DNA of 64,000 bases from Micromonospora sp. WMMD1102 (GTDB lineage: Bacteria; Actinomycetota; Actinomycetes; Mycobacteriales; Micromonosporaceae), in the NCBI RefSeq assembly GCF_029626265.1, contig NZ_JARUBN010000001.1:8497001-8561000 (forward strand), written 5' to 3'. The position numbers and the translations under genes were made by a program. The notes beneath the pieces were generated by a model. That model was given only the letters and a program-made list of their open reading frames with translations. It searched no databases and had not been told where the DNA came from. Of the stretch, positions 1 to 64,000 are shown one piece after another. How positions within the stretch are numbered: position 1 is the stretch's first letter; every line of letters begins with the position of its first letter.

Positions 1-271
1 CACCCGGGCGATGCGCTGGGCGACCGGCCACACCCCAGGCGAGTTGAGGTCCCTCACCTCGTTCCTGGCGTTTTGATCGCTGGTCTGACTGCGCTGTCTC
101 TACCTCAGCCCCCTCAAGCAGCACCTCGCGGCCGGTGAGATTCGGTTTGATACAAGACGAGCCGATCATCGGGACGGTTGGCTGCGACGACCGCCATGAG
201 CCTGATGGGTGTGACCGAGATCGGCAACGGCTCGGTGGTGCTGGCCTATTCAGCTAGTCGGTAGGGGGTAA
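1..271. other. Left-edge intergenic DNA
   Basis: I see no supportable gene here. A frame that enters from outside the window ends at a TGA at about 76 and could be the last 25 codons of an upstream gene, but it is too short to identify. A G-rich AGGGGG at 262-267 serves as the ribosome binding site of the next gene. Confidence 0.3.
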
Positions 272-835
272 ATGGTTAATATGGGCAAGGTCATAGTCAA
301 GAACCAGGTCACCGTCAACGGCGCCTTCGAAGCGCCTTCGCCCGAGGACTGGCTGGAGCTCGACGCCGACAGCGGCGACACGAGCCTTCAGCAGATGAGC
401 CTGGCGGACGCGATGCTGCTGGGCCGTAAGACCTACGAAGGGCTCGCCGCCGTCTGGCCGCACCTCGGCGAGCACCCGTCGATGGGCGCATATGCCGGAC
501 GGATCAACCGCATGCCGAAGTACGTCGCCTCGCGCACGCTCATCGGACCTCTGGACTGGAACGCCATCCTCATCGAGGGCGACGTCGTCCAAGCCGTTCC
601 CGCGCTCAAGGAGCGGCACACAGGCAACCTGATCGTCTCCGGATGCGGGGAGCTGGCGTACACCCTCGCTCAGCAGGGTCTGGTCGACGAGTTCTGGTTC
701 TTCGTGAATCCGCATGTGTGGCCGGACGGGCCGCGGATACTCGACGGCGTGGGGCCAATCCGTCTGCAGCTGATCGCGGCCACGTCCTTCCGATCGGGCG
801 TCGTCTGGCTGCGCTACGGGCCGGCCGGGGCATGA
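272..835 (+). CDS. Dihydrofolate reductase-fold family protein (RibD C-terminal type)
   Basis: This 187-residue protein has the RibD C-terminal/DHFR-like fold. Family hallmarks are the run GRKTYEGLAAVWP near residue 50, a central VASRTL strand and the NADPH-loop region GNLIVSGCGELA followed by VDEFWFFVNP. Members are small soluble NAD(P)H-dependent reductases whose substrates are mostly unknown; they are not the housekeeping folate enzyme. ATG 272 lies only four bases after AGGGGG. ATG 281 would give the same MGKV start as the paralogue at 8586-9140 and is an equally good choice. The two paralogues are alike over their whole length. The next gene encodes another member of the same superfamily, so 272-1490 is a tandem pair. 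The family call is firm; the substrate is unknown. Confidence 0.85.
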   Translation: MVNMGKVIVKNQVTVNGAFEAPSPEDWLELDADSGDTSLQQMSLADAMLLGRKTYEGLAAVWPHLGEHPSMGAYAGRINRMPKYVASRTLIGPLDWNAILIEGDVVQAVPALKERHTGNLIVSGCGELAYTLAQQGLVDEFWFFVNPHVWPDGPRILDGVGPIRLQLIAATSFRSGVVWLRYGPAGA

Positions 836-905
836 AGGAGGAGGTCATGGCAGGGACGATCCTGCATCGGCCCAAACACGAGCGTTCAACAAGAGGAGAA
901 ACATC

Positions 906-1490
906 GTGTCACAAGAACTGATGGTCGATTTCATCACCTCGCTCGACGGGTACGGCGCAGCCAAGGGGTGGCCCGCGTTCTGGGGGCTCGAGGGCCCAGA
1001 GTACCTCGGCTGGCTCGAGGAGGACTCGAAGATCGAGCGCACACTGCTCATGGGGTCCGCTACCTACCGGCTCATGCACGGGGCCGCCGCGTCGCGGCCG
1101 GACGATCCCGACCCGCTGGGTGCGGCGCCGAAGATCGTCTTCTCGTCGACCCTCGACGAGCCGCTGGAATGGGCGAACACCCGCCTGATTCGCGGGGACG
1201 CTGTCGAGGCAGTGCGGACCCTGAAAGAGGAGAGTGACCGCCCGCTGTCCACCCTGGGAAGCCTCTCCCTCTGCAGATCGCTGCTCGCCGCCGGCCTCGT
1301 GGACCGCTACCGCGTGGTCGTGTTTCCCGTCGTCACCGGGGCGACAGGCAGGGAGCGCATCTACGATGGATGGCCCGACGTCGGCCTCGACCTGACCGAG
1401 GCGCAGACTTTCGACAAGGGCACCCAACTGCTTGACTACGTACCCAGGCTGCTTGATGGGCCGATCCACAGCGGAACCGGTGCAGGGTGA
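906..1490 (+). CDS. Dihydrofolate reductase-fold family protein
   Basis: A 194-residue protein of the same RibD-C/DHFR-like superfamily as its upstream neighbour, but clearly diverged from it. It begins with the family motif MVDFITSLDGYGA, then LLMGSATYRLM (the equivalent of GRKTYE), KIVFSSTLDEPLEW, and a closing LLDYVPR strand. The start is GTG 906, seven bases after a strong GAGGAGA at 893-899. It lies 70 bases downstream of the first reductase gene on the same strand, so co-transcription is likely. Proteins of this type in actinomycetes often sit beside regulators, and a TetR remnant follows at 1703. The substrate is unknown. Confidence 0.85.
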   Translation: MSQELMVDFITSLDGYGAAKGWPAFWGLEGPEYLGWLEEDSKIERTLLMGSATYRLMHGAAASRPDDPDPLGAAPKIVFSSTLDEPLEWANTRLIRGDAVEAVRTLKEESDRPLSTLGSLSLCRSLLAAGLVDRYRVVVFPVVTGATGRERIYDGWPDVGLDLTEAQTFDKGTQLLDYVPRLLDGPIHSGTGAG

Positions 1491-1519
1491 GGGCTCGGCT
1501 CGCGCCCATCCTGAACTGC

Positions 1520-1682
1520 GAGTGCCGAAAACCTCGTCCGTCCTGGTCACGTACGCGTCGTACGACTCCATGATCTCCGTGATCTCCCTGTCCGCCGACG
1601 CCCGACCGCGGACTTTCCAGGTCTTGAGGATGGCGCCGGCGCGTTCGCCGCAGACCCGGATGCGGGCGTGGGCCTTGTTCAC
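1520..1682 (-). pseudogene. IS5-family transposase 3' fragment
   Basis: Reading down from 1682 the minus strand gives VNKAHARIR, GERAG and LKTWKV, the conserved C-terminal segment of DDE transposases of the IS5/IS1182-like group. After LKTWKV the usual LRCCPRR sequence is missing and the frame continues as unrelated residues, so the fragment is broken at both ends. No inverted repeat is evident. It lies directly against the truncated TetR gene on the other strand, so this insertion probably removed the regulator's 5' half. Confidence 0.5.
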
Positions 1683-1702
1683 GGATCGACGGCGTCGGGC
1701 TG

Positions 1703-2041
1703 CGGTGCTGGCCGGACGGGTCGGCGCTGCGAGCCCGTGAGCGCAAGATCCACGCCCGGTACGCCGCCGCGCTCGCCGACGTGATCGCGACCGAGCAGGC
1801 GGCAGCGCCGGACGACATCCGTCCGCGCCTGGCCGCCGAGGCGATTATCGAGGTGCACCGGGAGTCGATCGGCACGATCCGCCGTGCGCTGCACGCGGGC
1901 GTCTCCGACCAACAGGTCGCGGTGCGGGCGTCCGGCGCTGCCCGGGAGGCGTTCGCGTTGCTCGCCAGCGGCCTGATCGACTACGCCGCAAGGCCCAGCG
2001 ACGAGCCGGCAGGCCCACGACCGGCGATGAATACGAGATGA
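1703..2041 (+). pseudogene. TetR-family regulator, 5'-truncated
   Basis: The frame contains the C-terminal ligand-binding helices of a TetR regulator: PDGSALRARERKIHARYAAAL, then RPRLAAEAIIEVHRESIG and a closing helix AREAFALLASGLIDYAAR. Such a protein normally begins with a DNA-binding HTH of about 60 residues. Here that part is absent, and the sequence upstream of about 1703 belongs to a transposase fragment on the opposite strand. A GTG at 1781 could start a peptide of 86 residues, but without an HTH it would not be a regulator. It may once have controlled the adjacent reductase genes. Confidence 0.65.
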
Positions 2042-2120
2042 AACAGCTCTCTGGCACACTCCCGGCGTTGCCCATCCGGGATGGTGCCGAACGGCACAAC
2101 CGATGATTTGGAGTAGGCAG

Positions 2121-2300
2121 GTGTCAAGGATCCGCTTGGCGTGCCCGGTGTCGCTCGTGACGCTGGTCGTGGCGACCTGCCTCATCCCAGGCACCGCCGA
2201 GCCGGTCGCTTCGGCGGAGACGCCAGACCAGTTGGCCGAGCCGGGCGATGCCGTCGAAGGCCGGCTCGCCCCCGTCACCCGCCCGTACCCGTGGCACTAG
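2121..2300 (+). CDS. Putative small secreted peptide overlapping the SARP regulator start
   Basis: GTG 2121 follows GGAG with good spacing and opens a 59-residue frame; ATG 2103 would add six residues. It has a typical signal peptide: basic RIR, a hydrophobic run LACPVSLVTLVVATCLIPG, and a probable signal-peptidase site at ASA|E. The predicted mature peptide is about 27 residues and ends RLAPVTRPYPWH. The stop at 2298-2300 lies inside the first codons of the downstream regulator (start 2291), which suggests translational coupling. I recognise no family. It could be a secreted signalling peptide or an unexpressed frame; codon evidence alone cannot settle this. Confidence 0.35.
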   Translation: MSRIRLACPVSLVTLVVATCLIPGTAEPVASAETPDQLAEPGDAVEGRLAPVTRPYPWH

Positions 2301-5089
2301 CGTTCGGGCTGCTCGGTCCGTTCGAGATGCGGGTGGCGGACCAGGCGGTGCCGGTCCGCTCCCCGAAGCACCGCATCCTGCTCGCCACCCTGGTGCTGCG
2401 GACCGGACGGGTCGTACCGGTCGGCGAGCTGGTCGAGGCGATGTGGGACGCCCGCCAGCCGGAGAGCCCGCGCCGTGCTGTCCAACTCGCGGTGACGCGG
2501 CTGCGGGCGCTGCTGGACGAGGCCGGCTGTTCCGGTGCGATCGTCACCGATGCGGACGGCTATCTCATCGACGTCCCGCCGGAGCGGATCGACGTCGAGC
2601 GGTTCCGCCGCGGCCTGGCCGACGCCGACCGGGCCGCCGAGCGGTCCGACCCGGTAGCCGAGGCGGCCGCCCTGCACGCGGCCCTGTCCCAGTGGCGCGG
2701 CAATCCGCTCATCGATGTACCCTCCGACATCCTTCAGCAGCGGATCCTGCCCCGCCTGCGCGAGCAGCGGCTGTACGCGCTGGAACGCCGATTCGACGTG
2801 GACCTGCGACTCGGCCGACACGAACGGGTCGTGGAGGATCTGGTGCAGGCGACGGTCGAGCACCCGCTGCGCGAACGGTTCTGGGTGCAGTTGATGACCG
2901 CCCTGCACCGCAGCGGCCGGCGGGGCGACGCCCTCACTGCCTACCACGATGGGCGGCGGCACCTGGCCGAGGAACTCGGCATCGATCCGGGCGAGGAGAT
3001 GCGGCAGGTCCACGCGGCCATCCTGGGCGGCTTCCGATCGCCGGCCACCGGCACGATGCTGTTGCCGGCGGTGCCACGGCAATTGCCGCCCGAGGTGTCC
3101 GGGTTCACCGGCCGGGACCGCGAGATCGACCGCCTCGACGCGCTGTTGTGCGGCTCTGGCCCACCCGCGACGATCATCGTCATCAGCGGCACCGCAGGGG
3201 TCGGCAAGACCTCCCTCGCGCTGCACTGGGCCCGCCGCGCCGCCGACCGGTTCCCCGACGGCCAGCTCTGGGTCAACCTGCGCGGGTACGACCACCGCCC
3301 GGCCATGACGCCCGGCCAGGCGCTCACGCTCTTCCTGCGCGCGCTCGGCGTACCCGGTGAGGCGATCCCGTCGGATCTGGAGAGCCAGGCCGGGCTGTAC
3401 CGATCCCTGATGGACGGGCGTCGCGTGCTGGTCGTGATAGACAACGCCAGCGCCGCCGACCAGGTCCGACCGCTGCTGCCCGGCGGCCCCGGCAGCGCGG
3501 CGATCGTGACCACCCGCAACATGCTCACCGGCTTGGTCGCCGTCGAGGGCGCGCACCCGGTCGAGCTGGGCCTCTTCACCGGCGCGGAGGGGCACGAGCT
3601 GCTGACCCGCCGCCTCGGCGCCGAGCGTGTGCAGGCCGCCCCGACGGCGGCACGCGAGATCGTCGAACGGTGCGCTGGGCTGCCACTCGCCCTCGCGCTC
3701 GTCGCCGCGCGCGCCACCCAGCGCCCGGCGCTGCCGCTGGCCGCGCTCGCGGGACAGTTGCGCGCCGCCCGGGACCGCCTGGACGAGTTCGCCTCGCCGG
3801 ACACGGCCACCGATGTACGCGCAATCTTCTGCTACTCGTACCAGACGCTGAGCGAGCCCGCCATGCGACTCTTCCGGCTGCTCGGCCTGCACCCCGGCCC
3901 GGACATCGCCGTGGACGCGCTGACCAGCCTCGCCGGCCTGCCCCCGGCCGAGCTGCGCCCCCTGCTCGCCGAGCTGACCACGGCACACCTGGTGACCGAA
4001 CATGTCGACGGCCGGTGGACGCTGCACGACCTGCTCCGGGCGTACGCCATCGAACTTGCGCACGCCAACGACACCGCGACCGACCGCGATACCGCGCTGC
4101 GTCGCCTACTCGACCACTATGTGCACACCGGGCACGCCGCCGCGCTGCTCATCGAGCCGCTGCGCGAGCCGGTCCCCCTAGCACCGGCCGACCCCGCCGT
4201 GTGGATCCGACCACCGGCCGGGCGCGAGGAGGCGCTGGCCTGGTTCGGCGCCGAGTACACCGGACTGCTCGCCGCGATCGAACGGGCCGGTCGGGCGACG
4301 TTCGACACCCACACCTGGCAGCTCGTGTGGACACTCGCCGACTTCCAGCAATGGCGAGGCCTCTGGCACGACCGTGCCGCCAGCCTGCAGGCCGCGCTGG
4401 AGGCCACCCGCCGACTGGACCACCGCGCGGAACAGGCCCGCGCCCACCGTGGGCTCGGGTACGCGTACACCCGGTTGCACCGCAACGACGACGCCCAACT
4501 GCACCTGCGGCACGCCCTCGCCCTGTACACCCAACTCGACGACCCGCTCGGACAAGGACGCACGCACCACGGCCTGTCGTATGTCCTGGAACGGCGCGGC
4601 GATCCACGCGCCGCGCTGTGGCACGCCCAACGCGCCCTGGACCTCTTCCCGCCGGACGGCAACCGGGCACACCGCGCCCGCGCGCTCGGTACCGTCGGCT
4701 GGTGCCACGGCCAACTCGGCGACCACCGACAGTCGCTGCACGTCAACCAGGAGGCACTCGAACTGCTCGCCGACACCGGCGACCGGGTCGCCGAGGCAGC
4801 CACCTGGGACAGCATCGGTTACGCCCACCACCACCTCGGCGAATACCCGAAAGCCATCAAGGCTTACCAGACCGCGCTGCGGCTACGCCGCGAGGTCGGA
4901 CACCGGTACGGCATCGCAAACACCCTCGACCACCTCGGCGACACCTACCAGACGCTCGGCGACACCGAAGCGGCCAGACGCGCATGGCGGGACGCACTCG
5001 ACCTACTGGAACAACTCCGTGAACCCGACGCCGAACGGGTACACGCCAAACTCCGCCGCCACGACACCGAACTCACCCAACAAGGCTGA
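2291..5089 (+). CDS. SARP-type transcriptional regulator with NB-ARC and TPR domains (AfsR/DnrI-like)
   Basis: A 932-residue regulator with AfsR architecture. Residues 1-90 form an OmpR-like winged helix (GLLGPFEMRV, then PRRAVQLAVTRLRALL). Residues 95-240 are the bacterial transcriptional activation domain (ERFRRGLADAD, LGRHERVVEDL). An NB-ARC ATPase follows with a P-loop GTAGVGKTS near 298-306 and a Walker B VLVVIDNA near 378. The last 250 residues are TPR repeats (LGYAYTRLHRNDDAQLHL, IGYAHHHLGEYPKAIKAY). GTG 2291 was chosen because the winged helix starts immediately after it; the same frame is open to 2141 but reads as non-coding. Such proteins activate secondary-metabolite or development genes. 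Its targets are unknown, and the lanthipeptide locus 12 kb away is a possibility only. Confidence 0.85.
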   Translation: MALAFGLLGPFEMRVADQAVPVRSPKHRILLATLVLRTGRVVPVGELVEAMWDARQPESPRRAVQLAVTRLRALLDEAGCSGAIVTDADGYLIDVPPERIDVERFRRGLADADRAAERSDPVAEAAALHAALSQWRGNPLIDVPSDILQQRILPRLREQRLYALERRFDVDLRLGRHERVVEDLVQATVEHPLRERFWVQLMTALHRSGRRGDALTAYHDGRRHLAEELGIDPGEEMRQVHAAILGGFRSPATGTMLLPAVPRQLPPEVSGFTGRDREIDRLDALLCGSGPPATIIVISGTAGVGKTSLALHWARRAADRFPDGQLWVNLRGYDHRPAMTPGQALTLFLRALGVPGEAIPSDLESQAGLYRSLMDGRRVLVVIDNASAADQVRPLLPGGPGSAAIVTTRNMLTGLVAVEGAHPVELGLFTGAEGHELLTRRLGAERVQAAPTAAREIVERCAGLPLALALVAARATQRPALPLAALAGQLRAARDRLDEFASPDTATDVRAIFCYSYQTLSEPAMRLFRLLGLHPGPDIAVDALTSLAGLPPAELRPLLAELTTAHLVTEHVDGRWTLHDLLRAYAIELAHANDTATDRDTALRRLLDHYVHTGHAAALLIEPLREPVPLAPADPAVWIRPPAGREEALAWFGAEYTGLLAAIERAGRATFDTHTWQLVWTLADFQQWRGLWHDRAASLQAALEATRRLDHRAEQARAHRGLGYAYTRLHRNDDAQLHLRHALALYTQLDDPLGQGRTHHGLSYVLERRGDPRAALWHAQRALDLFPPDGNRAHRARALGTVGWCHGQLGDHRQSLHVNQEALELLADTGDRVAEAATWDSIGYAHHHLGEYPKAIKAYQTALRLRREVGHRYGIANTLDHLGDTYQTLGDTEAARRAWRDALDLLEQLREPDAERVHAKLRRHDTELTQQG

Positions 5090-5127
5090 ACCAGCAACGG
5101 CCAGGCATCCGCCAAGGGGCTCTGTCA

Positions 5128-5190
5128 AACGAACGAAGGTCATCTCGAAGGCGTTGAGGGCGGGTTTCCAGCGCATGGTCCAGCGGTTGG
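5128..5190 (-). pseudogene. Transposase C-terminal scrap (IS256-like)
   Basis: The minus strand reads RWKPALNAFEMTF, resembling the closing W-K-x-A-L-N-x-F motif of IS256-family transposases (compare WKQALNSLDIFF in the intact copy at 26418). Only about 20 residues are recognisable and there is no complete reading frame. The rest of 5090-5420 has no identifiable content. Confidence 0.3.
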
Positions 5191-5419
5191 AGGATGCAGA
5201 CTCCCGCTGTCAACTCTGTCGGTTGGAGCCCGGTTTTCGGCGGATGTCGGTGTCCGTGGGCGGGCATGGTGCGGGCCCGCGCGGTGGGACCGGCGGGTGA
5301 AGGAGTCTGTCGTTCAGACGATGACGGGGTGTCCTCGGGGTGGTGCCGGACGGGGTTGTGGGTGTGGGGTCGATCCAGCAGCGCCAGAGGATCCGGGTCC
5401 AGCGGGCGCCGAATCCCCG

Positions 5420-5563
5420 CAGAGCCCGATAGCCCGACTGAAGGTCGCCACCTGGATAACCGATTTCTACCACCGGCGCCGCCAGCACTCCGTCTGCAAC
5501 TGGAGCTCGCCCATCGAGTACGAACGATTAAAGACCCGCGCCCTGGAGGCCCAGGCCGCATAA
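5420..5563 (+). pseudogene. IS3-family transposase (OrfB) 3' fragment
   Basis: The frame ends WITDFYHRRRQHSVCNWSSP followed by IEYERLK, the characteristic C-terminus of IS3-family OrfB integrases (rve domain end: YN.RR.HS....SP..YE). Only the last 45 or so residues survive. The catalytic DDE residues lie upstream in intact elements and are absent here. It lies between two regulator genes that converge on it, so it marks an old insertion. Confidence 0.65.
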
Positions 5564-5600
5564 CGAAGCCCTCCACGATCCCAGGGGATTGACACGGTGG

Positions 5601-8306
5601 TCAGGCGTCATGGAGAAGCAGACGTGTGTAGTCACGTTCGAAGCGCGCGCCGACGCGTTCCCATCCGGCCACGGACTCGCGTAGCGCGCCGGCGTCCCCG
5701 TGGTACCGGCCAAGGGCCCGCGTCAGGGTGGCAGCGCACCAAGCGTTCTCGTCGGCGAGGTTCTCGGCCGCGGCGAGGTACTTGGCTGCGTCGGGCAACC
5801 GCGCCACAACCGCTAGTTCCGCCGCTGAGGCTTCGGCGAAGATTTGAAAGCGGGTACCAGGGACCGATCGGTTGAACGTGGACCTGACGATGTCGGCCGC
5901 GTTGTCGGTGTCCCCAGTGTGGATCGCCATCCGGGCATCGACGAAGTGGGCGGACGAAGCGGTGCGGAGGCGGTAAGCATTCTGCGGTCCGGCGAGGTCG
6001 GCCATCCGATTCCGCCAGCGTCGGTAACCGTCGAGATCGTCGGTGAGCCCCGAGGCCAGGGCGGCAGTGGCCGCGGGAAACCAGAGCCAACCCGCGGTGG
6101 GACGGCCGGCCGACTCCCATGCGCGCCACATAGCGTCACCGTGCAACAGTGCCTCGTCGAACTCGCCGGTGAGTACCAGCGGCGGAATCACCATCCTGGC
6201 CAACGAGAGCGGTTCACCGACGACTGGGTCGTGTATGGCCGACCGGGCCAGCTCGATCGCCTCCAGGAACTGGCCGGTTGTGGTCGCGAACGTGGCGTTC
6301 AGCTGGTGAATGGAGCGGATGGTCCTGCCGGCCCGCGGATCGTCGCGGTCCAGCTCGTCCAGGAACGGCAATGCGGTACGGACCAGCTCGTACGCCCGCC
6401 GTAGGTGCCCGTGCTCGTCATACACCGACGCGACGGTGTCGATCGCGGACCAGGTGAGCACCGGATCGCCGGTGCTCTTCGCAGCGGCAAGGGCGCTTTC
6501 GGCCAGCTCGATGTCCAGCCGCGCGGGGTCCGTTGTCCATGAGGCGCCGATGCTGTTCGCGGCCGTGAGCGCCGGGTCGTCCGGATCCCCGAGCGCGACC
6601 GCCTCGCAGTGCAGTTCCCTCAGCCGATCGCGCGGTACCACGGCCTTGAAATTGGCGCGGAAGCGGCTGCCAAGCTCGACTGCCCGGGCTAGTGCCACGG
6701 CCTTGGTGCGGTTTGCGCCCGCTCGACCTGCCTCCTCGGCTGCCTCGAGTATCAACTCGAATGCGAGGTCCGCACGGTATACGGCGGCACAGTCCGATGC
6801 AGCGGCCAAGTCGGCGGCTGCGTCGGCCGGCGTAGGAGCATGCCGTGCCGCTTCCCGGTATCTGTCAACGGATTGCTGCCAGAGGTGCCGGGCGTAGCTG
6901 AGGCGTCCGAGACTCCGACCGAGCCGATGCGCGGTGGGTTCTGGGCCGGGTGGCAGGTCGTGGAGACCGGCCAGGAGGTCGTCAACGATGGCGTCGAACT
7001 CGTCCTGCCAGCGCGTGCCGAGCCGGCTCTCCAGCGCGGCGGCCGCCTGCTGCGCCCAGCGCAGATGCAACTGTTTGATCGACTCGCGATCACCTGACGC
7101 GGTCAACTGCTCGCTCGCATAGGCACGCACCGTGTCCAGCAGCCGCCACCGGTTTGTCCCAATGACGTTGACCACAAGGCTTTTGTCGACCAAGCGACCC
7201 AACAGGTCGGCGACGACGGTTGCGTCGCCCAAGTCAGCGATCGCAACGCCGGCACGCAGGTCGAATGCTCCGGCGAAGATCGCGAGCCGGCGGAAGAGCA
7301 CCCGTTCCGGTTCCTCCATGAGCTGGTAGCTCCAGTCGATCATGGCACGAAGTGATCGGTGGCGATGGTCGAGGTTGCGGCCGCCGGCGAGGACGCGCAT
7401 AACGTCGTTGAGCGCGGTCATCAGACCTTGAGCACCGAGTGCGGGAGCCCGCGCCGCGGCGAGCTCGATCGCCAGCGGCATGCCATCGACGCGGTCACAG
7501 ATTCGTGCCACCGTGTCCGTATCGGCTTCGAATCGCGGATCTACCGCGGTGGCACGGTCCCGAAACAGCGCCACAGCGTCATCCCGGTGAAGCAGCGGAT
7601 CGACACGCACGGTGTGCTCGCCCGGCAGCCGCAGTCGCTCGCGACTCGTGACGAGAACCGCCACGGCCGGGCAGGCCGCGAGGATCCTCGCGACCAGTAC
7701 GGCCACGGGTTCGAGCAGGTGCTCGCAATTGTCGAAGACGAGCAGCGCCGGATGATCACCGAGGTGCTCCGTGATCGTGGCCAGGAGTGGCTGTTGTGGT
7801 GCTTGTGATACCCGCAATCCGGCGCCCACGGCGGATTCGACGAATCCGTCGCGGACCGAAACCAGGTCGATGAATCCACCCCGGTTGGCGAGCCCGGGTG
7901 CCACCGTCTCGGCGACCGCGATAGCCAGCCTCGTCTTACCCACCCCGCCCGGGCCTAAGAGGGTGACGATCGGTTCCTTCGCGAGCTTCGCGCGCACGAG
8001 ATCCCGCTCCGCCGCCCGGCCGATCAAGCTGGTGTGCGGTCGCGGCAGTCCGGGTAGGCGTTGCGAGACTTCGAGCGAGCCACGGCTCGCGAATTCGGCC
8101 AGGGCCCGCCGGTCGGCGGCACCGTATTTGCGCAGGAGCGCCGAGACATGATGCTCTACGGTTCGTACTGAGATATGGAGCTCGCGGGCGATCTGCACGT
8201 TCGACAACCGGTCGGCGAGCAGCGCCAGGACCTCCGCCTCCCGCTCGGTAACCGATTCCGTAGCCACCGGTCCATGATCCAGGCCGCCGGGCGGATCGGC
8301 AACCAC
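5601..8306 (-). CDS. Large LuxR-family regulator with N-terminal HTH and AAA/NB-ARC ATPase
   Basis: A 901-residue protein. Residues 18-76 form a LuxR/GerE helix-turn-helix (TEREAEVLALLADRLSNVQI, then ISVRTVEHHVSALLRKYGA). Next is an NTPase with P-loop LLGPGGVGKTRLA near 114-126, Walker B LLVFDNCEH and sensor LVTSRERLRLPGE. The C-terminal 500 residues are helical and Ala/Leu-rich, consistent with TPR-like repeats. Many large LuxR ATPase regulators carry the HTH at the C-terminus; here it comes first, as in other AfsR-like STAND regulators. The start is GTG 8306 with a GGAA element upstream; the GTG giving VATESVTERE would also keep the HTH. The gene converges on the SARP gene across IS3 debris. 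Its target is unknown. Confidence 0.8.
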   Translation of the reverse strand: MVADPPGGLDHGPVATESVTEREAEVLALLADRLSNVQIARELHISVRTVEHHVSALLRKYGAADRRALAEFASRGSLEVSQRLPGLPRPHTSLIGRAAERDLVRAKLAKEPIVTLLGPGGVGKTRLAIAVAETVAPGLANRGGFIDLVSVRDGFVESAVGAGLRVSQAPQQPLLATITEHLGDHPALLVFDNCEHLLEPVAVLVARILAACPAVAVLVTSRERLRLPGEHTVRVDPLLHRDDAVALFRDRATAVDPRFEADTDTVARICDRVDGMPLAIELAAARAPALGAQGLMTALNDVMRVLAGGRNLDHRHRSLRAMIDWSYQLMEEPERVLFRRLAIFAGAFDLRAGVAIADLGDATVVADLLGRLVDKSLVVNVIGTNRWRLLDTVRAYASEQLTASGDRESIKQLHLRWAQQAAAALESRLGTRWQDEFDAIVDDLLAGLHDLPPGPEPTAHRLGRSLGRLSYARHLWQQSVDRYREAARHAPTPADAAADLAAASDCAAVYRADLAFELILEAAEEAGRAGANRTKAVALARAVELGSRFRANFKAVVPRDRLRELHCEAVALGDPDDPALTAANSIGASWTTDPARLDIELAESALAAAKSTGDPVLTWSAIDTVASVYDEHGHLRRAYELVRTALPFLDELDRDDPRAGRTIRSIHQLNATFATTTGQFLEAIELARSAIHDPVVGEPLSLARMVIPPLVLTGEFDEALLHGDAMWRAWESAGRPTAGWLWFPAATAALASGLTDDLDGYRRWRNRMADLAGPQNAYRLRTASSAHFVDARMAIHTGDTDNAADIVRSTFNRSVPGTRFQIFAEASAAELAVVARLPDAAKYLAAAENLADENAWCAATLTRALGRYHGDAGALRESVAGWERVGARFERDYTRLLLHDA

Positions 8307-8585
8307 GGTGGATAGGGTTCCGGAGTTTCAGGTCGGACGGCCTGACATGCGGACCGCATCGGTGACCACCAGGTCGGCCATAAGTACCGTTCTGTTTGTC
8401 TGGAGGGCTCACCGCTGCAAGGAGGTGGCCGGTCCTAAACCACAAATGACCCGCCACGCAGACCGGTGGCCGGCCATGGGAATGGGCCGGCCACCGATGC
8501 AGCGTCGGGAAAGCCTGTCAGTGGTTGCCGCCAGTCCGCCTGTGATGGATGGGACAACCGGCAGCCACTGCACATGATCGTTCCC

Positions 8586-9140
8586 TTAGACCTCGGCCGA
8601 GCGATAGCGCAGCCAGACCACTCCGGATCGATAAGATGTCGTCGCGATCAGTTGCAGACGGATTGGCCCGACACCTTCGAGGATCCGCGGCCCGTCCGGC
8701 CAGACGTTCGGACTCACCCAGAACCAGAATTCGTCAACCAAGCCGTGCCGCGCGAGGGTGTGCGCCAGCTCTCCGCAACCAGTGATGATCAGGTTGCCGG
8801 TGTGCTCTTTCTTCAGCCTGGCGACGGCTTTTGTGACCTCATCCTCTATCAGCGTGGCATTCCATGCCAGCGGTCCCTCGACCGTCCGCGAAGCGACGTA
8901 CTTCGGCATGCCGTTGATCCGCTCCGCGTAGTAGCCCATCGTGGGGTCCTCGCCGAGGTGCGGCCAGACGGCAGCCAGACCTTCGTAGGTCTTGCGGCCG
9001 AGTAGCAGCGCGTCGGCCAGGATCAGCTGCTCGAGGCCGGCGCCGCCGCTGTCAGCGTCGAGCTCGAGCCAATTCTCGGGTGTAGGCGCTTCAAAGGCGC
9101 TGTTGGCGCTGACCGAGTTGTGAATGATGACCTTACCCAT
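8586..9140 (-). CDS. Dihydrofolate reductase-fold family protein (paralogue of 272-835)
   Basis: A 184-residue reductase-fold protein that is visibly the same family as the protein at 272-835. They share MGKVI, WLELDADSG, LGRKTYEGLAAVWPHLGE, GPLAWNA, HTGNLI, GCGELA and VWPDGPRIL. The start ATG 9140 has a clear GGAGG about nine bases upstream and fixes the family N-terminus at MGKV. It is in opposite orientation to its paralogue, and the two bracket the SARP and LuxR regulators, so a local duplication or rearrangement is plausible. It is probably a soluble NADPH-dependent reductase of unknown substrate. The 280 bases between it and the LuxR gene hold nothing recognisable. Confidence 0.85.
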   Translation of the reverse strand: MGKVIIHNSVSANSAFEAPTPENWLELDADSGGAGLEQLILADALLLGRKTYEGLAAVWPHLGEDPTMGYYAERINGMPKYVASRTVEGPLAWNATLIEDEVTKAVARLKKEHTGNLIITGCGELAHTLARHGLVDEFWFWVSPNVWPDGPRILEGVGPIRLQLIATTSYRSGVVWLRYRSAEV

Positions 9141-9339
9141 GCCGTTGCCTCCGGTTGGGACGACGGCCGGCCCTCTGCCGGCGTGCCACGTGAAGGTCGA
9201 GTTGGAGCGATGGCGCCCTCGTCGACCGCGTCCCGATCAGCTTCGGGGCCGCGGCGACGACGGACATCCGTGGTCGCCCCCTATCCATTGCCTATTGAGC
9301 ACCCATCGAAGGCCAGGGCTGGAGCTGCGCCGGACTGAC

Positions 9340-9770
9340 GTCGGGTTTGCGAGTCGTCTCGATGCCGCGATGCAACGCCATAGACCAGCCGATCCAGGAG
9401 GAGCTCTTCCGCATCTGGATCGACGCCGACCGAAGCTCAGCGGGAGCCCACGACACCCGGGGCGGCGTCGGCGGATCCAGGACCGGCCGGTGCTGAGCGA
9501 AATCCTCTTCGTGTTGCGTACCGGTATCCAGTGGGAGTTGTCCCCAACAGCTTGGCTTCGGGGACCCGGGATGACGTGCTGGAATCACCTGGAGGAGTGG
9601 AGCCGGGCTGGGGGTGTGGCAGCGGTTGCACGAGCTGTTGCTGGCGGAGCTGGCGGCAGATGGCAAGCTCGACTGGTCCCGCGCCTTGATCGACTCCGCC
9701 CATGTCCGAGCGGCGCGGCGTGGCCCAAGAGCGGCCCGAGCAGGTTGCGTCCACGGGAGTGGTGTACGAC
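9340..9770 (+). pseudogene. IS5-family transposase 5' part, frameshifted
   Basis: Residues such as RPVLSEILFVLRTGIQWELS, GPGMTCWNHLEEW and, in a second frame, VWQRLHELLLAELAADGKLD and WSRALIDSAHVRA match the N-terminal half of IS5-family (IS427/IS1031-like) transposases. The switch of frame near 9600, and a second near 9450 at the beginning, show that it is not translatable. The C-terminal half with the last catalytic residues is missing. The sequence is followed within 100 bases by the start of an IS256 transposase, so several elements have landed in the same spot. No full inverted repeat was found for this piece. Confidence 0.65.
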
Positions 9771-9956
9771 ATGCCTGGTAGCGGGCGTGTCGTGGAGTAG
9801 AAGACGGCCATCGTGAGGATCCCTTGAGACGGCTAAGTCAAGATCAAAGGAGAGCACCACGATGGCCGCACCCGAGCCTACCGACCCCGCCGGCTTCCTC
9901 CGTGAGCACCTCGCGTCCGGGTCACCGGACCTGCTACGAGACATGGTGAGCCCTTC

Positions 9957-10366
9957 TCATCGTGAGTCTCGGCTGGTCTGGACGTGATGTAGGACGAGGA
10001 TGGCCTGGACGATCGCGGTGGCGCGTCGAGGGCAGCAGCGGAGCTTGGTCAGGACTTTCCAGAAATCGCGTACGCGAGCTGGCCGATGCGGCGTACGGCC
10101 GTGTTCAGGTCCTCGGCGTGCGCCGCGAGCAGGTCGATGGCTTCCCGGACGTACCGCCAGGCCGTGGTGACGCTGACCGCGAAGCCGGAAGTCAGACGGA
10201 TGATGGTGTCACCGTTGCGAAGATGGGCCAGGGCGAGCAGGGCCTGCCGTCCGGCGTCGAGGCGCCACCACCGGCCCCGGCGTCGAGTGCGTTCGGCGCG
10301 GATCAGGTTGGCCAGGTGGCTCAGGGTGCGGCTGGACAGGGCGATCGTAGACGGGTAAGACAGCAC
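9957..10366 (-). pseudogene. Deletion-fused IS5-family transposase inside the nested element
   Basis: GTG 10366 starts LSYPSTIALSSRTLSHLANL, then WWRLDAGRQALLALAHLRNG and VTTAWRYVREAIDLLA, the HTH-bearing N-terminus of DDE_Tnp_4-type transposases. In this frame it stops at 10049. In the next frame the C-terminus follows at once: WKVLTKLRCCPRRATAIVQA, ILVLHHV and stop at 9957. In intact relatives about 120-150 residues with the DDE triad separate these parts, so a deletion of roughly 400 bases has fused them out of frame. Confidence 0.75.
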
Positions 10367-10425
10367 AGCGAGGCTCCCGGTTGGGGCATCGGATCTTGGT
10401 CGACTGCTGTCTTACCGGGAGCCTC
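10355..10425. promoter_or_regulatory. Interleaved inverted repeats over the transposase start
   Basis: Arm A (10355-10365) is complementary to A' (10405-10415) and arm B (10370-10381) to B' (10414-10425). The order A-B-A'-B' is that of an H-type pseudoknot or of two mutually exclusive hairpins. The transposase start codon (GTG, 10366-10364 on the minus strand) lies in or next to arm A, so the structure could limit translation of the transposase. The pairing is read directly from the sequence; its function is inferred. Confidence 0.45.
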
Positions 10426-10745
10426 GTCCTATGTCGACACCGACTCCCCGCCATATCCACCGTGACCAGGCCCATCACGATGAAAAGGGCTCGGTGAAGA
10501 CGTTCGCGGAGGCGTTGATGTCCGCCGAGGCGGACGCGATCTGCGGCGCCCCGTACGGGCAGCGCAGCGATGAACGCGTCAACTCCCGCAACGGCTACCG
10601 GAGCCGGGAGTGGGACACCGGGCCGGGACGATGGAGCTGGCGATCCCGAAGCTACGCCAGGGTTCGTACTTCCCGGACTGGCTGCTGCACACCGCCGCCG
10701 GCGGCATCCGTGGCACCCGTGACCTGCTCGGCGGACGGTGGTGAC

Positions 10746-11049
10746 CGGTGCCGATGATCCGTCGGCCATTCATCCTGCTGCCGCATTCGTACGCACGGGA
10801 GAGTGTCATACCTCTCCTTCAGTTCACTGACCGCTACAGTGTCGACCCGGACGCTCAGACAGGATGGCCGAGACCGCCCGCGACACGGCGCTGCGGCGTT
10901 GCCTGGTCTGGAACTCACACGGCCGAAGGGCATCTGGGAGGAAGGGCCTTCCGGCGCAGCGCCTCGAGGACGTGCGTAGGACGGGTACCGCGGGAATCTG
11001 TTCAAGAGCACGACACAAAACCATCAACGTTTCTGGTTAGGAGAACTCT
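10746..11049. other. Intergenic region upstream of the oxidoreductase
   Basis: I find no convincing gene in these 304 bases. Short frames on both strands look non-coding. The segment CACTGACCGCTACAGTGTCGA contains a small dyad (ACTG...CAGT, 10827-10841) that could belong to a promoter. GGTTAGGAGAA at 11035-11045 is the ribosome binding site of the next gene. Confidence 0.3.
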
Positions 11050-11928
11050 ATGAGCACGTTCGGCGCACCTGTGGTCACCGTCCTGGGTACTGGGGTGATC
11101 GGTTTCCCGGTGGCCCGGAATCTCGCGGTCAAGGGGTTCACCGTTCGAGCCTGGAATCGCACGCGAGGCAAAGCCGAGGCGTTGGCGGAGCACGGCGTCC
11201 GAGTGGCCGACACGCCGGCCGACGCGGTTGAGGGCGCAGACGTCGTGGTGACCCTCCTTAGGGACGGCCCCGTCGTGTCGGACATCATCAAGGTGGCCGA
11301 GCCGCGCATGGGCGACGGCGTCGTCTGGGTGCAGATGAGCACCGTGGGCGAGGACGTCGACAGCCTCGCCGCGTTCGCCGCGGAGCGAGGCTTGGTGTTC
11401 GTCGACGCACCCGTGCAGGGCACCCGCCAACCCGCGGAGAATGCCGAGCTCGTGGTGATGGCGGCGGGCCCGGAGGCCGTGCGGCCGCGGGTGCAACCGC
11501 TGTTCGACGCCATCGGCAAGCGCACCCTCTGGGTCGGCGACGACGGCGCGTCCGGCGCCGCGAGCAGGCTCAAGCTGGTGCTCAACACCTGGGTGCTCGC
11601 GTTGACGCACGGGGTAGGCGAGGCGCTCGCGCTGGCTAGGGCGCTGGACGTCGACCCGGCCCACTTCGTCGACGTTGTCACCGGCGGCCCGATGGACAAC
11701 GGCTACTTCCAGCTGAAGTCCAAGGTCATCCTTGCTGGGGATTTCACCCCCACCTTCACCGTGGACAACGCCGAGAAGGACGCCCGGCTGGTGCTCGCCG
11801 CCGCCGAGCGCGCGGGCGTACGGATGGACCTGGTCGGCGCCGGACGGGCCAGGTTCGTGCGCGCATCCGCACAGGGGCACGGCGGTAAGGACATGGCTGC
11901 AGGCTATTTCGCCAGCTTCATCGACTGA
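11050..11928 (+). CDS. NAD(P)-dependent oxidoreductase, 3-hydroxyisobutyrate dehydrogenase family
   Basis: This 292-residue protein has a beta-hydroxyacid dehydrogenase layout. Residues 1-160 form a Rossmann NAD(P)-binding domain starting VTVLGTGVIGFPVARNLAVK with WNRTRGKAEAL after the second strand, characteristic of NADP(H)-preferring members. Substrate-binding VDAPVQGTRQPAE replaces the usual DAPVSGG. Residues 165-290 are the helical domain with SRLKLVLNTWV, in which the Lys is the likely catalytic base, and FTPTFTVDNAEKDARL. ATG 11050 has AGGAGA nine bases upstream. Family members reduce or oxidise small hydroxyacids, and a subset reduce imines. The exact substrate is not predictable. It sits alone between two blocks of IS debris. 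Confidence 0.85.
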   Translation: MSTFGAPVVTVLGTGVIGFPVARNLAVKGFTVRAWNRTRGKAEALAEHGVRVADTPADAVEGADVVVTLLRDGPVVSDIIKVAEPRMGDGVVWVQMSTVGEDVDSLAAFAAERGLVFVDAPVQGTRQPAENAELVVMAAGPEAVRPRVQPLFDAIGKRTLWVGDDGASGAASRLKLVLNTWVLALTHGVGEALALARALDVDPAHFVDVVTGGPMDNGYFQLKSKVILAGDFTPTFTVDNAEKDARLVLAAAERAGVRMDLVGAGRARFVRASAQGHGGKDMAAGYFASFID

Positions 11929-12119
11929 AGGCGTTTCCGAGGCATGCCGTCGACTCGCTTCCACACCGTCGGGCTGCCACTCGACCTCGACTGTTGCCGC
12001 ATGCTGGGCTCACTCGATGTGGAAGGTTTGCGTCCGTCCTGTGCAACGGAGCCGACTGCCCTTTCCCTCGTAGCGTGGAGGCCAGAACCTGAGGGATAGA
12101 GGTTCATGGCTGGGACGAG

Positions 12120-12479
12120 AAGGCAGTGAGGCCGCTGTTCAACTGGCCGAGGATGAGCGGGCGGAGTTGGCCCGACTGCGGCGGGAGAAGGCCGAGCTGG
12201 CGATGGAGCGTGATGTCCTCAAGCGATCCCCGTGGTCCTGTGGGTCAAGGAAGCGACGGGCCGATGAGCGCGGTGGCCTGCCGTGCGTTGGGGGTGTCCG
12301 AGTCATGGTTCTACAAGTGGCGTGACCGTCCGCCGGCCCGCCGCGGCGACCGACGTGCCCGGCTGGCGGCCGCGGTCGGGAAGGTCTTCGACGAGTCGGG
12401 CGGCACCTGTGGCAGCCCGCGTATCGGGATCGAGCTGCGCGAGCAGGGTTGGCAGGTCTCCGACAACACGATCGCGTAG
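12120..12479 (+). pseudogene. IS3-family OrfA/OrfB junction fragment
   Basis: One frame gives LAEDERAELARLRREKAELAM and ERDVLKRS, the leucine-zipper C-terminus of an IS3-family OrfA. An overlapping frame gives MSAVACRALGVSESWFYKWRD, GGTCGSPRIGIELREQGWQV and SDNTIA, the N-terminus of OrfB (HTH_21 region). The OrfB frame stops at 12479 and its integrase core is missing. The OrfA/OrfB frame offset is normal for this family, which expresses the transposase by frameshifting. The truncation shows the copy is dead. Confidence 0.7.
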
Positions 12480-12564
12480 CTCGATCCCGATTCCGGTATG
12501 GCCGCCCAGGTCAGGATCATCAGGGGCTGCAACAGTTCGTGACGACCTCCACGTCGGATACCCG

Positions 12565-12697
12565 GCGGTGCGGATGCGGCTCGCGGCCCGGGCGGTCGAG
12601 ATGGTCGGGCCGGCGGCGTGGGCGGTCGATGACACCGGCTTCCCGAAGGACGGCAAGGGCTCCCCCGGGGTGGCCAGACAGTACTCCGGCACTCCAC
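12565..12697 (+). pseudogene. IS701-type transposase fragment
   Basis: The frame reads AAWAVDDTGFPKDGKGSPGV then ARQYSGT, which is the conserved first catalytic-Asp block of IS701/IS4-type DDE transposases (VIDDTGFPKKG..S.GVARQY). Only about 40 residues are present. At about 12697 the homology jumps without spacer into an unrelated IS5-type transposase, so the junction is recombinational. Confidence 0.6.
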
Positions 12698-12698
12698 G

Positions 12699-13081
12699 AA
12701 CCTGCAGGTCGCCATCGACGCCCACACCCGCCTCGTCGTGGCCCTCGGCGCCCCGCAACCCGGCAACCGCAACGACACGATCGTCTACCGGACCAGTGGC
12801 ATCGACCAGAAGTTGGCCGGACGGCCGGTCATGACCGATGGCGCCTACCGCGGCAACCCTGAGGTGATGATCCCGTAGCGCAAGCCCGCCGACGGCAGCG
12901 AGCTACCCGACTGGAAGACGGACCTGAACAGGCAGCACCGCACCGTCCGAGCGCAGGTCAAACACGCCCTGGCCAGGATGAAGTGCTTCAAGATCCTCGG
13001 CGACTACCGCCGCGCCGCCCGCACATTGCCCGACATCGCTTCCGGCACTGCCCACCTCCACAACGTCATCCTGGCGTGGTG
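12699..13081 (+). pseudogene. IS5-family (IS112-like) transposase 3' fragment
   Basis: The translation NLQVAIDAHTRLVVALG, QPGNRNDTIVYRTSGIDQKL, AGRPVMTDGAYRGNPEVMIP and QVKHALARMKCFKILGDYRR matches the C-terminal half of IS112-like IS5 transposases, including the second catalytic Asp (MTDGAYRG). A TAG in place of the usual Tyr codon after VMIP at about 12876 breaks the frame, which otherwise runs to TGA 13079-13081. The 5' half is replaced by the IS701 piece. Confidence 0.7.
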
Positions 13082-13423
13082 ACACCAGCACCGTTGCGGG
13101 CAACGCCATCACCGAGTTGCGAGACATCCTTTAGTTAGGCACGGGATCCGTGCAGGGCCCGTAGCGCATAGGTGGCGGCCACGGATGTCCCTGCCACGGC
13201 TGCGGTGACAACCTCGACTTGACCACGCGTCCGGCTCCGTAGCACGGGTGCGTCTCGGAACCTGGAAGGCGTCTCGGTGATATCTGGGTACATCCCGCGA
13301 ACTCCTGGAGGGATGTTCCACCGCCGCCGGCGTTCCGAGGACGCCCGTCAGAGACCCGTCAGGGCGCTACCGCTGACGCGCCGCGGAGGTCGACGCACGC
13401 TTCGAAACAGGAAGGAACCAACC
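13082..13423. other. Intergenic region upstream of the MFS gene
   Basis: No gene is supported here. The frame of the MFS protein is open back to 13277 but reads as Arg-rich non-coding sequence. A strong AGGAAGGA at 13409-13416 precedes GTG 13424. Confidence 0.4.
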
Positions 13424-15028
13424 GTGGCAACAGGAATCGCCGGGCGGTCCGGCGGTAGAGCGGGACGACGGGAGTACCTCGGTTTGGCCGTGCTAGGCCT
13501 GCCCACGGTACTGATCGCGCTCGATATGAGCGTGCTGTACCTCGCCGTACCGCATCTGACCGAGGACCTGGGCGCGTCGGCCCTTCAGCAGTTGTGGATC
13601 ACGGACATCTACGGGTTCGTGGTCTCCGGCTTTCTCATCATGATGGGCTCGCTGGGTGACCGGATCGGCCGCAGACGGCTGCTGCTGATCGGCGCTGCGT
13701 TGTTCGCGGTGATGTCAATCGTGGCAGCCTTGTCGTCCAGCCCAGAGATGCTCATCGCGGCCAGGGCGGGGCTCGGCGTCGCCGGTGCGACGCTGATGCC
13801 GTCGACCATGACACTGCTGCGCAGCATGTTCACCGACCCGGCCCAGTATATGAAAGCGATCGGCGTATGGATGGCTTGCTTCATGGGCGGCATCGCCTTT
13901 GGCCCGGTCATCGGCGGCGTGCTCCTGCAGTATTTCTGGTGGGGCTCGGTGTTCCTGCTCGGTGTCCCGGTGATGGCGGTGCTGCTGCTGTTCGGCCCGC
14001 GGCTGCTGCCGGAGTACCGGAACCCTGACGCTGGGCCGCTCGACGTGGTCAGCGCCCTCTTCTCTTTGGCCACCGTCCTGCCGATCATCTACGGGCTCAA
14101 GGAGTTGGTGCAGCACGGCGCCGGCCCGGTGCAGTTCCTCGCGCTCACGATTGGCGTATCCGTCGGTGTGCTGTTTGTGCGCCGGCAGCGGGTGCTGGCC
14201 GTGCCGATGCTCGAACTGAGTCTGTTCGGCAACCGCACCTTCAGGTCGGCCATCACCATGGTGGTCTTCGGCGGAGTCATGGCCGGCACGAACTTCTTTG
14301 TGTACCAGTACCTGCAGACGGTGCAAGGCCTGGAACCGTTGCCCGCAGCGCTGTGGCTGCTGCCGTCGTCGATCACCATCATCGTCGGGTTGAATATCGC
14401 GCCGCGGCTTGGGCAGCGGATCCGGCCGGCGTACGTCATCGCCGCCGGGCTGATCGTCGTGACGATCGGGTATTTGGTGCTGGCCCAGGCTGGTGACGGC
14501 CCCAGCGGCTTGGCCGTCCTGATAACCGGGCTCGTCATCTCGGGCGTCGGCATCGGGCCGATGGGTGCGCTGGGCGCCGGCCTCGCGCTCGGCTCCGTAC
14601 CGATGGACAAGGCCGGCTCGGCTGCGAGCACGAATCAGGTCGCCGGCGACTTCGGCATCGCGATGGGGGTCGCACTGATCGGCGTGGTGGGCACGACTGT
14701 CTATCAGGATCAGGTTGCCGATCGGCTCCCGGCCGACCTGCCGGCCTCCGCCGCGAACTCGGCGCGAGAGAGCGTCGCCGGCGCGTTGTCGGTCAGTCCT
14801 CAGCTCGGCGAGCCGCTTCGCGGCCAGCTTATCGAGACCGCGCAGGCAGCGTTCACCACGGCAATGCACTATGCCGCGTTCGGCAGTGCGCTCGTCGCCG
14901 TGCTGCTGGCGATCCTAGCCGTCACGACCCTGCGGCATGTGCCGCCAACCGGTGGTGCCCCGGTCGCCGACGCCTCGCCAGAAGAAGCTCCGGCGACCCC
15001 GGCGGCAGCGATCAGCAACGCTGAGTGA
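13424..15028 (+). CDS. MFS drug exporter, DHA2/EmrB-QacA family (14 TM)
   Basis: A 534-residue integral membrane exporter. The N-terminal half shows LDMSVLYLAVPHLTEDLGAS (family motif around TM1), the inter-helix motif GSLGDRIGRRRLL (motif A) after TM2, and a GVAGATLMPSTMTLLR helix typical of 14-TM DHA2 drug:H+ antiporters. About 14 hydrophobic segments can be counted to near residue 505, followed by an Ala/Pro-rich cytoplasmic tail. GTG 13424 was chosen because a strong AGGAAGGA lies upstream; the longer open frame from 13277 adds only Arg-rich sequence. It is isolated between IS debris and the lanthipeptide locus. It may export a small drug-like molecule. A role in the lanthipeptide pathway cannot be shown, since LanT is the dedicated exporter. 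Confidence 0.85.
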   Translation: MATGIAGRSGGRAGRREYLGLAVLGLPTVLIALDMSVLYLAVPHLTEDLGASALQQLWITDIYGFVVSGFLIMMGSLGDRIGRRRLLLIGAALFAVMSIVAALSSSPEMLIAARAGLGVAGATLMPSTMTLLRSMFTDPAQYMKAIGVWMACFMGGIAFGPVIGGVLLQYFWWGSVFLLGVPVMAVLLLFGPRLLPEYRNPDAGPLDVVSALFSLATVLPIIYGLKELVQHGAGPVQFLALTIGVSVGVLFVRRQRVLAVPMLELSLFGNRTFRSAITMVVFGGVMAGTNFFVYQYLQTVQGLEPLPAALWLLPSSITIIVGLNIAPRLGQRIRPAYVIAAGLIVVTIGYLVLAQAGDGPSGLAVLITGLVISGVGIGPMGALGAGLALGSVPMDKAGSAASTNQVAGDFGIAMGVALIGVVGTTVYQDQVADRLPADLPASAANSARESVAGALSVSPQLGEPLRGQLIETAQAAFTTAMHYAAFGSALVAVLLAILAVTTLRHVPPTGGAPVADASPEEAPATPAAAISNAE

Positions 15029-15715
15029 CGTGACGCGTCTCTTGCTCGGGGTGCAACTAATCCGTACACAGTGGAGATGACGGTGGCAGCGCCAACGCAT
15101 TCGTTCAATCGAATCCGTTGGCGGGCCTCCCGCGCCTTGCCGCTACGGTCCTGGGCCAAGACGCGATGCACCCACCCTCTCCAGCACGCTCGACGTACGT
15201 GGGTCGCCGCGGACACCGAAGACATCCGCGCCGAGCTGAAACGCCTGGTCAACCGCCAGATCCTGACCGAAGCCCAACCGGGGCTTGTTCACCCCCACAC
15301 AGAAACAGACATACCTCTCCGACCGCCCTCACAGGTATGTGCAAGCGATCGAGCTGTGGCTGGTTCTCGATCACCGGCTATTGTGCACCGTTTGCCTGGA
15401 TCTTCGCGGTGGGCGGCCGGGCTCGGATCAGGGGATCGCCGCACCACGAGGGCGAGGACACCGGTCGGCACCGAGCCTGCCCTACCTGGCCGCGGCGGCC
15501 CCGAATGCCGAGCGGGCCCGACATCGGCAGACCGACCGCGACCACGGTCTGGCCCAGGTCGGCCGCGCCGGCGAGCGCAAGACCTAATCCAGGTACCGAA
15601 ATGCCGAGGAGCGGATGCTCGATGAGCTTCAGACACCGGCGGCCACAACATTGGAACCCAGGTGATGGTCCGCTCGGAGGTGGACGTGTGGCGCCGGCCG
15701 CACCAACCGGTGCCG
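15029..15715. other. Gene-poor segment with a degenerate HTH-like scrap
   Basis: In the plus strand around 15200-15300 one frame reads DTEDIRAELKRLVNRQILTE then AQPGLFT, which looks like the end of a small winged-helix protein often found near actinomycete mobile elements. It has no intact start and breaks immediately. The remaining sequence up to the lanC stop at 15716 has no recognisable content. Confidence 0.3.
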
Positions 15716-17056
15716 TCAGGCGACGAGCAGAGCGGCGTCCCACCCGGTGACCGGCTTGGTGCCGGAGAGGTAGGAGTGCAGGGCCAAGGCGATTCCGGCT
15801 GCGCCGTCGAGGTAGCCCGGTGTGTCGACTGGCTCGGCGCCCGGACGAGCCGCTCTAAAGGCGAACGGCGCCTGCGGGTCGTAGTTGTCGACGATCCTGG
15901 CGACGACCTGGGATGCACCCTCTACTATCGACCGATCCCCGGCGTCGATACCGATAAGTCGGGTCAGGTGGAGCAGGCCGGCCCAGCCGTGACACAGACC
16001 CGCGTCGATCACCCCGTGGTCGGCGTCGAGGTTCGCCAGCAGGCTCCGGGTCGACTCCTCGGCGACCGCCGTCCAGTCCGCGCGTCCGAGAGCCAGGCCG
16101 GCCAGCTGGATCGCCCTGGCCACGCCGGGCGCGCCGTAGCACCATGCCGATCGTGCCCGGGGCAGCGATGCTGGTCGGCGCTGGAGATTCGCCAGTGAAA
16201 GCACGGCAGGCCAGTACCGCCCGGCGACGTCGGGCTCGCGCCATACCAGGAGCCAATCCACAATCCGGGCGATCGCCTCATCCTGGCCCGGTACCCGCAC
16301 GCCGGCGCGCCAGGCCAGGGACAGCAGCGCTAGGGGCCCGCAGATGCCGTGCGCGAGCCCCAGGTTCGCGTGCCCCTCGTCGCCTTCGTCGTCGGTGAGC
16401 ATGGCCAGGTAGCGTCCGTGGCCGACCCACCAACCCGGCAACCGCGGATCGCCACCGGTCGGCGGCTGGGCCAAGGCGGTGAGATAACTGAGTATGGCGG
16501 TCAGGGCGGGCAGCGGCTCGACGCCTCGGCGCAGCAGGTAACGACCGATGCCGGTAGCGCCGGCGACGACGTCGTACGCGTCGAAGGTGGTGCCTGGGGT
16601 CGCGGACCGGATCCGGGCCAGCTCAGGCCGTAGCCGGACGGGGATCCGGGCTGCGACCCGCCGATCGATGCTCTGGAGCGCTGGCCGGAAGTCGTCGTGC
16701 ACGTCCACGAGGCTGGACGTGGCAAACGCGAACGCGATCGGCCCGACATGCAGCCCGGGCGGTGGTGCGGGACCGGCCGCCATCGTCTCGGCGATCGGGG
16801 CCAGACAGGCGAGGGCTGCCCGGTCGTAAGCATCGTCGGTGTGTCGCAGCTCCGCGAAGAGCAGCGCCAGGCCGGGATATCCCGTGGCCAGAGATGGCCC
16901 GTACCAAGCCGGCCGGGACGCACCATCGCGCTGCGTGCGGGCACTGTCGGCCGCGGCCATCCGGGCTGCGACGGCGGTCGGATCACGAAGCCGACCGGCG
17001 ATGTCGGCAACGATCGCGGCGGCGGCGGTCGTGATGTCGGTCTGACTGTCTGTCAC
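15716..17056 (-). CDS. Stand-alone lanthionine cyclase, LanC-like
   Basis: A 446-residue alpha/alpha-toroid protein of the LanC family. LanC cyclases use a zinc ion, bound by Cys, Cys and His, to activate peptide Cys thiols for addition to dehydrated Ser/Thr. All three ligands are present: SAWCYGAPG (C306) and GLCHGWAG (C355, H356). The 49-residue spacing compares with 46 in NisC (C284/C330/H331). The toroid Gly motifs ATGYPGLALL, GATGIGRYLL, NLGLAHGICGPLALL and YLDGAAGIALAL are also present. The start ATG 17056 faces the precursor gene across a 163-bp gap. No LanB dehydratase gene exists in the window. The cyclase is therefore likely to act on a peptide dehydrated by the two LanM proteins, whose own cyclase sites look defective. 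Confidence 0.9.
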   Translation of the reverse strand: MTDSQTDITTAAAAIVADIAGRLRDPTAVAARMAAADSARTQRDGASRPAWYGPSLATGYPGLALLFAELRHTDDAYDRAALACLAPIAETMAAGPAPPPGLHVGPIAFAFATSSLVDVHDDFRPALQSIDRRVAARIPVRLRPELARIRSATPGTTFDAYDVVAGATGIGRYLLRRGVEPLPALTAILSYLTALAQPPTGGDPRLPGWWVGHGRYLAMLTDDEGDEGHANLGLAHGICGPLALLSLAWRAGVRVPGQDEAIARIVDWLLVWREPDVAGRYWPAVLSLANLQRRPASLPRARSAWCYGAPGVARAIQLAGLALGRADWTAVAEESTRSLLANLDADHGVIDAGLCHGWAGLLHLTRLIGIDAGDRSIVEGASQVVARIVDNYDPQAPFAFRAARPGAEPVDTPGYLDGAAGIALALHSYLSGTKPVTGWDAALLVA

Positions 17057-17219
17057 GCCGGGCGATGCTAGTCACTGAGCCGGATAACCGACAAGCGATC
17101 CGTTGGCATCCAGCGGGGGCCGCGCCGCCCGAAGCGCCGAGAAGTCGTTCTGAAACCGGCAACTGTTCTACTAGCCGACGCACGTGAGACCCGCGTACAT
17201 CCGAGATAGGGAGGTTGGA
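17057..17219. promoter_or_regulatory. Divergent lanC / lanA promoter region
   Basis: This 163-bp gap separates the divergently transcribed cyclase and precursor genes and must hold both promoters. I cannot assign -35/-10 elements with confidence. AGGGAGG at 17206-17212 is the precursor gene's ribosome binding site. No regulator gene is adjacent. Confidence 0.5.
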
Positions 17220-17414
17220 ATGGTGGACGTAGTCCGCAGTTGGAAGGATCCATTCTACCGAATGCGTACCGGCTCCGAAATGGCGGAGAACCCGGTCGGC
17301 GAGGTGCTCCTCGACGAGGAGCTGGACGACGTGATCGGCGGCGCGCACAAGGCGGATTCCGGTGGTGGTGGCGGGTCCGGCGAGTCGAGCTGGGACGGCC
17401 CCCGGTACTGCTGA
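17220..17414 (+). CDS. Lanthipeptide precursor (mersacidin/lichenicidin-type leader)
   Basis: A 64-residue precursor. The leader (about 1-41) has the class II mersacidin/lichenicidin pattern: W8-K-D-P...R, ENPVGEV, an acidic helix LLDEELDDVIGG and a GG cleavage site (40-41) for a C39 protease. The predicted core (42-64) begins AHKADS, continues with five Gly, then SGESSWDGPRYC. It contains Ser at core positions 6, 12, 15 and 16, no Thr, and a single Cys as its last residue. At most one lanthionine can form from this sequence, leaving other Ser free or dehydrated. ATG 17220 has AGGGAGG eight bases upstream; the same frame is open from 17184 but without a better site. A strong hairpin follows before lanM1. 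Confidence 0.88.
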   Translation: MVDVVRSWKDPFYRMRTGSEMAENPVGEVLLDEELDDVIGGAHKADSGGGGGSGESSWDGPRYC

Positions 17415-17463
17415 CCGTCGTCCCGGCTGACGACGCATCAGCTCAGGATCGACAGCCTATGTG

Positions 17464-17505
17464 AGGGATGTCCGGCCTTGTCGCAGTGGCGGGCCGGACA
17501 TCCCT
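17464..17505 (+). terminator. Hairpin between lanA and lanM1
   Basis: A perfect 14-bp stem (17464-17477 pairing with 17492-17505) with a 14-nt loop. No T-run follows, but GC-rich hairpins commonly attenuate transcription or stabilise the upstream RNA end in actinomycetes. Placed after the precursor and before the enzymes, it would yield many precursor transcripts per enzyme transcript. Confidence 0.75.
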
Positions 17506-17534
17506 CTGCTGGCGTGGGCGGATTGGAGGCAAGC

Positions 17535-20500
17535 ATGGAGATGCCGGTGGACGGCTGGCGCGCGGCGACGTTGCGGGAGCGGTTGTCGTTTGGCACGCCA
17601 CCGCCTGGTGCGTCCGGACCGGACCAACGCTACGCGTTCTGGTGTACCCATCGGTGGGCGAAGACCGATCCGGAGCGGATCGCGGACCGGGCCGCCGCGT
17701 TAGGGATTGACGTAGACACCTTTCGTGCCCTACTCGATGAGGAGCACGACGGTTTTGTCGCGCGCACCGGTCGCGTTGCCGCCCCGTCCTGGCTGCGCTC
17801 CGATGAACTCGATGTCCTGTTGAGGCCTGGCCCGCCCACCGTTGGGGAGCGAACGCTCACGGACCTGATCGCCCCCTTGGTGGACTATTACCAGAAGCGC
17901 TTGCGTACCGCGCTCCAACCGGTACTGAATCATCTAACGGCGCAGGAGCGCGCGGAGCTGACGGCCACTTTCCAGGCCACCGCGCCCACTGAGGAGTTCG
18001 TGGCGGCGACCGAGCGCGTCCTGGTGCTCGAGCTGAACGTGGCAAGGGTCCGCGGGCTGCTGCATGGCGACGATCCGGCCGAGCGGTTCGCCGCCTTCCT
18101 CGATCTCACCGCGACCAGCGATTTCCGCCGCCAGCTCTGGGCCGAATACCCGGTGCTGCTGCGCGTGCTCGCCGAGACCGGCCGCGCCTGGCTCGCCAAC
18201 GCCACCGAGCTGGCGGCCAGGTTCGTGGAGGACCGCGACCGGCTGCGGGAGTGCGGCCTGTTGCCGGCCGACGCCGGTGAGTTGCGCCGGGTCGAATTCG
18301 GGAGGGGAGACACCCATCGCGGGGGTCAGACGGTGGCGACACTGCACTTTGCTGGTGCCACCTTGGTGTACAAGCCCCGGTCACTCGCGGTCGATCTCGC
18401 ATTCCAACGGGTGATGGGCGTGCTTACCGCGCACGGGCTGCCGATGGACCACCGCATGCCGGCGACCCTGGATCGGGGCGAGTACGGGTGGTGTGAGTTC
18501 GTTGCGGCGGCGGAGTGCGCTACGGAGCAGGAAGTCGCCGACTTCTACCGCCGGCTCGGGAGCCTACTGGCGGTGTTCCACGCTCTGCGGGGTACCGACA
18601 TGCACGTCGAGAACGTCATTGCGGCGGGACCCCAGCCGGTCATCGTCGACTTCGAGACGTTGTTCGACCCACCCGATCCGATAACTGACAATCCGGCCCA
18701 AGAAGCCTTGGCCGCCTCAATCCTGCGCACCTACCTGGTGCCCGAACAGCTTGTCTTCCGCGACGAAACCGGCCACCTGCGTAGCTTCGACATCAGCGCC
18801 ATCGGCGCCGTCGCGGGTCAAGCCGTTCCCAGCCGCGCTCTGGCGATGGTCGGCGCCGGCACTGACCAGCTCCGATTGGTGGGCCAGCGTCCGGTCACGG
18901 GCAGTTACCCCAACCGGCCTGTCCTGGCGGGCGAGCAACGCGGGCCGGACCGGTACGGCGACGAGATCCGCGCCGGGTTCCGTGCCGGGTACCAAGCCAT
19001 CGTGGCGGCCCGGCCGGAGTTGCTGGCGTCGGGCGGTGTCCTGGCCAGCTTCCAGCGGGTGCGGGTGCGGAAGATCGTCCGGGCCACCCGGCTCTACTCC
19101 CGCCTGCGGGGTCAGAGCCAGCATCCGGACTTTCTGCGCGATGGTAGGGACCGGGAGGTGCTCCTCGACCGGCTGTGGAACATCCCGGGCGACCGGCTGA
19201 CCCAAACCCTGATCCAGTCGGAGATCGACCAGCTCCTTGCCGGTGACATCCCGATCTTCGAGTTCCGGCCGTCCTCGGTCGACCTGGCCGCCGGCGACGG
19301 GTCACTCATTCCGGGATACTTCCCCCGCCGCCCGTACGACGACGTCGTCGACCATCTGTACGGCCTCTGCGACGACGACAGGATTCTGCAAGAGCGTGTC
19401 CTCGAGCTGACGATGGCTACCCTCGCGGAGCGCCCCGCCAACCCGGCACCGACCGAGACAGCGCCTTACCCGGTCGGGCACGGTGCGGGGCGGGCCGAGC
19501 CGGCCGCAGACCCGGCGCGCCTGGTGGACGCCGCCTCGCTGGTCGCCGACCGGCTGCTCGAGGTCCGGATACGCGGCGATGGCACGTCCGGCTGGATCGG
19601 GCTGCGGCGCTACGCCGCGGACGTCTGGACCGTCGAGGCGGCCGGTCTGCGGCTCGACGACGGCCTCGCCGGCATCGGACTCTTCCTGGCTCGGCTCGGC
19701 ATGGCGACTGCCCGAGAGGACGCACTGGGCGTGGCCATGGAGATCGCAGACAACCTCGCGCTGCGCGCTCCGCGTCAGCTCGCGGACCAACTGGCCGGTC
19801 GGCCGACCTCCGAGCCGGAGCCGAACGACACCGGCCTGTTCGCTTCGCTCATGGGGACGGTGGCGTTCCTCACCTCCCTCGCCGACTGGACCGGGGACCG
19901 CCGTTGGCACCCGGTGATCGACGAGCTGACCGCGCACACGGCCAAGCTCTGTGCCGATACGCGGTCGGTCGCTGTCGCCGACGGCACCGCCGGTGCGCTG
20001 TTGGGAACGCTCAGCACCGGTCCGGTGTTCGGGTGGCACTGGGCCGCAACCCGGGCCGAGCCAGTCGGCGACCGGCTCGTGGAGCAGTGGCTCGCCGGTG
20101 CCCAGCAAGGCCCCAACGGACGCCCGGCCGGCGGCGGGCTCGGTCATGGCGCGGCCGGGGTCGCATTGGCGATGAGCCGGCTGGCCACCTATCGCCAGCA
20201 ACCGCGCTACCTCGCCGTCGCCCGAGAAGCGCTCGCCAGTATGGCTCGGGCCACCGACCCCGGCAACGCCGAATGGGGCGGGTGGGGCTGGCACGACGGC
20301 CTCGCCGGCATCGGCCTTGCCGCCCGCGCGATCGTCCGTGACGCCGCACTTCCCACCGGCGATCTGGCGCAGGCCGAGGAGGTCGTGCGGGTGGCGCACC
20401 GCGCGCTCACCGACCGCTGGCACGGCTCGGCACCGCCGGTGCACCACGGGTTCGCCGACGGCGCCTGCGGCGAGCTCATGGCGCTTTCGCTGCTTGGCGG

Positions 20501-20696
20501 CGAGGACCGGCCGCACGCTGCCACGATCGGGCAGCTCGCCGGCAAACAGCGCTGGAAGTGCGGCACGCCGGCGGCGGTGGAGACCCCGGGACTGTTCACC
20601 GGCCTGGCGGGTATAGGCGCCGCTCTGCTCGCGATGGCTAGCCCCCGTCCGTGCGACCCACTGCTGACGCTGACCTCACCGGAGGCGGCGCGGTGA
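17535..20696 (+). CDS. LanM-type lanthipeptide synthetase 1 (zinc Cys ligands replaced by His)
   Basis: A 1053-residue class II synthetase. Residues about 100-650 are the DUF4135 dehydratase, which phosphorylates Ser/Thr and eliminates phosphate. Its kinase-like residues are present: YKPR (K280), DMHVEN (D355, H357, N360) and DFETLF (D372), in the same spacing as in CylM. Residues about 690-1040 are a LanC-like toroid (DGLAGIGLFLARLG, GLGHGAAGVALAMSRL, GLFTGLAGIGAALL). There the zinc-binding WCxG and CHG motifs read GWHDG (H920) and HHG (H970, H971), so both Cys are His. ATG 17535 has TGGAGG upstream. The stop overlaps the next lanM by four bases. Dehydration is well supported; cyclisation by this domain is doubtful or uses an unusual three-His site. 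Confidence 0.9.
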   Translation: MEMPVDGWRAATLRERLSFGTPPPGASGPDQRYAFWCTHRWAKTDPERIADRAAALGIDVDTFRALLDEEHDGFVARTGRVAAPSWLRSDELDVLLRPGPPTVGERTLTDLIAPLVDYYQKRLRTALQPVLNHLTAQERAELTATFQATAPTEEFVAATERVLVLELNVARVRGLLHGDDPAERFAAFLDLTATSDFRRQLWAEYPVLLRVLAETGRAWLANATELAARFVEDRDRLRECGLLPADAGELRRVEFGRGDTHRGGQTVATLHFAGATLVYKPRSLAVDLAFQRVMGVLTAHGLPMDHRMPATLDRGEYGWCEFVAAAECATEQEVADFYRRLGSLLAVFHALRGTDMHVENVIAAGPQPVIVDFETLFDPPDPITDNPAQEALAASILRTYLVPEQLVFRDETGHLRSFDISAIGAVAGQAVPSRALAMVGAGTDQLRLVGQRPVTGSYPNRPVLAGEQRGPDRYGDEIRAGFRAGYQAIVAARPELLASGGVLASFQRVRVRKIVRATRLYSRLRGQSQHPDFLRDGRDREVLLDRLWNIPGDRLTQTLIQSEIDQLLAGDIPIFEFRPSSVDLAAGDGSLIPGYFPRRPYDDVVDHLYGLCDDDRILQERVLELTMATLAERPANPAPTETAPYPVGHGAGRAEPAADPARLVDAASLVADRLLEVRIRGDGTSGWIGLRRYAADVWTVEAAGLRLDDGLAGIGLFLARLGMATAREDALGVAMEIADNLALRAPRQLADQLAGRPTSEPEPNDTGLFASLMGTVAFLTSLADWTGDRRWHPVIDELTAHTAKLCADTRSVAVADGTAGALLGTLSTGPVFGWHWAATRAEPVGDRLVEQWLAGAQQGPNGRPAGGGLGHGAAGVALAMSRLATYRQQPRYLAVAREALASMARATDPGNAEWGGWGWHDGLAGIGLAARAIVRDAALPTGDLAQAEEVVRVAHRALTDRWHGSAPPVHHGFADGACGELMALSLLGGEDRPHAATIGQLAGKQRWKCGTPAAVETPGLFTGLAGIGAALLAMASPRPCDPLLTLTSPEAAR

Positions 20697-23600
20697 CGAC
20701 CTCACCGGATGCCACGCTGCCGTGGTGGCGAGCGACGACGCTGGCCGAGCGGGTCGGCGTGCCGGCAGCCGGTAGCGGGGACAGTTCCCGGTGGCGGTTC
20801 TGGCAGAGCCTGCCGTGGACGTCGGACAGTCGCGTGGTGCACGCCCGGCTCGGTCAGCTCGGGCTCGCCCCGGATGAACTGCGCGCGCTGCTCGACGCAG
20901 ACCCGGACGAGCTCGCCGGCGCGCTCGCGGTGCCCGGTTGGCACCGGTGGTTCACCGATGACTGTGCGCGCACCGGCCAGCCGGTTGACACCGCCGGCTG
21001 GCGGGACGTCGTGGGGTGGCTTGACCCGTTCCTGGACGGTGCCCAACAGCGGCTGCGGGACCGACTGGCGAAACGGTGCGACGGCACCGGCCTGCCCCGT
21101 GAGCTTTCCCGGCTACCCGAGCTGGCCGCCCGCAGGTGGCCCGTACACCGCGTCCTCCGGCCAGCAATCCAGACCGCGATGCTGGAGTTCCACGTCGCGC
21201 AGCAGCGGGGCAACCTGCCAGCACCAGAGTGCCAGGAGAGCTGGCGGGAGTTCTCCACCCGGTTGGCTGGGCGGCAGGCCCGGTGCGCACTCTGGCGGGA
21301 GTATCCGGTTCTGGTCCGGTACGTCATCGAGACGTACGCCGGTTGGGCGGACCGGTGCGCGAGCTTCGTCGACCGGCTTCTTGCCGACTGGCCCGCCATC
21401 CGGGGTAGCGGTCTGGTCGGTCCCGACCCCGGCGAGCTCGTGGACGTCACGGTCGCAGACGACATGTCTCGCTCTGTCGGCATCGTTCGCATCCTCCACT
21501 TCAAACGATCACGGCTGGTGTACAAGCCGCGATCGGTGACCCCCGATCACGGCTTCTCCGCCGTCCTCGACTGGTTCAACGAGGCCGGACCCATCCATCA
21601 GCTTCGGGTTCCCCGCGTACTGGACCTTGGTGACCACGGGTGGATGGAGTACATCTCGTCCGCCCCGTGCCGCGATCGGGAGCAGGTCGACGCGTTCTAT
21701 TGGCGAGCCGGTGTCCTCACCGCGCTGGTGCACCTGCTGCGCGGTCTCGACGTCCATGCCGGCAATGTGGTGGCCGCCGGCGAGCATCCGGTCCTGATCG
21801 ACCTCGAGACGCTCCTGACGCCACAGCCCCCGGCCGACGGTGGCTCGGCCGAGGAGCTGGAGGCGGGCATGTCGTCGGTCCTCGCCACCGGTCTCGTGCC
21901 GTCGGTCGCGCTCTACCGGGACGAGGACGGTGTCCTTCAGCCGTTCGACTATTCCGGGTTCAGCGACGCGGCCGGGCGACCGGCGGCGGTCCGCAACATG
22001 GTTCCGGCGCGTGACGAGCACGGGTGCCCAAGCCTGGTCACCGTCCGCCCGGTCATGCCCGCGTACCTCAATATGCCCGTCCTGCACGGGCAGCGAGTCC
22101 CGCTGGTGGCGCACGAGGACGCCTTCGTCACCGGATTCGAGACCGCGTTGCGGGTCGTTGCAGCGGACAAGGAAGGCTTCCGGGCCGGGCCCCTGCGGCA
22201 GCTGTCGCGAGCGCGGACCCGCTACATCCCACGCCCGGTCCGGGTGCATCTGAAGCTGCTGGCGGCGAGCCTGCATCCCAACCTGCTGCGCGACGGCCGT
22301 GATCGGAGCGTGCTGTTCGAACGGTTGTGGCGCACCCCCAGCAGCGGCGGAGGGCATCCGGCGATTGTCTCGGCCGAGATAGAGGCGCTGCACCAGGGCT
22401 GCGTGCCCGACTTCTCGGTCCCGGCCGAAGACCGATCGCTCATCCTCCCGGACGGCTCTTCGATCGCCGACCACTGGCCGGTCAGCCCGCTGAATCGGGT
22501 CCGGCACCGCTTGGCCGGCCTGGCTGAACCGGACATCCGCCGGCAGGTCGAGACGCTGCGACAGGCGATCGCGACAGTCCGGCCAGCCACCGCCCGGATT
22601 CCGGTCCCGCGCCGCGTCACAGCGGCAGAGCCGACCCGCCAGCAGTTGCGGGACGCGGTGCACGGCTTGGTCCACGAGGTGCTACAGGCAGTCGCACCGA
22701 TCGGTGAGGAGCCGAGTTGGCTCACCTTGGACCTCGTCGACGACCGGATCTGGGTGCAGCACCTAGCTCAACCCGGGTTCCACGCCGGCCTGTCCGGGAT
22801 CGGATTCCTCCTTGCCCACGCGGGTCATCTTGAGCGGATCCCGGAAGCCACCCGGATGGCCGAGCGCATCGCGGATCGCCTAGCGCGCCAAGCCAGGGCG
22901 ATGGCCGACGGGCCGGAACAGGACGTAGGCCTCGGCTGGGGCACCGCTGGCATCGGTTATTTCCTCACTGCGCTGACCGATCTGGCCGGCGACGACCGGT
23001 GGCTACCAGCCCTTGAAGACCTGTGCTCCCGTACCACGCGCGCCCTGGGCGATCCGGTGCCCGCCGATCTCATCGGCGGCGCGGCCGGTTCGCTGCTCGC
23101 GGCGCTGGCCGGGCGGCCGGCGGTTCCGGACTCGCTGGCCCGCGCCCATCTGGGCGCAGCGGAACAGGCGCTGCTACGGGCACTGACAACCCCCCAGCCG
23201 GTGGCGCCGGCGCCACCCGACGCGTCGCTTTTCCGTGGGTCTAGCGGCCATCTCCTAGCGCTCGGCCGCCTCCTGGACAGCGGTCTGGCCGATGCCCCGG
23301 CAGCCGTGGAGGAGGCAGTGTCGAGGCTGTGCCAGCCGGACGCCGACCGGCTGCCCCCGGCCGAGGCGGGTGGGTGGGGCGCCGGCGGGGTCGGTGTAGC
23401 CGCGGCGCGGCTGGCGCTGGTCCACTGTCGGCTGCCCGCACCGGTGGCCACCAGGTGCCGGGAAGACCTCGACCGGGTGCGGGAGACCATGGAGCGCGCC
23501 GGGTTCGAGTCCGACGCGGTCGATGTCTCCGACCTCTCGCTGCACACCGGCCTGTTGGGCAGGCTCGAGGTGCTGCGGCAGATCGCCGCGTACGACCGGG

Positions 23601-23812
23601 ACGAAGGCTTGGCCCGGCGGGTGCGCCGGGCCTTGGCGGTGGCGCTGGAGCACGGGCTCACCGCGGACTGGCCAGGCAGCGCGCCGGGCGGCGCGTTCCA
23701 CGTCGGCTTTGTCACCGGTGTCTGCGGTACAGCCTTCGCCCTGCTGGCGGCGGCACACCCCGACCACCTGCCCGATGTCCTTACGTTCGACGTGGGCCGA
23801 GCTATCAGTTAG
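20693..23812 (+). CDS. LanM-type lanthipeptide synthetase 2 (cyclase zinc site lost)
   Basis: A 1039-residue LanM. The dehydratase half is intact by inspection: LHFKRSRLVYKPRS (K278), DVHAGN (D353, H355, N358) and DLETLL (D370). The C-terminal LanC-like toroid keeps Gly motifs (GLSGIGFLLAHAG, GTAGIGYFLTAL, GFVTGVCGTAFALL). The expected WCxG reads GWGAGG (Gly896), CHG reads LHTG (His951, Thr952) and the usual SHG helix reads FRG. None of the three zinc ligands remains, so this domain is probably a non-catalytic scaffold or peptide-binding module. GTG 20693 overlaps the lanM1 stop (GTGA), giving translational coupling. It is clearly diverged from LanM1, so the two are not a recent duplicate. 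With a single visible precursor, the division of labour is unknown. Confidence 0.9.
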   Translation: MTTSPDATLPWWRATTLAERVGVPAAGSGDSSRWRFWQSLPWTSDSRVVHARLGQLGLAPDELRALLDADPDELAGALAVPGWHRWFTDDCARTGQPVDTAGWRDVVGWLDPFLDGAQQRLRDRLAKRCDGTGLPRELSRLPELAARRWPVHRVLRPAIQTAMLEFHVAQQRGNLPAPECQESWREFSTRLAGRQARCALWREYPVLVRYVIETYAGWADRCASFVDRLLADWPAIRGSGLVGPDPGELVDVTVADDMSRSVGIVRILHFKRSRLVYKPRSVTPDHGFSAVLDWFNEAGPIHQLRVPRVLDLGDHGWMEYISSAPCRDREQVDAFYWRAGVLTALVHLLRGLDVHAGNVVAAGEHPVLIDLETLLTPQPPADGGSAEELEAGMSSVLATGLVPSVALYRDEDGVLQPFDYSGFSDAAGRPAAVRNMVPARDEHGCPSLVTVRPVMPAYLNMPVLHGQRVPLVAHEDAFVTGFETALRVVAADKEGFRAGPLRQLSRARTRYIPRPVRVHLKLLAASLHPNLLRDGRDRSVLFERLWRTPSSGGGHPAIVSAEIEALHQGCVPDFSVPAEDRSLILPDGSSIADHWPVSPLNRVRHRLAGLAEPDIRRQVETLRQAIATVRPATARIPVPRRVTAAEPTRQQLRDAVHGLVHEVLQAVAPIGEEPSWLTLDLVDDRIWVQHLAQPGFHAGLSGIGFLLAHAGHLERIPEATRMAERIADRLARQARAMADGPEQDVGLGWGTAGIGYFLTALTDLAGDDRWLPALEDLCSRTTRALGDPVPADLIGGAAGSLLAALAGRPAVPDSLARAHLGAAEQALLRALTTPQPVAPAPPDASLFRGSSGHLLALGRLLDSGLADAPAAVEEAVSRLCQPDADRLPPAEAGGWGAGGVGVAAARLALVHCRLPAPVATRCREDLDRVRETMERAGFESDAVDVSDLSLHTGLLGRLEVLRQIAAYDRDEGLARRVRRALAVALEHGLTADWPGSAPGGAFHVGFVTGVCGTAFALLAAAHPDHLPDVLTFDVGRAIS

Positions 23813-23822
23813 GAGGAGGACG

Positions 23823-25991
23823 GTGGCCAGAATTCGCTACCAGCCACAAGCCTCCATGGCCGAGTGTGGCGCGGCCTGCCTGGCCATGGTCTTGACGTAC
23901 CTCGGACACCAGGTGAGCGTCCGCGAGATGCGCGAGCGGCTGCGCGTGGGCCGGGACGGCACCTCCGCGCTCGACCTCGTCCGAGCTGCCCGCGAGGCCG
24001 GGCTGACCGCGGAGGGTCGGCGATTTTCCAGTTCAGACCTGTCCCGCGTCGCCCTGCCCGGAATCGCCTACCTGCGCCACAGCCATTTCGTGGTGGTGGA
24101 GCGGGTCAACCGGCGCAGCGCTCTGATCATCGACCCGGCGTACGGCCGCAGCAAGGTGCCGCTCAGCGAGTTCGATGAGGAGTTCGGCGGGGTCGTGTTG
24201 ACCTTCAGCGGCGTGGCGCGGCCCCGCCGCACGCCGCAGCCCGGGCTGCTGCGGTTTCTCCTCGACCAGGCGCCACGCCGCCCAGGTGCGCTCGCGCTGA
24301 TCGCCGCGACGTCGCTGCTCATCACGTTGGCGAGCATGCTTCCGGCGTTCGTTACGGGATTCACGATCGATCACATCCTCCCTCGCGGCTCAACGAGCCT
24401 GCTGCTGGTGGCGGGGCTTGCGTTCGGGCTGGTCATCCTGGGTCGGCTCCTGATCGGCTTTGTCCGCGCGAGTGTGCTCGTGCGGCTCCAGGTGGGCGTG
24501 GACGAGCAACTGACGGACCGGCTGGTCCACCATCTCTTCCGGTTGCCCATGCGGTTCTACGACGGGCGCACCAACGGTGACCTGCTCAACCGGGTGCGGA
24601 GCAACGCCGTCATCCGTCAGGTGCTCACCACCCAGGCCCTGGTCGTCTTCCTCGACCTGATGACCGCGCTGATCTACCTCCTGCTGCTGGTGGTGGTCTC
24701 TCCCGGCCTCGCCGCGATCATCGTGCTGATTGCCCTTGGCCAAGTCACGTTGCTCCTGGCCACGGCCCGTCCGTTGCTGGCTATGGCCCGGCGCGAGATC
24801 GAGTTCGGGGTCCAGCAGCAGAGCCTGGTGCTCGAGTCCCTGACCGGAATCGAGTCGGTCAAGATGTCCGCCCTCGAGGCGCCGATCCTGGCCCGGTGGC
24901 GGCGGATGTTCTCTGCGGAGCTTCATGCGTCCACGCGTCGGCAACTGCTCGAGAGCAGGCTCGACGATCTCACCGACGTCGTGCAACTGGCCGTGACTGC
25001 GGGATTTGTCCTGATCGGCGCGCATGCCGTGATCGCGGGTGAAACGGCGCTTGGTGCCATGCTGACCAGCGCCTACATCGCGGCCGGCCTGCTCGCCCCG
25101 CTGTCCAACCTGACCAAGCAGGCCCGGTCGCTCCAGGTCGTCACGGTGCACCTCGCCCGACTTCGCGACGTGCTGGAGGAGCCGCCCGAGACCGCCCCGG
25201 TGGGCCGGACGACGCGACTGTGGTACACCGAGGTCGAACTGCGCGGAGTCAGCTTCTCGTACGGTGGCTTCGGCAAGCCCGCCCTCCATGACGTGTCGCT
25301 GCGGGTTCCGGCCGGTTCGTTCGTGGCGATCGCCGGCGCGAGCGGATCAGGAAAGAGCACGCTCGCCCGGCTCCTGCTCGGGTTGTACCGCCCGGACGCG
25401 GGTACCGTCCTGATCGGCGGTCGCGATACGACCGCCATGTCCAGGGAAGAGATCGCACGGCACTGCGGGGCGGTGGCGCAGGAACCCGCGGTGTTCAGCG
25501 GCACGATCCTCGATAACATCGTCATCGCGCGCTCGGACGCCAGCGAGCATGAGATCCGCCATGCCGCACGCCTGGCCGAGCTGGACCGGGACATCGCCGC
25601 GATGCCAATGGGCTACCACACCCACCTGTCCGAACGCGGCGCGGGCCTGTCCGGCGGTCAGCGCCAGCGTCTCGCGCTGGCCCGGGCCCTGGTCGGCCAG
25701 CCACGCCTGCTCATCCTCGACGAGGCGACAAGTTCGGTCGACGCCGACACCGAGCTGTCGATCTTGGCGAACCTGCGCACCCTCGGCTGCACGGTGATCA
25801 TCATTGCGCACCGGCTCAGCACGATCCGAAGCGCCGACCGCATCGCGTTCATGGCAGACGGCCGGATCTCCGAGTACGGAACACACGACGAACTGTGCGC
25901 ATGGGGTGGACGGTACGCCACGTTGATTGGCCGCCAGCAGCTACCGATGGGACCGAGTGGCCGATCGCAGACGATGCACGCGGGCTGGTGA
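23823..25991 (+). CDS. LanT-type ABC transporter with N-terminal C39 peptidase
   Basis: A 722-residue bifunctional protease-exporter. Residues 1-130 are the C39 peptidase that cuts after GG leaders: Cys15 in QASMAECGAACLAMVL, the His in LRHSHFVVVE and the Asp in LIIDPAYG form the expected catalytic set. Residues about 160-450 are the ABC transmembrane domain (LLITLASMLPAFVTGFTIDH, LVVFLDLMTALIYLLLLVVV). The ATPase follows with Walker A GASGSGKST near 507, signature LSGGQRQR and Walker B LLILDEATSSVD. GTG 23823 has AGGAGGAGG upstream and lies 10 bases after the lanM2 stop. It would remove the precursor leader at G40-G41 and export the modified core. No separate immunity ABC genes follow. Confidence 0.92.
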   Translation: MARIRYQPQASMAECGAACLAMVLTYLGHQVSVREMRERLRVGRDGTSALDLVRAAREAGLTAEGRRFSSSDLSRVALPGIAYLRHSHFVVVERVNRRSALIIDPAYGRSKVPLSEFDEEFGGVVLTFSGVARPRRTPQPGLLRFLLDQAPRRPGALALIAATSLLITLASMLPAFVTGFTIDHILPRGSTSLLLVAGLAFGLVILGRLLIGFVRASVLVRLQVGVDEQLTDRLVHHLFRLPMRFYDGRTNGDLLNRVRSNAVIRQVLTTQALVVFLDLMTALIYLLLLVVVSPGLAAIIVLIALGQVTLLLATARPLLAMARREIEFGVQQQSLVLESLTGIESVKMSALEAPILARWRRMFSAELHASTRRQLLESRLDDLTDVVQLAVTAGFVLIGAHAVIAGETALGAMLTSAYIAAGLLAPLSNLTKQARSLQVVTVHLARLRDVLEEPPETAPVGRTTRLWYTEVELRGVSFSYGGFGKPALHDVSLRVPAGSFVAIAGASGSGKSTLARLLLGLYRPDAGTVLIGGRDTTAMSREEIARHCGAVAQEPAVFSGTILDNIVIARSDASEHEIRHAARLAELDRDIAAMPMGYHTHLSERGAGLSGGQRQRLALARALVGQPRLLILDEATSSVDADTELSILANLRTLGCTVIIIAHRLSTIRSADRIAFMADGRISEYGTHDELCAWGGRYATLIGRQQLPMGPSGRSQTMHAGW

Positions 25992-26391
25992 CCGCCCTGA
26001 CCAAGTGGGCCGGATCCCAGGGTGTAAGAGGGTGGTTCGGTAGCATTCGTCCATTGTGGGTTTGGGTCGGCATGTGAATGTGAGCCGTGGTCCGAGACAA
26101 TTTGTTCACCTACGGCAAACTGGATCGGACCGGCTCGGTCAAGCTCGTGCAGCGTCAGGTTGCTGACCAGCCCGAGCTCGGTACTGGATCGAGCCACCAG
26201 CGTGGGGTGTGTCGGTGGCGAAGACCAGGTGGCGTCCCGTCCACAGGCTGAGTGCCTGACTGTTGACCGGCACCGCGAGTGCCTAAAGCCGGGATGAAGA
26301 CGGCGTCTGCTTGGTTGTCCGCATGATAAGGCGAATCCTCGTGGTGCTGGCTGTGGTTTTCGCTGGCTGGTCTGTGGAGCCTGTCCGATTG
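25992..26391. other. Gap between lanT and the IS256 element
   Basis: I find no gene in these 400 bases. Frames on both strands are short and lack recognisable motifs. No second precursor peptide with a GG leader, no immunity peptide and no regulator is visible. Confidence 0.35.
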
Positions 26392-27953
26392 TCTGTGTAA
26401 CTTCCTATCCTGTCTAACTATCGGACATTGATGGGGATACGGTCTGGGAAGAAGATGTCCAGCGAGTTGAGGGCCTGCTTCCAGCCGTGGACGCCGGCGC
26501 CTTCGACGAGACGGGGCGGTGCCTGTCGGGCCTGGGTGCGGGGTTTGCCGGCCTCGGCAGCGCGTTGCCGGGCTCGTTTGTCCTCGATGTCGGCGATGGC
26601 CAGCCAGATCAGCTTGACCACGGCGTCGTCGGTGGGGAAGTGTCCCCGGTTCTTGATCACCTTGCGGATCTGGTAGTTGAACGACTCGATCGCGTTGGTG
26701 GTGTAGATGATCCGCCTCACCTCGGGTGGGAAGGCCAGGAACGGGGTGAAGCGGTCCCAGGCGCGTTCCCAGACGGCGACGGCGGCGGGGTACCGCTTGC
26801 CGAGCGGGCTGTCGGCGAAGCCGAGCAGGGCCGTCTCCGCGGCTTCGACCGTCGGCGCGGTGTAGATCTCCTTGAGCGCGGTGACCATCGCCCGCCTGTC
26901 CTTGTAGGACACGAATTTCATCGCCGCCCTGATCAGGTGTACCACGCAGGTTTGCACGGTGGTGTGCGGCCACACGGCCTCGATCGCCTCGGGTAGGCCG
27001 GTCAGCCCGTCACAGCAGGCGATGAGCACGTCCCGTACGCCACGGTTACGCAGTTCGGTGCAGACCTGCATCCAAAATTTGGCCCCCTCGGCCTGCTGGA
27101 CCCAGATCCCGAGGACGTGCTTGACCCCGTCCACACCCACGCCGACCACGAGGTAGCAGGCCTTGTTCCGCACCGTGCCGCCGTCGCGGACCTTCACCAT
27201 CAGCGCGTCGACGTAGACGATCGGGTACACCTCATCGAGGGGCCGGGTCTGCCACGCCTTCACCTCTTCCAGGACTTCGTCGGTGATGGTGGAGATGGTG
27301 TCCGGACCGACCTCGGTGCCGTACACCCGGTGCAGATGATGCGAGATGTCCCGCACCGTCATCCCACCCGCGTACAAGCTGATGACCACATCCGAGAGGC
27401 CACCCAGACGGCGGGTGTTCTTCGGCAACAGCACCGGGGTGAACGTGCCCGCCCGGTCCCTCGGCACCCGCACCTCGACCGGCCCGACCTCGGTCTGCAC
27501 CGTCTTCGGCGTGTGCCCGTTCCGCGAGTTCCCGGAGCCCTTACCGACCGGATCATGCTTGCCGTAGCCGAGATGCTCGGTCAACTCGGCCCGCAACCCG
27601 CGTTCGAGAACGGCCTTGACCAACTCCGACAGGAACCCACCCGGCCCGGTCAGCCGCAGTCCGTCACCCTTGACCTGCGCCAACACCGCGTCCATCGCCT
27701 GATCGTCGACCAGATCCGCGACCGCCTTCCGCGCGGCCCGCTTCGCGGCTTCCTCATCGAGTACCGGGCCGGCCAGGGGCAGCCTCGGCCCGTCAGCGGC
27801 GATCCGTTCCCGCACCCCCCCCAGCTCCTCGGCGTCCACCGCCAGGCCCTCACTCCGCGGGTTGATCATCGACATAGTCATCACACTTGTCCTGTCTGTG
27901 CCGACCGGCTCCTACCGGCCATAACGGATATTCCCCTCAATCCGTTACACAGA
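26392..27953 (-). mobile_element. IS256-family insertion sequence, apparently intact
   Basis: A full-length mutator-type transposase gene is flanked by inverted ends. TCTGTGTAAC at 26392-26401 matches GTTACACAGA at 27944-27953, and each continues imperfectly inwards, as is usual for IS256. The exact outer ends and an 8-9 bp target duplication could not be fixed by eye. It is inserted between lanT and a gene fragment that begins immediately outside the right end. Confidence 0.75.
26418..27884 (-). CDS. IS256-family (mutator) transposase
   Basis: A 488-residue transposase. An N-terminal DNA-binding region (LVKAVLERGLRAELTEHLGY, then SRNGHTPKTVQTEVGPVEV) precedes the DDE catalytic core: first Asp in PIVYVDALMVKVRDGG, second Asp in DVLIACCDGLTGLPEAIEAV, and Glu in TTNAIESFNYQIRK. 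The family motif TCVVHLIR lies between them. The C-terminus ends GWKQALNSLDIFFPDR. Length and motifs are those of an intact family member with no frameshift. GTG 27884 and ATG 27881 are both possible starts. This is the only transposase in the window that looks functional. Confidence 0.92.
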   Translation of the reverse strand: MMTMSMINPRSEGLAVDAEELGGVRERIAADGPRLPLAGPVLDEEAAKRAARKAVADLVDDQAMDAVLAQVKGDGLRLTGPGGFLSELVKAVLERGLRAELTEHLGYGKHDPVGKGSGNSRNGHTPKTVQTEVGPVEVRVPRDRAGTFTPVLLPKNTRRLGGLSDVVISLYAGGMTVRDISHHLHRVYGTEVGPDTISTITDEVLEEVKAWQTRPLDEVYPIVYVDALMVKVRDGGTVRNKACYLVVGVGVDGVKHVLGIWVQQAEGAKFWMQVCTELRNRGVRDVLIACCDGLTGLPEAIEAVWPHTTVQTCVVHLIRAAMKFVSYKDRRAMVTALKEIYTAPTVEAAETALLGFADSPLGKRYPAAVAVWERAWDRFTPFLAFPPEVRRIIYTTNAIESFNYQIRKVIKNRGHFPTDDAVVKLIWLAIADIEDKRARQRAAEAGKPRTQARQAPPRLVEGAGVHGWKQALNSLDIFFPDRIPINVR

Positions 27954-28013
27954 TCTCTCTACAAGCCCGGTCTGTGGTCGTATCCCCTGCCCGGGCTATC
28001 AGCGGCGGCAGTC

Positions 28014-28391
28014 CAGTTCCGGCCGGCGAGTGGGGATTTATCGCGCGACGGCGGCACACCCACCCGCATCCCCTTCGGCCAAAACGGCGACGTCCCCGCA
28101 ATCGGCCGCTACGAAAACAGCGCCTACGACAACCTCGCCATCTACCGCCGCTCCGACGCCTCCTTCTACATCCGCCCCGCCAACGGCGGCCCCACCATCC
28201 GCATCCCCTGGGGAAACCCCGGCGACATCCCCGCACCCGCCTACTACGAAGGCGGCCCCCACACCAACATCGCCGTCTACCGACCCACCACAAACACCTT
28301 CTACATCCGCCGCGCCAACAACACCACCCTGCCCGTCCCCTTCGGCGACGGCCTCCTCGGCGACTACCCCGCCCCCGGCAAATTGCAGTGA
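28014..28391 (+). pseudogene. FG-GAP/VCBS-like repeat protein, 5' truncated by IS256
   Basis: Three repeats of about 40 residues carry the pattern RIPFGQNGDVPAIGRYENS, YDNLAIYRRSDASFYIRP, GNPGDIPAPAYYEG and NIAVYRPTTNTFYIRR, ending GLLGDYPAPGKLQ at TGA 28389-28391. This matches the C-terminal repeat domain of secreted actinomycete proteins, where each repeat is a beta-propeller blade. No start codon or signal peptide lies upstream because the IS256 element ends at about 27953. The surviving part would encode the last third or less of the protein. Confidence 0.65.
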
Positions 28392-29170
28392 GTAACCGGT
28401 CCGGGGGCAGCGAGGGTCAGGAAAGGCATGTCAGGGGACCTCCTGAGAGGACGTCTGATATGCGTGCTCGTCGGTTATGCTGGTTTAGTCGTGAGCCCCT
28501 TTGAACTGTGGGTTCTCCTTGGTGGCAGTCTCATCTGTCGAGCCAGGGCCGGTCTCGTGGCGAACCCGACCTGGGCCGGGACGCTGGCGGCGGTGAGCCG
28601 GGTTCGCCGTTGGCCGCGTCTTCGTCAAACTCGGTCGTGCGACCGTTGCCTGCGACGTAGGCGCGTAGCCCCCGCCCTGCCCCTTCCTCGGCTCGGCCCA
28701 GGGCAGGCGTCGTTCGACGTCGTCCGTGCGGGGTACTCGACGACGACGCCGGCGGCAGCCGCACTCGGCGATTGGTGGCCGAGCAAAAAGCGCCAACGAC
28801 GTAGCGAGGGAGTCCGACAAGTACCCGGCTCCGGTAGCGGAGGCCGGGGGTCCACGCTAGTGCGCGTTCGGGTCGAGGTCGTTGAGCGGGTCTTTCCGGG
28901 GTGAGGGGGTTGCCTGGAAGTGGAGGAAGCGTGTGAGGCTATCCGGGTGATGGTGATTCTCGACGCTCCACGTCACCTTGATAGATCTCACCCACGATAC
29001 CGGCGCACCGGATCCAGACACCGTTCAGCTCTGACCCCGCCGGTACCTCCGCGGCGCGGCGCTTTGCAAGTGAGGCTGCCAGCGCTTGGGGCTTTCGCCG
29101 ACGTTGACGTCGAACTTGCACCATCTGTACTGCCTGGCGTCATGCCTGACGATCGTGAAATCACCGGCGG
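28392..29170. other. Long gap without a supported gene
   Basis: Several open frames of 60-160 codons exist on both strands, but their composition is Arg/Pro-rich and typical of antisense or non-coding high-GC DNA. None has a good ribosome binding site and recognisable motif together. I see no tRNA, repeat array or hairpin of note. Confidence 0.4.
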
Positions 29171-29419
29171 GTGGTACACAGCATCGCCCGACTCATGATG
29201 CTCGGCCGCAAGCGTAAGCAGCTCCTCGACCAGCTCGAAAAGCTGCGCCAGGAGATATTGCCCGAGATCCAGGCCGCAAACGCGGCCGGCGTGCAGCAAG
29301 GAAAGATCGCCGAGGTCAGCCACTACACCCGCGACATGATCCGCGAGATGTGCCTACCACCAGACAAGGCCGAGGCGGAGCGGGAGAAGCGGCGGCAGCG
29401 GACCCGCAGGCTGCCCTGA
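29171..29419 (+). CDS. Small conserved-type protein with a helix-turn-helix-like C-terminus
   Basis: An 82-residue protein, or 74 residues from ATG 29195. It starts with a long amphipathic helix (RKRKQLLDQLEKLRQEI), followed by AANAAGVQQGKIAEVSHYTR and DMIREMCLPP, which looks like the helix-turn-helix of small actinomycete proteins that bind DNA or act with DUF397/Scr1-type genes. The tail is Arg/Lys-rich (EREKRRQRTRRLP). No strong ribosome binding site precedes either start. I do not recognise the family by name. It lies alone after a 780-bp gap and could be a mobile-element cargo gene. Confidence 0.5.
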   Translation: MVHSIARLMMLGRKRKQLLDQLEKLRQEILPEIQAANAAGVQQGKIAEVSHYTRDMIREMCLPPDKAEAEREKRRQRTRRLP

Positions 29420-29422
29420 TCA

Positions 29423-29518
29423 CTACCGAGTCGGTAGCCACCGATCCAGGAACGGCGGCCCACGCCCGGTGACCGGCTCCAACTCGTACACCTCGGGGTG
29501 GGAAGCCACATCAGTCAT
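29423..29518 (-). CDS. Possible 31-residue peptide gene
   Basis: ATG 29518 opens a 31-codon frame reading MTDVASHPEVYELEPVTGRG and ending PPFLDRWLPTR. Its composition is protein-like (acidic, aromatic) rather than the Arg-rich pattern of antisense frames, and it converges on the small gene at 29171-29419 with three bases between stops. No clear ribosome binding site is present, so expression is uncertain. Confidence 0.25.
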   Translation of the reverse strand: MTDVASHPEVYELEPVTGRGPPFLDRWLPTR

Positions 29519-29651
29519 GGCTCGGTGCCGTGGCCGTTCGCCGCCGATCAGCAGTTTTGCCGCCAGGACCTGCTCCGCCTACCCTCGCCGAAGCCGGGTG
29601 GCGACCACTGCCGCAGCGCAGTGGGTCGGAGACTTCGGGGTGGAGTCAGGG

Positions 29652-30494
29652 ATGAGGGCGGGAACAGTCCAGCGAGCGGACCGGTCGGCGCGCTGGGAGC
29701 GCTTCACCGCGGTGCCGTTGACGGTGATGTCGGTGGTCTTCCTGGCTGCGTACGCGGCGCCGATCCTGCGTCCTGGCTTGGCGCCCGTGTGGCGCAACGT
29801 TTGTGCTGTGGCGTCTGTCGTGATCTGGCTGCTCTTCTGGGTCGACATGCTGGTGCGTCTCAAACTGGCCACCGACCGGCGCCGGTTCCTGCGAGGTCAC
29901 CTGTTCGACCTTGCCGTCCTGGTACTTCCGGTGCTTCGACCGTTGCGGGCCGTACGACTGATCATGGTGGTGCTGACGATCAGCCGGCGCACGGAGGTCT
30001 GGGCGCGGGGCCGGCTCGCTGTCTACGGCGCCACCACCACCGCGCTGCTCGTGCTGGTCTCCGCGCTGGCGGCACTGGACGCCGAGCGGTCGGGGCCCGA
30101 GGCGAACATCACGTCGTTCGACGAGGCCCTCTGGTGGGCGACGGTCACCATCACCACAGTCGGCTACGGCGACCACTATCCGGTGACCACGACGGGACGA
30201 TTCGTCGCGCTCGGGTTGATGATCGGCGGTATCGGCCTGATCGGTGATTGTCACGGGCTCGCCTCGGTGGCCACCCAGTCGCCGGTGACCGCACGCGTAG
30301 GTGCGGTCACCGCCGTCGTACGGCCCGGGGCAACTGTCGGAGGGAGTGGGTCGCTCGTCGCGGTGGTCACAGAAATTCGCTGCGATAGGTCGGAGCCAGC
30401 TCGACAGCGCGGCGCCGGCGTTCCGCGAGCTTGTCTGGCGACAGTTGCGGCGGCGGCGCGTCCATGCCCGCCACGACGTCGCCGATGCGCATGA
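29652..30494 (+). CDS. Voltage-gated-type potassium channel, C-terminus probably frameshifted
   Basis: The first 210 residues have ion-channel architecture. S1 is VPLTVMSVVFLAAYAAPIL, S2 is VASVVIWLLFWVDMLVRLKL, and S3/S4 has spaced arginines (LRPLRAVRLIMVVLTISRR). S5 is YGATTTALLVLVSALAAL, then comes a pore with the selectivity filter TVGYGD and S6 MIGGIGLIG. ATG 29652 lies a few bases after GGAG. Beyond GLIG (about 30243) the frame continues as non-channel sequence and runs 128 bases into the cupin gene on the other strand. In the +1 frame it reads VIVTGS and stops within 15 codons, so a small indel near 30245 is likely. The true gene probably ends near 30290. Confidence 0.7.
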   Translation: MRAGTVQRADRSARWERFTAVPLTVMSVVFLAAYAAPILRPGLAPVWRNVCAVASVVIWLLFWVDMLVRLKLATDRRRFLRGHLFDLAVLVLPVLRPLRAVRLIMVVLTISRRTEVWARGRLAVYGATTTALLVLVSALAALDAERSGPEANITSFDEALWWATVTITTVGYGDHYPVTTTGRFVALGLMIGGIGLIGDCHGLASVATQSPVTARVGAVTAVVRPGATVGGSGSLVAVVTEIRCDRSEPARQRGAGVPRACLATVAAAARPCPPRRRRCA

Positions 30495-30866
30495 AGTACT
30501 CGTCCTGCCCGGCCGGCGTACACACGCACAGCATGCGGGCCGGTGCGCCCGAGGTGTTGCGGAAGTTGTGCGGCGCGTTGGCCGGGATATTGATGGTGGA
30601 CCCGGCCCGTACGACGTGCTTCTCGCCCCGGAAGGTGAACTCGGTCTCGCCCTCGAGGATCGTGAACATCTCCTCGAAGTCGTGCCGGTGCGGCGGCGGC
30701 CCGCCGCCGTCCGGGACGCGCATGTCGATCAGGCAGTACCGGCCGTTGGTCTGCTCGCCGGTGATCAGCATGCCGTAGGTGTTGCCCACCAGGGAGATGT
30801 ATGTCGTGCGGGGTCGTCGGGATTTGCCACGGCCAATGAGCGAGACGGGTCGTCGTCGGGAATCAC
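30367..30866 (-). CDS. Cupin-domain protein with an N-terminal frameshift
   Basis: The main frame (30789-30367, 140 residues) is a single-domain cupin. PPPHRHDFEEMFTILEGE supplies His, His and Glu, and PANAPHNFRN supplies the last His of the metal site. It ends ELAPTYRSEFL. Relatives begin with a sequence like IPDDDPSRSLAVANPDDP; exactly that is encoded just upstream in a different frame from GTG 30866, which has AAGGAG at the right distance. The two frames meet near 30800, so the gene carries a one-base indel, either a real mutation or a sequence error. If intact the protein would be about 165 residues, a soluble metal-binding enzyme or sensor of unknown substrate. Confidence 0.7.
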
Positions 30867-31144
30867 TGTGGTTCGTCTCCTTATGGTCGGTGATCTGGTC
30901 ATCAGGCTTAGGCGACGGTCATGACCACCTTGCCATCGGGCAGCGTGCCCACGGCCCGAGTTGGCGTGCACGGCCGGCGGCGTGGTCGGCGATCGTGACC
31001 TCGGCCGGAGTGGGGTGGGTGCCCGACTACGCCCCGCAGGTGCCGTTCTCAGCCCCGCCGACCGGGCCGAGCAGGCGTGGGCGGCGTTGCTCGCGGCGCC
31101 GCGCAAGACGGGCCTTTCTCCCGCGCCTTCTCCCTTCGCGCGTG
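30867..31144. other. Gap with a possible 3' end of a second oxidoreductase
   Basis: On the minus strand AVGTLPDGKVVMTVA ends in TAA at about 30912, which resembles the last strand of a zinc-type or quinone oxidoreductase (compare the complete one at 31145). Nothing upstream of it in the same frame supports a full gene, so at most it is a remnant. The rest holds nothing I recognise. Confidence 0.3.
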
Positions 31145-32089
31145 TCAGGCCGTGGGCGCGAGGACGACCGTCTTGCCCGGCAGCTCGCCCGCGCCGGCTT
31201 GGGCGTGCAGTGCGGGCAGGTCGGCCAGGGCCACCCGCTGGGCGACGTCGACGCGCAACTCGCCGGTGCTGATCCGAGCGGCCAGGTCGGCGAGTTGGTC
31301 GGCGTCGCTGCGGACGAACAGGTCGATGCCGCGTACGCCGCGCTCCTCGTCCGAGGGGGCGGGCATCCAGACGGTGGTGTTGATCAGGGTGCCGCCGTCC
31401 CGGATCAGCGTGACCAGCGCGGCGAGCTGTTCCGGGGTGACGGGCGCAAGGTTGAGGACGAGATCGACCGGCTCGGTCACCGCTGCGGCCAGGTCGGTGG
31501 TCGTGTGGTCGATCACCTTTTCGGCGCCCGCGGCTTCGACACGGTCGGCGCTGCGTGGGCTGGCCGTGGCGATCACCCGGGCCCCGGCCTTCCTCGCCAG
31601 CTGCACGGCGTATCCGCCCACCGCTCCGCCTGCGCCGTTGATCAGCACCCGCTGACCGGCGGTCAGGTTGCCGTGGTCGAACAGCGCCTGCCACGCGGTC
31701 AGGCCCACCAGCGGAAACGCCGCCGAGTCAGCCAGCGGGATGTTCTTGGGAGCCCCCGTCAAGCTCTCCGCCGGCGCTACCACGAACTCCGCGGCCGCAC
31801 CGGCACCCGTCATCGACAGGAGGCCGACGACCCGGTCGCCGACCGCGACGTCGTCCACGCCGTCACCGAGGGCGTCGACCGTGCCGGCGACGTCGACGCC
31901 GGGAGTGTGGGGTAGCTCGACCGGGATCGGGCCCTGCATGTAGCCGGCGCGGATATTGCCGTCGACGCCGTTGAACGAGGTCGCGGCGACGCGGATCCGG
32001 ACCTGCCCGGCGCCGGGGGTGGGCCGCTCGACGTCCTCGTAGCGCAGGACCTCGGGACCGCCGAACTCGTGGAAACGCACTGCCTTCAC
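31145..32089 (-). CDS. NADP-dependent quinone oxidoreductase-like protein (MDR family)
   Basis: A 314-residue medium-chain reductase of the quinone oxidoreductase type. The GroES-like N-terminal domain begins VKAVRFHEFGGPEVLRYEDV and has TSFNGVDGNIRAGY and PGVDVAGTVDALG. The Rossmann domain has GAGGAVGGYAVQLARKAGA and ATASPRSADRVEAAGAEKVI. There are no structural-zinc cysteines, as in QOR enzymes. GTG 32089 was chosen because the family N-terminus starts there and GAAAGAAGG lies upstream; the longer open frame to 32176 adds unrelated sequence. It is transcribed from the same strand as the XRE regulator at 32201, with 111 bp between them. That pairing suggests local control by the regulator. 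Confidence 0.88.
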   Translation of the reverse strand: MKAVRFHEFGGPEVLRYEDVERPTPGAGQVRIRVAATSFNGVDGNIRAGYMQGPIPVELPHTPGVDVAGTVDALGDGVDDVAVGDRVVGLLSMTGAGAAAEFVVAPAESLTGAPKNIPLADSAAFPLVGLTAWQALFDHGNLTAGQRVLINGAGGAVGGYAVQLARKAGARVIATASPRSADRVEAAGAEKVIDHTTTDLAAAVTEPVDLVLNLAPVTPEQLAALVTLIRDGGTLINTTVWMPAPSDEERGVRGIDLFVRSDADQLADLAARISTGELRVDVAQRVALADLPALHAQAGAGELPGKTVVLAPTA

Positions 32090-32200
32090 TGCCGAACCTT
32101 CTTTCGTGAGCGCCGTCGATGTGCCTCGAACCTGAGCAGGTTCGACCCGGAGGTGATCCCCTGCGGGAGACGTCACCCAATCTGGCAGGATCCGGCGCGG

Positions 32201-33055
32201 TTAGCTTGGGCCGGGCTGGCCCACCTTGATGATGGTCGGCTCCCCGGCGCCGCCGACGATCTCAGCCAGACGCGCCGCATCGGCCGAACGCGGTGCCGCG
32301 GTGAGCATCAGCGCCGCCAGATCGTCGCCCGGGATGGCGAGCAGGCTGCCGACGAGCGTGACGGCGCCGCCGTCCGGATGGATGAAAGTGGCACTGCTCT
32401 CGAAGGCCGACACCGGTCGCGGCGTGCGCCACAGGGTGTCGAACAGGCGGCTTCGGCTCCGCATCTCGTCCACCAGCGAGGCAAGCGACGCGTCGGCGGG
32501 GTAGCGCAACAGTGCGCTCTTGAGGCAGGCGACGAGGACTGCCTGATGATCGGTCGCGTCGGCCGCGGACTGCTGGAAACGACTGAACGGATCGCAGAAG
32601 CTACGCCAGGCGATGTTCCACTCCCACGGCTCCCCGGTGAGATCCCAGTGCCCCAGGGCCATGAACGCACTGTTCACGGCGACCAGATTCATCGCCGCGT
32701 CGGAGACGAACATCGGAGTGTCCGTGAACCGCTCCAGCAGTCGCATCGCGCCCGGACCGACCTGGTTCGGCACCTGCCCGTCCGCGGCGGCGTATCCGGC
32801 CAGCGCGCAGAGCCGCTCGTACTCCGCCCGCCCGATCCGTAGCGCACGGGCGATGGCGTTCACCACCCCGGCCGACGGATGGCTACGCCCCTGCTCCAAC
32901 CGGCGTACGTAGTCCGCAGACATCCCCGCGAGCTCGCCGAGCTCCTCTCGCCGCAACCCCTGCACCCGCCGCCGACCGACCGGTAGCCCGACAGCCGCAG
33001 GCGCCGTACTCTCCCGCAACTGGCGCACCACGGCGCCGAACTCGTGACGTTCCAC
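32201..33055 (-). CDS. XRE-family regulator with MmyB-like ligand-binding domain
   Basis: A 284-residue regulator. Residues 1-85 hold an XRE helix-turn-helix (GLRREELGELAGMSADYVRR, then LEQGRSHPSAGVVNAIARAL). Residues about 105-270 are the MmyB-type domain (FTDTPMFVSDAAMNLVAVN, EWNIAWRSFCDPFSRFQQ, VACLKSALLRYPADASLASL, RTPRPVSAFESSATFIHPD), a PAS-like fold thought to bind fatty-acid-like ligands. ATG 33055 begins MERHEFGAVVRQLRES, the usual start of the family. The gene lies upstream of, and on the same strand as, the quinone oxidoreductase, a common arrangement in which the regulator controls the reductase. The ligand is unknown. Confidence 0.9.
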   Translation of the reverse strand: MERHEFGAVVRQLRESTAPAAVGLPVGRRRVQGLRREELGELAGMSADYVRRLEQGRSHPSAGVVNAIARALRIGRAEYERLCALAGYAAADGQVPNQVGPGAMRLLERFTDTPMFVSDAAMNLVAVNSAFMALGHWDLTGEPWEWNIAWRSFCDPFSRFQQSAADATDHQAVLVACLKSALLRYPADASLASLVDEMRSRSRLFDTLWRTPRPVSAFESSATFIHPDGGAVTLVGSLLAIPGDDLAALMLTAAPRSADAARLAEIVGGAGEPTIIKVGQPGPS

Positions 33056-33077
33056 GGGCCAAGTGTGCCCCCCGGCC

Positions 33078-33152
33078 GGGTCAGTGCGTCCCGGCTGGGC
33101 TCACTGCGCCCCGGCAGGCTCAGTGTGCCCCGCAGGCTCAGTGCGGCGCAGC
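33078..33152. repeat. Short imperfect tandem repeat
   Basis: About four imperfect copies of an 18-20 bp unit of the form GGCTCAGTGYGCCCCGGCA lie between the XRE regulator start and the methyltransferase gene. They could be multiple copies of an operator or simply slippage in GC-rich DNA. Confidence 0.5.
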
Positions 33153-33219
33153 AGCTCGCTTGCGGGCTCCGCCACCGACCCCGTAGAGCCGGCCGCGGGT
33201 GGTGCGGAAGAATGCCCAC

Positions 33220-34026
33220 ATGACCGACGACCGGCTGTCCCCCCAGGGCTCCAAACTGGACACTGCGGTTCCGCACTCGGCGCGGATCTGGAACTACTGG
33301 CTGGGCGGCAAGGACCACTTCGCGGTCGACCGGGCCGTCGGGGACGAGGTGATCGCGCACATACCGGACATTCCCATCGGGGCGAAGTCCGAGCGCGCGT
33401 TCCTCAAACGCGTGATCAGGTTCCTCGTCGAGGATGCCGGCATCCGGCAGTTCCTCGACGTCGGCACCGGGCTCCCCTCGGCGGACAACACCCACGAGGT
33501 CGCGCAGTCCCTCGACCCGCGCTGCCGGGTGGTCTACGTCGACAACGACCCGCTCGTCATGGTGCATGCGCGTGCACTCCTGAACAGCGCGCCCGAAGGC
33601 ATCTGCGACTACGTCGAAGCCGATCTGCGGCAGCCGGACACCATACTCACCTCGGCGCGGGAGACGCTCGACTTCGCCCAGCCGATCGGGCTCATGCTCC
33701 TCGGCGTCGTCAACCACGTCATGGACGACGAAGCGGCGTACGGCTCCGTCGCGCGGCTGGTGCAGGCGATGCCCGCCGGTAGCTACCTGGTGCTCACCCA
33801 CTCCACCGCGGAGATCCACGGCGAGCCGATGCTGCGGGTGATGCGGGAGACCACCGAGCGCGGCGGCACGCCGATCCGCGCCAGGACGAAGACGGAACTC
33901 GAACGCTTCTTCGACGGGCTGGATCTGCTGGAGCCCGGCGTCGTCACCTGCTCGCGCTGGCGCCCCGACCCGGAGTCCGACGAGCCGGAGGTCTACCTGT
34001 TCGGCGGCGTCGGCCGCATCGGCTGA
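33220..34026 (+). CDS. S-adenosyl methyltransferase family protein (PF04672 type)
   Basis: A 268-residue protein of the actinomycete-specific S-adenosyl methyltransferase family (DUF574). Family motifs are present in order: SARIWNYWLGGKDHFAVDRA at the N-terminus, GIRQFLDVGTGLPSADNTHE (SAM motif I), RVVYVDNDPLVMVHARALL (motif II) and a final CSRWRPDPES. ATG 33220 starts MTDDRLSP; GTG 33199 would add seven residues. The substrate is unknown for the family. A second member lies at 57575-58444. It precedes a HAD phosphatase by 32 bp on the same strand, so the two may be co-transcribed. Confidence 0.9.
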   Translation: MTDDRLSPQGSKLDTAVPHSARIWNYWLGGKDHFAVDRAVGDEVIAHIPDIPIGAKSERAFLKRVIRFLVEDAGIRQFLDVGTGLPSADNTHEVAQSLDPRCRVVYVDNDPLVMVHARALLNSAPEGICDYVEADLRQPDTILTSARETLDFAQPIGLMLLGVVNHVMDDEAAYGSVARLVQAMPAGSYLVLTHSTAEIHGEPMLRVMRETTERGGTPIRARTKTELERFFDGLDLLEPGVVTCSRWRPDPESDEPEVYLFGGVGRIG

Positions 34027-34058
34027 GCCGAGCCTCTGACGGTGACGGAGGAACGCGC

Positions 34059-34712
34059 GTGATCAAGGCGGTCTTTTTCGACGTCGGCGGGACGATTCTC
34101 GACGAGTCCCGCGAGTTCGAGACCTGGGCGGACTGGCTCGGCGTGCCACGGCACACGTTCTCGGCGGTCTTCGGCGCGGTGATCGCCCGAGGGCTGGACT
34201 ATCGGGAGACGTTCGAGGTCTTCCGGCCCGGCTTCGACCTGCCGGCCGAACTCGAGCGCCGGGCAGCCGGCGAGCCGGAGTCGTTCGGCGAGGAGGACCT
34301 CTATCCCGACGCGCGAGCCTGCCTGAGCGCCCTGAAGGACCAGGGCCTGTTCGTGGGCCTGGCCGGCAACCAGCCGGCGCACGCCGAGACGACCCTCCGC
34401 GCCCTCGGCCTGCCCGTGGACGTGATCGGCACGTCACACGCCTGGGGCGTGCAGAAACCGGCACCGGCCTTCTTCGAACGGGTCGTACGCGAAGGCGGTG
34501 GCGACGCGTCCGCGATCCTGTACGTCGGCGACCGGCCCGACAACGACGTACGCCCGGCCGGCGACGCCGGCATGCGGACCTGCCTGATCCGGCGCGGACC
34601 GTGGGGGCACATCCTCGACATGCCGACCGTCGCCGAGCGGTGCCTGTTCCGGATCGACTCGCTGGACGAGCTTCCCAGCCTGGTCGCGCGGCACAACGGG
34701 ACAGGCGGTTAG
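34059..34712 (+). CDS. HAD-superfamily hydrolase
   Basis: A 217-residue HAD phosphatase-like protein. Motif I is VFFDVGGTI; the second acidic residue that is usually Asp is replaced by Gly (DxGxT form), as seen in some HAD members. The cap region spans about 20-90. Motif II is VGLAGNQ. Motif III is the Lys in WGVQKPAPAFF, and motif IV is YVGDRPDNDV. The start GTG 34059 has GGAGG nine bases upstream. DxGxT enzymes may be dehalogenase- or phosphatase-like, or may have lost phosphatase activity, because the second Asp is the general acid. The downstream neighbour on the other strand converges on it. Confidence 0.85.
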   Translation: MIKAVFFDVGGTILDESREFETWADWLGVPRHTFSAVFGAVIARGLDYRETFEVFRPGFDLPAELERRAAGEPESFGEEDLYPDARACLSALKDQGLFVGLAGNQPAHAETTLRALGLPVDVIGTSHAWGVQKPAPAFFERVVREGGGDASAILYVGDRPDNDVRPAGDAGMRTCLIRRGPWGHILDMPTVAERCLFRIDSLDELPSLVARHNGTGG

Positions 34713-34759
34713 CTCCAGCCGCCGTCGACCGGGTTGTCGGCCGGGTCGGGGCGAGACGG

Positions 34760-36067
34760 CTATCGGGCCATTGCCGCCCGGATGAACTCGGCGACCACCG
34801 TCGAGTGGTTGGCCTGGGTGAACAGCCTCGCCCGGCGTGGGATCTTCCACCCACGGGACCGCAGGTAGGCCGCCGGGGCGGAACCGGCCGTGACCGGGCT
34901 GGCGCACTCGAACATCAACCGGGCGCCGGGATCCCATCTCCGGCCCGGCTTCGCCGGCAGGGTACGCGGTTCCTGCACGTCGTGGTCTGTCACGTAACAG
35001 GAGACCACGGTGATCCCCGACGCCCTCATCGACTCGACCGTCGGCCGGGGATCGCCGTCCGTCGGCTGGCCGTCGGAGACGATCACCAGGGTCGGGTCGA
35101 CGGAATCGCTCCGGTTCGCCAGTTCCCGCTCGAACCGTTGCTGCACCGCCGACATCGCCGCGCACATCGGCGTACTGCCGTAGACGAAGGCTTCCATGCT
35201 GCCGGCCGTCGCGGCTCGGCTGCCGAACAGCGCGGCCACCTCCTCCACCCGCATGGTGGTGTCGCCGGCCCGGTCGAGCGCAGCGCCCAGCTGCTCGGTC
35301 GCCTCGTCCGGAAAGAGGGCGATCAGGTCCGCCATGCTGTACTCCCGGGCCCCCAGCTTCCGGATCAGCTCCTCGGCCTCGCCGATCCTGCGACGCATTC
35401 TCTCCAGGCCGCCGGACCGGGCCACCTGCAACGACACCCGTAACGGCGACACGTCGTCGTTACGGATCGACCGGCCGAACCGGAGCCCGTCGCTGGCACG
35501 GCGGAACAGCCCCTTCCGGGACCTGTCGTCGCCCGCATCGGCGGAGCCGACCTCCGGCGTCTGGGTCAGCATGGTCGCGTGCCGGATCTCGTCGGCGGAG
35601 AGTCCGGGCAGCCGGTTGGCGATCGCGGCGACCAGTCCCGGGCTCCGGCGCAGGTTCGCGACGATGGTGGCCGCCTCGTCGGCCGCCAACTGGGTCCTGA
35701 TCCACTCGCCCCAGCCCGCCCGGCCGTGCTGGGCGGCGATCGCCGCCAACTCCGCGACCGGGTCCGCGGCGGCCGGCGCCTCGGTTTCCGCGCCCAGCCG
35801 GAGCAGTGACAGCAGGTCGGCCACCGGCACGGAACTGTCGCGCAGTCCGAACGCGTAGCCGAAGACGTCGACCCGCAACCCCTGCCGGCCCGCCGCGCTC
35901 TGGTGGTGTCCGAGCAGCGGCGCGGCCCGGTCGGCCAGGGTGTCGAAGGCGGCCCGTACGGCGTCGAACCGGCTGGCCGGGTCACCGGTGTCGTTCCGGA
36001 TGCTCGACCGCATCGAGTCCGACACGTCGACCGCCAGCCCGACCAGCGCGCTCTGCTCGGCCATCAT
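34760..36067 (-). CDS. von Willebrand factor A domain protein
   Basis: A 435-residue cytoplasmic vWA protein. The MIDAS metal site is split across the chain: ALVGLAVDVSDSM (DxSxS) near residue 15, a Thr in FVYGSTPMCAAM near 305, and an Asp in LVIVSDGQPTDGD near 340. About 200 helical residues are inserted between the first strand and the rest (HGRAGWGEWIRTQLAADEA, RMRRRIGEAEELIRK). The C-terminal part ARLMFECASPVTAGSAPAAY, LFTQANHSTVVAEFIRAA is shared with the divergent vWA-TIR gene, so the two are paralogues. The start is ATG 36067 or 36064 with GGAGGAAG upstream. I infer a role in a conflict or signalling system from the partner's TIR domain; the sequence does not prove it. Confidence 0.85.
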   Translation of the reverse strand: MMAEQSALVGLAVDVSDSMRSSIRNDTGDPASRFDAVRAAFDTLADRAAPLLGHHQSAAGRQGLRVDVFGYAFGLRDSSVPVADLLSLLRLGAETEAPAAADPVAELAAIAAQHGRAGWGEWIRTQLAADEAATIVANLRRSPGLVAAIANRLPGLSADEIRHATMLTQTPEVGSADAGDDRSRKGLFRRASDGLRFGRSIRNDDVSPLRVSLQVARSGGLERMRRRIGEAEELIRKLGAREYSMADLIALFPDEATEQLGAALDRAGDTTMRVEEVAALFGSRAATAGSMEAFVYGSTPMCAAMSAVQQRFERELANRSDSVDPTLVIVSDGQPTDGDPRPTVESMRASGITVVSCYVTDHDVQEPRTLPAKPGRRWDPGARLMFECASPVTAGSAPAAYLRSRGWKIPRRARLFTQANHSTVVAEFIRAAMAR

Positions 36068-36296
36068 CTTCCTCCACGGTGGGCCACAGGGCACCGCCGG
36101 TCCGATCGTCCATCCAGGACTGTCACGACGGTTGAACACCCGATCGCCGCGCCGACGCATAGTGGACAGCGCGCAGCCGGCCCGGCCGGTATATCTGAAC
36201 GCTTCGATCGACGGTGATCTGTCGCCGACTCGACAGTTGCCCACCGGCGTCAGGAAGGACATCGCTGACGACCGTGCGTCAGGAAGGACGACCCGG
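36068..36296. promoter_or_regulatory. Divergent vWA promoter region with a 14-bp direct repeat
   Basis: This 229-bp region separates the two vWA genes. GCGTCAGGAAGGAC occurs twice (36247-36260 and 36276-36289), 29 bp apart, and the second copy supplies the ribosome binding site of the vWA-TIR gene. The repeat could be an operator pair or a tandem duplication of the leader. Confidence 0.5.
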
Positions 36297-37638
36297 ATGA
36301 CCCTGCCGCCGAACTCCGGCCCGACCGCCGACCGACCGATGCTGGTGGGACTGCTCGCCGACGTGTCGGCGTCGATGATGACGTCGATCCAGAACCGGTC
36401 CGGAGCGGGCGGCAGCCGGCTGGACAGCCTGCGCACGGCTCTGGACGACCTGATCGCCAGCGCCGCGAAACACTGCGTGGAGGGCGTCGGCGGCCGGGTC
36501 AGCCCCCGGTTGCGGCTGTTCGCGTACGGCTTCGGCTTCGGCAACCCGCTGGCGTTCCTGCTCGGCGACGGCGGGGCGAAGGTGCGGGACCTGCTCGACC
36601 TCGACAACGGTCACCCGTCGGCGGTCGGTATCGACCAACTCGCCCGGAACTGGACGACCTATCGTGACCACATCTCCGGACTGGTGCCGAGCATGTTCGG
36701 GGACACCCCCATGGCGCTGGCCTTCCGCGAGGCCGAGCAGCGGTTCCGGGTCGAGCTGGCCAGCGGCAGCTACACCCGCCCGCCGGTACTGTTCGTCGTC
36801 TCCGACGGAGAGCCGACCGACGAACCCGCCGCGGCGGTGCGGAAGATCGCCGACCGGCTGAAGGCGGCCGGGGTGACGATCGTGTCCTGCCTGCTCACCG
36901 ACGAGGATCTCACCGAGCCCCGCCGACTGTACGGCGCCGCGCAACCGGATTGGCCCGCCGGTGCCCGGCTGATGTTCGACTGCGCCTCGGTGCTGCCACC
37001 AGGCTCCCCGTTCGACGCCTACCTCACCGAGAACCGCTGGCCGGTCGAGGCCGGTGGCCGGCTATTCACCCAGATCAACCAGTCCGAGGTGCTGGCCGAG
37101 TTCTCCAAGGTGGCGCTGAGCCCGCTCCGCCAGCCGGTGACCGCGGACCCCCGGCAGCGACCGATCCGGGTGTTCGTCACCTACAGCCACCAGGACGCCC
37201 GCTACCTGGACCAGGACTCCCTGCTCGGCTCCCTGGCCGGGCTGCGGTCGGAAGGCTTCGAGTTCTTCCGACCGGGACATCGCCACCGGCGACCTGTGGG
37301 ACGACCGGATCCGCCGGGCGATCGGCCAGACAGACGTCGTGCTGACACTGGTCAGCGCGGCATTCCTCAACTCCGACTACTGCCAGAAGGTGGAGATCGC
37401 CTCGTTCCTGGCGGCCCGGAGCCGGCAGGGCACGAAGATCCTGCCGGTGATCCTGTCGCCCTGCGACTGGCAGTCGCACGACTGGCTCGCCCAGACCCAG
37501 GTCCGGCCGCGCAACGGTCAGACCCTGACCACCCACTACACCAGCAAGGGCAAGCGGGACCAGCTCTTCCTGGACATCCTCCGCGACCTGCGGGCCGCCG
37601 GCCAGCAGGTCCGCTCCGGTTCACCCACCCCGGGCTGA
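36297..37638 (+). CDS. vWA-TIR fusion protein with an apparent +1 frameshift
   Basis: The first 290 residues are a vWA domain: MLVGLLADVSASM (DxSxS), SMFGDTPMALAF (Thr) and VLFVVSDGEPTDE (Asp). From about residue 291 a TIR domain starts RVFVTYSHQDARYLDQDSL, SLAGLRSEGFEFF. At about 37268 the TIR sequence jumps to the +1 frame: DRDIATGDLWDDRIRRAIGQ, TDVVLTLVSAAFLNSDYC, QKVEIASF and LPVILSPCDW, ending at 37638. The Glu in CQKVEI is where NAD-cleaving TIR domains have their catalytic Glu. Without the shift the frame stays open to 37997 but encodes non-TIR, Arg/Pro-rich sequence. The shift may be a mutation, a sequence error or recoding. ATG 36297 has GGAAGGA upstream. Confidence 0.75.
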
Positions 37639-37763
37639 CACCGACCCGGCGGCGCCGGTCCGCCCACCCCGGGCTGACCGACCCGGCGGCGGCCGGTCGG
37701 TCGTTTGCGGCGTCCAGCGTCGTTTCGGGGCATCCCGGGCGGTCGCGCTCATACCATGAGGGC

Positions 37764-37997
37764 GTGGAGTGGGTCACCGTACGCTTCGCGGGTGGGCCGG
37801 CCGACGGTACCGCCCGGGACCTGCCGGCCTCGCCCGGCGGCGGGCCACCCCGGCGCTGGATCCTGAGCAGTGGCCCGGACGGGCCGCCCGGCCCGCCCGG
37901 CGTCGACCACCTCTACGAGCTGCGTCCCGGGCGGGAGGTCGACGGCTGCCCGACGATGGTCTTCGTCCGCTCCGACCCGGTCGGCATGACCGAGTAA
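37764..37997 (+). CDS. Small hypothetical protein
   Basis: GTG 37764 opens a 77-residue frame: EWVTVRFAGGPADGTARDLP, RRWILSSGPDGPPGPPGVDH, LYELRPGREVDGCPTMVFVR. The alternation of a short beta-strand start (VTVRFAGGPADG) with a Pro/Gly loop resembles small actinomycete proteins of unknown function that I cannot name. The upstream ATACCATGAGGGCG gives only a weak ribosome binding site. It shares its frame with the unshifted reading of the vWA-TIR gene, so it could be mistaken for that gene's C-terminus. Confidence 0.5.
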   Translation: MEWVTVRFAGGPADGTARDLPASPGGGPPRRWILSSGPDGPPGPPGVDHLYELRPGREVDGCPTMVFVRSDPVGMTE

Positions 37998-38003
37998 CGT
38001 CCC

Positions 38004-38045
38004 GCCGGCAGCCGGCAGCCGGCAGCCGGCAGCCGGCAGCCGGCA
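38004..38045. repeat. Heptanucleotide tandem repeat (GCCGGCA) x 6
   Basis: Six perfect copies of GCCGGCA run without interruption 7 bp after the stop of the small gene and 98 bp before the SigE-family sigma gene. Such short perfect repeats change copy number by slippage. Since they lie in the probable promoter region of the sigma gene they could alter its expression. Confidence 0.9.
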
Positions 38046-38143
38046 GCCCGTGGGCCGCGGGCCGGAAATCTCCGCCCGGACACAACCCCCCGTGCCTCGG
38101 CGAGCATCCCAGTGCCGGAACCGTTTTCGGGAGGGCCGACCGG

Positions 38144-38836
38144 ATGCAACCGCACTGGGAGTACGAGTACGTCGAGTTCGTCACCACCGCGATGCCGAGG
38201 TTGCGACGGCTGGCGTACCTGCTCTGTGGCGACGCGCACCGGGCGGACGACATCGTCCAGCAGACCTTCACCACGCTCTACGTGCACTGGCCCCGGGTGC
38301 GGAACGTCAGCCACCTCGACGGGTACGTCCGGGCCACCCTGGTGTGGTTCTTCCAGGGCGAGAAACGGCGACCGTGGTCGAGACGGGTGCGCCTCACCGA
38401 CACGCCACCCGAGCCGCTGCCCCGGTACGGCCCGGACGTCGAGGAGCGGACGGTGCTGCGGGCCGCGCTCGACCGGCTGCCCCGCAAACAGCGGGCCGTA
38501 CTGGTGCTGCGCTTCCTCTGCGACATGTCGGTGACCGAGGTGGCCGAGACGCTGGGCTGCGCCCCGGGAACGGTGAAGAGTCAGAGTTTCCACGGGCTGG
38601 CCACGCTCCGACGGCTGCTCGCCGAGCAGCCCGGCTCGACAACCCTGACGGCGCCGTCACCCGCCCCAGCGGCCGGAGCTGTTGACGAGCCTTCGGGGCC
38701 GACCGTCCGGGCCGGACCGTCCGCACCGACCGCGCGAAGCCAGCTGCGCTCGGAGAGCCGCCCCCGGCCGGCGACCTCCACCGGTGTCGCCCGGGCCGGC
38801 GCCGACCCTTTTCCCCGTCCGACGGACAGGAGCTGA
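38144..38836 (+). CDS. SigE-family ECF RNA polymerase sigma factor
   Basis: A 230-residue sigma factor. Region 2 is EYVEFVTTAMPRLRRLAYLL with DIVQQTFTTLYVHWPRV. Region 4 is LRAALDRLPRKQRAVLVLRF with DMSVTEVAETLGCAPGTVKS. This is the pattern of the actinomycete SigE (SigE70/TIGR02983) group, which usually is about 170 residues long. Here a Pro/Ala/Ser-rich tail of about 60 residues follows (TLTAPSPAPAAGAVDEP) and may be disordered. ATG 38144 has GGGAGGG eight bases upstream. The stop is one base before the next gene, whose product is membrane-anchored and probably its partner. The promoter region holds the heptamer repeat. Confidence 0.9.
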   Translation: MQPHWEYEYVEFVTTAMPRLRRLAYLLCGDAHRADDIVQQTFTTLYVHWPRVRNVSHLDGYVRATLVWFFQGEKRRPWSRRVRLTDTPPEPLPRYGPDVEERTVLRAALDRLPRKQRAVLVLRFLCDMSVTEVAETLGCAPGTVKSQSFHGLATLRRLLAEQPGSTTLTAPSPAPAAGAVDEPSGPTVRAGPSAPTARSQLRSESRPRPATSTGVARAGADPFPRPTDRS

Positions 38837-38837
38837 G

Positions 38838-40268
38838 ATGGACGAGTTCGACGACGCCGCAGCCCGTGACCTGCTGCGCCCGCTGGACGGGGAGCCGCGC
38901 CGCCCCTCCACCGTGGAGATCGAGGGCCTGCTCCGCGCCGGCCGGCGCCGGGTCCGGCGCCGCCGGCTGCTGGCCGGGGGCGGCCTGGCCGCCAGCACCG
39001 CCATGGTCCTGGTCGCGGTCCCGGTCACCTTCGCGGCGGTACGCGACGGCGAGCCCGCCGTCCCCGGCCGGGACCCCGGGTCGGTCGCCCAGCCCGGTCC
39101 GGCCCCGGGCTCCCCGACCTCGGCCGACCGGCCCGGCGCGGCCCCGAAGCCACCACCGGCCCCGACCAGGTGTACGCCGCACCGGCTCCCACTGCCGCCC
39201 GGTGCCACCGAGAGCCAGGTGCTCGACGGCGACCCGAGCGGACGCTATCTCGTCGGGGTGGCCCGGAACTCCCGCACGGCGCGTACCTGGGTGCTGCGCT
39301 GGGACCGGGGCGTGCTGACAGTGCTCGAACCGCCGGCCGCCGACCCTGGCCGGTTGCTCGTCAACTCGCGGGGAGTGGTCGCCGGCGACGGCGTCGCGGT
39401 GCGGGCCGGGAAGGCGGTACCGGTCTCCTGGGTCTACCGGGACGGCCGGTACCTCGACCTGACCGGGTCGGACGGCAGCCATCTCGGTGACGTGATGGAT
39501 CTCAACGAGCGGGGCGACGTCCTCGGCGGGGTGCGCACCTTCGGCTACCAGGGCGAGCCGGCCGGTACCAAGGGTGGCCCACCGCAGCCCCCGGAGGGCG
39601 GAGCCGGTACCCCGGGCGGGTCGTCGGCGTCGCCGGGCGGCGGGCGTACCGAAGGCCACCCCGACGTGCCGGGGAGCAACCCGGTGGTCTGGCCGGCGGG
39701 TGCGGAGCGGAACCCGACCCGGCTCGCCGGGGACGGCACGGGAACGCCGTACGCCACCGGGATCGACGACGACGGGACGGTGGTCGGCGGCATCGGCGGA
39801 CCCGGGACCGACCTGCCGGCCCGGACGACGGTCTGGGCGCCGGACGGCACGACGAGGGACCTGCCACCCCCGCCCCGGCATGCGGCCACCACCAGCAATC
39901 TGTCGATCCGGGGCGGCTGGGTGCTCGGCTGGTCGGTCGCGCCGCCCGGCGGGGAGCAGAAAGTCGTTCCGACCCGGTGGGACCTGCGTACTGGGAAGGC
40001 GGCCCCGCTGACCGGGCTGGCCTGGGTGGCGGCGGTCAACCGGCACGGCTGGGTGGCTGGGTTCGTCCGGGACGCGGCAGGTGTCGAAACCCCGGCGGTA
40101 CTGGCCGGGAAGCGGCCACTCGTGCTCCCGTCGCCGGCCGGGGCCGTACCCGGAACGGAGGGACCGTCGGCGGTGAGCGTCAGCGACGACGGCCGGGTGG
40201 TCGGCGGGCTCGTCTCGGTCGCCCCGGCGGACGCCGCCACCGCCGCCGTCCGCTGGACCTGCGAATAG
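38838..40268 (+). CDS. Membrane-anchored HAF-repeat protein, probable sigma-factor partner
   Basis: A 476-residue protein with a short cytoplasmic N-terminus (about 1-45, Arg-rich GRRRVRRRR), one transmembrane helix (LLAGGGLAASTAMVLVAVPV) and a large exported domain. The exterior carries repeated HAF-like strands: VNSRGVVAGDG, LNERGDVLGGV, GIDDDGTVVGGIG, VNRHGWVAGFV and VSDDGRVVGGL, which suggest a beta-propeller. Gly/Pro-rich loops separate some repeats. The gene starts one base after the sigma-factor stop. The cytoplasmic N-terminus is too short for a classical zinc anti-sigma domain. I infer an anti-sigma or signal-transducing role from position only. Confidence 0.8.
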   Translation: MDEFDDAAARDLLRPLDGEPRRPSTVEIEGLLRAGRRRVRRRRLLAGGGLAASTAMVLVAVPVTFAAVRDGEPAVPGRDPGSVAQPGPAPGSPTSADRPGAAPKPPPAPTRCTPHRLPLPPGATESQVLDGDPSGRYLVGVARNSRTARTWVLRWDRGVLTVLEPPAADPGRLLVNSRGVVAGDGVAVRAGKAVPVSWVYRDGRYLDLTGSDGSHLGDVMDLNERGDVLGGVRTFGYQGEPAGTKGGPPQPPEGGAGTPGGSSASPGGGRTEGHPDVPGSNPVVWPAGAERNPTRLAGDGTGTPYATGIDDDGTVVGGIGGPGTDLPARTTVWAPDGTTRDLPPPPRHAATTSNLSIRGGWVLGWSVAPPGGEQKVVPTRWDLRTGKAAPLTGLAWVAAVNRHGWVAGFVRDAAGVETPAVLAGKRPLVLPSPAGAVPGTEGPSAVSVSDDGRVVGGLVSVAPADAATAAVRWTCE

Positions 40269-40436
40269 CCCACGGGTGCGGCGGAGGTCTTCCACGGTCG
40301 CCGGGATCACGGCTGAAAATACGAGGTGAGAACGATCGGCCATCGCCTATCCTCCGGATGCCGGCCACCGGACGGGGCGGGACCGGTGCGGGCGGGGCCC
40401 GCTTCTCGACGCCCCGCCTCCAGATTCGGGATCCCG

Positions 40437-40993
40437 ATGCGCATATCGTTCCTGCGCCGCATCACACTGTCCGGTGTGGCCAGTCACCACCGGCGTCCGC
40501 CGCACCGGCCGGCAGCGCCGCGACCGGCACCATCAGCGGTCGACTGACCACGAGTGCCGGCGCTGGTGCCGCGAACACCTGGATCGGCCTCTACGAGGCC
40601 GAGGACATCAGATTCGTCGACGGTGCCACCACCGGGGACGACGGCCGGTACACCTTCGAGGGCGTCGCCGCCGGTGCGTACCGGCTCCAGTTCGCGCCGG
40701 ACCACGGCAACGGTCCCCAGCAGTACTACCGGCAGAAGTCGGAGTTCTGGGACGCCGACCCGGTCACCGTCACGGCTGGTGCCACCACCACGGCCGACGA
40801 CGTGCTGTTCAGCACCGGCACCGTCACCGGACAGCTCCGCACGGCGACCGGCGAACCCGCCCCGGGGATGTACGTCACCGTCCGCGACGACGAGAGCGGC
40901 GCCTCGTCCGGCGGGCTGACCGACGACGGCAGGTACCGGATCGCTGCCCTGCTCCGTCCGGCCGGAGCAGGGCGGCGACCGTTGACGGTCTAG
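40437..40993 (+). pseudogene. Secreted prealbumin/carboxypeptidase-regulatory-like protein, frameshifted and truncated
   Basis: ATG 40437 starts a signal peptide (MRISFLRRITLSGVA), but the frame then loses sense. The mature part is in another frame: AAPAGSAATGTISGRLTTSA, WIGLYEAEDIRFVDGATTGD, DGRYTFEGVAAGAYRLQFAP and GTVTGQLRTATGEPAPGMYV, two repeats of a beta-sandwich typical of carboxypeptidase-regulatory or SdrD-B-like domains. After DDGRYRIAAL the frame becomes unrelated and stops at 40993. The gene therefore has a frameshift at about 40480 and has lost its 3' end. Surface or adhesion use is likely for intact relatives. The 168 bp before it hold nothing recognisable. Confidence 0.6.
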
Positions 40994-41042
40994 ATCGACC
41001 CTGGCTAAAGTCTGCCCGACACGGCCGACGAGAGGTTTCACC

Positions 41043-41999
41043 ATCACATCGCTGACGCTGCCCCAGCCCGCCGGGCGGGCGCCGGAGTTCGGCCGGGACG
41101 CCCTGATCGTCTGCGAGAGCCTGGTCCGGATCTACCAGACCGGGTCGATCGAGGTGCAGGCGTTGCAGGGGCTGGACCTCGTCGTGCAGGGCGGCGAGAT
41201 GATCGCCGTCGTCGGGGCGTCCGGGTCGGGCAAGTCGACACTGCTCTCCATCCTCGCCGGAATCGACGCACCCACCGCCGGGCGGGCCCGGGTCGACCGC
41301 TGGGACCTGCTGGCGATGTCCCGGGCGGACCGGGTCCGCTACCGGCGGCACACCGTCGGCTTCGTCCGGCAGCAGAGCACGAGCAATCTCGTGCCGTACC
41401 TGACCGCGCGGCAGATGGTCGACCTGCCGATGACCGCGGCCCGCACGCCGGCCCGTACCCGCCGGTCCCGGGCCGCCGACCTGCTGGACGCCCTCGGGGT
41501 CGCCGACTGCGCCGACCGGCGTCCGGGGCAGATGTCGGGCGGGCAGCAGATGCGGGTCGCCGTCGCGGTCGCCCTCGCCAACCAGCCCCGAGTGCTGCTG
41601 GCCGACGAGCCGACCGGTGAGTTGGACAGCGTCACCTCGGCCGAGGTCTTCGACGCGCTGCGGGACGTCAACCGGCAACTCGGCGTCACCGTCGTCGTGG
41701 TGACCCACGATCCCGAGGTCAGCGGCAGGGTCGAGCGGACCGTGGCGATCCGCGACGGGCGTACCAGCAGCGAGGTGCTGCGCCGTTCGGCGACCGGTGC
41801 CGACGGCGACGTGCGGATGGTCGCCGAGGAGTACGCCGTGATGGACCGTGCCGGCCGGGTCCAGGTGCCCCGCGAGTACCGCGAGGCGCTGGCGCTGACC
41901 AGGCGGGTGCGGCTCGCCCTGGAGGCGGACCACGTCGAGATCCGCCCGGACGGCGGCGACCGTGCCGCAGGCCCGCCCGACCCCGACGACCGTTCATGA
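41043..41999 (+). CDS. ABC transporter ATP-binding protein (MacB/LolD type), start codon possibly ATC
   Basis: A 318-residue ATPase with N-terminal strand IVCESLVRIYQTGSIEVQAL, Walker A GASGSGKST, signature MSGGQQMR, Walker B VLLADEPTGELD and the switch His in VVVTHDPEV. It ends with a 70-residue tail. In this frame there is no ATG, GTG or TTG between the upstream stop at 40983-40985 and GTG 41154, and starting at 41154 would cut off the first strand. ATC 41043, eight bases after GAGAGG (41030-41035), is the best-placed codon; either ATC initiates or the base was once G. The stop overlaps the next ATPase by four bases. Confidence 0.85.
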   Translation: MTSLTLPQPAGRAPEFGRDALIVCESLVRIYQTGSIEVQALQGLDLVVQGGEMIAVVGASGSGKSTLLSILAGIDAPTAGRARVDRWDLLAMSRADRVRYRRHTVGFVRQQSTSNLVPYLTARQMVDLPMTAARTPARTRRSRAADLLDALGVADCADRRPGQMSGGQQMRVAVAVALANQPRVLLADEPTGELDSVTSAEVFDALRDVNRQLGVTVVVVTHDPEVSGRVERTVAIRDGRTSSEVLRRSATGADGDVRMVAEEYAVMDRAGRVQVPREYREALALTRRVRLALEADHVEIRPDGGDRAAGPPDPDDRS

Positions 42000-42796
42000 C
42001 CACCGACGCGCTGCTCGCCGTCCGGGGCGTCCGCCGGAGCTTCGGTTCCGGGCCGACGGCCGTGCACGCGTTGCGGGACGTGTCGTTCGACGTCGAACCC
42101 GGCACCATGGTCGCCCTGGTCGGCCGCTCCGGCTCCGGCAAGACCACCCTGCTCAACATCGTCGGCGGGCTGGACCGGCCGGACTCCGGCACGGTCGTCG
42201 TCGACGGTACCGAGGTGACCGCCCTCGACGAGGACGGGCTGTCCCGGCTCCGGCGCGGAACGGTCAGCTACGTCTTCCAGACGTTCGGACTGATCCCGGT
42301 GCTGTCGGCGGCGGAGAACGTCGGCGCCCCGCTGCGCCTGGCCCGTACCCCGACCCGGGAGCGGGAGCGTCGGGTCGAGCTGTTGCTGGAGCTGGTGGGC
42401 CTGGCCGACCACGCCGAGCAGCGTCCCGGCGAACTCTCCGGCGGCCAGCAGCAGCGGGTGGCGATCGCCCGGGCGCTGGCCGCCTCACCCCGGTTGCTGA
42501 TCGCCGACGAGCCGACCGGGCAGTTGGACGCCGAGACGGGCCTGTCGGTGATGTCGCTGCTGCGCGGGGTGGTGGAGTCCGAGGGTGTCACGGCGCTGGT
42601 CTCCACCCACGACCCGGTGATGATGGCGTTGGCGGATCGGGTGGTCCAGATCCGGGACGGCCGACTCGACGACACCCCGCCCGACGCCGAGCCCGGCGGG
42701 CGCGGACCCGGCGACCAGCCCGGCCGGTGCGGACCCGGCGACCAGCCGGGCGCGGCCGGCACCGGAGGCACGGCGGGCCGGAGCAACGGGTGCTGA
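41996..42796 (+). CDS. ABC transporter ATP-binding protein 2
   Basis: A 266-residue LolD/MacB-type ATPase: Walker A GRSGSGKTT, Q-loop YVFQTFGLIPVLSAAENV, signature LSGGQQQR, Walker B LLIADEPTGQLD and switch His in STHDPVMM. ATG 41996 overlaps the previous stop (ATGA). The last 40 residues are a Gly/Pro-rich tail holding a direct repeat of GPGDQPG that is visible in the DNA as a 27-nt tandem unit. The two consecutive ATPases and the two permeases that follow suggest an exporter built from unlike halves, or two pairs in one operon. Confidence 0.92.
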   Translation: MTTDALLAVRGVRRSFGSGPTAVHALRDVSFDVEPGTMVALVGRSGSGKTTLLNIVGGLDRPDSGTVVVDGTEVTALDEDGLSRLRRGTVSYVFQTFGLIPVLSAAENVGAPLRLARTPTRERERRVELLLELVGLADHAEQRPGELSGGQQQRVAIARALAASPRLLIADEPTGQLDAETGLSVMSLLRGVVESEGVTALVSTHDPVMMALADRVVQIRDGRLDDTPPDAEPGGRGPGDQPGRCGPGDQPGAAGTGGTAGRSNGC

Positions 42797-45700
42797 GGTT
42801 GCTCGGGCTTCGTGCCCGTGCGCAGTGGCCGATGCTCGCGGCCCTGCTGGCGGTGGTCACACTCGGCGCGACGCTGCTCGGCACCTGCGCGCTGCTGGTC
42901 ACCCGGACCGCCGATCGGGCCTTCGAGGTCGCCGCCGGCCGGGCCGCCCCGGCAGAGGTCGGCGTCACCGCCTACACCGTCGACGTGCGGAGAGCCGACA
43001 CCGGCTCGGTGGCCACCGACACCCGCGAACTGCTGACCTCGACCCTCGCCCCGTTCTCCGCGACGACGGCGACCCGGGCGTCGTCCGAGTTCCGGCTGCT
43101 GCCGGAGAGCCTGGTCGACCAGAGCGGCGTCCTGCACGAGACGTACCTGTCGGCGATGGACGACCTGCCGGCCCGGACCGAGCTGGTCGACGGGCGGTGG
43201 CCACGGGCCGCCGGCGGGGCCGTCCCGGTGGAGGCCGTCCTGCTCGAACCGATGGCCCGGCGGCTCGGCCTCGCCCTCGGCAGTCGGGTCCGGCTCGGCG
43301 CGGAGCTGGACCGGGAGCCTGCGCCGCCGGTCGAGGTGGTCGTCGTCGGCGTGGTACGCCCGCTGCCCGGCACCGGTTGGGAGCGCGACCCGCTCGGCGG
43401 GGCCGGCTACGATCCCGCCTTCGGCGACGGGCGCTTCCTGCAACCGGTGCACGCCTACGGGCCGGTGGTCGTCGCGCTGCCCGACCTGCTCTCCGGCGCG
43501 CACACGGTGACCCGGATGGAGATCACCGCCCAGCCGGACCTCTCCGACGCGACCGGTCACGACCTGGAAACCGTCGCCGCCGCGGCCCGCGGTGCCGACC
43601 GGCGGTTGGCGGGAATCCTCGGCGACCGGGTGCGGATCGAGAACGTCGCCTCGCGGCTGCCCCAGACGTTGTCGGCCGCGCGTGCACAGCAGCGGGTCAC
43701 CGCCGGTGCGGTGCTCGCCATCGCCCTGCTCGGCGGGCTGCTGACCGCCGCCGCTCTGGCCCTGGCCGGTCAGCTTACCGCCGGGGTACGCGCCGACGAG
43801 ACCAGCCTGCTGTCGACGTTGGGCTTCGGCGGTGGTCGGCTCGCCGGTACGGCGGCTGCCGAGGGCGCCGGGTTGGCGCTGCTGGCCGCCGTGATCGCCG
43901 TTCCCGCCTCGTCCCTGCTGCATGCCGCCCTGACCCGGCTGCCACCACTTGCCGGCGCCGGCCTCGCCGGCCCGCCGCAGGTGACCGCCCCGCAGGTGCT
44001 GGTGGTGCTCGGCGGCGTACTGGTGCTCGCGGCGGTGCTGGTGGCCCGCGCAGCACGGCCGGTCGCCACGGCCGGCGACCGGCGACAGTCGGCTGGGCCG
44101 CTCGCCCGGTCCGGTGCCGACGTGCTGCTCGTGGCGTTCGGTGCCGTCGGCCTGTGGCAGCTGCACGCCCAGTCGACCGGCGCCGACACCCGGATCGACG
44201 CCGTCCGGGTGGTCGCACCGGCGCTGCTGCTGGCCGCCGGCGCGGTACTGGCGCTTCGCCTGGTGCCGCCCGCGCTGCGCGGTGTCGAGCGGGTGGCCCG
44301 GCGGACCCGGGGGCTGGCGCTTCCGCTGGCCGTGTTCGAGGCGGCCCGCCGGCCACAGGCGGTCGCCGCGGGCCTGCTGGTCGGCCTCACCTGTGCGGCC
44401 GGCACGTTCGGGGTCGGCTTCGGCGCCACCTGGGAGCGGTCGCAGCGCGACCAGGCAGACCTGTCGGTCGGCACCGACCTGGCGATCGCGTTGGCGGCCC
44501 CGCCGGTCGCCGGGCAGGGCGTGGGCGTCAGCGCCGCGACCGGGGGAGCGGTCAGCCCGGCCACCACCCGTGGGGTCGCCATCGGCCAGTGGCTGGGCAG
44601 TGCCGGCGACGCACCCCAGCTGGTCGCGGTGGACACCGGCCGGGCCGGCGCACTGCTCCGGGGGCGACTGGACGGCGACCGTGACTGGGCGGAGGTGGGG
44701 GCCGCGCTGGCGCCGCCGACCCGCGCCGTCGGAGTCGGCGTGCCGCCCGGGGCCGCACTGACCCTGAGCGGCACGGCGACCGGTGCCACCCCGCTCGTGG
44801 TGACCCCGCGACTGCTGTTGCAGGACGGTACGGGCCTGCGGACGACCTGCACCGGGGGACCCGTCCCGCTCGACGGCACGGTGCACCGGTTACCCGAGTG
44901 CGTGCCCGCCGACGGTCTGGAGCTGGTCGGACTCTCGTTGCCGATCGCGCCCGACCCGTCCGCCGGGGTACCCGACGGCGGCAACAGCCAGGTCGCCGTG
45001 ACGCTGGCGGCGCCCGGTGCGCGGGCCACCACCGGTGCGGCGCCGTGGAGCGCCACCTCGGCCCCGCCCGCGCCCGAGATGCTCACCCACTCGGCGGTCG
45101 CGCTAGCCGGCACCGCCTCGGGCACCGAGCTGAGGATGACGACGACCGTCCAGCTCAGCGGCCCGCAGGACGCCGCCCGCGATCTCGTGGTGACCGCCTT
45201 TCCGGCGCCCGGACCGGTGCCCGTGGCCGTCTCGGCCCGGCTCGTCGACGAACTCGGGGTGCGCCGCGGCGCCGTGCTGAGCGTCGCGGCCGGCACCACC
45301 CCCGTGGCCGTCGCCGTCACCGAGGTGGTGCCCGAGGTGCCGGCCGCGCCCGGTGCGGTTGCCATCCTGGCCGACATCGACCTGCTCGCCCGTGCCCTGA
45401 CGGTCGCCGGCAACCCGGAGTATCCGGTGGACGGCTACTGGGTCGGCCAACCAGCCCGGGCGGACGCGGCCGAGCGCGCCGCGGCCCTGCACGTCGGCAC
45501 GGTGCGCAGTCGGGCGGCCGAGACCGACCGGCTCAGTGCCGGACCGTTGCGCGCCGGACTGCCGGCCGCGCTCCGGTTGCTCGTGCCAGCCGCCGCCCTG
45601 CTACTGCTGGCCGGTGTCGTCCTGCACGTTCTCGTCGACCTTCGGGCCCGGGCCGGCCAGGTGGCCCGGCTGCGGGCGTTGGGGCTGACCCGGCGGGAGG

Positions 45701-45978
45701 TCCGGGCGGTGCTGTTCGGCCAGTACGCCGGCCTGCTGCTGCCGCTGCTGATCGCGGGTACGGCCGTCGGTGCCCTCGGCACCGTCGCCGTCGCGCCGCC
45801 GCTGATCCGCTCCGACGCCGGTGCCGCACCTGTCCCGCCCGTCGCGCCGCAGTGGCCGTGGGCGGCCGAGTCGGCCCTGTTCGCCCTGCTGCTGACCGGT
45901 TGCCTGCTCGCGGTGGCGCTGGTGGTCGCCGTCCGGACCCGCCGCGCCGGGGCCGGGTACCTCCGGGTGGGCTCGTGA
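42790..45978 (+). CDS. FtsX/MacB-type ABC transporter permease (1062 aa)
   Basis: A large permease. The first TM (MLAALLAVVTLGATLLGTCA) is followed by a big extracytoplasmic domain (about 35-310). A three-helix FtsX block comes next (VTAGAVLAIALLGGLLTAAA, ALLAAVIAVPASSLLHAA, LVVLGGVLVLAAVLVARAA), then further helices, a second exterior domain and a C-terminal FtsX block (LLVPAAALLLLAGVVLHVLV, YAGLLLPLLIAGTAVGAL, LFALLLTGCLLAVALVVAV). This duplicated layout is usual for actinomycete DUF-FtsX exporters that handle lipids, peptides or cell-wall precursors. GTG 42790 overlaps the ATPase gene by seven bases and has GGAG upstream. The cargo is unknown. Confidence 0.88.
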   Translation: MLRLLGLRARAQWPMLAALLAVVTLGATLLGTCALLVTRTADRAFEVAAGRAAPAEVGVTAYTVDVRRADTGSVATDTRELLTSTLAPFSATTATRASSEFRLLPESLVDQSGVLHETYLSAMDDLPARTELVDGRWPRAAGGAVPVEAVLLEPMARRLGLALGSRVRLGAELDREPAPPVEVVVVGVVRPLPGTGWERDPLGGAGYDPAFGDGRFLQPVHAYGPVVVALPDLLSGAHTVTRMEITAQPDLSDATGHDLETVAAAARGADRRLAGILGDRVRIENVASRLPQTLSAARAQQRVTAGAVLAIALLGGLLTAAALALAGQLTAGVRADETSLLSTLGFGGGRLAGTAAAEGAGLALLAAVIAVPASSLLHAALTRLPPLAGAGLAGPPQVTAPQVLVVLGGVLVLAAVLVARAARPVATAGDRRQSAGPLARSGADVLLVAFGAVGLWQLHAQSTGADTRIDAVRVVAPALLLAAGAVLALRLVPPALRGVERVARRTRGLALPLAVFEAARRPQAVAAGLLVGLTCAAGTFGVGFGATWERSQRDQADLSVGTDLAIALAAPPVAGQGVGVSAATGGAVSPATTRGVAIGQWLGSAGDAPQLVAVDTGRAGALLRGRLDGDRDWAEVGAALAPPTRAVGVGVPPGAALTLSGTATGATPLVVTPRLLLQDGTGLRTTCTGGPVPLDGTVHRLPECVPADGLELVGLSLPIAPDPSAGVPDGGNSQVAVTLAAPGARATTGAAPWSATSAPPAPEMLTHSAVALAGTASGTELRMTTTVQLSGPQDAARDLVVTAFPAPGPVPVAVSARLVDELGVRRGAVLSVAAGTTPVAVAVTEVVPEVPAAPGAVAILADIDLLARALTVAGNPEYPVDGYWVGQPARADAAERAAALHVGTVRSRAAETDRLSAGPLRAGLPAALRLLVPAAALLLLAGVVLHVLVDLRARAGQVARLRALGLTRREVRAVLFGQYAGLLLPLLIAGTAVGALGTVAVAPPLIRSDAGAAPVPPVAPQWPWAAESALFALLLTGCLLAVALVVAVRTRRAGAGYLRVGS

Positions 45979-46036
45979 TCCGGCGGTGGCTGCCCGCGCC
46001 GGGTCGGTTCGTGATCCGGCGCTGGCTGCCCGCACC
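45975..46036. repeat. 36-bp-period direct repeat at the permease 2 start
   Basis: GTGATCCGGCG followed by TGGCTGCCCGC occurs at 45975 and again at 46011 with three mismatches in 26 bases. Each copy carries its own in-frame GTG, so the gene has two candidate starts encoding the same first nine residues. Confidence 0.7.
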
Positions 46037-48788
46037 GCACTGGCCGACGGTGCGCGGCCGGCCCCGGTTCGACGCCGGGCCGCTGCTGCTGACCGCGGTC
46101 GTCGTCGCCTCCGTCGTAGGGTTCGCCGGCGCCGTGCCGCCGCTGATCCGGGCCACCGCCGACAGTGCCGTGCAGGACGCGGTACGTCAGGCCGGCGACG
46201 ATGCGGTGGTCCGGGTACACGCGGGTTGGGAGCCGGACGCCGGGCCGAACGGCGGGCGGGTCCGGGACCCGTACCTCGCCGAGACCGTCGACGACCTGGG
46301 CGGGATGGCCGAGGACGAACTCGGGCCCGAGCTGGCGGCGATGCTGCGGCCACCCGTCACCACCGTCACCAGCGGCACCTTGAAGATCACCGACGGAAGC
46401 GTGCAACGCACCTTCCAGCTCAGCTATCTCGGCGGCGGTGCCGCCTCGACCGGCGGCGGTCCGGGCGTCACCTGGATCGCGGGCGGGGCGCCCCGGGCGG
46501 TCGTCCCGGAGTGGCAGAACCGGATCGAGGTCCCGTACGGTGGGCCGCCCTGGCCGGTGCAGGTCGGCCTGTCGAAGACGGACGCCGAAGCGCTCGGCGT
46601 CGGCCCCGGTGACCGCATCCCCCTCGAAGACCAGCAGCGGAACGAAAAACACGTCCAGGTCAGCGGCATCTTCGAGGCGACCGATCCGGACGATCCGGCC
46701 TGGCAGCTCGCGCCGTGGCTGTTGCGGCCCGTGCCCGGGGTGGACGGGGTGGGCAGCACCCGGCTCGCCGGGCTGCTCTCCGCCGACTCGCTGCCGGACG
46801 CCCGGCTCGCCTTCGAGGACGACGAGCTGGACCGGGTCGTCTGGTTCGGTCCGGACCCCGAGGCGCTCGGCCAGGATTCCGCCGCGCGGGTCGCCGCGAC
46901 CGTGGTCGCCCTGAAGAGCACCTCCGGTTCGTACGCCGCCTATGGCGGCACGCTGCGCTGGGAGACCCGGCTCGACAACGTGCTACGTGATGTCCGGACC
47001 CGGATCGCCGCCGCCACCGCGCAGGCGTCGGTACTGCTCATCGGGGTGCTGACCGTCGCGGTACTGGTGCTGCTGCTCGCCGCCGACCTGCTGGTCCGGC
47101 GCCGCGCCCCGGCGCTGGCCGCCGCCCGGCAGCGCGGGGTCGCCCTGCCGGATCTCGGCACGGAACTGCTTGTCGAGTCCACCTTACTGGCGCTGGGGGC
47201 CGCCGCGGTCGGGCTCGGGCTGGCCGCTGCCGTGGCCCCGGATGTCTCGTTGGGCTGGGCGGCCCCGGTGGTCCTCGCCGCCGTCGCCGCCAGTCCGGTG
47301 CTCGGCACGCTCGCCGCCGCCCGGGCCATCCGGGGGCGGCGCGTCCTGGCCAACCGGGCGGCCCGCCGTTGGGTCCGCCGCACCGGCGAAATCCGCCGGG
47401 CCACCCTGGAGGCCGGGCTGGTGGCCGCCGCGGTGGCCGCGTTCGTCGCACTGCACCAGCGCGGAATCCTGCCGGCGGTGCCGGCCGGCGCGCCGATCGG
47501 TCCGGACGCCGGTCAGGACGACGGCCTGGCGCTGCCGGCGAGTGCGCCGGCACTCGGTGCGCTCGCCGGTGCGCTCGTCCTGCTCCGGCTGCTGCCGGTC
47601 GGCACCCGCCTCGCGCTGCGGCGCTCCCTGCGGTCCGGCCGCCCGCTCGTGGTGTTCGGTGCCGCGCGGGCGGCCGCGACCTCGGCCCGGGTGCTTCCGC
47701 TGCTGCTCCTAGTGACCGCCGTCGCGCTGGCGGCGTTCACGGTCACGCTCCAGGCCACGGTCGTCCGGGGGCTGACGGCCGGCGCGTGGCGTACGGTCGG
47801 CGCCGACGCCCGACTCGACGTCGTCTCGGCGGACGCCGCCGCCACCGCAGGGGCCGCGCAGCGGATCGCCGCCGCGCCCGGGGTCCGGCAGGTGGTTGTC
47901 GCGGAGGTGACCGACGGGGACCGGATCACCGCCGATTCGGCGGTTGTCACGCCGCGTCTGATCATCGTCGACGCCGCCGCGTTCCGGCGGCTGCTGGCCA
48001 CGACGCCGCTGCCGGACGGGCCGGAACTCGACCGGCTCGCCGCGCCCGGCTCCGGTCCCGTGCCAGCGCTGGTGAGTTCCGCCGACGGCCGACTGCGGCC
48101 CGGCATGCGGTTGGAACTGCGCCACCGGGACGGCCCGGCCGTACCGCTCGCGGCGGTCGGCACCGCGCCGACCGTCGGCGACGTCGACGACGTGGTCGTC
48201 GTCGACGCCGCCGCCGTTGCCGCCGCCGGTGTCCCGGTCGTGCCGAACACGGTGTGGGCGGCCGGCCCCGGCGCGGCTCGGGCGGTCACCGACAACGCCG
48301 CCGTGGGCGACACCGCCGTCCGCGCGGAGGTGCTGGCGGAGCGCCGGAACGCACCGCTCTCGCTGGGTCTGCTGCGGCTGGGCTGGGTTTCGGCGGCGAT
48401 GCTGCTGGCGATGGGGCTGCTCGGGCTCGCGCTCGGTGCGGCGGCGAGCGCGCCGGAACGGTGGCAGACGCTGACCCGGCTGCGCACGCTCGGGCTGCGC
48501 CCGGTGGACGCCCGCTGGGTCGCCGCGGGGGAGCTGCTGCCGCCGGTCGCCGTCGCCGCGGTGGGCGGGCCGCTGCTCGGGGTACTGCTCGCGAGCCAGC
48601 TGCCCGGTCCGCTCGCGCTGCGTCGGCTGACCGGGCAGGCCGCCGACCCGGCCCTGGCGCTGCCGTGGTGGCAGCTCGGCCTGCTCGTCGCCGCGCTGGT
48701 GGTGGCGGCCGTCTCGGTACTGCGCATCGAGTTCGCGTTGCGCCGTCGCTGGCGCCTCGGTGAGGTCCTCCGGGCCGGTGGGGGATAG
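45975..48788 (+). CDS. FtsX/MacB-type ABC transporter permease 2 (937 aa)
   Basis: The second large permease of the operon. An N-terminal TM (LLLTAVVVASVVGFAGAVPP) is followed by an exterior domain, FtsX helices (ASVLLIGVLTVAVLVLLLAA, STLLALGAAAVGLGLAAAVA), a second exterior domain and C-terminal helices (AAMLLAMGLLGLALGAAASA, LGLLVAALVVAAVSVLRIEF). GTG 45975 overlaps the previous stop as GTGA. The N-terminus holds a direct duplication: VIRRWLPAP occurs twice, 12 residues apart, so GTG 46011 is an alternative start inside the second copy. It ends one base before the converging lipase gene. The whole ABC operon, 41043-48788, is translationally coupled at every junction. Confidence 0.88.
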   Translation: MIRRWLPAPGRFVIRRWLPAPHWPTVRGRPRFDAGPLLLTAVVVASVVGFAGAVPPLIRATADSAVQDAVRQAGDDAVVRVHAGWEPDAGPNGGRVRDPYLAETVDDLGGMAEDELGPELAAMLRPPVTTVTSGTLKITDGSVQRTFQLSYLGGGAASTGGGPGVTWIAGGAPRAVVPEWQNRIEVPYGGPPWPVQVGLSKTDAEALGVGPGDRIPLEDQQRNEKHVQVSGIFEATDPDDPAWQLAPWLLRPVPGVDGVGSTRLAGLLSADSLPDARLAFEDDELDRVVWFGPDPEALGQDSAARVAATVVALKSTSGSYAAYGGTLRWETRLDNVLRDVRTRIAAATAQASVLLIGVLTVAVLVLLLAADLLVRRRAPALAAARQRGVALPDLGTELLVESTLLALGAAAVGLGLAAAVAPDVSLGWAAPVVLAAVAASPVLGTLAAARAIRGRRVLANRAARRWVRRTGEIRRATLEAGLVAAAVAAFVALHQRGILPAVPAGAPIGPDAGQDDGLALPASAPALGALAGALVLLRLLPVGTRLALRRSLRSGRPLVVFGAARAAATSARVLPLLLLVTAVALAAFTVTLQATVVRGLTAGAWRTVGADARLDVVSADAAATAGAAQRIAAAPGVRQVVVAEVTDGDRITADSAVVTPRLIIVDAAAFRRLLATTPLPDGPELDRLAAPGSGPVPALVSSADGRLRPGMRLELRHRDGPAVPLAAVGTAPTVGDVDDVVVVDAAAVAAAGVPVVPNTVWAAGPGAARAVTDNAAVGDTAVRAEVLAERRNAPLSLGLLRLGWVSAAMLLAMGLLGLALGAAASAPERWQTLTRLRTLGLRPVDARWVAAGELLPPVAVAAVGGPLLGVLLASQLPGPLALRRLTGQAADPALALPWWQLGLLVAALVVAAVSVLRIEFALRRRWRLGEVLRAGGG

Positions 48789-48789
48789 C

Positions 48790-49599
48790 TCAGCTCCGCA
48801 GAGCGTTCTCCACGATGCCGGCGTACCCGGCGTGTCCGGCCCGGTTCGGGTGGTAGGACTCGCCGATCGGGTTGGACGTACCGTTCAGCCACTCGACGTC
48901 GTCGCAGACCGCGTGCCCGGTGAACGGTCCCCGGGCGTCGACGAAGGCGAACCCGTGTGCGGCGGCCCGGGCGGCGACGGTGCTGGCGAGCAGGTCCGCC
49001 GCGGCATTGAGTTCGGCCTGCTCACCGGGGGAGATCCGGGCGATGATGTTGCACTCCTCGCCGTTGAACAGCCGGGGGTAGCCGACCACCGCGATCCGGG
49101 CGTTCGGGGCCAGGCCGCGGATCCGGGAGTAGAGCTGGTCGAGCCGGCCGGGCAGGGTGTTCCGGATGGTGTTCTCCGCGCCGTCGATCTGGGACCAGCA
49201 GGTGGTGGGCCAGGGCAGCGCGCACTGCACGATCACCGACGACCAGCCGATGTCGTTGCCGCCGGCCTGCACGGTGACGTAGTTGGTGGCCGGGTTGAGG
49301 CTGCCGAGCTGGCCGTTGAGCACGCTGGAGGTGGTGGCTCCGGCGCAGGCGGGGAAGCTGAGCGTGGCGCCGAGCCGGGCGGCGTCGAGCACCGGGTAGG
49401 AGTGCCGGGAGCGCTGGCAGGAGCCGCTGTCCGAGTAGTACTCCCGGGTGCCGGTGCCGGAGGCGTACGAGTCGCCGAGTGCGGTGTAGGTGGTGGCCGC
49501 CGCGTATCCGGGCGGGGCGGCCAGGCCGACGGCGAGGGCGGTGACGAGGGTGACGGTGAGGGCGGCTAGCAGGGGGACCAGGCGACGAGGCAGCGACAA
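48790..49599 (-). CDS. Secreted SGNH/GDSL lipase
   Basis: A 269-residue secreted hydrolase. The signal peptide is MSLPRRLVPLLAALTVTLVT with cleavage near YAA|ATT. Block I is YTALGDSYASGTG (catalytic Ser), block III AGGNDIG (oxyanion Asn) and block V SYHPNRAGH (catalytic His). Six cysteines in the mature part (for example SCQRS, PACAG, VQCALP, TTCWS) suggest three disulfides. This is the organisation of Streptomyces SGNH lipases such as SCO1725. ATG 49599 has GGAGG upstream. It converges on the ABC permease with a one-base gap between stops. An inverted repeat lies just upstream of its start. Confidence 0.92.
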   Translation of the reverse strand: MSLPRRLVPLLAALTVTLVTALAVGLAAPPGYAAATTYTALGDSYASGTGTREYYSDSGSCQRSRHSYPVLDAARLGATLSFPACAGATTSSVLNGQLGSLNPATNYVTVQAGGNDIGWSSVIVQCALPWPTTCWSQIDGAENTIRNTLPGRLDQLYSRIRGLAPNARIAVVGYPRLFNGEECNIIARISPGEQAELNAAADLLASTVAARAAAHGFAFVDARGPFTGHAVCDDVEWLNGTSNPIGESYHPNRAGHAGYAGIVENALRS

Positions 49600-49609
49600 G
49601 GTTGGCCTC

Positions 49610-49635
49610 CTGACATAGGCATCTGTAGATGTCAG
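49610..49635. promoter_or_regulatory. Inverted repeat upstream of the lipase gene
   Basis: CTGACAT (49610-49616) and ATGTCAG (49629-49635) form a perfect 7-bp dyad with a 12-base centre, about 10 bases before the lipase start on the minus strand. It could be an operator or a leader hairpin over the ribosome binding site. Confidence 0.5.
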
Positions 49636-49712
49636 GTTGGCGGCTTCCTACGCCCTGCGGAAGTAGCCGTGCAGGTTTCTTTCCTTCCGTTCACCCCCGG
49701 TTACGGCGTACG

Positions 49713-51287
49713 TCAGCGGGCCGCGATGGCGTGGAAGGCGCCGGCCCGGGTGCCGACGTAGATCCGGCCCCGCCACACCGCCGGGGTCGACTCGATGCAG
49801 CCGCCCAGCTTCACCTTCCACAACGGCTTCGGCGCGGCAGTGGTGTCGGCGACGTCGTAGCCGTGCAGCACGCCGGCACAGTCCCCGATCACGAGTACGT
49901 CGTCGACCACCACCGGGGACTGCCAGGTCGGGCCGGGCAGCTCGAAACGCCACCGTACGGCCCCGGTCGCCCGGTCGACGCCGAGCACCTCGCCGCCCTG
50001 GGTGTCGAAGATCGCGATGTCCCGGTGCAGCGCCGGGCTGCCCCAGATGCCGGCCGGCCGGCGGGCGTGGTCGTCCACGTGCCACACGCTCGGGTCGCCC
50101 GCACGCTTCGGGTCGAGCTTCATCATCTGTCCGACCTGCTTCGACCTCGCCGTGCCGCGCTCGTACTCGGAGCCGACGTAGAGCGCGCCGGTCTCGTCGA
50201 CCGCGATCGAGGCGTCCGTGTCGTCACCGGTCCAGTACCGGAACACCCGCTTCGGCTTGCGCCCCTGCTTCAGGCCGCTGATGTCCCAGCCCTGCACCAG
50301 CCCGCCCGAGTTGGCGAAGTAGACGGTGTTGCCCGAGACGGCCACCGAGTTCTCGATCGAGACCATCCGGTCGTCCACGTCGCGGAGCAGCCGCGCGTCC
50401 CAGCCGGGCGCGTTGAACACCAGCTTCGGCCTGACCGTCACCTTGCCGTCGCGGCCGTACCTGCGGTTGAGCTTGACGATGTGGAACTGGCTGTTCTCGC
50501 CGCCGAGGAAGAGGTAGTCGTCGAGGATCAGGCCGGCGCCGTCGAAGTCGTCGTTCCACAACGTCGGCGAGACCGCCCGGGCGGAGAGCTTCCACAGCTC
50601 GGTCGGCCGGCCCCGGTCGATCGCGATCACCCGGTAGTAGTTGTCCCGCGATCCGGAGTAGACCAGCGGGTAGCCGTCCGGGTCGACGGTCACCGAGCCC
50701 TTGATGATGTCCCCGGTCGGGAAGTCGGGCAGGATCCGCTCGCCGCTCTCGGCATCCAGGAAGTGAATCCGGTGGTCGTACGCCCCGAAGACCACCCAGG
50801 TCCGCCCGTCCCGCTCGAAGACGGCGGGTTGGCCGGTCCAGCCCGTACCGCACCAGGTGCGGGTGCCCTTCTCGTCGGTGGACTTCCCGCACAGTCCGCC
50901 GCTGGCCGGGAACCGCCACTGCCGGGCCGGAGTGGTCCGGGGCATCGGGCCGGTGCCGTAGTACGTCCGGGTGGGGTTGCCCCGGAAGGTGAGCAGGCCG
51001 GAGACCGTGTCGCCGTACGGCTTGCCGACGCGGGCCGGATCCGACCAGCCGGTGAAGGCGACAGGTGCGGCGCCGCTGCCGCCGCCCTCCGGAGTGGGGC
51101 TGGCACTGCCCGACCAGCTCGGGCCACTCTCGGGCGCGGCGTCGCCCGACTCGCAGGAGGTGAGGCCGAGCACGGCCACCAGTCCGAGCGCGACGATCCT
51201 GGTCGCGGCCGGGGCGGATCCTGAACGCGGTCGTCCGGTCACCGCAACAGTGTGCCTACCGGGGGCAGGCACCGACAGGGTCACCAT
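49713..51287 (-). CDS. PQQ-repeat (beta-propeller) lipoprotein
   Basis: A protein of about 524 residues. The N-terminus has a lipoprotein signal (TRIVALGLVAVLGLTSC), with the Cys after LTS as lipid anchor. The mature part holds a PQQ/WD-like propeller with blades such as GSVTVDPDGYPLVYSGSRDN, ASIAVDETGALYVGSEYE, GSPALHRDIAIFDTQGGEVL and STPAVWRGRIYVGTRAGAFH. ATG 51287 fits the signal peptide; GTG 51242 is an alternative that gives a shorter, more typical n-region. No PQQ-dehydrogenase metal site is recognisable, so a binding or scaffold role outside the membrane is more likely than an enzyme. It lies 113 bp upstream of the lipase gene on the same strand. Confidence 0.85.
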   Translation of the reverse strand: MVTLSVPAPGRHTVAVTGRPRSGSAPAATRIVALGLVAVLGLTSCESGDAAPESGPSWSGSASPTPEGGGSGAAPVAFTGWSDPARVGKPYGDTVSGLLTFRGNPTRTYYGTGPMPRTTPARQWRFPASGGLCGKSTDEKGTRTWCGTGWTGQPAVFERDGRTWVVFGAYDHRIHFLDAESGERILPDFPTGDIIKGSVTVDPDGYPLVYSGSRDNYYRVIAIDRGRPTELWKLSARAVSPTLWNDDFDGAGLILDDYLFLGGENSQFHIVKLNRRYGRDGKVTVRPKLVFNAPGWDARLLRDVDDRMVSIENSVAVSGNTVYFANSGGLVQGWDISGLKQGRKPKRVFRYWTGDDTDASIAVDETGALYVGSEYERGTARSKQVGQMMKLDPKRAGDPSVWHVDDHARRPAGIWGSPALHRDIAIFDTQGGEVLGVDRATGAVRWRFELPGPTWQSPVVVDDVLVIGDCAGVLHGYDVADTTAAPKPLWKVKLGGCIESTPAVWRGRIYVGTRAGAFHAIAAR

Positions 51288-51576
51288 TCGGTCCGATCGA
51301 TGTCGGCTCGTTCCGGTGGGCTCCGGACCATGATCGGCGGAGCCGGCATCCGGTGAACGGAGGATCCCGGCGGGCAGCCGGCCGACGTTGACTCCCGTTC
51401 GGGGCGTGGAAGCGCGTTGGCCCACGTCGGCGGGGTTGTCGGAGCGGCCTGGACGGGTAGCTGATGTCGTTCTAGGCGGCCTGCACCATACGCCCGTTGT
51501 GGTCGGCGGTGCGTCGGTCGGAAATCTGACTTAACATCACCCGTTGTGCCGCTGATCCAGGGTGGTTAAGCTCCTT

Positions 51577-51634
51577 GGTGCGCGCCCCAATCGCCCGCTT
51601 CCCCCGTGGCAGGCGATCGGGGCGCGCACCTTTT
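51577..51634. terminator. Strong intrinsic terminator hairpin
   Basis: A 19-bp stem (51577-51595 with 51612-51630, one G-T wobble) with a 16-nt loop is followed by TTTT on the plus strand. No plus-strand gene precedes it closely. It most likely ends the minus-strand pmt transcript (stop 51846) in a bidirectional manner, or an unrecognised short plus-strand RNA. The 51288-51576 segment before it contains no gene I can support. Confidence 0.7.
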
Positions 51635-51845
51635 GGCTGTGGTCCGTGTCTTGTCCGTGGCCGTGTCGCCTCCCGAGCCAGCCCTTCCGGCGAGATCACC
51701 GCGCCGCCACCGCGTGCCGGCAGAGGCCGACGCACACCCGAGACCATCCGACGCCCACCCACCCCGGCCGTCCACCGTGGAGCCGCCCGCCGCACCTCGC
51801 GGTCGGCAGACGGCTCCGGACGCCGGGTCCGGGGTTACGGGGCAA

Positions 51846-53606
51846 TCAGATCCAGCGGTTGCCGAGCCACATCCGGGTGGACCACTCGGCGTACGGCAGG
51901 AGCTGCCCGACGAAGATCGGATAGAAGTACGCGAAGCAGATCGCCACCAGCAGCACGTACGTGCCGGCGATGATCGCGCCGATCATGCGGCGGTCGCTGG
52001 TCCGGCCGTCCGGGTCGCCGGCACCGGCCGCCCCGGCACCGGCCGCGTCCGCTGCCTCGGCTGCCTCCGGTGGTCGGGCGTCGGCCAGGGTGGCGGGATC
52101 GACAGCGGCGGTCGAGGCGGCCACCGGTGCCCGGGGCGGACCGGTGATCACCCCAAGCACGTAGGTCACCGCCAGGATCATGAACGGCACCACCGGCGCG
52201 ACGTAGAAGAAGAACATCGTCCGGCCGTCCAGGGCGAACCAGAACCACGGCAGCAGGCCGGCGGCGACCGGCAGCAGGATGGCCAGTGGCCGCCAGTCCC
52301 GCCGGGCCAGGCCCAGCCAGGCGACGGCGGCCAGCGCCGGAAGGAACGACCACCACAGGATCGGGGTACCCAGCAGCAGGATCTCGGAGGCGCAGCTCGG
52401 GGCTCCGCAGGTGCCCTGGTCGGACCAGTGGAACGCGACCGGCCGGCCGAGCAGCAGCCACTGCCACGGCCAGGACTGGTAGACGTGCTTGTCGCTGAGG
52501 CCGGAATGGAACCTGAGCGCCTCTTCGTGGTAGTGCCACAGGTTGAGCAGGCTGCCGAGGACCGGTGGACTGAACTGGTCGGTGTCGGCCCGCCAGTTCC
52601 GGAAGTAGCCGTTGTCGCTGGCGAACCAGCCGGACCAGGTGGCGAGGTAGACCAGGACGATCAGCACCCCGGCGCCGACGAGCCAGAGCCCCTCGTCGAC
52701 GACGGTGTCCCGCCACGGCCGGCGTACTCCGACGGAGCGGCGGGTGCCGACCTCCCAGAGGACGACGAGCAGCGCGAAGACCGGTATGAAGTAGAGTGCG
52801 CTCCACTTCACCCCGAACGCGCAGCCGAGCAGCACGGCGGCGAGCAGGCGCCACCACGGCACCCCGTCGGACCACCGGAACGGCGGCCGGCTGCGTCGCC
52901 CCGGCTGGCTCGGGTCGAGCCCGCCCTCGATCGCCCGCAGCCAGCGCTTCCGCCGGACGTCCCGGTCCACCACCAGGGCGCCGAATGCGGCCAGCACGAA
53001 GAACATCAGGAAGATGTCGAGCAGCGCGGTGCGGGAGAGCACCAGGTGGAAACCGTCCAGCGCCATCAGCAGCCCGGCGGTGCAGCCGAGCACTGTCGAG
53101 TGGAACATCCGGCGGGCGATCCGGACGAGCAGCAGGACCGAGAGGGTGCCGATCGCCGCCGCCGAGAAGCGCCAGCCCAGCTCGTTGTAGCCCCAGATCT
53201 GCTCGCCGATCGCGATCATCCACTTGCCGAGCGGCGGATGGACCACGTACGCGGCGGTATTGTTCTTCTCGTCCCACTCGATGCCGCGCAGCAGCAGGTT
53301 GTGCGCGTCGGTGGCGTAGTAGATCTCGTCGAAGATCTTGCCCTTGGGGCTGCTCAGCCCGACGAAGCGGAGGATGCCGGCGATCAGCACCACCACGGCG
53401 GTGGCCAGCCAGGACCAGGGTTCGAGCCGGGCGTCGAACGGGGCCAGCCGGCGTCTGATGATCGCCGGTACGCCCCCGCCGAAGCGGTCGCGGCGCTCGC
53501 TGGGGGCTGTCCCGTCCGGGGTGGCCGAGCTCACCTCGACCACGGGGGCTGCCGGCGGCCCTGCGGCGCCCGGGCCATCGGTCTGCGCTGTCGACGCCAG
53601 AGTCAC
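51846..53606 (-). CDS. Protein O-mannosyltransferase, GT39
   Basis: A 586-residue polytopic membrane enzyme that transfers mannose from polyprenyl-phosphate-mannose to secreted proteins. After a 55-residue cytoplasmic start, the first loop carries the acidic catalytic motif SSPKGKIFDEIYYATDAHNL. HPPLGKWMIAIGEQIWGYNE follows with the conserved HPPxGK. About eleven hydrophobic helices can be counted, with the large exterior loop NGYFRNWRADTDQFSPPVL to WPWQWLLLGRPVAFHW. GTG 53606 begins VTLASTAQ. It is divergent from rsmI with an 84-bp gap, the same pairing found at the pmt-rsmI locus of Mycobacterium tuberculosis (Rv1002c-Rv1003). This supports a core chromosomal position. Confidence 0.93.
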   Translation of the reverse strand: MTLASTAQTDGPGAAGPPAAPVVEVSSATPDGTAPSERRDRFGGGVPAIIRRRLAPFDARLEPWSWLATAVVVLIAGILRFVGLSSPKGKIFDEIYYATDAHNLLLRGIEWDEKNNTAAYVVHPPLGKWMIAIGEQIWGYNELGWRFSAAAIGTLSVLLLVRIARRMFHSTVLGCTAGLLMALDGFHLVLSRTALLDIFLMFFVLAAFGALVVDRDVRRKRWLRAIEGGLDPSQPGRRSRPPFRWSDGVPWWRLLAAVLLGCAFGVKWSALYFIPVFALLVVLWEVGTRRSVGVRRPWRDTVVDEGLWLVGAGVLIVLVYLATWSGWFASDNGYFRNWRADTDQFSPPVLGSLLNLWHYHEEALRFHSGLSDKHVYQSWPWQWLLLGRPVAFHWSDQGTCGAPSCASEILLLGTPILWWSFLPALAAVAWLGLARRDWRPLAILLPVAAGLLPWFWFALDGRTMFFFYVAPVVPFMILAVTYVLGVITGPPRAPVAASTAAVDPATLADARPPEAAEAADAAGAGAAGAGDPDGRTSDRRMIGAIIAGTYVLLVAICFAYFYPIFVGQLLPYAEWSTRMWLGNRWI

Positions 53607-53690
53607 CCCGTGATCGTAGGCTGCCAAGGTGTGAAACGGGGTACGACGCTCGCTATGTGCGATGACAGCTATCGATGAAGGGGATATTTG

Positions 53691-54551
53691 GTGACAAAAT
53701 CGTCCGGTAACGGCCGTTTGATCCTGCTTGGTGCGCCGCTCGGCAACCCCGGCGACGCCTCGGCACGGCTGCGGGACACCCTCGGCGAGGCGGACGTCGT
53801 CGCCGCCGAGGACACCCGCCGGCTCACCCGGCTGGCCCGGGACCTGGGCGTCACCGTCACCGGCAGGATCGTGTCCTACTTCGAGGGCAACGAGGAACGC
53901 CGTACCCCGGAACTCGTCGACGCCGCCCGCGACGGCGCGCTGGTGGCGCTGGTGACCGACGCCGGGATGCCGAGCGTCTCCGACCCCGGCTACCGGCTGG
54001 TCCGGGCCGCCGTCGAGGCCGGCGTGCCGGTCTCCGTGGCGCCCGGCCCGAGCGCCGTCACCACCGCGCTCGCCCTCTCCGGCCTGGCCACCGACCGGTT
54101 CTGCTTCGAGGGTTTCCTCCCCCGCACCGGCGGCCCGCGCCGGGCCCGGCTCCGGGCGCTGGCCGCCGAGGAGCGCACCCTGGTCTTCTTCGAGGCCCCG
54201 CACCGGGTGGCCGGCTCGCTCGCCGACCTGGCCGCCGCGTTCGGTCCGGAACGGCCGGCCGCGCTCTGCCGCGAGCTGACCAAGACCTACGAGGAGGTGC
54301 TGCGCCGGCCGCTGGGCGAGCTGGCGACCTGGGCCGCCGACGGCGAGCCGCGCGGCGAGATCACCCTGGTGGTCGCGGGCGCCCCGGCGGTCGTCGCACC
54401 CGTCCCGGCCGTCGCCGACCTGCGGGCCGCGGTCGCCGACCTGGAAGCCGAGGGTACGTCCCGACGCGACGCCATCACCGCCGTCGCCACCGGGTACGGG
54501 CTGCGCCGCCGGGACGTCTACGCCGCCGTGCACGCCCCGGCCGCCGACTGA
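53691..54551 (+). CDS. rsmI: 16S rRNA (cytidine(1402)-2'-O)-methyltransferase
   Basis: A 286-residue tetrapyrrole-methylase-fold enzyme that 2'-O-methylates C1402 in the 16S rRNA decoding centre. Diagnostic motifs are LILLGAPLGNPGDASARL at the N-terminus, VVAAEDTRRLTRLARDLG, VALVTDAGMPSVSDPGYRLV (SAM pocket), VAPGPSAVTTALALSGL, FCFEGFLPR and CRELTKTYEEVLR. GTG 53691 has GAAGGGG upstream; TTG 53688 is an alternative. The C-terminus adds a short helical HTH-like segment (GTSRRDAITAVATGYGLRRR). It diverges from pmt and converges on the membrane protein at 54571. Confidence 0.95.
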   Translation: MTKSSGNGRLILLGAPLGNPGDASARLRDTLGEADVVAAEDTRRLTRLARDLGVTVTGRIVSYFEGNEERRTPELVDAARDGALVALVTDAGMPSVSDPGYRLVRAAVEAGVPVSVAPGPSAVTTALALSGLATDRFCFEGFLPRTGGPRRARLRALAAEERTLVFFEAPHRVAGSLADLAAAFGPERPAALCRELTKTYEEVLRRPLGELATWAADGEPRGEITLVVAGAPAVVAPVPAVADLRAAVADLEAEGTSRRDAITAVATGYGLRRRDVYAAVHAPAAD

Positions 54552-54566
54552 GCTCGGTAGCGGCGG
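54541..54566. terminator. Short hairpin between converging genes
   Basis: CCGCCG (54541-54546) pairs with CGGCGG (54561-54566) across the rsmI stop, 5 bp before the end of the converging gene. A weak bidirectional terminator is possible; there is no T-run. Confidence 0.35.
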
Positions 54567-54570
54567 AAGT

Positions 54571-55560
54571 TCAGTAAGCCGCGGCCAGGAAGCCGGCGGT
54601 GAGCAGCAGCGGGCCGGCGACGCTCGCCAGGGTGGCGGTGTGCCGGCTGCGCCGCTCGGGCAGTCGGCGCGCCCCGGTGGCCCAACCGGCTCCCGCGCAG
54701 CAGAGCAGCACCATCCCCAAGCCGAGTACCCAGCGCAGGTGCAGCAGGCCGGTACCCGCCCCGACGTATGCCTTCCCGCTCTCCACCCCGGTCGTCCGGG
54801 CCGTCAGCCGGCTGCCGAACTCCCGGTGCGCCCCGTCGACCCCGACCAGCCGGACGTCGTGCACCCGCAGCCGGCCACTGTCGGCGCTGAAGTCGCCCCG
54901 GCAGTGCTGTGCCAGCCCCCTGCCGACGCAGCTCTCCACCGTCGCCGTACCCAGCTCACCACGCCCGACGGCGAGCCAGAACGGTTCGGCGCTGACCCAG
55001 GCGAAGAAGGCGGCGACCAGGGAGCAGAGGATCACGCCGGCGAGGCCGAGCGCCGGGTTCCGCTGCGGCTTCGGCGGCCGGGGTCCCCGCTGCCGGGCCG
55101 GGGTCGCCGCCGGCTCCTTCCGGCGGCCGTACCAGGTCCGGGGGGTCGGCTGCACGGGGGTGCCGTCCCAGTGCACCTCCTCGATCGGCAGCCAGAAGTC
55201 GTCGTCGGACTCCTCGGCCGACTCCGGGTCGACGCCGGGCGGGGTGGTGGGGAGGTGCCCGGTGGGCCTGTTCCAGGCCGGCGCGGTGGCCCGAGGTGCC
55301 CGCTGGGGCAGTATCGCGAGCGGCGCACCCGTGGTCGGTTCGATGCCGGACGGCCCGGCGGAGGTGCCGGGCGCACCGAGCCAGGCGGAGCCGAGGGCGG
55401 GCGTGGCGCCGCGGAACGGCCCGGCGGGCGCGGGCTCGTACGCCGGAGCCGAGTCCGGGACGGCTTCGGGACGGGACGGCTGATCAGCCTCGGAAGGGCA
55501 CGGCTCGACCTCGGAAGGGCACGTTTCCGCTGCTTGCTGCCCACCCTCGTGGCCCGTCAC
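54571..55560 (-). CDS. Pro-rich membrane protein of unknown function
   Basis: A protein of about 329 residues. The first 165 residues are Pro/Ala/Gly-rich and probably disordered, with one ordered patch [20 protein letters not shown]. Two or three TM helices follow ([58 protein letters not shown]), with an exterior segment between the first two that holds two Cys ([16 protein letters not shown]) and could form a disulfide. GTG 55560 has GGACGG upstream; TTG 55575 is an alternative. I do not recognise a family. Its position between rsmI and metG is where actinomycetes often carry a lineage-specific membrane gene. Confidence 0.75.
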
Positions 55561-55753
55561 CCGTCCATTGGACAACGCTGGCCCGGCCCGGTCGGGCAGC
55601 TCCGGGCGCGTGTCGAAGAGGAAAAAAGTCGGATATCAGTCTGAATATTGGCAGGTTGAGGGATCTTTCTGTCAACGCCCTGCCGGCTCCCTGCTGACGC
55701 CCTGTCGCCGGCCGGCCGCCGAGCTGGTCCGGGTGGTCACTACGCTTGTTTTC

Positions 55754-57556
55754 ATGAGTCACGTTCTCGCGGCGGTTGCCTGGCCGTACGCCAACGGCCC
55801 GCGCCACATCGGCCACGTCTCCGGCTTCGGGGTCCCCTCCGACGTGTTCAGCCGGTACATGCGAATGGCCGGGCACGACGTACTCATGATCAGTGGGACG
55901 GACGAGCACGGGACACCGATCCAGGTGCAGGCGGACAAGGAGGGGGTGACCCCGCGCGAGCTGGCCGACCGGTACAACCGGGTGATCGTGGAGGACCTGC
56001 ACGGGCTGGGCCTCTCCTACGACCTCTTCACCCGGACCACCACCCGCAACCACTACGCCGTGGTGCAGGAGCTGTTCGAGGCGCTGCACCGCAACGGGTA
56101 CATCGTGCCCAAGGTGACCATGGGGGCGATCTCGCCGTCGACCGGGCGCACCCTGCCGGACCGCTACATCGAGGGCACCTGCCCGATCTGCGGCTACCCG
56201 CACGCCCGGGGCGACCAGTGCGACAACTGCGGCAACCAGCTCGACCCGATCGACCTGGTCAACCCCCGCTCGAAGATCAACGGCGAGACGCCACAGTTCG
56301 TCGAGACCGAGCACTTCTTCCTCGACCTGCCCGCCTTCGCGCAGGCGCTGGCGAAGTGGCTGGACAGCCGGGAGGGCTGGCGACCCAACGTGCTCCGCTT
56401 CTCCCGGAACCTGCTGGACGACCTCCAGCCCCGGGCGATCACCCGGGACCTGGAATGGGGCGTACCCATCCCGCTGGACGGCTGGCGCGACCGCAGTGAC
56501 AAGCGGATCTACGTCTGGTTCGACGCGGTGATCGGCTACCTGTCGGCGTCGATCGAGTGGGCGCGCCGCTCCGGCGACCCGGAGGCGTGGCGGCGCTGGT
56601 GGTCGGCGGACGGTCCGGGCGGGGACGCCCGGGGCTACTACTTCATGGGCAAGGACAACATCGTCTTCCACTCGGTGATCTGGCCGGCGCTGCTGCTCGG
56701 CTACGACGGCGAGGGCGACCGGGGTGGCGAGCCCGGCGGCCTGGGCCGGCTCAACCTGCCGACCGAGGTGGTCTCCAGCGAGTTCCTGACCATGGAGGGG
56801 AAGAAGTTCTCCTCGTCCCGGCAGGTCGTGATCTACGTACGCGACTTCCTGGCCCGGTACGACGCCGACGCGCTGCGCTACTTCATCGCCGTCGCCGGCC
56901 CGGAGAGCCAGGACACCGACTTCACCTGGGCCGAGTTCCTGCGCCGCAACAACGACGAACTCGTCGCCGGCTGGGGCAACCTGGTCAACCGTTCGATCTC
57001 GATGGCGGCGAAGAACTTCGGTGCGATCCCGCCGGTCGATCCGGCCGGGCTGACCGAGGCCGACGAGGCACTGCTGGCCACCGCCCGAGCCGGCTTCGCC
57101 ACGGTCGGCGACCTGATCGCGAAGCACCGGCAGAAGCAGGCGATCGGCGAGGCGATGCGGGTGGTCGCCGAGGCCAACAGATACCTGTCGGAGCAGGCAC
57201 CGTGGAAGCTCAAGGGCGAGGCCGACAAGCCCCGGATGGGCACCGTCCTGCACGTCGCCCTCCAGGTGGTCAGCGACGCCAACACGCTGCTCACCCCCTT
57301 CCTGCCGCACTCGGCGCAGCGGGTGCACGAGCTGCTCGGCGGCACCGGGGTGCACGCGCCGATGCCGTCGATCGTGGAGGTCGAGGACCTCGACGGCGGG
57401 CCGTCGTACCCGGTGTTGACCGGGGACTACACGGTCGGGGCGAAGTGGGCGTCGGTACCGGTCGAGGCGGGGCGGGCACTGGCCGCGCCGAAGCCGGTGT
57501 TCCGCAAGCTCGACCCGTCCATCGTGGACGAGGAGCTCGCCCGACTCGGCGACTGA
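55754..57556 (+). CDS. metG: Methionine--tRNA ligase
   Basis: A 600-residue class I synthetase that charges tRNA-Met. The HIGH motif is [20 protein letters not shown]. The zinc knuckle is [20 protein letters not shown], with four cysteines. The KMSKS-equivalent loop is GKKFSSSRQ. The tRNA anticodon-binding helical domain continues from about residue 395 ([20 protein letters not shown]). Length is standard for the bacterial MetG1 type without the C-terminal EMAP dimerisation domain. ATG 55754 starts [12 protein letters not shown]. The gene is single-copy in the window and anchors the right part of it as core chromosome. Confidence 0.97.
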
Positions 57557-57574
57557 TTAGGGCCGCCCGGTACG

Positions 57575-58444
57575 ATGCGGGTCGTGACCGCGCCCAGTGA
57601 CGGAAGCAAGCCCCAGATTCGGCATGACGTGCCCACCCCGGCCCGGATGTACGACTACTGCCTCGGCGGCAAGGACAACTTCCCGGTCGACCGGGCAGCG
57701 GTGCTGGCCGTGCACAAGCAGTTCCCGGAGGGGGTGCACGAGGCCCGGAACAACCGGCTCTTCCTCTACCGGCTGGTCCGCTTCCTGGCCCGGGACGCCG
57801 GCATCCGGCAGTTCCTGGACATGGGCAGCGGGTTGCCGACCCAGGCGAACGTGCACCAGGTGGCCCAGCGGTTCCAGCCGGACGCCCGGGTGGTCTACGT
57901 CGACAACGACCCGATCGTGCTGTCCCACGGCCGGGCACTGCTCGCCGACGACCGGACCACCACCGTGATCGCGGCCGACATGACCGAACCGGAGCGGATC
58001 CTCGGCGACCCGGAGACGCGGAAGCTGATCGACTTCTCCGAGCCGGCGGCCGCGCTGTTCCTCTCGATCGGCCACTCGATCGTCGACGACCAGAAGCTGC
58101 GCAGCATGTTGGAGACGGTCTGGGCGGCGCTGGCACCCGGCAGCTACCTCGGGTTCTCCCAGGTCTGCGGGATCGACCGGGCGACGGTCGAGGAGGGCAA
58201 CGAGATGACCAAACGGCTCGGGCTGTCCTGGCGCAACCGCACGGTGGAGGACGTGACCGAGCTGCTGCGCGGGTTGGAGCCGGCGGAGACGATCGAGCCG
58301 GGTCTGGTCCAGGTCGTCGAGTGGCGTCCCGACCCCGACCAGCCCACGCTGGCCCACGTCGACGAGCCGCTGCGGCCGTACCTGGAGTCGCCGTTGGAGA
58401 ACCAGCGGTCGATGGAGTGCGGTGTGGTGTTCCGCAAGCTCTGA
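57575..58444 (+). CDS. S-adenosyl methyltransferase family protein (PF04672 type)
   Basis: A 289-residue member of the same actinomycete family as the protein at 33220-34026: PTPARMYDYCLGGKDNFPVD, GIRQFLDMGSGLPTQANVHQ, RVVYVDNDPIVLSHGRALL, LFLSIGHSIVD and VEWRPDPDQP. ATG 57575 and GTG 57584 are both possible starts. It begins 18 bp after metG on the same strand. The substrate is unknown. The last 16 bases of the gene are repeated just downstream. Confidence 0.9.
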   Translation: MRVVTAPSDGSKPQIRHDVPTPARMYDYCLGGKDNFPVDRAAVLAVHKQFPEGVHEARNNRLFLYRLVRFLARDAGIRQFLDMGSGLPTQANVHQVAQRFQPDARVVYVDNDPIVLSHGRALLADDRTTTVIAADMTEPERILGDPETRKLIDFSEPAAALFLSIGHSIVDDQKLRSMLETVWAALAPGSYLGFSQVCGIDRATVEEGNEMTKRLGLSWRNRTVEDVTELLRGLEPAETIEPGLVQVVEWRPDPDQPTLAHVDEPLRPYLESPLENQRSMECGVVFRKL

Positions 58445-58466
58445 ATCTGTTCCGCAAGCCCTGAAA
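58432..58466. repeat. Short direct repeat at the methyltransferase 3' end
   Basis: TGTTCCGCAAGCTCTGAA at the gene's end is followed at once by a second copy with one change (TGTTCCGCAAGCCCTGAA). It is a recent local duplication that copies the stop codon. Confidence 0.7.
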
Positions 58467-58490
58467 GAACGGACCGGGCGTCCGGCATAG

Positions 58491-58531
58491 CCAAGGTGTG
58501 AGAGCACTACGACCCGGGAGGGGCACCTTGG
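58491..58531. promoter_or_regulatory. Inverted repeat upstream of the ECF sigma gene
   Basis: CCAAGGTG (58491-58498) and CACCTTGG (58524-58531) form a perfect 8-bp dyad across 25 bases, ending ten bases before the sigma-factor ATG. The left arm and its context GCCAAGGTGTGA also occur at 53623-53634 in the pmt-rsmI promoter gap. Together these suggest a shared promoter or operator element, though it is unproven. Confidence 0.45.
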
Positions 58532-58540
58532 CGAAGACGC

Positions 58541-59134
58541 ATGTCCGAAGGCCGGCCGGACGGAGCGCCGGTGCGGACTGACATCGAACTACTCGTGGCC
58601 TCCGACCACGACGCGCATGCCTTCCGCGAGCTGTACGACCGGTACGCAAAGGTCATCCACGGGTTCTTCCGGCGACGTACCGGTGAGCACGAGACGGCGC
58701 TGGACCTGACGGCCGAGACCTTCGCCCAGGTATGGCAGGCGCGGCACCGCTTCGTCGACCGACACGCCGGATCGCTGGGACCGTGGCTCTTCGGTATCGC
58801 CCGCAACCTGCTGCTGCGGGCGGTACGGAACCGGCGGGTACTCGCCGAGGCCACCGCCCGGCTCGGCATGCGGGTCGAGCGGGCCGTCGTCACTCCCGAC
58901 GAGAGCTGGCTCAACGAGCTGGACGCGGACCTGGAATCCGCGCTCGCGTCCCTACCAGCGGCGCAGCGCAGCGCGGTGGGGCTGCGGGTGCTGCACGACC
59001 GCAGTTACGAGGACATCGGCGACGCGCTCGACTGCTCACCCGGCGCGGCCCGGATCCGGGTCTCCCGAGGACTCACGGCGCTACGCGGACGACTAAGGCC
59101 GACCCGGCCGACCCAGACGAGGAGGGCATCCTGA
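58541..59134 (+). CDS. ECF-type RNA polymerase sigma factor
   Basis: A 197-residue sigma-70-family protein. Region 2 is DHDAHAFRELYDRYAKVIHG with LDLTAETFAQVWQARHRFVD and GPWLFGIARNLLLRAVR. Region 4 is LASLPAAQRSAVGLRVLHDR with YEDIGDALDCSPGAARIRVS. No extra C-terminal domain is present. ATG 58541 lacks a good ribosome binding site; GTG 58571 with GGAG upstream may be the true start. The stop overlaps the next gene's ATG (TGATG), so a membrane-bound partner is made with it. An inverted repeat lies just upstream. Confidence 0.9.
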   Translation: MSEGRPDGAPVRTDIELLVASDHDAHAFRELYDRYAKVIHGFFRRRTGEHETALDLTAETFAQVWQARHRFVDRHAGSLGPWLFGIARNLLLRAVRNRRVLAEATARLGMRVERAVVTPDESWLNELDADLESALASLPAAQRSAVGLRVLHDRSYEDIGDALDCSPGAARIRVSRGLTALRGRLRPTRPTQTRRAS

Positions 59135-59700
59135 TGACCAACGACCTGCACCCGGACCTGGTCCGGCTCGGCAACGAACTGGAGCATGCCGTGAGCCGGG
59201 AGATCGCCGCGAGCGCACCCCGCCGGGAGTACCGACGACGACTGTTCGGGTCCCGGACGGCGTTCCTCGCGGCGGTCACCGTCGGTGCGCTGGCCGTCGG
59301 GGGCGGTGCCGCTGCCGCCGCCGTCGCACTGCTGACGCCGGACACCGTCGCCAGGGGCATGCCGGGCTCGGCGGTGATCTTCGAGGGCACCGACCCGACA
59401 TGTACGACCGAGGACAGCGTCGTCTTCACCTGCGAGCTCAGCCGGGCGCCGCAGGACGACGTGCGGACCGATCTCTCCAAGATCCCCGAAGCGAAGCGCC
59501 CGACCCAGCCGAGGGTCGCCGACTTCAAGGGCCGCAAGGAGAGCTTCGCCGACGGGCAGCGGAGAATCGCCGGTGGATGTGTCGGCACCGACAGGGCCGG
59601 CATGCACTGGACCTGCTACGCCGGCCAGCGGGCCGTGGACGAGGGGATTATCGGCCAGGACCTGCTCGGCGAGTACCAACCGACCCCTGCCCGCGGCTGA
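59134..59700 (+). CDS. Single-pass membrane protein, probable anti-sigma-type partner
   Basis: A 188-residue protein with a cytoplasmic N-terminus (about 1-40, EIAASAPRREYRRRLFGSR), one TM helix (AFLAAVTVGALAVGGGAAAA) and an exterior domain with four Cys (DPTCTTEDSVVFTCELS, GGCVGTD, HWTCYAG) that could form two disulfides. ATG 59134 overlaps the sigma-factor stop and has GAGGAGGG upstream. It has no zinc-binding anti-sigma motif, so the regulatory role is inferred from coupling to the sigma gene. I recognise no named family. Confidence 0.75.
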   Translation: MTNDLHPDLVRLGNELEHAVSREIAASAPRREYRRRLFGSRTAFLAAVTVGALAVGGGAAAAAVALLTPDTVARGMPGSAVIFEGTDPTCTTEDSVVFTCELSRAPQDDVRTDLSKIPEAKRPTQPRVADFKGRKESFADGQRRIAGGCVGTDRAGMHWTCYAGQRAVDEGIIGQDLLGEYQPTPARG

Positions 59701-59742
59701 CCCGGTCACCGAACAGCACGGTCCCGCATTCTCCGGTCGGGC

Positions 59743-60424
59743 GTGTCAGACGTGGACCGGACGGTGCGCTCACCGGACTCCAACGCGGCCGACCGAGAAT
59801 GGACAGATGCCACGGTTGCCAGGGAAGGCCATGGGTTCGGCCCCCACGCGATGCTGGTCGTGGACCACTTCCACGTCGTCCAGCTGGCCAACCGGGCCGT
59901 CACCGAGGTCCGCCGCCGCATGACCGTCACCCACCGAGGCCGCCGCGGCCGGGCCACCGACCCGGAATGGCAGCAACGCAACCGGCTGACCCGCTCAGCT
60001 GCCCGGATGCGCGCCGAGCACGTCGACCGGCTCACCGATACGCTCAGCAACCTGCCCGCCATGATCGGCCAGCCGATCCTGACCGCCTGAAACGCCAAGG
60101 AAGACCTGCTCGACCTACTCGCGACCGCCCGCACCCGGCCGGACCGGGAGGCCGTCGTCCGGCTACTGCACCGCATCTACGCCCGTTGCGCCGACTCCGG
60201 CCCTGCTCGAACTGTACCGGCTCGCGGCCACGGTCGAGACGTGGTGGCCCGAGATCCTCGGCTTCCTGCACACCGGCATCACCAACGCTGGCTCCGAAGG
60301 CACCAACCGCGTCATCAAGACCGTCGCCCGTGACGCCTACGGCTTCCGCAACCCCGAAAACCAGCGGCTACGCACCCGCACCGCGACCACCCGCCGCCAC
60401 CGCGGACACCTCAACCCCGCTTAA
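59743..60424 (+). pseudogene. ISL3-family transposase remnant
   Basis: Residues FGPHAMLVVDHFHVVQLANR, AVTEVRRRMTVTHRGRRGRA and TDPEWQQRNRL match the DDE core of ISL3-family transposases, where the Asp of VVDHFHV is catalytic. The frame stops at 60090. Later pieces appear in other frames (TNAGSEGTNRVIKTVARDAY, GFRNPENQRL), which match the C-terminus. The N-terminal zinc-ribbon/HTH part is missing. GGCTCTTC in inverted form (TTCGAAGAGCC, 60426-60436) fits the end sequence of this family. Confidence 0.7.
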
Positions 60425-60523
60425 GTTCGAAGAGCCCTCAAACGTGATGCCGGGTCGGGTCGATCTCCTCGTCGGCGCTAAAAGACAGCGCCACTCGGCC
60501 GTCATCCTCGGTAGAGTCCCGCC

Positions 60524-61000
60524 ATGCGCGTGCACCAGTACGTCTACTTCGCGCTGGCCTCCCGCCAGGTTCCGGCTGCCGACATCACCGCCCGCCTGGG
60601 TATTGAGCCCGACGAGGTAAAGATCCGCGGCAGTCGCCGGATCCAGCCGCCCATACCCGCTTCGCACACCTGGCGGATCGTCTGCCGGAAGCCCGGCTTA
60701 ACGGTACACGAGCAGATCAACCAGATTCTTGATCGCTTGCACGCCCATGCTGACCGAATCGGTGACCTGGCCGCCGAACTCGACCAAATCGAAGGCAGCC
60801 CCGGCTCAAGCGTTCTGCAAGTCGTACGGGTCCTCGAACACCCCGATGGCGAGGACGAAGACCTCACCAGCCCGGTCGAGGGACTGGAAAAGCTACCCGG
60901 GCAACACCAGCTCCTCGGTTGGCACCTCGACGCCAGAGCCTTGGACTTCCTGCGACGCACCCACGCGGAACTCGACATCGACGAGTACGCCTACGGATGA
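60524..61000 (+). CDS. DUF4279 domain-containing protein
   Basis: A 158-residue soluble protein. YFALASRQVPAADITARLGI, EPDEVKIRGSRR and SHTWRIVCRK match the DUF4279 pattern, with a Trp after the first helix-strand unit. The C-terminal part HQLLGWHLDARALDFLRRTH, AELDIDEYAYG completes the domain. ATG 60524 is preceded by a short leader without a strong ribosome binding site. Function is unknown; such proteins are often found as small cargo genes near mobile elements, as here beside the ISL3 remnant. Confidence 0.8.
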   Translation: MRVHQYVYFALASRQVPAADITARLGIEPDEVKIRGSRRIQPPIPASHTWRIVCRKPGLTVHEQINQILDRLHAHADRIGDLAAELDQIEGSPGSSVLQVVRVLEHPDGEDEDLTSPVEGLEKLPGQHQLLGWHLDARALDFLRRTHAELDIDEYAYG

Positions 61001-61091
61001 CCCCGCATCCCTCGCCCGTCCACCGCGCCCATGCACGCCCACGAGCCCCTAGCATCGACATCTACTGCCCCCGCAGGGTCGACCTAACTAT

Positions 61092-61550
61092 CTAGGCCAC
61101 CACGTCAAGCATCAGCTGGGACGGAAACGCGGCCGGGCGTCGCCGGGTCAGCAACCGCTGCCGCTCGAGCCGCAGCTCGACCCGCCGCTCGCAGTCCTCG
61201 TCGCTCCAGCCCGGCCGGCCGATCCGCATCACCTCCTCCATGTAGCGGCGGGTCTGCAACAGCCCAGGCACCAGCTTGCCGTCGTAGTGCCGGATGTGGT
61301 CGGCGTGTTCCTCCATGCTGACGCAGAGCTCGAACCAGTCCGGGACGGTGTCGCCGTACGCCTGCCACCAGCCGTCGGCGGTCTGCCGGGCGAGGCTGAC
61401 CAGCGTCTCGGTCAGCTCCGGCGACGCCTGGTAGGCGTCGCAGAGGGCTCTGACGTCGGGGGTACGGACCCGGCTCAGTCCACTCTCGATCCGCCAGATC
61501 TTCACCGTCGAACACTCCGCCGCCGCCCCGGCGGTCTTGATTACCGACTG
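61092..61550 (-). pseudogene. Scr1-type XRE regulator with DUF5753 domain, truncated at both ends
   Basis: The minus strand reads TAGAAAECSTVKIWRIESGL, SRVRTPDVRALCDAY (end of an XRE helix-turn-helix), then the DUF5753 start WWQAYGDTVPDWFELCVSME and IRHYDGKLVPGLLQTRRYME. It stops at 61092 after RLLTRRRPAAF. Full-length relatives are about 280 residues. Here the first HTH helices have no start codon in frame, and the last 130 residues are absent. A GTG at 61505 could start a 137-residue product that lacks most of the DNA-binding domain. Confidence 0.65.
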
Positions 61551-61712
61551 CGGCGTCGCCGGTCGGGGGTCGCGCGCCGGAGGGCGGACCTGATCCGCGC
61601 GACGGTGTCGGAGGGCGCCAGTTCCTGTCGCAGCTCCAGCAGATAGCCGGCGGGGTGTCCGGCGAGGACCTGTCGGCGCTGGTCGAGTGCACCGCCGACC
61701 GCGCCGGACCGC
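61551..61712. other. Short gap with a coding-like scrap
   Basis: On the minus strand a frame reads RRQVLAGHPAGYLLELRQEL then APSDTVARIRSALRRATPDR before stopping near 61565. It resembles real protein sequence but has no identifiable start or family and may be the remains of the gene that preceded the regulator. Confidence 0.25.
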
Positions 61713-62996
61713 TCAGAGCTCGTACGGGATGTCGACGAGCTGGTCGTCGGTGACCTCGGCCGCCGGTGCCCAGGACTCGTAGACCCCGCGTTCGTAGCAC
61801 TGCGCGCCGAGCGGCGCCACGTTGTCCGGGTCTGGTCGGCACAGCCGTAGTCGCAGCCAGCCGCCCTCCTCGCGGAGCACCAGGCAGCGGGTGTCCCGCC
61901 AGTCGACGTACCGGGCCCGGCGGGTGAGCGTCTGCACCGGGTAACGGGCCGCCCGGGTCATCGCCAGCACCCGGAACTCGCCGGGCGGGTCGGCGACCGC
62001 CTCGTGCTCCTGCCCCCGGTAGCCGCCGATCAGCAGGGTGGAGCGGATCGCGTCGCCGGTCGAGACGTACTCCTGGTCGGGTGCGACCCCGGGCACCGCG
62101 GCCAGCAGGTGCCGCCAGCGCGGCCCGGCCATCCGCAGCCAGCCGCGCTGTTCCGGCTGGTACGTGTAGAGCACCACCTCGTCCCCGTCCGGGGTGTGCG
62201 CCAGCAGGGCGGCGTTCGCCGGCAACGGCAGGTCGGCGAAGTCCCGGGTGACGAACTCCGGGATCAGGTGCCGCCCGCTCGGGGTGAACCCGGTGCCGAG
62301 TACCGGCGGGCCGACCCGGTCGTGTGGCGGCATCGTCGTCAGGCCCCGGTGGGTGCCGGCCAGCGGCGCGACGTAGTCGACCGGGTCGGTGGCCCGCCAG
62401 CGCAGCAGGTACGCCACCTCCGGCACCGCCCGCCCCGCCTCCGAGTCGGTACGCAGCAGCATCTGGTCGGCCGGGGTGCGCAGGTGCGCCACGTCGTACT
62501 CGCGGTAGCAGAAGCCGTACGGCAGCCAGCCGCGCAACAGGAATCCGGCGAACTGCTGGGCGGAGAGCGCCTTGACCATCTGGCTGCCCCGGCGCACGGT
62601 CGCCGACTCGCGTACCGAGACCAGCACCGGGTCCTCGGCGGCGGCCGGGCTCTGGCTCAGGCCGTGGATGTCCGTCCAGCCGAGGACCCGGTTGAGTGGT
62701 GCGGTCAGCGGACTGTCCGGCACCCCGAGGCCGTTCGCCCGCTCGGCACCGGGTCCGGTACCGCCCCGGTGCGGGTCGGGCAGCCGGCCGACCTCGCTGG
62801 CGTGGGCGTACCGGTGGTAGGGGTAGCGGGCGTCGGGGCGGCGGTCCCGGTCGAACCCGGCCGCCGGCTCCGCGCTGAACAGCTCGTATGCGGCACCCCG
62901 GGCCAGCTCCGCAGCCGGGTGCACGCCGCCGCCGTACCGGACCCGGAGCCCGGTCGGCGTCTCGGGCACCGCACTGGCCGGCGGGGACACGCTCAC
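61713..62996 (-). CDS. Large hypothetical protein, no recognised family
   Basis: A 427-residue soluble protein that begins VSVSPPASAVPETPTGLRVR (GTG 62996; the frame is open to 63023). Protein-like stretches run throughout: AAYELFSAEPAAGFDRDRRP, YPYHRYAHASEVGRLPDPHR, MVKALSAQQFAGFLLRGWLP, FCYREYDVAHLRTPADQMLL, IRSTLLIGGYRGQEHEAVAD and CYERGVYESWAPAAEVTD. It has no signal peptide, no TM helix and no catalytic motif that I can name. Its aromatic and acidic residues rule out an antisense artefact. The C-terminal third has repeated WLRLR/WLRMA patterns that suggest a beta-rich domain. It lies directly before tatD on the other strand. Confidence 0.75.
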   Translation of the reverse strand: MSVSPPASAVPETPTGLRVRYGGGVHPAAELARGAAYELFSAEPAAGFDRDRRPDARYPYHRYAHASEVGRLPDPHRGGTGPGAERANGLGVPDSPLTAPLNRVLGWTDIHGLSQSPAAAEDPVLVSVRESATVRRGSQMVKALSAQQFAGFLLRGWLPYGFCYREYDVAHLRTPADQMLLRTDSEAGRAVPEVAYLLRWRATDPVDYVAPLAGTHRGLTTMPPHDRVGPPVLGTGFTPSGRHLIPEFVTRDFADLPLPANAALLAHTPDGDEVVLYTYQPEQRGWLRMAGPRWRHLLAAVPGVAPDQEYVSTGDAIRSTLLIGGYRGQEHEAVADPPGEFRVLAMTRAARYPVQTLTRRARYVDWRDTRCLVLREEGGWLRLRLCRPDPDNVAPLGAQCYERGVYESWAPAAEVTDDQLVDIPYEL

Positions 62997-63120
62997 CGCG
63001 CCGACGCTAAGACCGGTCGGCACCGGCCGAGTGAACGTCGGGTTACCGACCGGGGTAGCCAGGGCCGGAGCCGGCCGGATCTGCCGGTTCGGCTGGCCGC
63101 CCGGCGCCGGTCCGACACCC

Positions 63121-63194
63121 GCCGCCCGCCGATCGACCCACCGCTCCGGTCCGGCCCCCGCCGCCCGCCGATCGATTCACCGCTCCGGTCCGGC
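63121..63194. repeat. Tandem repeat, two 35-bp copies at 39-bp period
   Basis: GCCGCCCGCCGATCGA followed by CACCGCTCCGGTCCGGC occurs at 63121-63155 and 63160-63194 with two or three mismatches. It fills the divergent gap between the hypothetical gene and tatD. Confidence 0.75.
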
Positions 63195-63271
63195 AGCCGC
63201 CGCCCTGCCGGAAGGCCCCACCTGGTACGCCCGCGTACGCGGCCCCCGACCGGTGTGTGATGCTGGCGGCG

Positions 63272-64000
63272 ATGAGTCAGCAGCCGACCGAGAGCCGCCG
63301 CCAGCGGGCCGCCCGCCGGGCGGGAGAGTACCCACCGGTGCCCGAGCCCCTGCCGGTGCCGGTGCTCGACAGCCACACCCACCTGGACATCACCCTTCCC
63401 GAGGCGGGTACGCCGCCGTGGCACGGCCGGTCGGACGATCCGGTGGCGGCGGCGGTCGAGCTGGCCACCGAGGTCGGGGTGGACCGGTTGGTGCAGGTCG
63501 GCGTGGACGTGGTCTCGTCCCGGTGGGGTGCCGAGGTGGCGGCGCGGCAGCCGGCGGTGGTCGCCACGGTGGCGCTGCACCCGAACGAGGCGCCCCGGCT
63601 CGCCGACCTGGACGAGGCGCTGCGGGAGATCGAGTCACTCGCCGCCGAGGAGCGGGTCCGCGGCATCGGCGAGACCGGGATGGACTTCTTCCGTACCGGT
63701 GCCGAGGGCCGGGCCGCCCAGGAGACGAGTTTCCGGGCACACATCGCGATCGCCAAGCGGTACGCCAAGCCGCTGGTGATCCACGACCGGGACGCGCACG
63801 CCGACGTGCTGCGGGTGCTGGACTCCGAGGGCGCACCGGAGACGGTGGTGCTGCACTGCTTCTCCGCCGACGCCGAGTTCGCCGCCGAGTGTGTCCGGCG
63901 CGGCTACCTGCTCAGTTTCGCCGGCACGGTCACCTTCGGCAACGCGACGGCGCTGCGCGAGGCGGCCAGGGTCACTCCGGTGGAGCAGATCCTGGTGGAG
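63272..64000 (+). CDS. TatD-family hydrolase, 3' end beyond the window
   Basis: The first 243 residues of a TatD-type metal-dependent nuclease. Residues 1-30 are an extension (MSQQPTESRRQRAARRAGEY), then the metal motif VLDSHTHLD, the LQVGVDVVSSRWGAEVAA segment, ALHPNEAP, GIGETGMDFFRT (the Glu ligand), FRAHIAIAKRYAKPLVIHDR and VLHCFSADAEFAAEC. ATG 63272 or ATG 63260 could be the start. In many actinomycetes this gene follows metG closely and precedes rpf, ksgA and ispE. Here about 5.7 kb separates it from metG. Confidence 0.93.
   Translation, partial: MSQQPTESRRQRAARRAGEYPPVPEPLPVPVLDSHTHLDITLPEAGTPPWHGRSDDPVAAAVELATEVGVDRLVQVGVDVVSSRWGAEVAARQPAVVATVALHPNEAPRLADLDEALREIESLAAEERVRGIGETGMDFFRTGAEGRAAQETSFRAHIAIAKRYAKPLVIHDRDAHADVLRVLDSEGAPETVVLHCFSADAEFAAECVRRGYLLSFAGTVTFGNATALREAARVTPVEQILVE

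Follow-up and report, generated by a model that had tools for sequence, protein, structure and literature searches.

A candidate hybrid lanthipeptide locus in Micromonospora pairing LanM enzymes that lack cyclase zinc ligands with a stand-alone LanC

Introduction

Lanthipeptide classes are defined by their dehydrating and cyclising enzymes, and in the usual class II system one LanM carries out both reactions. Which protein, then, would close the ring in a locus whose LanM enzymes lack the zinc ligands of the cyclase half? The question is raised by a 64,000-nucleotide stretch of the Micromonospora sp. WMMD1102 genome (contig NZ_JARUBN010000001.1, positions 8,497,001 to 8,561,000; hereafter the window), for which the original prediction proposed dehydration by LanM followed by cyclisation in trans by a separate LanC. 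By examining the residues of these enzymes, the phylogeny of the LanC and the distribution of related loci, we find that this is the best-supported model, with the division of labour suggested by sequence; we also find that the gene set is not a one-off.

Results

Gene content and precursor

The locus comprises a lanC gene and, divergent from it, a precursor gene, two lanM genes and a transporter gene, with the originally stated gene positions confirmed (Table 1). The lanM1/lanM2 junction is a GTGA overlap, and the likely GTG start of lanT follows AGGAGGAGG. LanT matches Peptidase_C39, ABC_membrane and ABC_tran, a family from which cleavage of the GG leader and export can be assigned by analogy. 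The gap between lanA and lanM1 (17415-17534) has an RNA fold z-score of -3.59, and the inverted repeat within it is possibly a read-through attenuator or an mRNA-processing hairpin; a promoter scan of the locus gave none. An IS256 transposase lies directly downstream of the cluster.

Table 1. Features of the locus (positions within the window)
Feature	Position	Strand	Description	Basis
lanC	15716..17056	-	stand-alone lanthionine cyclase, 446 aa, class I clade	Pfam, alignment, tree
lanA precursor	17220..17414	+	64 aa, GG-type leader	sequence; homologues in P. humida L037
perfect inverted repeat	17463..17506	+	between lanA and lanM1; 15-nt arms, 14-nt gap	
lanM1	17535..20696	+	class II dehydratase, 1053 aa, likely start ATG 17535	
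lanM2	20693..23812	+	LanM paralogue, 1039 aa, likely start GTG 20693	
lanT	23823..25991	+	C39-peptidase ABC transporter, 722 aa	Pfam; junction sequence

The precursor reading frame had escaped the original prediction. Its leader ends in ...NPVGEVLLDEELDDVIGG, and the FDLD/FNLD-type motif that marks class I leaders is absent from LanA. The core, AHKADSGGGGGSGESSWDGPRYC, contains four Ser, no Thr and a single Cys at the C-terminus, and can thus form at most one ring. Two LanA homologues in Pseudonocardia humida (locus L037) share the pattern WKDPF...GGAHKADSGGGGG with it, and a similarity search of the Micromonospora genome with lanA returned the window's own gene as the only strong match.

Cyclase halves of LanM1 and LanM2

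Both LanMs are covered almost entirely by TIGR03897 (608 and 449 for LanM1 and LanM2, cut-off 304), the class III model matching at best a stretch of about 90 aa, and their cyclase halves match Pfam LANC_like at 59.1 and 48.4 bits; LanM2 also preserves remnants of the SLxxGxLG motif. In the alignment the zinc-ligand positions read H/A/D in LanM1 and G/H/T in LanM2, as against a C/C/(H or C) site in 133 of 142 other LanMs, these being the top similarity matches and not a random sample. The ligands are missing in all four LanM1 orthologues and in the three LanM2 orthologues that have a cyclase domain, the fourth (P. humida) having lost that domain entirely, so the zinc loss, which the original prediction had read from one locus, is not an accident of a single sequence.

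The equivalent of NisC Asp141 is lost among LanM1 orthologues (A/T/T/A), where that of His212 reads H/E/A/R, and is kept in 3/3 LanM2 cyclase halves. In nine pairs the cyclase halves diverge somewhat faster than the dehydratase halves, by 4-11 points, as against a mean of 1.6 (sd 3.7) over 1237 control pairs, and AlphaFold predicts that the cyclase barrels of both LanM1 and LanM2 are folded.

Dehydratase halves

The Pfam DUF4135 domain is recognised in LanM1 (380.6 bits) and LanM2 (278.4 bits) far above its cut-off of 29. Both proteins had been said to keep their dehydratase residues, which is true of LanM1 (9/9 CylM residues) and only partly of LanM2 (7/9): in the latter the kinase residues are intact and two of the four phosphate-elimination residues are lost (His254 to S, Thr512 to V). 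Conservation follows the same division, since all nine residues are present in four LanM1 sequences, three of them 55-61% identical to the window's, while both the His254 and Thr512 positions are altered in 4/4 LanM2 orthologues. These losses in LanM2 had been overlooked, as had the apparent derivation of LanC from class I.

The stand-alone LanC

LanC matches LANC_like at 145.6 bits, and its best solved relatives are MadC (8byk) and NisC; active-site equivalences were taken from passages in the literature on NisC and MadC and from alignments to these solved relatives. The predicted zinc ligands C306, C355 and H356 are indeed present and, together with D162, H236 and R302, are invariant in 22/22 aligned LanCs (window included). 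In the LanC tree the window, P. humida and metagenomic P0126 sequences form one clade (SH-aLRT 100) within LanCs that are partnered by LanB, and on this grouping the class II dehydratase system seems to have acquired its cyclase from class I. LanB itself (PF04738) has no match within the window, in keeping with the original prediction, and the genome's two LanBs, 4.6 and 5.2 Mb away, each adjoin a LanC of their own.

Thirteen other loci pair a LanC of the same clade with a DUF4135-DUF6624 protein. They belong to the 18 of 80 LanC loci that have neither LanB nor LanM by profile, a count for which the LanB profile was built from four LanBs only. No partner was assigned in the remaining five (L046, L047, L099, L105 and L108), and in L046, L099 and L105 the contig ends about 0.4 kb or less upstream of lanC.

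Related loci

In P. humida the gene order is lanA1-lanC-lanA2-lanM1-lanM2-lanT, all on the same strand; lanC overlaps the lanA1 stop codon (TGATG), and the lanM1/lanM2 and lanM2/lanT junctions are GTGA overlaps. Its lanA1 retains the C-terminal Cys, as does the window lanA; lanA2 lacks Cys. Two metagenomic LanM1/LanM2 sets lack every zinc ligand. The comparison of complete loci covers the window and P. humida (n=2), the metagenomic sets contributing their LanM pairs.

A LanM1 profile was run on two overlapping sets, the window's order (397 genomes) and family f15 (390 genomes), with two candidates scored per genome, giving any match in 69/397 and 170/390, and matches above 560 bits in the window and in one other genome only. 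That genome (G652) was not counted as a further orthologue, since the 6,090 bases fetched from it are identical to L037 and represent P. humida again. In a search over 61 genomes, 17 matched LanM1, the window's own included, and none of six of the same genus (G001-G006) did; 189 of 72,556 plasmid records matched LanM1, all below 60% identity. Tandem LanM pairs elsewhere (both members in G021, one each in G299, G338 and G350) keep CHG/CHG and were rejected as a different system. For three other zinc-less LanMs (L016, L024 and C1:3132510 in the same genome) a profile search found LanC within about 8 kb in 0/3, and zinc loss alone therefore does not predict a LanC. Searches of an open-access library gave no published description of this gene set.

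Discussion

We consider it probable that the locus encodes a hybrid lanthipeptide pathway in which dehydration and cyclisation are split, LanM1 (with LanM2) dehydrating and LanC cyclising in trans. This reading draws on the complete dehydratase site of LanM1, on the loss from both LanMs of zinc ligands that are intact in 133 of 142 other LanMs compared, and on the complete catalytic set of LanC, the cluster's lack of a LanB and the collinear genes of P. humida. From the genes, their residues, the second named genome and the LanC clade, we infer the reactions, ring partner and role of LanM2 as follows. LanM1 would phosphorylate core Ser residues and then eliminate the phosphate, giving dehydroalanines; LanM2, elimination-impaired by sequence, may act as an extra kinase or as a non-catalytic partner of LanM1; the class I-derived zinc LanC would add the C-terminal Cys23 to a dehydroalanine, forming one thioether ring, most likely with Ser16, or with Ser15, adjoining the Trp common with P. 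humida; and LanT would remove the GG leader and export the product. A fully split synthetase, with LanM2 a non-eliminating Ser kinase, LanM1 providing elimination and shared phosphorylation and the class I LanC closing the ring, is a more speculative version that we hold to be doubtful.

The divergent lanC of the window, lying outside the lanM operon, counts against the split pathway, and each rival reading has some evidence on its side. It is unlikely that LanM1 or LanM2 cyclises without zinc, in the manner of class III LanKC, leaving LanC auxiliary or acting elsewhere. Metal-independent LanC-like domains do exist in class III, and ThurKC, according to passages in PMC10604976, is an active cyclase with Ser/Phe/Asp in place of the ligands; with an Asp at the third position in LanM1 of the window and P. 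humida, an Asp141 equivalent in LanM2 and barrels predicted to fold, residual LanM cyclase activity is conceivable. Yet the two metagenomic LanM1s have Gly in place of that Asp, the Phe occurs in 0/4, the acid-base residues drift among LanM1 orthologues where selection would predict a conserved set, and the cyclase domain is missing altogether from the P. humida LanM2. We think it somewhat less likely again that LanC is unrelated to LanA, as a left-over or as the cyclase of another class I precursor: its divergent transcription would fit, as would the LanBs adjoining its tree relatives, near which lie reading frames encoding several Cys and leaders of class I type, but a separate clade unites the window LanC with those of P. 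humida and P0126, and the genome's LanBs are already paired. The original concern that LanC might serve a different precursor is also weakened by P. humida, where lanC overlaps the stop of the homologous lanA1 and is collinear with, and upstream of, lanM1-lanM2-lanT.

A slightly smaller chance attaches to a dehydrated product whose ring is absent or optional, as from the LanM-type dehydratases of dehydrazoles. The core has one Cys, a zinc-less DUF4135 enzyme is reported as a dehydratase in passages of PMC10676384, and P. humida lanA2 has no Cys, from which it follows that not every substrate needs the cyclase; against this, window LanA and P. humida lanA1 both retain the C-terminal Cys, a LanC whose active site is complete has been retained beside a Cys-containing precursor, and a Pfam scan of 19 ORFs of the window gave no YcaO. 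That the cluster is decaying, its LanM cyclase halves being pseudo-domains of a dying pathway, is very improbable: these halves do diverge somewhat faster and the transposase lies just downstream, but the reading frames are open in both the window and P. humida, and LanM1 keeps its full dehydratase set across the four sequences noted above.

If true, the pairing of a class II dehydratase with a class I cyclase would break the class rule in nature, and a LanM could shed its cyclase given a LanC in trans, in the P. humida LanM2 to the point of losing the whole domain. The fully split version, if true, would spread over three proteins three steps that are usually combined in one LanM polypeptide, and together with the DUF4135-DUF6624 cassette it would make a DUF4135 dehydratase with LanC in trans a recurrent architecture beside classes I and II. 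Genome mining by Pfam neighbours would classify such a cluster as ordinary class II. The locus offers a natural test system for the matching of leader type, dehydratase and cyclase, and separable parts for single-ring peptides.

Among known systems, class II LanMs (CylM, LicM2) differ from both window LanMs in having zinc ligands, and from LanM2 also in the two elimination residues; here cyclisation is assigned to a separate LanC. That LanC resembles class I LanCs (NisC, MadC) in standing alone, in its full catalytic set and in grouping among LanB-partnered actinobacterial LanCs, and differs in having no LanB partner, a GG leader and a single-Cys substrate. Zinc-less LanM-type dehydratases are already published as the LanMbC enzymes of dehydrazoles (CcaM), which, as passages of PMC10676384 describe them, likewise join a DUF4135 dehydratase to a zinc-less LanC-like domain; those pathways have YcaO partners, and their cyclase domain is of class III type, whereas the cyclase halves in the window resemble class II cyclases in degenerate form and are accompanied by a LanC. 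Salivaricin-type LanBC clusters, on the account in passages of PMC3951391, similarly mix classes I and II, with LanC, a GG leader and a C39 LanT, but their dehydratase is LanB where the window has LanM. Two-component class II lantibiotics also have two LanM genes, and P. humida has two precursors as well; the window, in contrast, has one precursor (by lanA similarity) and two zinc-less LanMs, and the P. humida precursors have a common leader and core start and are not unlike partners.

Active sites of the LanM and LanC proteins

At the sequence level, the residue sets and the Pseudonocardia humida gene set support the original prediction that LanM proteins dehydrate the peptide and a stand-alone LanC cyclizes it in trans. 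As had been claimed, the zinc ligands are missing from both LanMs: the three positions read H/A/D in LanM1 and H/A/G, R/G/G and R/L/D in its orthologues, and G/H/T in LanM2, with S/H/R and G/D/R in two others, while P. humida LanM2 (625 aa) has no cyclase domain at all. The site is intact in 133 of the 142 other LanMs aligned, which are top similarity matches rather than a random sample. At the position matching NisC Asp141, the LanM1s read A/T/T/A, and the three LanM2s retain D. LanC, by contrast, retains C306, C355, H356, D162, H236 and R302, all invariant across 22 aligned LanCs (equivalents in the class I references NisC and MadC follow the accessible part of PMC9889658).

Dehydratase residues were placed on the class II reference CylM through sequence alignments and the accessible text of PMC4550811. 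The claim that both LanMs keep these residues stands for LanM1, in which, as in its three orthologues, all nine are present (Asp252, His254, Lys274, Asp347, His349, Asn352, Asp364, Arg506 and Thr512), but not for LanM2. In LanM2 and all three of its orthologues six residues persist (Asp252, Lys274, Asp347, Asn352, Asp364 and Arg506); the His254 position reads S/A/S/S where 141 of the 142 other LanMs have H, the Thr512 position V/S/S/V where 134 of 142 have T, and the His349 position H/N/N/H. Since that same text reports no phosphate elimination by CylM T512A, and slower but persisting activity of H254A, LanM2 is predicted to phosphorylate, if at all, yet eliminate poorly.

The window occupies G000:C1:8497001-8561000 in a genome of 8.92 Mb. 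Elsewhere in that genome, LanBs at C1:3280437 and 3887365 each adjoin a LanC (3283397 and 3885137), and a third LanM (G000:C1:3132510-3134663, loci L031 and L143; 884-aa frame) lacks zinc ligands, with no LanC found within about 8 kb.

Locus organization and precursor

Features of the window and of the P. humida locus L037 (NZ_JAGSOV010000101.1; all genes on one strand)
Feature	Position	Remarks
Window
BTAD/NB-ARC/TPR (SARP-like) and LuxR-type large regulators	2117-5086; 5604-8327
MFS efflux transporter	13277-15028	adjoins lanC; best NCBIfam models QepA and LfrA, both under cut-off
lanC, lanA, lanM1, lanM2, lanT (C39-ABC transporter)	15716-25991	lanC on (-); ORF and domain reading
lanA	17220-17414	leader/core MVDVVRSWKDPFYRMRTGSEMAENPVGEVLLDEELDDVIGG/AHKADSGGGGGSGESSWDGPRYC
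Perfect inverted repeat, 15-nt	17463-17506	between lanA and lanM1; fold z -3.59
lanM2 start	20693	probably GTG, overlapping lanM1 stop
lanT start	23823	probably GTG, preceded by AGGAGGAGG
IS256-family (Mutator) transposase	26418-27884	directly downstream of lanT
Ion-channel protein; PF04672 S-adenosyl methyltransferase	29469-30494; 33187-34023	no evident link
P. humida L037
lanA1	8657-8851	core AHKADSGGGGGGSTTSWNAGARAC
lanC	8851-10107	shares one base with lanA1 stop
lanA2	10204-10404	core AHKADSGGGGGTGIGAGSSWSVAHPG, Cys absent
lanM1	10472-13570
lanM2	13567-15444
lanT	15441-17649

The original prediction named no precursor; lanA fills that place, and the genome holds no other strong match to it (E 1.3e-40 for itself; next of 7 matches, E 0.113). 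With four Ser, a single Cys at the C-terminus and no Thr, its core allows at most one thioether. An attenuator role for the inverted repeat is a guess. The transposase hints at a mobile edge to the region; the MFS transporter could serve self-protection, and the regulators could control the pathway.

Distribution and the P. humida locus

Among the best 120 of 1245 matching database proteins, three LanM1 relatives besides the window's own exceed 50% identity (metagenomic P0006, 61%, and P0007, 58%; P. humida P0008, 55%), after which the next match falls to 38%. The three LanM2 orthologues lie on contigs of the same lengths as those of the LanM1 orthologues (7781, 9131 and 25292), which fits shared contigs without proving them. 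No LanM1 match occurs in six same-genus genomes, and the distribution is patchy.

When genome contigs were scanned with two short patterns of the LanC alignment, 303 relatives came up; profile searches around the best 80 placed LanB at 61 and neither LanB nor LanM at 18, and L037 alone among these 80 carries LanM1/LanM2 orthologues. The alternative that LanC serves some other precursor is weakened here: the one-strand gene order, with lanC overlapping lanA1, places LanC with this same family of precursors and this enzyme set. P. humida lanA2 resembles lanA1 in leader type and core start yet lacks Cys, which counts against a simple picture of one precursor and one ring; it may yield a dehydrated-only peptide or be a degenerate copy.

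Proposed mechanism

LanM1 together with LanM2 would dehydrate core Ser; LanC would link Cys23 with a dehydroalanine whose source is probably Ser16 or Ser15, next to a Trp common to the window and P. humida precursors; and LanT would cut the leader at GG and export the product. The main rival is that LanM1 itself cyclizes without zinc, as class III enzymes do according to the accessible part of PMC10604976; at the zinc positions these LanMs do not preserve the residues given there for ThurKC (Ser, Phe, Asp).

LanC with a DUF4135-DUF6624 cassette

Thirteen of the 18 LanB-less loci, in Streptomyces and Nonomuraea (L040-L044, L048, L049, L053, L054, L056, L062, L064 and L097; for example L041:4595-11275), encode a conserved precursor (...FDLVIGDLE(Q/L)EIPPLASPTNSGSGTACG(T/S)CA(G/S)xYCC, core end SPTNSGSGTACG(T/S)CA(G/S)xYCC), then a DUF4135-DUF6624 protein that lacks a cyclase domain, JmjC/cupin-like proteins (our label from reading the sequence; one, run against Pfam, gave no match) and LanC; no LanB was found in the stretch read at any of the 13. 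Run on two of the 13 DUF4135 proteins, Pfam identified the domain in both (56.5 and 54.0 bits), and the others were recognized by similarity; every one retains seven of the nine CylM residues, with Asp252 replaced by Glu and His349 by Ile. The cassette is thus apparently a further system of DUF4135 dehydratase with LanC in trans and, beside the window and P. humida set, suggests that this pairing may have arisen at least twice within the LanC clade. At two other loci of the clade with long flanks (L047 and L108), profiles found no LanB, LanM or DUF4135-DUF6624 protein.

Comparison with described systems

So far as the accessible portions of these papers go, PMC11251773 tabulates 47 predicted peptides whose dehydratase is of the DUF4135 type and whose cyclase triad is undefined; PMC10352776 lists a Prevotella multisaccharivorax area with LanM-like and LanC-like proteins, the text concerned giving no residue detail; PMC3951391 reports GG leaders alongside LanBC; and PMC7268733 groups LanC-domains of actinobacterial LanM with LanCs and lists a precursor family II 28, which might, as a guess, correspond to the DUF4135-DUF6624 cassette. 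Searches of the open-access literature, covered mostly as titles and abstract openings, yielded no description of a zinc-less LanM pair with LanC. The system is a variant of known lanthipeptide synthetases.
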